A DNA stretch of 17,891 bases. Origin: Tieghemiomyces parasiticus (lineage: Eukaryota; Kickxellomycota; Dimargaritomycetes; Dimargaritales; Dimargaritaceae). How positions within the stretch are numbered: position 1 is the stretch's first letter; each line of letters begins with the position of its first letter. Positions 1-17,891 of the stretch are shown here, piece after piece. The notes under the pieces are model-generated. The model saw only the letters and a list, made by a program, of their open reading frames with translations, had not been told where the DNA came from and ran no database searches. The position numbers were made by a program, and so were the translations under genes. The stretch lies in assembly GCA_027575765.1 (NCBI GenBank), contig JANBPT010000959.1:1-17891 (forward strand). The letters run 5' to 3'.

Positions 1-1541
1 CTTAGGTTTCATCTGAAACACTGTGATCTGAGACCTCCCGCTTAAAATTCTCAAAATAATTGGAGGCACCTGTATTACCCTTTCTTATCTGATATTGAGC
101 CTGTAATGGAACAAGGCACAGCAGTGACAAGGGCACCTCTCTTGGTGCCTTCTCCCTCCATTTATCCACCAATACATGGTGCTTGCAGCATACAAATTGT
201 ACACCAAGCTTTACAAACTCTGGTTCTGGGCTATGCAATAGTTAAAACCCTTGGATCCAATTTTTAAATCAATTGTACATTTCATGATATCATGTCATGG
301 TCTATTATTGTCTTGTTCTTGTGTCAGCAACCTTGTATAAAAATGTCACCTATTTTGCATCAATTAAATGACACATTGCACACTGTCATTCAATTTCACA
401 TACCTTTTAAAACCCGTTACATTTTCTTGTAGAACGTCAAAACTCCAAGTATATAAGTATTATTTCTAGGCCAGTACTGCATCCCCAGAGACAGCCACCT
501 GCTTGGCCTTCCTAATGGCCCCAGACTCCACGCCCTCCCACCATCACCATGACGTCCTTACCTTAGCACTCCATCGTATCTGGATATAATGCTTTAACCA
601 GCAGTCCCTCTTCCCCCCCTAAAGGGCAACCCCTCCCCTGATCTCTACCTGCTACACTCCCACCACCCGTCCCACCTGCGGGAGGGGTCACTACCTCCAC
701 TGCCACTCGAACCACATTTTCTCCTCATTGGATATTGTTTTCCACAGCTGGATGTAAGTCGGCCATGTCATCATATTAATGAGAGGCGTAGTTACCGCAC
801 GGCATTACATATAGTACCTCCTCTTCCTCCGCCCTAGGGTAGTATCCTCTGTTACACCATCTATTGAATTCAGGGGACACACATGAAACACCGACTTGAA
901 GCCCTCTGATCCATACGGCCTTATTTGGAATACCCGATTGTAATGGTTGAATGGGTGGGCATGGTTAGCGGCCGAGCTGAGAGCAGCATGCAGGGGCAAG
1001 GATGAAAACTATGGATGTGTATGCATGGGCAAGACTAGGCAAGGTATCCTAGAAATGATGTATGGGCACCACTCCATACCTCACGACCGCACTTCTCATT
1101 GATGGACACCAATCTTCTATTTTTCACCTCCGCTTTACTCTATTGAGCTGAATTTAATAATATGTGCCTAACTAGGGAAGGCCGACACGGCCAAAAAGGA
1201 GAGTGAATTGGGACCAAAATCAAACGGGTGGGGGGGGGTGTGTGCATAGGAATCTGTGAAGGCAGATGCACAATAGGGAAACAAGTGACGACTGAAGAGT
1301 GAAGGAGTGGCCCGGGTCCGTTCCCGGCTTTTCTACTTGCCCTTTTGCTTGGGGAGAGTTAGACAATTGTCCCTGCGATCCGGGCGACCTGCGGAGCATT
1401 GCGGTTGGGGATCACTGGTGGCAGCAGGGAAGACTGCCTCGGGGGAAGAGCTCCCAAACCCCTCCATCGCACTCAATCCAAGGGAGCAACTCACTGGTAT
1501 GCCTGTACGTACCTAATCCACTTTAGTTGATTGTCGTACGG

Positions 1542-1553
1542 TATATATAAAAT
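1542..1553 (+). promoter_or_regulatory. Candidate distal TATA element
   Basis: TATATATAAAATA-like sequence. It lies about 400 bases upstream of the NRPS start and just after the palindromes GTACGTAC (1505-1512) and CGTACG (1535-1540). It is a good TATA match but far from the ATG, so it would imply a long 5' leader or an unrelated transcript. Assignment rests on sequence alone. Confidence 0.3.
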
Positions 1554-1828
1554 ACATCCTACTGCGTGACTGTGAGAAGCATAACAAGTGGGTGACGGAT
1601 ACAAAGCACAGGTAGCTGCATTGTCAGTCGGTAGCCTGTACCCAGGAGCACAGTACATCTGGTCGCCAGTCACGCTATAGAGGACAAAAAATAGGTCAAA
1701 GATGTCGCCGCATCAGAGTGACAGGCAGTAGTCTAGCCCTTGCCCTCCAGGTTAGCTGCGTTAAAAGCCAGGGATATCGCTTACCCTGGGACATGCCTGC
1801 CCCACACCTCTACTCAGTACGACTGGGG

Positions 1829-1834
1829 TATAAG
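1829..1834 (+). promoter_or_regulatory. Candidate proximal TATA box of the NRPS gene
   Basis: TATAAG lies 120 bases upstream of the ATG at 1954. It is followed by a pyrimidine-rich leader (about 1835-1945), an arrangement common in fungal promoters. The distance would give a leader of roughly 90 nucleotides. No Shine-Dalgarno-like purine run precedes the ATG, which fits a eukaryotic start. Confidence 0.45.
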
Positions 1835-1953
1835 AACTCTCTAAACCAACTTCTGCACTCGTAGCTTGATTACCCGTCGCTAACTCCGTTTATACCACGG
1901 CCAACGTCCGCCTCACCCTTCGTCGAACTGCCCATTCCCTACGCTTTGTAATC

Positions 1954-4900
1954 ATGCTGGCTGTCCTCGATCCTAATCCTCCCGCCTCTGCTGACAATGT
2001 GGACGGTCCTCCTCCGACTACTGCCGTTCCCCTGGTCAAGCCCGTTCACCCTGAGCCGGGTTACGGCCAGGTTTCGGCGGGGACTCCACTGTCAACCAAC
2101 CTCCACCCCGACAGACTCTGCAAGGTGGCCTGGGGCATCCTCCTGTCCCGCTACACCGGTGCTGAGCAGGTTGTTTTCGGCCATATCCAGGCCCCGTCGC
2201 CGCCGCTGGACCCTACACTAGCGGCCAGTTATCTCACCGTATGTGGCCTGCGCCTTGACCCCGGTGTCAAGCTTACCTCAGCCCTTGGACATCCGACCTC
2301 CTCTTCCGATCACCCTTTGCATCATCAGGAGTGGCCGGTACAGGCTAGTCACCAGGGGCAACTCAACACCGTCCTAGTTAGCTACGCCAACCTTTTGTCT
2401 ATTCAGTCTCGGGAGCGTAGCCCATCGGATTTGGACACCAACAACCAGTCTACAGTCAGAGTCGAAAAGGACTCCCTTACTATGTTGGCGACGATGACTC
2501 GGGCCATCCTCGTCCTCTCCTGGCAGGTGGCCACGGGTAGTCTAGAGGTCCGTCTGGCCTTTGACCGCACCCAGGTGGCCGAGGCAGCGGTGCAGGAACT
2601 CGGACGCCAATTCAGTATCGTGGTCCGTGCATTGGCCGAGGTGATGTTGCACCCCAAACAGCTCGCACACTTAACCATCGCCGATGTGGCCTGGGTAGAT
2701 GGGATTGAGCGCCAACGCCTCCTGCAGTTCGCCGGCACCATCAGCCACCCTGACGCAGTCAATACCCCGGTCCACCTCCTAGTCGGTGAATGGGCGAGTA
2801 GGACCCCTGACGGTATCGCTCTGGACCACGAGGGCCGCACCGTCACCTACACCGAGTTTGACCGGATGACCTCGGCCCTGGCCCAGATGCTTACCCGCGA
2901 CCAAGGAGTCCGGCCCGAGGTTCGTATCGCCCTCCTCCTGCCCAAGTCCATCGAGTTTTTTATAGCCCTGTTTGCTGTGCTCAAGTCCGGCGCCGCCTAC
3001 GTGCCCATTGATCCCGAGTATCCCGAAGAACGGGTCCGCTACATTATCGAGGACAGCAAAGCTACTCTGGTCCTGGCAAGCTCTGTGACCCAGGGTCGTC
3101 TGGGAAACATCGCTTGCCCCAAACTGCTGGTTAGCAATGTGGCCGAGGCTCTACCAAGCACCGAAGACAACGATTGCCCGTTCATTCCTCACCACTCTGG
3201 ACCCAAGGACCTGGCCTATATCGTGTACACCTCGGGCACTACTGGACAGCCCAAGGGCGTCATGGTCGAGCACGGCAGTTTGGTATCGTTAACTGTGGAT
3301 CCCATAGTCGACTGCTACTACGGGTCAGGCCAGCGTGATCTCTTAGTCATGTCTGTCTGCTTCGATGGTATGTTGTGGCCCACCATGAAAACCCTATCCA
3401 GGGGTGGAACTCTGGTCCTCCCTGGCCCAGACCTACTCAGCGACCTTTCGAGTGTCCACACTGCCAGTGTCACGCCGTCATTTCTGGCCAAGTTGCACCC
3501 TGAGCAGTTCCCACTGCTTCGCGGCATCTTCTGCGGTGGAGAGCCCTGTAGTCAACGGTTGGTCAGCACGTGGAGTCCGCATTGCAGCGTTAATAATGGC
3601 TACGGCCCCACCGAGACCACTGTGATCAGCTTCGCCACAGCCCTTCACGTGGACGATATAATAACCGTAGGTCGGCCCCTGCGCAACGTCCTGGCCTACA
3701 TTGTCGATGACGATCTGCACATGGTCCCCGTGGGTGCCCCCGGCCAGCTCCTCATCGGCGGTTTGGGTGTGGCCCGCGGTTACTGCAACCGACCGGACCT
3801 CACCGCCCAGAGGTTCATCGCCAACCCCTTTGGCCCCGGTCGCGTGTTCCAGACCGGTGACCGAGCCCGTTGGCTAACTAATGGCCAGGTCGATATTTTG
3901 GGTCGCATGGACCACCAGGTCAAACTCCATGGGTTCCGTATCGAGCTCGAGGAGATCGAGGCCGTCGCAAGCAGTTTTCCTGCTGTTCAGCTCGCTGTGG
4001 CTTCCGTGCAAAACAATTGTCTAGCCCTGTTTGTGGAGCCCCAGTCGGTGGACACCGTGGCCTTGCTGGATCACCTCCGTAGTCGCTTGGCCAGGTTTAT
4101 GATCCCCGACCACGTTGTTCCCGTGGCTTGTCTCCCGCTAACTGCCAACGGCAAAGTCGACCGTAGGGCCCTCCCTGAAATCTCGACGCCCCTAGCTAAT
4201 CCCACCCACACTGTTCCCCAGGGCTTTACTACTTTGGAGCTCCGCCTACGTGAGGCCTGGGCCCTGATTTTGCAGCTCCCTGGTGACCGCATTGGGACAA
4301 CCGACGACTTCTTTCGTATTGGTGGCGACTCCATCTCGGCCATCCTGCTCGTATCCAAATGCCGCCAGCTCGGGTATAAGGCCACCGTGCCGCTAATCTA
4401 CGAATGTCGCCAGCTCCGCGCCTTGGCCGCCCGACTGACCCCATTGGCTACGGTCGCTTCCGAGGAAAATCAGCACCAGGTCCAGGGCTGTGTCGACCAG
4501 ACCCCGATTCAGCGCTGGTTCCTCGGTTTGTCGTTCCGCAGCCCTCACCACTTCAACCAGTCCTTCACCCTGCGTGTGGATCCGTCGGTTACCCTCGAGC
4601 AGATTAGCCACGCTCTAGTCCAACTGGCCAACCACCATGACATCCTGCGTGCTCGGTTCCATCTAAACTATGAGGGCGCTTGGAGGCAGTACATCCCAAC
4701 TACCGAAGCCATCCCCAGCCACATCCCTGTGACCGAGGCCACCGTGAACGAGGTGGACTATGCCGACTTCATTTTGAAGGTCCAGTCCAGCCTGCACCTC
4801 ACGGACGGCCCTGTCATGGCAGCCTGCCTGATCCACACTGGCGCCGAGTCCGAGCCAGCCCGTCTGTTCTGGACCATCCACCACGCCCTGGTTGATCTGG

Positions 4901-7900
4901 TCTCCTGGCGCGTCCTGATCGAGGACCTGCAGACCCTGCTCACCGGGGGTCAGCTGCCGCCCAAGACCCTGTCCTTCCAGACCTGGTGCAGCCAGTTGGA
5001 CGACTACGCCCGGACCCTCACTGCCGATGCCTGGCCCGTGCAGAGCATGACGGTGGATAACCGCCAACTCCTGCCACCCCCAGAGGTCCTGGACCCAGTG
5101 CCCACCGCGGCCCGCCTGTCCATATCCCACGAATTCGACCGGGAGTTAACCACCCGGCTCCTGCTGCAACTGGCGCCACAATGGCGTGTCACCCCACGGG
5201 ACATGCTCCTGGCCACCTTTGCCCGGGCCTACTGCCAGGCATTGGGTACCACCCAGGTTTCCTTTGTTATGGAGGGCCACGGTCGGGAGCCCTGGTCTGA
5301 CGCCATGGATGTGAGTCGCACCGTAGGCTGGTTCACCGCCTTGTACCCCTTGGTTCTGGACGTACCCCTGGGCAGTTCGATCCTAGCCACTCTGCATCAC
5401 ACCAAGGAGGCGATGCAGCAGATCCCGGTGCGTGGTTTCCCCTACAGCTTACTCCGCCACATGCCGGGGGCGGACATAACTGAGCGGGCCAAGCTCCTGG
5501 CCAAAACCCCCGAGCGCCTCGACGTCCAGTTCAACTACTTTGGTCGGTTCGGCAATGCGGACACGAGTAGCAAGGGCAGTGGTGCGGTTAGTATCGAGTG
5601 GGATGACCGCTTCGGCCTGCACGACTTTTCCCCCGACGAACACGTCATCTTCGACATCAACCCCATGCCCCTCGTCAACCAGGACCGCCTGCGCCTGGTC
5701 ATGGAGTACAATCCGCGGGTATATGGGACCCAATTAGCAGAAGAGCTGATCGACCTGTGGCGCCAAGACCTCGAGCACCTGGCCGCCATTCCGCCGGCTT
5801 CCGTCCAGCCGCTTCTCACTCGATTCGATGCGCCGCTACTCCAGCCCACCGCCCAGGAATTCGACATCCTTCTGGCTGACCTGGAGGAACGCGGCATTGC
5901 TGCTTCCGACGTAGAGGCTATCCTGCCCTGTACCCCCATGCAGGGCGGTCTGCTCGTTGCTACGCTGCAGGACCCCTCGGCCTACCTGGTTCAAGCAGCG
6001 GTGAGTTTCTCCGGTAATGTAGATCTCGACAGGCTCCAGCAAGCTTGGGTGAACTTACTTCAGCGCCACAGCGTCCTGCGCACGGTCTTCATTCCGACCG
6101 TCGCACCGCGTGGCAACGGACTTGCTCAGGTCGTTCTACACCGCGCACCGCTGGCCTGGAGCCTAGCCGAGGCACCCCTTCCTTCCCTGACGGACTTTTT
6201 CAACGCGAACCGTGCCCTGGGCTTCGACATGACCAGGCCCATGGTCCGGGTTGACGTGTTTCCCACCGAGCGTTCCAACGAGTACCTGCTAGTCCTGGCC
6301 ATCCACCACGCCCTGATCGACGGCTGGTCGATCCCGCTCCTGCTACGTGACCTAGGCGAGCTCTACGCCTCTCCGGACATGCCAGGCCAACTGGCCTCAC
6401 CTTCATTCAACACCGTGGTCGAACAGGTGGCCAATCAGGACCAAGACGAGGCACGTGCGTTCTGGGTTGAGTATTTACGGAGTGTTCAGCCCACGCCAGC
6501 ACCCATGCTTAGTACGGAGCTCACGGGCGAACATGGCTTTTCCGACTATCACTGTACCCTTGACGTCGATAAGTCACGCTTACACAATGCCGCCCAGCAA
6601 TTCGGCGTGACCCTCTCGATCCTCCTCAAGGCTGCCTACGCCCTCGTCTTGGCCCAGTACCTGGACCGGGACGACCTCGTCATTGGCTTTGTGGTGTCAG
6701 GTCGTAACCTGGACGTGGCGGATATTGACACCGTCGTCGGTCCCTGCCTCAACACCGTCCCGTTGCGCTTCCGCCTGAGTAAGCAACCCATCGGCCAATG
6801 GCTCCAGCAGCTCCAGGCCGACGCCACCGGGATGATCCCCTTCGAGCACACCAGTCTTTCCAAGGTCAAGGCCTGGTGCAGTCCAATCCTGGCCTCCCCT
6901 CTATTTCATGTGCTCGTTGGCTTCGAGAACTTCCCCCAGGGGTCACACCAGGCCGGTAACATGGACGTAAAACTGGTACGGGTGCACGAGTTTACCGAGT
7001 ACCCGCTCACCCTGGATTTCGTCGAGGGGCCGCATGCTGTCGGCGTCAAGTGCTTCTACGGGCGCATGTTTTGCAGTGAGGCCAACATTATTCAACTGGT
7101 ACAGCAGGTCAGCTCCGTGCTGGTCAAGATCACAAAAGCGACTGCGGACACCACGATCAGCCAGGTCTCCCATTCGTTTCCTGACCCGACCCAGAACTGC
7201 CCTGGGCGGCTTATCACGGTGGACGGTGTCCAGCTGCCTCTCGTTGTCCTAGACCACTACCTGGCCAAACAAGGACTGCCTGCGCCCTATTCCGTCAGCA
7301 TCCACGGCGGTCGCATCGTAACTCGAATCTCTGCACCCGAGACTACGTGTGAGTCGTTCCGACCTCTGTTGGCCGGTGTGAACCTCCCTGCCGACCTTGT
7401 GCCTGCCGCTTTTATCTCACTTGAGGCTTACCCGCATTTGTCCAGCACCAGTGAGGGTGACGTTGCTCGGCTAGGTGAGGCATACCTTCATGTGTTGGAC
7501 ACAGAGAACCAGGGGTCGTCCTTAGACACAGTGGGTAGGTGGCTCGCCGTGATCTGTACCGACCTGCTCCTGGGAACCGGGGATGGGATGCCTGATGGTG
7601 AAAATATCTGGGTGTCTGTACTGACTAGACCCACCCTGTTCTTCGAGCTGGAGCACCGCATCAACCAACGTTTCGGGGTCACTCTTGAAACGCGGAACTT
7701 CCTGGCCTGCGATGATTTGGCCGCCTTGACGCTGGTGATCAAACGTTCCAGCCCTTCGCTATCGCCTATCCGTACGCCAGAAGGCCAATCGAACAAGCCC
7801 AAGTCTGAGTTGATCCGCCCGATGAAAGCGACACCCTACCAGGCCCAGGTGTGGCTTGCCTGTCAACTCTCGGAGGACCCTGGTCAGTTCTACCACCAAG

Positions 7901-10900
7901 CCAAGCTCAGCATTCCCCACCAGCTTACCCATTCGGACGTCCAGTGGGTCCTCGACCAGTTCCTAAGCCAAGTGGACTGGCTGCGCAACGTGGTCCGTAA
8001 GGAGGAAGGCCAACTTGTAGCCTATCTACTTTCTCCGAAGCGTCTGTCCTCAGCTACCCAGTCCACCGCCGGTTCCCAGTCCCTGCGTAGGGATGGCCTC
8101 GAAGCAGCTGGTAAGGTCCTGGTCAGCACGGATATGTTGGCCGTTCTCTACCAGCCGGAACCACCCCGTCTGGTGGTCCGTATGCACCAGATCTTGGCAC
8201 CTGAGATGTTATTCCATCTCCTTACCGAGGAGCTGCAGCTGGCCTTCAGAGCGAAACATGACGGTCAGGTGTTCGACATTAGCCCCTCGCTCGCCATGGG
8301 ACACACAGCCACCGTCGGTCGCCTTCCATCAGATAAGTCGATCCGTGCTTACTGGACGGAGACAATGGCCGAAGCCTCTGCAGATCTGAAACTACCGCTC
8401 GACCGTCCTCGCGCCCGTGTGCCCACGTTTAGTTCGGCCTGCCTTCGGTTAGGCCTGGACCAGGGAGTTATCAACGGATTATCCTGCCCCACTGAAGGGA
8501 ACCCTGTCGCACCGCTTAGGCATTGGACGGCCATGGTGGGGTCCTATCTCGCAAGGATCTGTGGTACTGACAATGTCCTGGTCGATGTGCTACTTAACCA
8601 CGGCGTATGTCGTAGAGAAACGTATACTGTTTCCCTAGGTCACCTGGCTTGTCCGGTGCGAGTCCCAGGTGCCGCAAGTGCGTCCAGTCTAGATGACCTT
8701 AGCACTGCCCTTTCGCAACAGCTGCAGCGCTCCGTGGACCACTTGACCCCAGACTACGACCCATACGCTGGTCTTCCCCGCGCGCCGGCCCACCCGCTCC
8801 GGCATCCAGTCCGTGTGGGTATCGCAGTCGACCCTGTTGAATGGGATGCTGAAGCCCGGTCCTACCCTGCCCTCTGGCATGATATCATATTCCGAATCAG
8901 TCTTTCCAGTCCCAGCCCCGGCATGACCCTCCAGTACAACCAGGACCTTTTCGATTCGGCCACCATCGAGCGCCTGGGGGCCAACCTGCTCTACTACTGT
9001 CAAGTCGCCCTCACCTGCTCCCCACCTCTGACCACGGTCCCTTTGGTATGTCCGACGGAGGAGCAAATCCTACTAGAGGACTTTGGCCGGAGCCCCAGCG
9101 AGTACGACCCTTCTGATTCCAGCACCAGTGTCATCAGCTTAATCTGTGACAGCGTCCAGCGCAGTCCTCACACGGTGGCCCTCGAGTCCCAGCTCGAGAC
9201 TGTGAGTTATACTGAAATGGACGCCCGAGTCAAGAGTCTGGCTCGGGCCCTTCAGCACCGTGGCATCGGAGTGCAGGACCGGGTGGCAGTAATCGTAGAG
9301 GGCCGTCCAGCCATCGCCATGGCAATGTTGGCCCTCTGGCTACTCCGGGCCATCTATGTACCCGTGGACTGTACCCTACCCGAGCAGCGCCAGCGCTACA
9401 TGGTTAAGACCGCCCAATGCACGGTCGTCCTGAATATGACTGAAACCGGGGTGACCTGGACGGAGGCCCTACCAGGCCTGAAACTCCTAAACTCTGAGCT
9501 AGACTCTGGTTCTACCCTCTCCCCTTACTGCCATCACCCTGAAGACCTGGCATACATTCTATTTACTTCGGGCACCACGGGTCAGCCCAAGGGCGTCACA
9601 ATCCGCCATGCCAGCCTGACTAACCTGCTCCTGGCACCAGAGACTACGCTCTGTCCGGAACCTGGGACACGCTACTTGCAGACCATGGCCGTTGGCTTCG
9701 ACGTGTTCATACTGGTGGCCCTGTCCCCGCTCTGCACGTCTTCGACGCTGGTATTCAGCGACGGCGACATCCCCGCCGCTCTACATACCGTCGACGGCGT
9801 CTTCCTAACCCCTTCCGTCTTGGGCTCCCTAAGCCCTACGATCTACCCTAACCTACGCCGGGTCATGAGCGCGGGCGAGGCACTGCCGACTGAACTGGCA
9901 GCCAAGTGGCTCCCATACTGCGAGGTACAGAACCTCTACGGCCCCACCGAGGTCACTGTCATTAGCCATACCCTGACGGCCCAGCTTGCCAAACCCATCA
10001 CCATTGGCCGGCCCATCGCCGGTAGCGAATGCTACATCGTTAACCAGCACGATCAGCTCGTGCCCATCGGCAGTGTCGGCGAGATTTGCGTGGGTGGCCT
10101 GGGTGTCAGTGCGGGCTACGTCAACCGGCCTGATCTCAACGAGGAGAAGTTTGTCAGCCTGCCCTATTCATCCGGTCCTGTGTACCGCACCGGCGATCTC
10201 GGCCGCTGGCTGCCTACCGGCGAGGTGGAGTGTCTGGGCCGCCGTGACGACCAGGTCAAGCTGCGCGGATTCCGTATCGAACTGGCCGAGGTGCGTGGGG
10301 CCCTCCTCAATATACCGGGTGTACAAGACACCCATATCCTCATCCACGAACGAACCCTGGTGGCTTTTGTATGCCCTAACCAGCTCGATACGGCATCTGT
10401 CAAATCGGCCCTGCAGGAGGTCCTGCCGGGTTATATGGTACCCAGCCATATCATGGGCCTCAACCATATCCCTCTAACGACCAACGGCAAGGTCGACCGG
10501 CGGGCCCTAGTTGCCTTATTCCTAAAGTACCAGGCGTCATTCCTAGATATGGGTGCTGCGGTAGTGGGTGAGCATGTAATGACACCCGAGGCGCAGGTGC
10601 TTTGGACCGCAGTGGTCGGGACGTTAGGTCTAGCTCACACTCCGATTACCGACAACCTCCCTTTCTTCAGGCTCGGCGGCGATTCGATCTCGGCCATCCA
10701 GGTCTCAGCGCGGTGTCGACAGTTAGGCTATCGTCTCCCAGTTCCCATGCTCCTTAAGAGTCAGCCTCTGTCCACGGCGGCGACCGCAATGGAACGCCTT
10801 GTCCAGTCCACGACTTCCGAGTTGGCACCTATTCCTTACGGAGTTTCGTTCCCTTTGACCTCGATCCAGCGCTGGTTCTTTGCCCAGGGGTTCCGTAACC

Positions 10901-13900
10901 TCAGCCACTTCAACCAGTCTTTCTTGCTCGAGCTCACCCGCCCCGTCTCCCGTGGCACGCTAAGCAAGACCCTGCTCAGCCTGGTCAATCACCACGCGGT
11001 GCTGCGCAGTCAGTATCGCCGTGACCCCACTGAACAATGGTCCCAAACCATTCCGCCTCCCTTTTCCACCCTGTCCAGTCAGGTCCACGAGGTCACCTGT
11101 GTCGAATCCGAGCTATCCCAATGCTGCTACCAAGTGCAGCAGTCCGTTGACATTCACCAGGGCCACAACGTCGCCGCTGCACTGGTTCATCTGGGTGCTC
11201 CTAAAGACAACCGTCGTTTATCACACACTCTGCTCTTCCTGACCATACACCACCTGGTCGTGGACCTCGTGTCCTGGTCCATCCTCCTGGAAGACCTGAC
11301 TTCACTGCTAGACGGCCTTACACCCCTGCCACCCTCCTTGCCCTTCGCCAACTGGGCCTCGGAGCTCGACCGGTGGCGTCGGGAGCGAAGTGTAGCCCAC
11401 TTGGACCCAGAGCCCGAGGTGGTCTGCCCATTGTCACTCTCGCTATGTCCACTGACAGCACTACCGGCCAACATGGCTGGGAATGAGGTCAGCCACACCG
11501 TTCAGATTCCAACCGATGTTACTGAGGCACTTATCCAGGTCGCCGGGGATTCATTCCACCTCGACGAGCTCCTCCTGGCCGCCCTCTGTGGGGCGTTGGC
11601 CGTGGTGACCCACTCTCCCACGACCACGGTGCATACGGAATCCCACGGCCGCCACCCCTGGTACGAGGGCATGGATCTGAGTCGCACAGTGGGCTGGTTT
11701 ACCACTATCCTGCCCATCACAGTGACCAATACTCCGTCGGCTAGTTTGAGCGAACGTCTCTGCCAAATTAAGCACACCCGGCGGAGTCTACGGCACCACG
11801 GCCTAGAAACCGACTGGCCGAAGGCACCACTCGATCTAAGCCATCAGACGACTGCCGCCTACCACCCTATGGAGGTCGTGTTTAACTTCCTAGGACGCAC
11901 GACCGATGACCGTGCCCTCACCTGCCATGGGAAGGCGCCCTGGGTCGTCCGCCACGACCTCCTCCCTCTAATCCCCACCGGTGGTGGTGAGGAGCTGCGC
12001 CCGCAGGTACTGGAGGTCCTCGGATGGCAAACCAGTACCGGCCTAGAACTAACAGTCAACTACTGCCCGCAGGTCGTCCCAACGGCTACCGTGGCGGCCC
12101 TGGGCGACGAGGTACGCAAGTATTTGGCTGAAATAGCGACCCTGAACCTTGCTACTCTGTGGGTGCCGTCAGACTTCCCTTTGCTCGAGGCCAATCAGGG
12201 TGACATGGCCAAGATCGTCGCCGATCTCCCCACCCTGGGACTGACCGTCGCCGAGGTGCAGAATTTTTACCCCATGACGCCCATGCAGCAGGGACTCTGG
12301 ACGGCCACCGCCAAGGACCCCACCGAATACCTTCTCCAGTTTGCCATGACCATCAACGGTGTCAGCGACAATGACGTCCTCCTCCACGCCCTCGAGGCAG
12401 TCGTTGCCCGCCACTCCATCCTGCGCACCGTCTTCCTAACCTCCTTCAGCAACGCCCGGAGTAATGGCATCCAGGTGGTGTCACGGCGGCCTCGATTCGG
12501 CTGGCGAGCAATTGGGTGCTGGTCAGAGGTTGGCGTACAGGACGAGGAGGACTACCTACGTAGCGACAAGGCCCTGGGCTTCACCCCGGATCAACCGCTA
12601 CTCCGCTACTGTGTTGCACCGGCCACCCAGGCTAGCACTCGCTTGATCATGACGATTCACCACGCGCTGATCGATGGGTGGTCGTTTGGCATCTTTACAC
12701 AGGAGCTGCGCCACTTCCTCTCGTCTGGTCCGTCGGCCAGTTTATCTCCCGCGGTAGAATTTTCCGCTTACGTGGAGCACATCGGCAACCTGGATGATAC
12801 GGAGGCACGGACCGTTTGGGAGGACTACTTGCGAGGTATCGGGCAACCAACGACGCTGCTTTTGCCGAAGGAGCCGACAGCATCACTAATTAAGACCGAG
12901 TACCATATTGTGATCCACGATGATGCGACCCACCTCCAGACTTTGGTTAAAGACCACGGGTTGACCGTGTACACCCTTCTCAAGGCCGCCTGGGCCTACC
13001 TCCTCCACCGCTACACCGGCCTATCCGACATCGTGTTCGGCAATACTGTGTCGGGTCGTGCCCTGGACTTGCCCGGTGTCGACGGTGTCGTAGGTTGCCT
13101 GATCAACACCGCACCATGTCGTGTAACGATAGGAGCAGATATGGAACTTAAGGGCTTTCTCCAGGGCATCAATGCGCAAAGCCAACGATTGGTCGCCGTG
13201 GAGCACTGCCATCTTGCTGATCTGAACTGCTGGGTGGAGGGCGACCTTCGAGTCACTGACATGTTCAACACGATGCTGGTCTATGAAAACTACCCCAATA
13301 CTGGCATGGTCAGCGACGATCAAGCAGTCACGTTTTCAGACCTCAAGGCAGTCGAATCTACGGAGTATGCGCTAACGGTGATCAACCAAGTTGAGCATGG
13401 CCAGCTGACAGCCATTCTTAACTGGAGCACGAGTGACTTTGCCGAGCCCTACATTGAGGCTCTAGGTGGACACTTACGGTCTATTATAAATCAGATGGCG
13501 GATATTCTCCCGCAGCACAGCGGTTCGTCTAGTCTGGCTGACCTGGACCTACTCTCCCCAGCTGAGCTCCAGAGCTTAACCGTTAACATGGCGCGCCCTA
13601 CTAAGCCTATCGACTTTGACACTTGTATTCCCGGGCTGTTCACTAAGCAAGCTGAACAAACCCCTGACCACCCCGCCGTCGAGTACAATGACCCCCCCTC
13701 GGGTACCATCAGCTGGACCTACCGGGAACTCCTGGAGAAGTCCAGGGTCATCGCCCGCCACCTCCTCTCCCAGGAAGTCCAGCGAGAAGAGCCGGTTGGC
13801 CTACTCATAGACCGTCTGCCTAGTACGGCCGCCGCAATGTTGGGCGTACACTTAGCAGGTGCTTCATTTGTGCCTTTAGATGCTAACCTTCCCCTCGACC

Positions 13901-16900
13901 GTCTGCAGTTCATTGCCCGTGACTGCGGAATCCAACGTATCCTGTACAATATTGGCGACGTGGAAAAGGTGGAAGCCATTCGCCATGGCACAGGGGTGGC
14001 CACGGACTCTCTCGACACCTTACTGATCAACGACAGCAGTGAATCGACGGACCTTGGACTTCCCATCGTCCAGCCCACCGACTTGTCCCATATCCTCTAC
14101 ACGTCTGGAACAACAGGGCAACCTAAGGGTGTCCAACTGGAACATCGTGTCATGGCCAACTTCGTCCAGCAGTCACCGGAAGTCATTGTCATCCGATCGG
14201 GAATGCGAGTGATGCAGAATATGGCCCTCACCTTCGACTGCTGCCTAGTTGAGATCCTGACCACCGTGTGCAACGGTTCTACGGTCGTGCTACGTAACGA
14301 CCTCCTGGACACGTTGCCCAAGGTCGACGTCCTAATGGCCACGCCCTCCGTCCTGGCGACTCTCGACCCGACCAAGTATCCCAACCTTCGCCATGTAATT
14401 ACCGCTGGGGAGGCCTTACCTCGTCCTCTTGCCGAGCGCTGGTCAAGCCACTGTCCCATCACCAACATGTACGGCCCCACAGAGTGTTTACTAAGCCACA
14501 CCGTGCAGTTCACCCCTGGAGGCCCTGTCACCATCGGCCACCCCATTCCCAACACTGAGTGCTACATCCTGGACCACAAGCTACGCCCTGTACCGGTCGG
14601 CGTACCTGGAGAGATTTACGTCGGCGGTATCTGCGTCACCCGCGGCTATGTGAACCGCCCCGATCTTAATTCTAAGGCCCTTCTACCCAATCCGTACACC
14701 GGAAGAGGTTACCTGTACCGTACGGGCGATGTGGGCCGCTGGCTCCTGGACGGGACGGTGGAGTACTTTGCCCGCAGTGACGATCAGGTCAAGGTCCGCG
14801 GCCATCGCGTGGAGCCTCAGGAGATTGAGGCTGTCCTGGGCCAGTGCTTAGAGGTCAGCTCAGTCGCAGTGGTTTTTTCATCTGGTAAGCTGTATGCGTT
14901 TGTTTGTCCCGACACTATTACTCCATCGAGCCTGAGGGCGCACGCGGTGGCCCACCTTCCACCATACATGGTGCCTAGTGCCTTCTTCCTGCTAACTGAA
15001 CTTCCGCGGAACGCGAACGGCAAGACCGACAAGCGCCGACTGCTTGGCCTCCTGCCCTCTTTTATCAGCCAAGCGTGCGACCGTGCGGTGACTGCGCCGG
15101 AGAACGAGGCGCAGCTCCTAATCGTCGACATCATGGCCCAGGTTCTAAACATGTCAGCATCCCAGATCGATATTCACGACTCCTTCTTCCAACTGGGTGG
15201 TGACTCCATCTCGGCCATCCGGCTCTCCTCCCTGTGCCGTGACCATGGCATCCATGTCAGTATCGCGCAGATATTCCAGTACGGCACCCCTGCGGCGCTT
15301 GCTGGTATCATAGACTTTGATAGCTCGCCCTCGACCACGATGGCCTACCAGCCGTTTGAACTCGTTGCTTCCTCTGGGGTGGCTATTGAGGATCTGACAG
15401 CTGAGGTTGCGACAAGTTTGGGTGTCGGGACTGAAACCATCGAGGATATCTTGCCCGTGTCCAGCCTGCAGCAGGGGTTTCTCGTCAGCACTCTCAAAGA
15501 CCCCAGCGCCTACATGGTGCAGACGGTCTACGACCTGACGGGCCCGCTTGACGTGGCCAAACTGCACCAAAGCTGGTCGCAGGTCGTCCGATCCCACCAG
15601 ATCCTGCGTACCAAGTTCCTTGTCCCCACCGACCAGTCGCAGCACGCCTTCCTCCAGGTGGTACTCCGTGACACTGATTTCGAGTGGACCTACCATGACC
15701 AGCCCCTGACAGGCCTTGACCAGGCCGAACACCACCACCTTGTCTCCGACCGGGCGCGCGGCTTCACCCTGACTGGTCCGTTGATTCGCTTTGCCGTCTA
15801 CCGCGGTCCGGCTGATCGTCACCTGTTCTGCACCACGTTCCACCACGCCTTGCTCGACGCTTGGTCGGAGAGTACTGTTATGGCCGAATCCCTGGAGTAT
15901 TACCACGGCGTGAAGACCCAGCCACGGCCCCAGTACCATGAATTTATCCAACATCTGACCCGCATTGACCAGGAAGGCATGGCAGCTTTCTGGAGAGATA
16001 ACCTGGATGGAGTCAAGATGCACCCCACCATCCAGTTCCCCAGAGAATCCAACGCCACGCCAACTGAGCACGGTGAGATTCGTCACCCCGTGTCCACCAG
16101 CCTCCTCGCCACCAAACAGTTCTGCCGTGGGATGGGGCTGACCGTGAACTCCCTACTTCGCGCCGTCTGGGCCCTAACCTTAGCGCGGTACCTTGGCGAG
16201 AATGAGGAGGTTACGTTGGGTGTGCTCGTGTCGGGTCGCAACGTGCCCGTCCCTGGCATCGCAGGTATGGTGGGTATGTGCATTAATACTCTACCCCTAC
16301 GCGTGAGAGTTGACCGCAACCATACCATCACCGATTTCCTCCGTCAAGTCTATGCTGACTCGGGGGCTCTTACCGCGTACGAGCAATGTAGTCTAGTCGA
16401 TATCAAGCGGTGGGCTAAGTTGGATGCCGATAGTGACCTGTTCACCTCCCTCCTAGTCTACGACAACTACGAGACCACGACCTCCGCCTGTACCGACCAG
16501 ATCAACTACGTCCCTCGTTCCGGACAGAACTTTACAGAGTATGCGTACACTGCCAATTTCTTCGATCAGGATGATACGTTAATGCTGAATTTGAGTTACC
16601 AGACCCGATACTGCAACCCGAGCTACGCCCACTACCTAGTCCACTTCATCGACCATTGCTTAACTGCCATTGTCTCTGGCCATACTGAACAACTTGGTAA
16701 CATCCTGACCCTGCCTGCAGCAGAGCAGGCGCTGATCCGCCAGTGGTCCGACGGCATCACCATCGACTTCCCGCAGAAGGACTGGCTGGCCCACCAGTTC
16801 TTCACCCAGCATTTGGCCACCCGTGCTGACGCCATTGCCCTGGAGTCCGCCACCGACCAGTTCACCTACGCCGAGGTGTACCACCGGGCCTGCGCCATTG

Positions 16901-17891
16901 CCGCCGTCCTGCATAGCCAAGGCGCTCGCTGTGGCGACCGAGTGGCGCTGTTATTTACGCGCTGCCCTGAGTTCATATTCAGCTACCTTGCCGTACTCCT
17001 CCTGGGAGGAGTGTGCGTGCCCATGGACGCCAACAACGCCCCAGACCGCCTCCTCTACATGGTAGACCTCCTGGACAACCCATGGGGTGTGACTCACTCT
17101 GCCACAGGCGAGCTGGCTGCCGAGCTTGGCTTCACCGATGGACGAATTATATATGCTGATCGCGTCCTAACCAATGCCTCACAGGTGCAGGTACTAGAAC
17201 CTACCCTTGAGCATACCCCGGACTCCTTGGCTTACATCGTATTCACCTCGGGAACTACTGGCCAGCCGAAGGGCGTCCAGGTCACCCACCGCTCCCTGAC
17301 CAACTTTATCCTGGCATATAGCGAACGCTTTCAGATACTCCCTGACTGCCGGTTTCTCCTGATTTCCAACTTTTCCTTTGACGTCCACCTGTTGGAGATA
17401 TTTGGTACCTTTCATGCCGGTGGAACCCTGGTTTTCCAGGACGGGCAGATTCTTGACGACCTACATCGCATCACCGCCTGCTTCTTGGTTCCCTCTCTCC
17501 TGGCGGCCCTTGAGCCCACGGATTATTACAACATAACCCACCTCCTAGTCGGCGGTGAAGCATTCCAAGCAAGTGCCGCCGCCAAATGGTTTGGTCGGGC
17601 TCGACTGTATAACGCCTATGGTCCCACGGAGGCAACCATTCTTAGCCATGGTCGACTCATGAGACCTGGCGACAACATTACCATCGGAACTACGATGGCT
17701 AATATGCAGTGCCATGTCCTAGACGACCAGCTACGCCCCGTGCCTATCGGCCGATCAGGTGAGATTTGTATTGGCGGTGCTGGCGTGGCTGAGGGTTATT
17801 GGAAACGACCCGAGCTGACAAACCAAGCGTTCGTGGGGAATCCCTTTGGTCCTGGCCGATTATACCGTACCGGCGACGTTGGCTGTTGGCT
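1954..17891 (+). CDS. Giant multimodular non-ribosomal peptide synthetase, 3' end beyond window
   Basis: Assembles a peptide without ribosomes: A domains adenylate amino acids, T domains carry them on phosphopantetheine, C domains join them and E domains invert L to D. The frame is open for 5312 codons to the window edge. Domain order is deltaC, A1, T1, E1, C2, remnant A, remnant T, dead C, A2, T2, E2, C3, A3, T3, C4, partial A4. The ATG at 1954 is the first in frame after an in-frame TGA (1867-1869). It has A at -3, and the next in-frame ATG (2482) would cut into recognisable domain sequence. Residues 1-45 are proline-rich, probably disordered, with no signal peptide, so a cytosolic enzyme is expected. 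No intron is needed anywhere. No accessory gene is visible in the window, so the product cannot be named. Confidence 0.97.
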   Translation, partial: MLAVLDPNPPASADNVDGPPPTTAVPLVKPVHPEPGYGQVSAGTPLSTNLHPDRLCKVAWGILLSRYTGAEQVVFGHIQAPSPPLDPTLAASYLTVCGLRLDPGVKLTSALGHPTSSSDHPLHHQEWPVQASHQGQLNTVLVSYANLLSIQSRERSPSDLDTNNQSTVRVEKDSLTMLATMTRAILVLSWQVATGSLEVRLAFDRTQVAEAAVQELGRQFSIVVRALAEVMLHPKQLAHLTIADVAWVDGIERQRLLQFAGTISHPDAVNTPVHLLVGEWASRTPDGIALDHEGRTVTYTEFDRMTSALAQMLTRDQGVRPEVRIALLLPKSIEFFIALFAVLKSGAAYVPIDPEYPEERVRYIIEDSKATLVLASSVTQGRLGNIACPKLLVSNVAEALPSTEDNDCPFIPHHSGPKDLAYIVYTSGTTGQPKGVMVEHGSLVSLTVDPIVDCYYGSGQRDLLVMSVCFDGMLWPTMKTLSRGGTLVLPGPDLLSDLSSVHTASVTPSFLAKLHPEQFPLLRGIFCGGEPCSQRLVSTWSPHCSVNNGYGPTETTVISFATALHVDDIITVGRPLRNVLAYIVDDDLHMVPVGAPGQLLIGGLGVARGYCNRPDLTAQRFIANPFGPGRVFQTGDRARWLTNGQVDILGRMDHQVKLHGFRIELEEIEAVASSFPAVQLAVASVQNNCLALFVEPQSVDTVALLDHLRSRLARFMIPDHVVPVACLPLTANGKVDRRALPEISTPLANPTHTVPQGFTTLELRLREAWALILQLPGDRIGTTDDFFRIGGDSISAILLVSKCRQLGYKATVPLIYECRQLRALAARLTPLATVASEENQHQVQGCVDQTPIQRWFLGLSFRSPHHFNQSFTLRVDPSVTLEQISHALVQLANHHDILRARFHLNYEGAWRQYIPTTEAIPSHIPVTEATVNEVDYADFILKVQSSLHLTDGPVMAACLIHTGAESEPARLFWTIHHALVDLVSWRVLIEDLQTLLTGGQLPPKTLSFQTWCSQLDDYARTLTADAWPVQSMTVDNRQLLPPPEVLDPVPTAARLSISHEFDRELTTRLLLQLAPQWRVTPRDMLLATFARAYCQALGTTQVSFVMEGHGREPWSDAMDVSRTVGWFTALYPLVLDVPLGSSILATLHHTKEAMQQIPVRGFPYSLLRHMPGADITERAKLLAKTPERLDVQFNYFGRFGNADTSSKGSGAVSIEWDDRFGLHDFSPDEHVIFDINPMPLVNQDRLRLVMEYNPRVYGTQLAEELIDLWRQDLEHLAAIPPASVQPLLTRFDAPLLQPTAQEFDILLADLEERGIAASDVEAILPCTPMQGGLLVATLQDPSAYLVQAAVSFSGNVDLDRLQQAWVNLLQRHSVLRTVFIPTVAPRGNGLAQVVLHRAPLAWSLAEAPLPSLTDFFNANRALGFDMTRPMVRVDVFPTERSNEYLLVLAIHHALIDGWSIPLLLRDLGELYASPDMPGQLASPSFNTVVEQVANQDQDEARAFWVEYLRSVQPTPAPMLSTELTGEHGFSDYHCTLDVDKSRLHNAAQQFGVTLSILLKAAYALVLAQYLDRDDLVIGFVVSGRNLDVADIDTVVGPCLNTVPLRFRLSKQPIGQWLQQLQADATGMIPFEHTSLSKVKAWCSPILASPLFHVLVGFENFPQGSHQAGNMDVKLVRVHEFTEYPLTLDFVEGPHAVGVKCFYGRMFCSEANIIQLVQQVSSVLVKITKATADTTISQVSHSFPDPTQNCPGRLITVDGVQLPLVVLDHYLAKQGLPAPYSVSIHGGRIVTRISAPETTCESFRPLLAGVNLPADLVPAAFISLEAYPHLSSTSEGDVARLGEAYLHVLDTENQGSSLDTVGRWLAVICTDLLLGTGDGMPDGENIWVSVLTRPTLFFELEHRINQRFGVTLETRNFLACDDLAALTLVIKRSSPSLSPIRTPEGQSNKPKSELIRPMKATPYQAQVWLACQLSEDPGQFYHQAKLSIPHQLTHSDVQWVLDQFLSQVDWLRNVVRKEEGQLVAYLLSPKRLSSATQSTAGSQSLRRDGLEAAGKVLVSTDMLAVLYQPEPPRLVVRMHQILAPEMLFHLLTEELQLAFRAKHDGQVFDISPSLAMGHTATVGRLPSDKSIRAYWTETMAEASADLKLPLDRPRARVPTFSSACLRLGLDQGVINGLSCPTEGNPVAPLRHWTAMVGSYLARICGTDNVLVDVLLNHGVCRRETYTVSLGHLACPVRVPGAASASSLDDLSTALSQQLQRSVDHLTPDYDPYAGLPRAPAHPLRHPVRVGIAVDPVEWDAEARSYPALWHDIIFRISLSSPSPGMTLQYNQDLFDSATIERLGANLLYYCQVALTCSPPLTTVPLVCPTEEQILLEDFGRSPSEYDPSDSSTSVISLICDSVQRSPHTVALESQLETVSYTEMDARVKSLARALQHRGIGVQDRVAVIVEGRPAIAMAMLALWLLRAIYVPVDCTLPEQRQRYMVKTAQCTVVLNMTETGVTWTEALPGLKLLNSELDSGSTLSPYCHHPEDLAYILFTSGTTGQPKGVTIRHASLTNLLLAPETTLCPEPGTRYLQTMAVGFDVFILVALSPLCTSSTLVFSDGDIPAALHTVDGVFLTPSVLGSLSPTIYPNLRRVMSAGEALPTELAAKWLPYCEVQNLYGPTEVTVISHTLTAQLAKPITIGRPIAGSECYIVNQHDQLVPIGSVGEICVGGLGVSAGYVNRPDLNEEKFVSLPYSSGPVYRTGDLGRWLPTGEVECLGRRDDQVKLRGFRIELAEVRGALLNIPGVQDTHILIHERTLVAFVCPNQLDTASVKSALQEVLPGYMVPSHIMGLNHIPLTTNGKVDRRALVALFLKYQASFLDMGAAVVGEHVMTPEAQVLWTAVVGTLGLAHTPITDNLPFFRLGGDSISAIQVSARCRQLGYRLPVPMLLKSQPLSTAATAMERLVQSTTSELAPIPYGVSFPLTSIQRWFFAQGFRNLSHFNQSFLLELTRPVSRGTLSKTLLSLVNHHAVLRSQYRRDPTEQWSQTIPPPFSTLSSQVHEVTCVESELSQCCYQVQQSVDIHQGHNVAAALVHLGAPKDNRRLSHTLLFLTIHHLVVDLVSWSILLEDLTSLLDGLTPLPPSLPFANWASELDRWRRERSVAHLDPEPEVVCPLSLSLCPLTALPANMAGNEVSHTVQIPTDVTEALIQVAGDSFHLDELLLAALCGALAVVTHSPTTTVHTESHGRHPWYEGMDLSRTVGWFTTILPITVTNTPSASLSERLCQIKHTRRSLRHHGLETDWPKAPLDLSHQTTAAYHPMEVVFNFLGRTTDDRALTCHGKAPWVVRHDLLPLIPTGGGEELRPQVLEVLGWQTSTGLELTVNYCPQVVPTATVAALGDEVRKYLAEIATLNLATLWVPSDFPLLEANQGDMAKIVADLPTLGLTVAEVQNFYPMTPMQQGLWTATAKDPTEYLLQFAMTINGVSDNDVLLHALEAVVARHSILRTVFLTSFSNARSNGIQVVSRRPRFGWRAIGCWSEVGVQDEEDYLRSDKALGFTPDQPLLRYCVAPATQASTRLIMTIHHALIDGWSFGIFTQELRHFLSSGPSASLSPAVEFSAYVEHIGNLDDTEARTVWEDYLRGIGQPTTLLLPKEPTASLIKTEYHIVIHDDATHLQTLVKDHGLTVYTLLKAAWAYLLHRYTGLSDIVFGNTVSGRALDLPGVDGVVGCLINTAPCRVTIGADMELKGFLQGINAQSQRLVAVEHCHLADLNCWVEGDLRVTDMFNTMLVYENYPNTGMVSDDQAVTFSDLKAVESTEYALTVINQVEHGQLTAILNWSTSDFAEPYIEALGGHLRSIINQMADILPQHSGSSSLADLDLLSPAELQSLTVNMARPTKPIDFDTCIPGLFTKQAEQTPDHPAVEYNDPPSGTISWTYRELLEKSRVIARHLLSQEVQREEPVGLLIDRLPSTAAAMLGVHLAGASFVPLDANLPLDRLQFIARDCGIQRILYNIGDVEKVEAIRHGTGVATDSLDTLLINDSSESTDLGLPIVQPTDLSHILYTSGTTGQPKGVQLEHRVMANFVQQSPEVIVIRSGMRVMQNMALTFDCCLVEILTTVCNGSTVVLRNDLLDTLPKVDVLMATPSVLATLDPTKYPNLRHVITAGEALPRPLAERWSSHCPITNMYGPTECLLSHTVQFTPGGPVTIGHPIPNTECYILDHKLRPVPVGVPGEIYVGGICVTRGYVNRPDLNSKALLPNPYTGRGYLYRTGDVGRWLLDGTVEYFARSDDQVKVRGHRVEPQEIEAVLGQCLEVSSVAVVFSSGKLYAFVCPDTITPSSLRAHAVAHLPPYMVPSAFFLLTELPRNANGKTDKRRLLGLLPSFISQACDRAVTAPENEAQLLIVDIMAQVLNMSASQIDIHDSFFQLGGDSISAIRLSSLCRDHGIHVSIAQIFQYGTPAALAGIIDFDSSPSTTMAYQPFELVASSGVAIEDLTAEVATSLGVGTETIEDILPVSSLQQGFLVSTLKDPSAYMVQTVYDLTGPLDVAKLHQSWSQVVRSHQILRTKFLVPTDQSQHAFLQVVLRDTDFEWTYHDQPLTGLDQAEHHHLVSDRARGFTLTGPLIRFAVYRGPADRHLFCTTFHHALLDAWSESTVMAESLEYYHGVKTQPRPQYHEFIQHLTRIDQEGMAAFWRDNLDGVKMHPTIQFPRESNATPTEHGEIRHPVSTSLLATKQFCRGMGLTVNSLLRAVWALTLARYLGENEEVTLGVLVSGRNVPVPGIAGMVGMCINTLPLRVRVDRNHTITDFLRQVYADSGALTAYEQCSLVDIKRWAKLDADSDLFTSLLVYDNYETTTSACTDQINYVPRSGQNFTEYAYTANFFDQDDTLMLNLSYQTRYCNPSYAHYLVHFIDHCLTAIVSGHTEQLGNILTLPAAEQALIRQWSDGITIDFPQKDWLAHQFFTQHLATRADAIALESATDQFTYAEVYHRACAIAAVLHSQGARCGDRVALLFTRCPEFIFSYLAVLLLGGVCVPMDANNAPDRLLYMVDLLDNPWGVTHSATGELAAELGFTDGRIIYADRVLTNASQVQVLEPTLEHTPDSLAYIVFTSGTTGQPKGVQVTHRSLTNFILAYSERFQILPDCRFLLISNFSFDVHLLEIFGTFHAGGTLVFQDGQILDDLHRITACFLVPSLLAALEPTDYYNITHLLVGGEAFQASAAAKWFGRARLYNAYGPTEATILSHGRLMRPGDNITIGTTMANMQCHVLDDQLRPVPIGRSGEICIGGAGVAEGYWKRPELTNQAFVGNPFGPGRLYRTGDVGCW
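2092..2727 (+). other. Truncated condensation domain (C-terminal lobe only), deltaC
   Basis: Residues 47-258. It begins at the helix that normally lies in the middle of a C domain (HPDRLCKVAWGILLSRYTG), continues with VVFGHI, a degraded latch region, and ends with the usual LEVRLAFDRTQVAEAAVQEL tail. The N-terminal lobe with the catalytic HHxxxDG is absent, and the 84 open codons upstream of the ATG do not supply it. It therefore cannot catalyse condensation. It probably persists as a structural cap or linker for A1, making module 1 an initiation module. Alternatively, the front half sits on an unseen upstream exon, but I find no such sequence in 1-1953. Confidence 0.8.
2770..4173 (+). other. 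Adenylation domain A1
   Basis: Residues 273-740. It selects and activates the first amino acid with ATP. Visible motifs: P-loop YTSGTTGQPKG (residues 425-435), FDGMLW (470 on), NGYGPTE (549 on), TGDRARW (634 on), GRMDHQVKLHGFRIE (650 on) and NGKVDRRAL with the catalytic Lys 734. Two core oddities: the Glu that normally closes the A4 motif (FDxxxxE) is Pro, and the A8 motif reads KLHGFRIE where Arg is usual before Gly. Reading the ten specificity positions by alignment to GrsA gives D-G-W-S-F-G-G-V-I-K. I cannot match this to a known substrate. The essential ATP-binding and Lys residues are present, so activity is expected. Confidence 0.93.
4225..4437 (+). other. Thiolation (peptidyl carrier) domain T1
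   Basis: Residues 758-828. It carries the first residue as a thioester. The core reads FFRIGGDSISAI, with the phosphopantetheine Ser at residue 793 (codon 4330). GGDSI, rather than GGHSL, is the form usual for carriers that feed an epimerization domain, and E1 does follow directly. Confidence 0.95.
4495..5790 (+). other. Epimerization domain E1
   Basis: Residues 848-1279. It should convert the T1-bound L-residue to an L/D mixture from which C2 takes the D form. E signatures: TPIQRWF at the start, HHALVDLVSW (second His 977, Asp 981), EGHGREPW (Glu 1107), DVSRTVGWFTALYPL, and FNYFGRF (Asn 1194, Tyr 1195). The His, Glu and Asn-Tyr equivalents known to matter in gramicidin S synthetase are all kept. 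The motif ends in DL instead of the canonical DG (Leu 982), a change shared with E2. Probably active. Confidence 0.93.
5863..7140 (+). other. Condensation domain C2, DCL type
   Basis: Residues 1304-1729. It forms the peptide bond between the D-residue on T1 and the next acceptor. The start ILPCTPMQGGLLVATLQDPS is the DCL style that follows E domains. The catalytic motif is intact, HHALIDGWS (second His 1452, Asp 1456), followed by SGRNLDVADIDTVVGPCLNT and a normal C-terminal lobe ending near FCSEANIIQLVQQ. What follows is not a working A domain but a decayed module, so its physical acceptor is most likely T2, about 1180 residues further on. Confidence 0.92.
7207..7485 (+). pseudogene. Remnant adenylation domain: C-terminal subdomain only, catalytic Lys lost
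   Basis: Residues 1752-1843. The stretch from 1754 to 1793 aligns without gaps to residues 2768-2807 of A2 (the A8 region): few identities, but the same hydrophobic pattern, with SIHGGRIVTRI matching LIHERTLVAFV. Next comes NLPADLVPAAFISLEAYP, the LPxYMVPxxF block. The NGKVDRRAL motif has become SEGDVARL, so the catalytic Lys is gone. The large N-subdomain (P-loop, FDxxxxE, YGPTE, TGD; about 400 residues) is absent. It cannot adenylate. Classed as a vestige inside an intact reading frame, not as a broken gene. Confidence 0.75.
7519..7740 (+). pseudogene. Degenerate carrier domain, phosphopantetheine Ser replaced by Thr
   Basis: Residues 1856-1929. The carrier-domain pattern is clear: WLAVICTDLLL for helix 1, then PTLFFELEHRINQRFGV and a final DDLAALTLVI. 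It aligns without gaps to T2 from the core onward (1893-1909 against 2910-2926). That alignment puts Thr 1894 (codon 7633) where the phosphopantetheine Ser belongs, and GGD has become TRP. A carrier lacking this Ser should not be modified to the holo form. It may survive only as a spacer. Confidence 0.75.
7816..9012 (+). pseudogene. Inactive condensation domain, HHxxxDG destroyed, LCL-like
   Basis: Residues 1955-2353. A full-length C fold is recognisable: TPYQAQVWLACQL (the SxAQxRLW-type first motif), a helix aligned with the ALxALVxRH region, IRAYWTETM and LPLDRPRARV, SYLARICGTDNVLVDVLL, and the C-terminal YNQDLFDSATIERLGANL. These are features of LCL-type domains, unlike C2, C3 and C4. The active site reads MHQILAPEM: the catalytic second His is Gln (2079) and the Asp is Pro (2083). 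It is therefore expected to be catalytically dead. It sits directly before A2, so it may still serve as the structural platform on which A2 rests. Confidence 0.88.
9133..10512 (+). other. Adenylation domain A2
   Basis: Residues 2394-2853. It activates the second residue. Motifs: LFTSGTTGQPKG (2536 on), FDVFILV, MSAGEAL, NLYGPTE, YRTGDL, RDDQVKLRGFRIELAEV and NGKVDRRAL with Lys 2846. As in A1, the Glu closing the FDxxxxE motif is missing (Val here), unlike A3 and A4. The code read against GrsA is D-V-L-F-M-A-L-V-I-K, a hydrophobic pocket. A bulky hydrophobic side chain would fit, but I do not recognise the code. Confidence 0.93.
10582..10803 (+). other. Thiolation domain T2
   Basis: Residues 2877-2950. 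The core is FFRLGGDSISAIQV with the modifiable Ser at 2911 (codon 10684). It is followed directly by E2, consistent with the GGDSI form. This is the first usable carrier after T1, so it is the likely acceptor for the bond made by C2. Confidence 0.94.
10849..12141 (+). other. Epimerization domain E2, with substitutions
   Basis: Residues 2966-3396. E signatures: PLTSIQRWFF at the start, HHLVVDLVSW (second His 3100, Asp 3104, Leu 3105 where Gly is usual), TESHGRHPW (Glu 3229 kept, but GRE has become GRH and EG has become ES), DLSRTVGWFTTILPI, and FNFLGRT (Asn 3311, Phe 3312 where Tyr is usual). The His and Glu needed for racemization are present, but the Tyr hydroxyl and two loop positions are lost. 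Activity is therefore less certain than for E1. The DCL character of C3 argues that a D-residue is, or was, delivered. Confidence 0.88.
12202..13512 (+). other. Condensation domain C3, DCL type
   Basis: Residues 3417-3853. It joins the peptidyl chain on T2 to the residue on T3. The first motif FYPMTPMQQGLWTATAKDPT is DCL-like. The catalytic motif HHALIDGWS is intact (second His 3570, Asp 3574), then comes SGRALDLPGVDGVVGCLINT and a VYENYP motif in the C-terminal lobe. Its position after E2 matches its DCL character. Confidence 0.94.
13627..15045 (+). other. Adenylation domain A3
   Basis: Residues 3892-4364. It activates the third residue. Motifs: LYTSGTTGQPKG (4048 on), FDCCLVE with the normal Glu (Asp at 4095), ITAGEAL, NMYGPTE, YRTGDV, SDDQVKVRGHRVEPQEIEA and NGKTDKRRL with Lys 4357. 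The code read against GrsA is D-C-V-M-I-A-M-L-S-K. I cannot assign a substrate. Confidence 0.94.
15100..15312 (+). other. Thiolation domain T3
   Basis: Residues 4383-4453. The core is FFQLGGDSISAIRL with Ser 4418 (codon 15205). The GGDSI form is typical of carriers next to an E domain, yet no E domain follows. C4 begins after a linker of only about 23 residues. Confidence 0.94.
15382..16683 (+). other. Condensation domain C4, DCL-like, after a module without E
   Basis: Residues 4477-4910. It joins the chain on T3 to the residue on the next carrier. The first motif ILPVSSLQQGFLVSTLKDPS resembles DCL domains and is very like that of C2. The catalytic motif is HHALLDAWS (second His 4631, Asp 4635, Ala where Gly is usual). 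SGRNVPVPGIAGMVGMCINT and VYDNYE follow. The Gly to Ala change is mild. I see no extra N-terminal HHxxxxxGD motif of dual epimerase/condensation domains. Confidence 0.9.
16792..17891 (+). other. Adenylation domain A4, cut by the window edge
   Basis: Residues 4947 onward. Motifs: VFTSGTTGQPKG, FDVHLLE with the normal Glu (Asp at 5143), LLVGGEAF, NAYGPTE and YRTGDV, where the window stops. The code read against GrsA (last position off the window) is D-V-L-F-L-G-A-I-L. The pocket is hydrophobic and resembles A2 at its first four positions. No substrate assigned. Confidence 0.92.

What the first reader, a model, noticed from the sequence alone, without database searches (positions are those of the whole stretch)
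7207..9012. A decayed internal module sits inside a working assembly line
Between the intact C2 and intact A2 lie about 665 residues that read as a dead module: an A domain reduced to its small subdomain, a carrier without its Ser, and a C domain without its His and Asp. The frame stays open, so it is translated and tolerated. This looks like module loss caught part-way, with the synthetase probably shortened by one residue without losing the protein segment. The alternative is a non-catalytic scaffold, for example a platform recruiting another protein.
Basis: partly seen in the sequence, partly recalled or inferred. Interest (0 to 1): 0.85.

Follow-up and report, generated by a model that had tools for sequence, protein, structure and literature searches.

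The report
Ancient dead module kept by selection
A giant fungal peptide-making enzyme carries a whole catalytically dead module in its middle, and many sister enzymes in the same fungus and in a related genus keep the same dead module, so it is an old retained part and not a module caught in the act of being lost.

Summary
In detail: between intact C2 and A2, residues 1755-2395 (window 7216-9138) are an A small subdomain, a carrier with Pro at the Ser site, and a C domain reading HQxxxPE for HHxxxDG. 'Caught part-way' does not hold. The genome (Tieghemiomyces parasiticus, Dimargaritales) has 36 matches, 27 near full length. In 26 of 26 aligned copies carrier and C motifs are lost. Five of five Dimargaris cristalligena proteins examined have the dead module in the same slot with a dead A core still attached; one D. 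xerosporica protein lacks it. Dead modules form one clade (100/100). Four Tieghemiomyces copies keep the dead A core; the others lost it at the hinge. dN/dS of the segment is 0.24-0.51 in six groups: below 1, but above C2 where C2 could be measured in full. Six other synthetases begin inside this dead C and keep only its C-lobe and linker before A. Best reading: an exapted, non-catalytic C-A platform for A2, the line being one residue shorter than its module remnants. Platform role and product length are inferred. Inert ballast is the main rival.

The parts
1954..17889 (+). NRPS open frame, 5312 aa, 3' open at the contig end
2014..2778 (+). N-terminal half-C remnant (residues 21-275) directly before A1
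   Evidence: weak Pfam Condensation match, E 0.078,
2779..4233 (+). A1
4228..4443 (+). T1, GGDS at residue 790
4480..5808 (+). E1 (epimerization-type, HHALVDL at residue 976)
   Evidence: the assignment to E rather than C is by motif, recalled
5869..7143 (+). C2, intact (HHALIDG at residue 1451)
7216..9138 (+). Dead module remnant (residues 1755-2395): A_sub, T, C and C-A linker, without catalytic motifs
7216..7503 (+). A small subdomain remnant, starting at the A-domain hinge (residues 1755-1850)
   Evidence: no Pfam AMP-binding_C match
7531..7758 (+). Dead carrier (residues 1860-1935)
7630..7632 (+). Pro1893 at the phosphopantetheine Ser site (Pro in 25 of 26 aligned copies, Ser without GG in one)
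7819..9003 (+). Dead C domain (residues 1956-2350)
8185..8205 (+). HQILAPE in place of HHxxxDG (residues 2078-2084)
9004..9138 (+). C-A linker of the dead C into A2, the most conserved block of the segment
9139..10548 (+). A2, intact motifs
10588..10818 (+). T2, GGDS at residue 2908

Best explanation
A complete extra module (A-T-C) between C2 and A2 was inactivated in, or before, the common ancestor of Dimargaris and Tieghemiomyces and has been kept since as a non-catalytic structural part. SHOWN: it is homologous to A_sub-T-C, its catalytic motifs are lost in all aligned copies of both genera, the copies form one clade, they sit in one slot, and missense change is resisted. In most Tieghemiomyces copies the A core was later cut out at the A_core/A_sub hinge. 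INFERRED: the dead C with its C-terminal linker serves as the C-A platform on which A2 is mounted, so A2 cannot simply be left without it. Peptide bond formation is done by the intact C2, which takes the T1-bound residue as donor and the T2-bound residue as acceptor across the inert insert. C2-[dead A_sub-T-C]-A2-T2 therefore works as one composite module, and the product has one residue fewer than the number of module remnants.
For: 27 near-full copies among 36 matches in the genome. Of 15 Tieghemiomyces proteins annotated (all picked by a match to the segment), 13 have it after a C domain, 2 after the N-terminal half-C, and all 13 that extend far enough run from it straight into A2. A search with C2 instead of the segment listed 13 T. 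parasiticus proteins and all 13 carry it. Five of five D. cristalligena proteins have C2, dead A core, dead A_sub-T-C, A2; Basidiobolus P0177 and Spizellomyces P0176 have none. One clade, 100/100, against 12 active fungal and 9 bacterial stretches. Segment dN/dS 0.403, 0.505, 0.494, 0.427, 0.243, 0.242 in six groups, bootstrap upper bounds 0.33-0.73. The C-A linker is the most conserved block (11 of 45 columns against 66 of 641 overall; p 0.0036, uncorrected) and the C N-lobe, where catalysis would sit, the least conserved of the domains (8 of 170). Six of six other synthetases start at the C-lobe of this dead C and keep C-lobe plus linker directly before an A domain. Module 1 also starts with a half-C right before A1. 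Model of the segment: pLDDT 78.2, pTM 0.81.
Against: Segment dN/dS exceeds that of C2 (0.21-0.28) in the three groups with full C2, so constraint is relaxed; the dead carrier shows no clear constraint in some groups (1.37, interval 0.46-5.9, in C489/C1330/C627; 0.73, interval 0.30-3.6, in C962/C818). Some constraint could come merely from having to fold without harm. The contact of dead C and A2 was not modelled: the job with A2 failed (pLDDT 38.5). One D. xerosporica protein lacks the element. The six short starters could be passive 5' truncations. A_sub is also above average in conservation in the clade-wise count (15 of 96, p 0.02), which a role of the C-lobe alone does not explain. There are no product, expression or activity data here.
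Confidence: 0.57

Rival explanations
1. Inert ballast: the dead module has no positive role. It stays because precise in-frame excision is rare and misfolding is harmful, so only fold-breaking changes are removed; it is slowly trimmed in steps, as the first reader proposed but over a long time.
For: Segment dN/dS is higher than that of C2 in the three groups with full C2. A trimming series in one genome: A core kept in C604, C1169, C490, C485; gone elsewhere; front gone in C753 and C675; only the C-lobe left in six. The dead A core shows dN/dS 0.52-0.59 between C490 and the other two, and 1.28 on 18 changes between C604 and C1169.
Against: The A_sub-T-C part is retained in all 13 T. parasiticus proteins listed by the search with C2 and in a second genus, although deletions evidently happen here (A core lost, fronts lost). 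Conservation peaks at the A2 side, and Pro1893 is kept in 25 of 26 copies that are as little as 28% alike.
Confidence: 0.28
2. Recruitment or dimerization platform: the dead C binds another protein (as the X domain recruits P450s) or a second synthetase copy (as the inactive C1 of VibF does).
Against: Conservation is highest in the C-A linker, not in the lobes; the six short starters dispense with the N-lobe. No open frame of 100 aa or more lies in the window outside the synthetase's span, but a partner could be encoded anywhere.
Confidence: 0.12
3. The HQxxxP C domain still catalyses, and shares the condensation work with C2.
For: One C domain with HQxxxDM is described as active (ORF18; passage in PMC11546977). 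Gln is kept in 23 of 26 copies.
Against: The Asp is lost in 25 of 26 copies, the second His site is Pro in three and the first His is Leu in two; D. cristalligena has Asp or Glu at the second His; the carrier has no usable Ser; C2 upstream is intact.
Confidence: 0.03

Closest known systems
Ferrichrome synthetases with degenerate A domain (dA) or lost A domains (S. pombe sib1, NPS2 and SidC lineages; passages of PMC2644324)
   Same: Fungal NRPS in which an A domain is degenerate or lost while the neighbouring domains stay in frame, with lineage-wise domain loss.
   Different: That paper links the loss of domains or modules to iterative mechanisms; here T and C are dead as well, the remnant starts at the A hinge, and it is present in 27 near-full copies in one genome.
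VibF inactive C1 (cited in a passage of PMC8795117; original paper not seen)
   Same: A catalytically inactive C domain retained inside a working NRPS with a structural property.
   Different: A single domain, not a whole dead module; its property is dimerization, untested here.
Glycopeptide X domain (passage in PMC11546977)
   Same: C fold with an altered HHxxxDG motif and a recruitment role.
   Different: It recruits P450s and sits near the release end (recalled); the present one sits between C2 and A2 and no partner is known.
[quoted passage not shown] its likeness to a C domain is recalled; paper not held)
   Same: A remnant directly before an A domain, as with the half-C here and in the six short starters.
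   Different: Located at the N-terminus only, not an internal module.
Module skipping with an inactive carrier (myxochromide; recalled, no call)
   Same: The line bypasses a module whose carrier cannot be loaded.
   Different: There the A domain is present; here the A core is gone or dead and the C is dead too.

Membership tests
Functional NRPS elongation module (C-A-T) | Carrier Ser in a GGxS motif | tested here: not met
   Pro in 25 of 26, Ser without GG in one; no GG[DH]S in the window segment, in six further segments or in C1169, C490 and C485
Functional NRPS elongation module (C-A-T) | A core with TSGTTGxPK and related motifs | tested here: not met
   A core absent in the window; 0 of 4 T. 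parasiticus copies that keep a core have A3, A7 or A10 motifs in the stretch read, nor do the five Dimargaris segments
Functional NRPS elongation module (C-A-T) | HHxxxDG in C | tested here: not met
   HQxxxPE in the window; second His lost in 26 of 26
NRPS A_sub-T-C homologue (vestigial module) | Collinear homology and fold | tested here: met
   hhalign over 613 columns, prob 99.3; AF2 pLDDT 78.2; Foldseek LgrA E 2.4e-18, TM 0.49 on the query, rmsd 25 A because the domains are differently arranged. VIA tests residues 193-641, mainly C; A_sub and T are barely tested there. The MSA held bacterial rows, so the fold is not independent of the homology.
Ordinary pseudogene or decay in progress | dN/dS near 1, lineage-private lesions | tested here: not met
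   0.24-0.51 for the segment in six groups; lesions shared. The carrier alone is compatible with 1 in some groups.
X domain / recruitment C | Binds a tailoring enzyme in trans | not testable with these tools
   fold match only, close to other C domains
VibF-type inactive C | Dimerizes the synthetase | not testable with these tools
   needs purified protein
Ferrichrome synthetase with degenerate A | Siderophore synthetase of the NPS2 or SidC lineage | not tested
   no tree with that family was built
Composite module with C-A platform role (this proposal) | Dead C contacts A2 as in canonical C-A platforms | tested here: inconclusive
   model with A2 failed; linker conservation is indirect

The most novel reading that the evidence does not exclude
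A whole NRPS module has been exapted into a selected, non-catalytic structural element. It merges two modules into one composite module, has been kept across two genera in dozens of synthetases, and is being reduced stepwise to the minimal part that an A domain needs in front of it (C-lobe plus linker), with the A core lost at the hinge, probably twice. This would be a natural route for shortening assembly lines and a natural rule for where NRPSs may be cut.
Probability: 0.45. Interest if true: 0.78.

Novelty: new variant of a known kind. Interest (0 to 1): 0.62.

Why it matters
Degenerate single domains in NRPSs are known, but here a whole dead module is a fixed, old, multi-copy feature with intermediate states preserved side by side in one genome. 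It gives a natural experiment on how assembly lines lose residues without losing protein, on what an A domain needs in front of it, and on cut points for engineering. It also warns that module counts taken from domain annotation may overpredict peptide length in Dimargaritales.

Tried and rejected
Recent private decay: rejected, because lesions are shared by 26 of 26 aligned copies and by another genus. Unrelated fold: rejected. Intact version of the module at this place: none seen in the searches of the genome with the segment and with the dead A core, in the 17 Tieghemiomyces proteins annotated (15, picked by the segment; P0172 and P0207) or in six Dimargaris proteins; of these six the D. 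xerosporica protein P0173 lacks the element altogether. First structure job, segment plus A2 with nine similar rows: useless (pLDDT 38.5, even for the intact A2). One or two losses of the A core: unresolved on the first tree (AU p 0.146); the second tree, rooted with Dimargaris among the rows, favours two, since C47/C811 branch first and the rest hold together at 94/85, but C47/C811 sit on a long branch. N-terminal half-C against the dead C by hhalign: no significant match (E 0.16), so the two remnants are not shown to be the same. Rfam: nothing in the window. NCBIfam: one generic NRPS match to the segment, E 7.9e-06, far below its cut-off. Element in other organisms: the two protein searches with the segment gave only T. 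parasiticus and ordinary NRPS modules at 20-35% identity; Dimargaris was not listed there and came up only through C2, so those two searches do not show absence elsewhere. Literature: ten searches; none of the listed titles and abstract openings described such a dead module in Dimargaritales; the lists were capped and most subscription papers are not held. P0093 (8,712-base contig) holds part of a further close copy that I could not match to a row.
Full report
WHAT WAS CLAIMED AND WHAT IS THERE. The window is one contig of a 46.5 Mb, 1363-contig assembly. Paralogous proteins on contigs of the same length are named Tieghemiomyces parasiticus in NCBI (P0002, 41,963 bases; P0004, 143,121 bases), so the organism is taken to be this fungus (Dimargaritales, Kickxellomycotina). 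The frame 1954-17889 is open throughout. Its order is half-C, A1, T1, E1, C2, segment, A2, T2, E2, C3, A3, T3, C4, A4. The segment, residues 1755-2395, matches Pfam Condensation at 7.4e-11 and PP-binding only weakly. Eleven copies as a profile align collinearly with A_sub-T-C of a bacterial NRPS over 613 columns; the same profile finds solved NRPS structures, mostly through the C part (best E 1.8e-25). The catalytic motifs present three or four times each elsewhere in the protein are absent from it.

IT IS NOT ALONE. A search of the assembly with the segment gave 36 matches, a lower bound: 27 cover all or most of it, two are cut short (C1302 at a contig end; C556, whose frame closes after the carrier), six match only about its last 260 residues, and one is a short weak hit. 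Fourteen copies including the window are 83-92% alike over the segment; the rest go down to 28% to the window. In 26 aligned copies the Ser site is Pro in 25 and Ser in one (C1330, without the GG); the second His is Gln in 23 and Pro in three; the Asp is Pro in 23, Thr in two, Asp in one; the first His is kept in 24. C490, the 27th, entered the tree with 458 residues and is not in these counts; the piece of it read has no GG[DH]S and only the intact HH motif of C2. In the 15 proteins annotated, which were picked by the segment, 13 have it right after a C domain and two (P0094, P0095) after the N-terminal half-C; 13 run straight into A2 and two end inside the segment. As a check that does not start from the segment, a search with C2 listed 13 T. 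parasiticus proteins among its best 120, and all 13 carry the segment.

IT IS OLD. The same search with C2 brought up six Dimargaris proteins. Five from D. cristalligena (two sets of records, so some may be one locus in two strains) have half-C (weak, 17-26 bits), A1, T1, E1 (P0174 lacks a scored E1), C2, then a dead A core, then the dead A_sub-T-C (163-288 bits for the best stretch to the Tieghemiomyces profile), then A2. They too lack TSGTTGxPK, GG[DH]S and HHxxxD[GLS] in that stretch; the second His is Asp or Glu, and two (P0174, P0215) keep an Asp at the motif's Asp. Several of these gene models have gaps that may be false introns. One D. xerosporica protein, one Basidiobolus and one Spizellomyces protein lack the element. 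In a tree of 40 rows the 14 Tieghemiomyces and five Dimargaris dead stretches form one clade (100/100) apart from 12 active fungal and nine bacterial stretches. Identity between genera is 25-28% for the dead module and 39-49% for A1, C2 and A2 (window and P0207 against five D. cristalligena proteins). The exact replacing residues differ between the genera, so shared inactivation before the split is the simplest reading, but parallel inactivation of an already failing module is not excluded. Dimargaritales are reported to be rich in secondary-metabolite genes (passages of PMC10386755), and D. cristalligena to have 21 NRPS and 7 NRPS-like proteins (passage of PMC7466969).

STAGES OF TRIMMING. 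Four Tieghemiomyces copies still have the A core (C604, C1169, C490, C485), without A3, A7 or A10 motifs; it scores as AMP-binding at 3e-09 in C604 and at 0.0036, under the cut-off, in C485. The other near-full copies have lost it, with the join at the hinge where A_sub begins. In the tree with Dimargaris, C47/C811 (core lost) branch before the core-keeping copies (the rest hold together at 94/85), which implies two losses; the earlier test could not reject one loss (p 0.146), and C47/C811 are on a long branch. C753 and C675 lack A1 to C2: the half-C is joined to the dead module. Six further synthetases (C554, C1, C459, C1069, C478, C297) have their first Met 2-23 codons after the preceding stop, begin to match at profile positions 358-376, that is at the C-lobe of the dead C, and run directly into an A domain, 6 of 6.

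SELECTION. By codon counts (NG86, bootstrap over codons) the segment's dN/dS is 0.403 (0.344-0.472) in the 14 close copies, and 0.505 (0.353-0.696), 0.494 (0.348-0.726), 0.427 (0.317-0.582), 0.243 (0.144-0.397) and 0.242 (0.172-0.331) in five further groups; C2 is 0.249, 0.277 and 0.214 in the three groups where it was measured in full, and A2 0.201, 0.181 and 0.244 there. In the other three groups only about 85-108 codons of the flanks were at hand: A2 gave 0.324, 0.360 and 0.072, so in C604/C1169 the segment is not above its flank. Missense change is thus resisted, about half as strongly as in C2. The carrier is the weakest part (0.17 to 1.37; the highest has an interval of 0.46-5.9). The dead A core gives 0.52-0.59 in two pairs and 1.28 in a third with 18 changes. 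The groups are sets of paralogues; pairs such as C604/C1169 (98% alike in the A core) may be alleles or very recent copies. Gene conversion was not modelled.

WHERE IT IS CONSERVED. Of 641 positions 66 are identical in at least 25 of 26 copies. They are concentrated in the C-A linker (11 of 45, p 0.0036) and sparse in the N-lobe of C (8 of 170, p 0.0048); two short inter-domain linkers have none. With one copy per clade the figures are 11 of 45 (p 0.0012) and 8 of 170 (p 0.02), and A_sub is above average too (15 of 96, p 0.02). The p values are uncorrected for seven blocks. The pattern points mainly to the side facing A2.

MECHANISM. Shown: a module without catalytic motifs, in one slot, of one origin, constrained. 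Inferred: C2 is the working condensation domain of a composite module C2-[dead]-A2-T2; the dead C is kept because A2 is built on a C-lobe-linker platform. The N-terminal half-C before A1 and the six short starters, which keep just that part, fit this. Inert ballast is the main rival; a dimerization or recruitment platform is possible. Inactive C-fold domains with such properties are known (VibF; [quoted passage not shown]

NOVELTY. Degenerate and lost A domains are known in ferrichrome synthetases (PMC2644324, passages). A whole dead module fixed across two genera and dozens of paralogues was not described in the titles and abstract openings listed by ten searches of the held papers, which miss most subscription journals. 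I file it as a new variant of a known kind.

Noticed in passing
window about 9391-10833 (residues about 2480-2960): Synonymous divergence among the 14 close copies jumps from about 0.17 to 0.36-1.13 across A2 and T2 and falls back to 0.16 in E2, and two A2 pocket types (GFDVFILV, GFDGFILT) occur: A2-T2 blocks appear to be exchanged between synthetases while the dead module stays with the backbone.
   Followed up: partly
window 2014-2778: The synthetase starts with a half-C remnant directly before A1; it is found in 14 of 15 proteins and weakly in five D. cristalligena proteins. It is not shown to be the same remnant as the dead C.
   Followed up: partly
L026 (C1330): One copy has Ser again at the dead carrier's site (Lys-Ser instead of Lys-Pro) without the GG motif.
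   Followed up: no
L050 (C556): A broken synthetase: the frame closes after the dead carrier, and neither a dead-C nor an A match was found in the next 2 kb.
   Followed up: partly
whole assembly: At least 77 condensation-domain matches (77 of 283 candidates were scored), many in frames of 5000-9000 residues: a very large NRPS expansion in this fungus.
   Followed up: no
P0010 (contig C962): This relative lacks E1 between T1 and C2, so loss of the epimerase also occurs in this family; P0174 of D. cristalligena lacks a scored E1 too.
   Followed up: no
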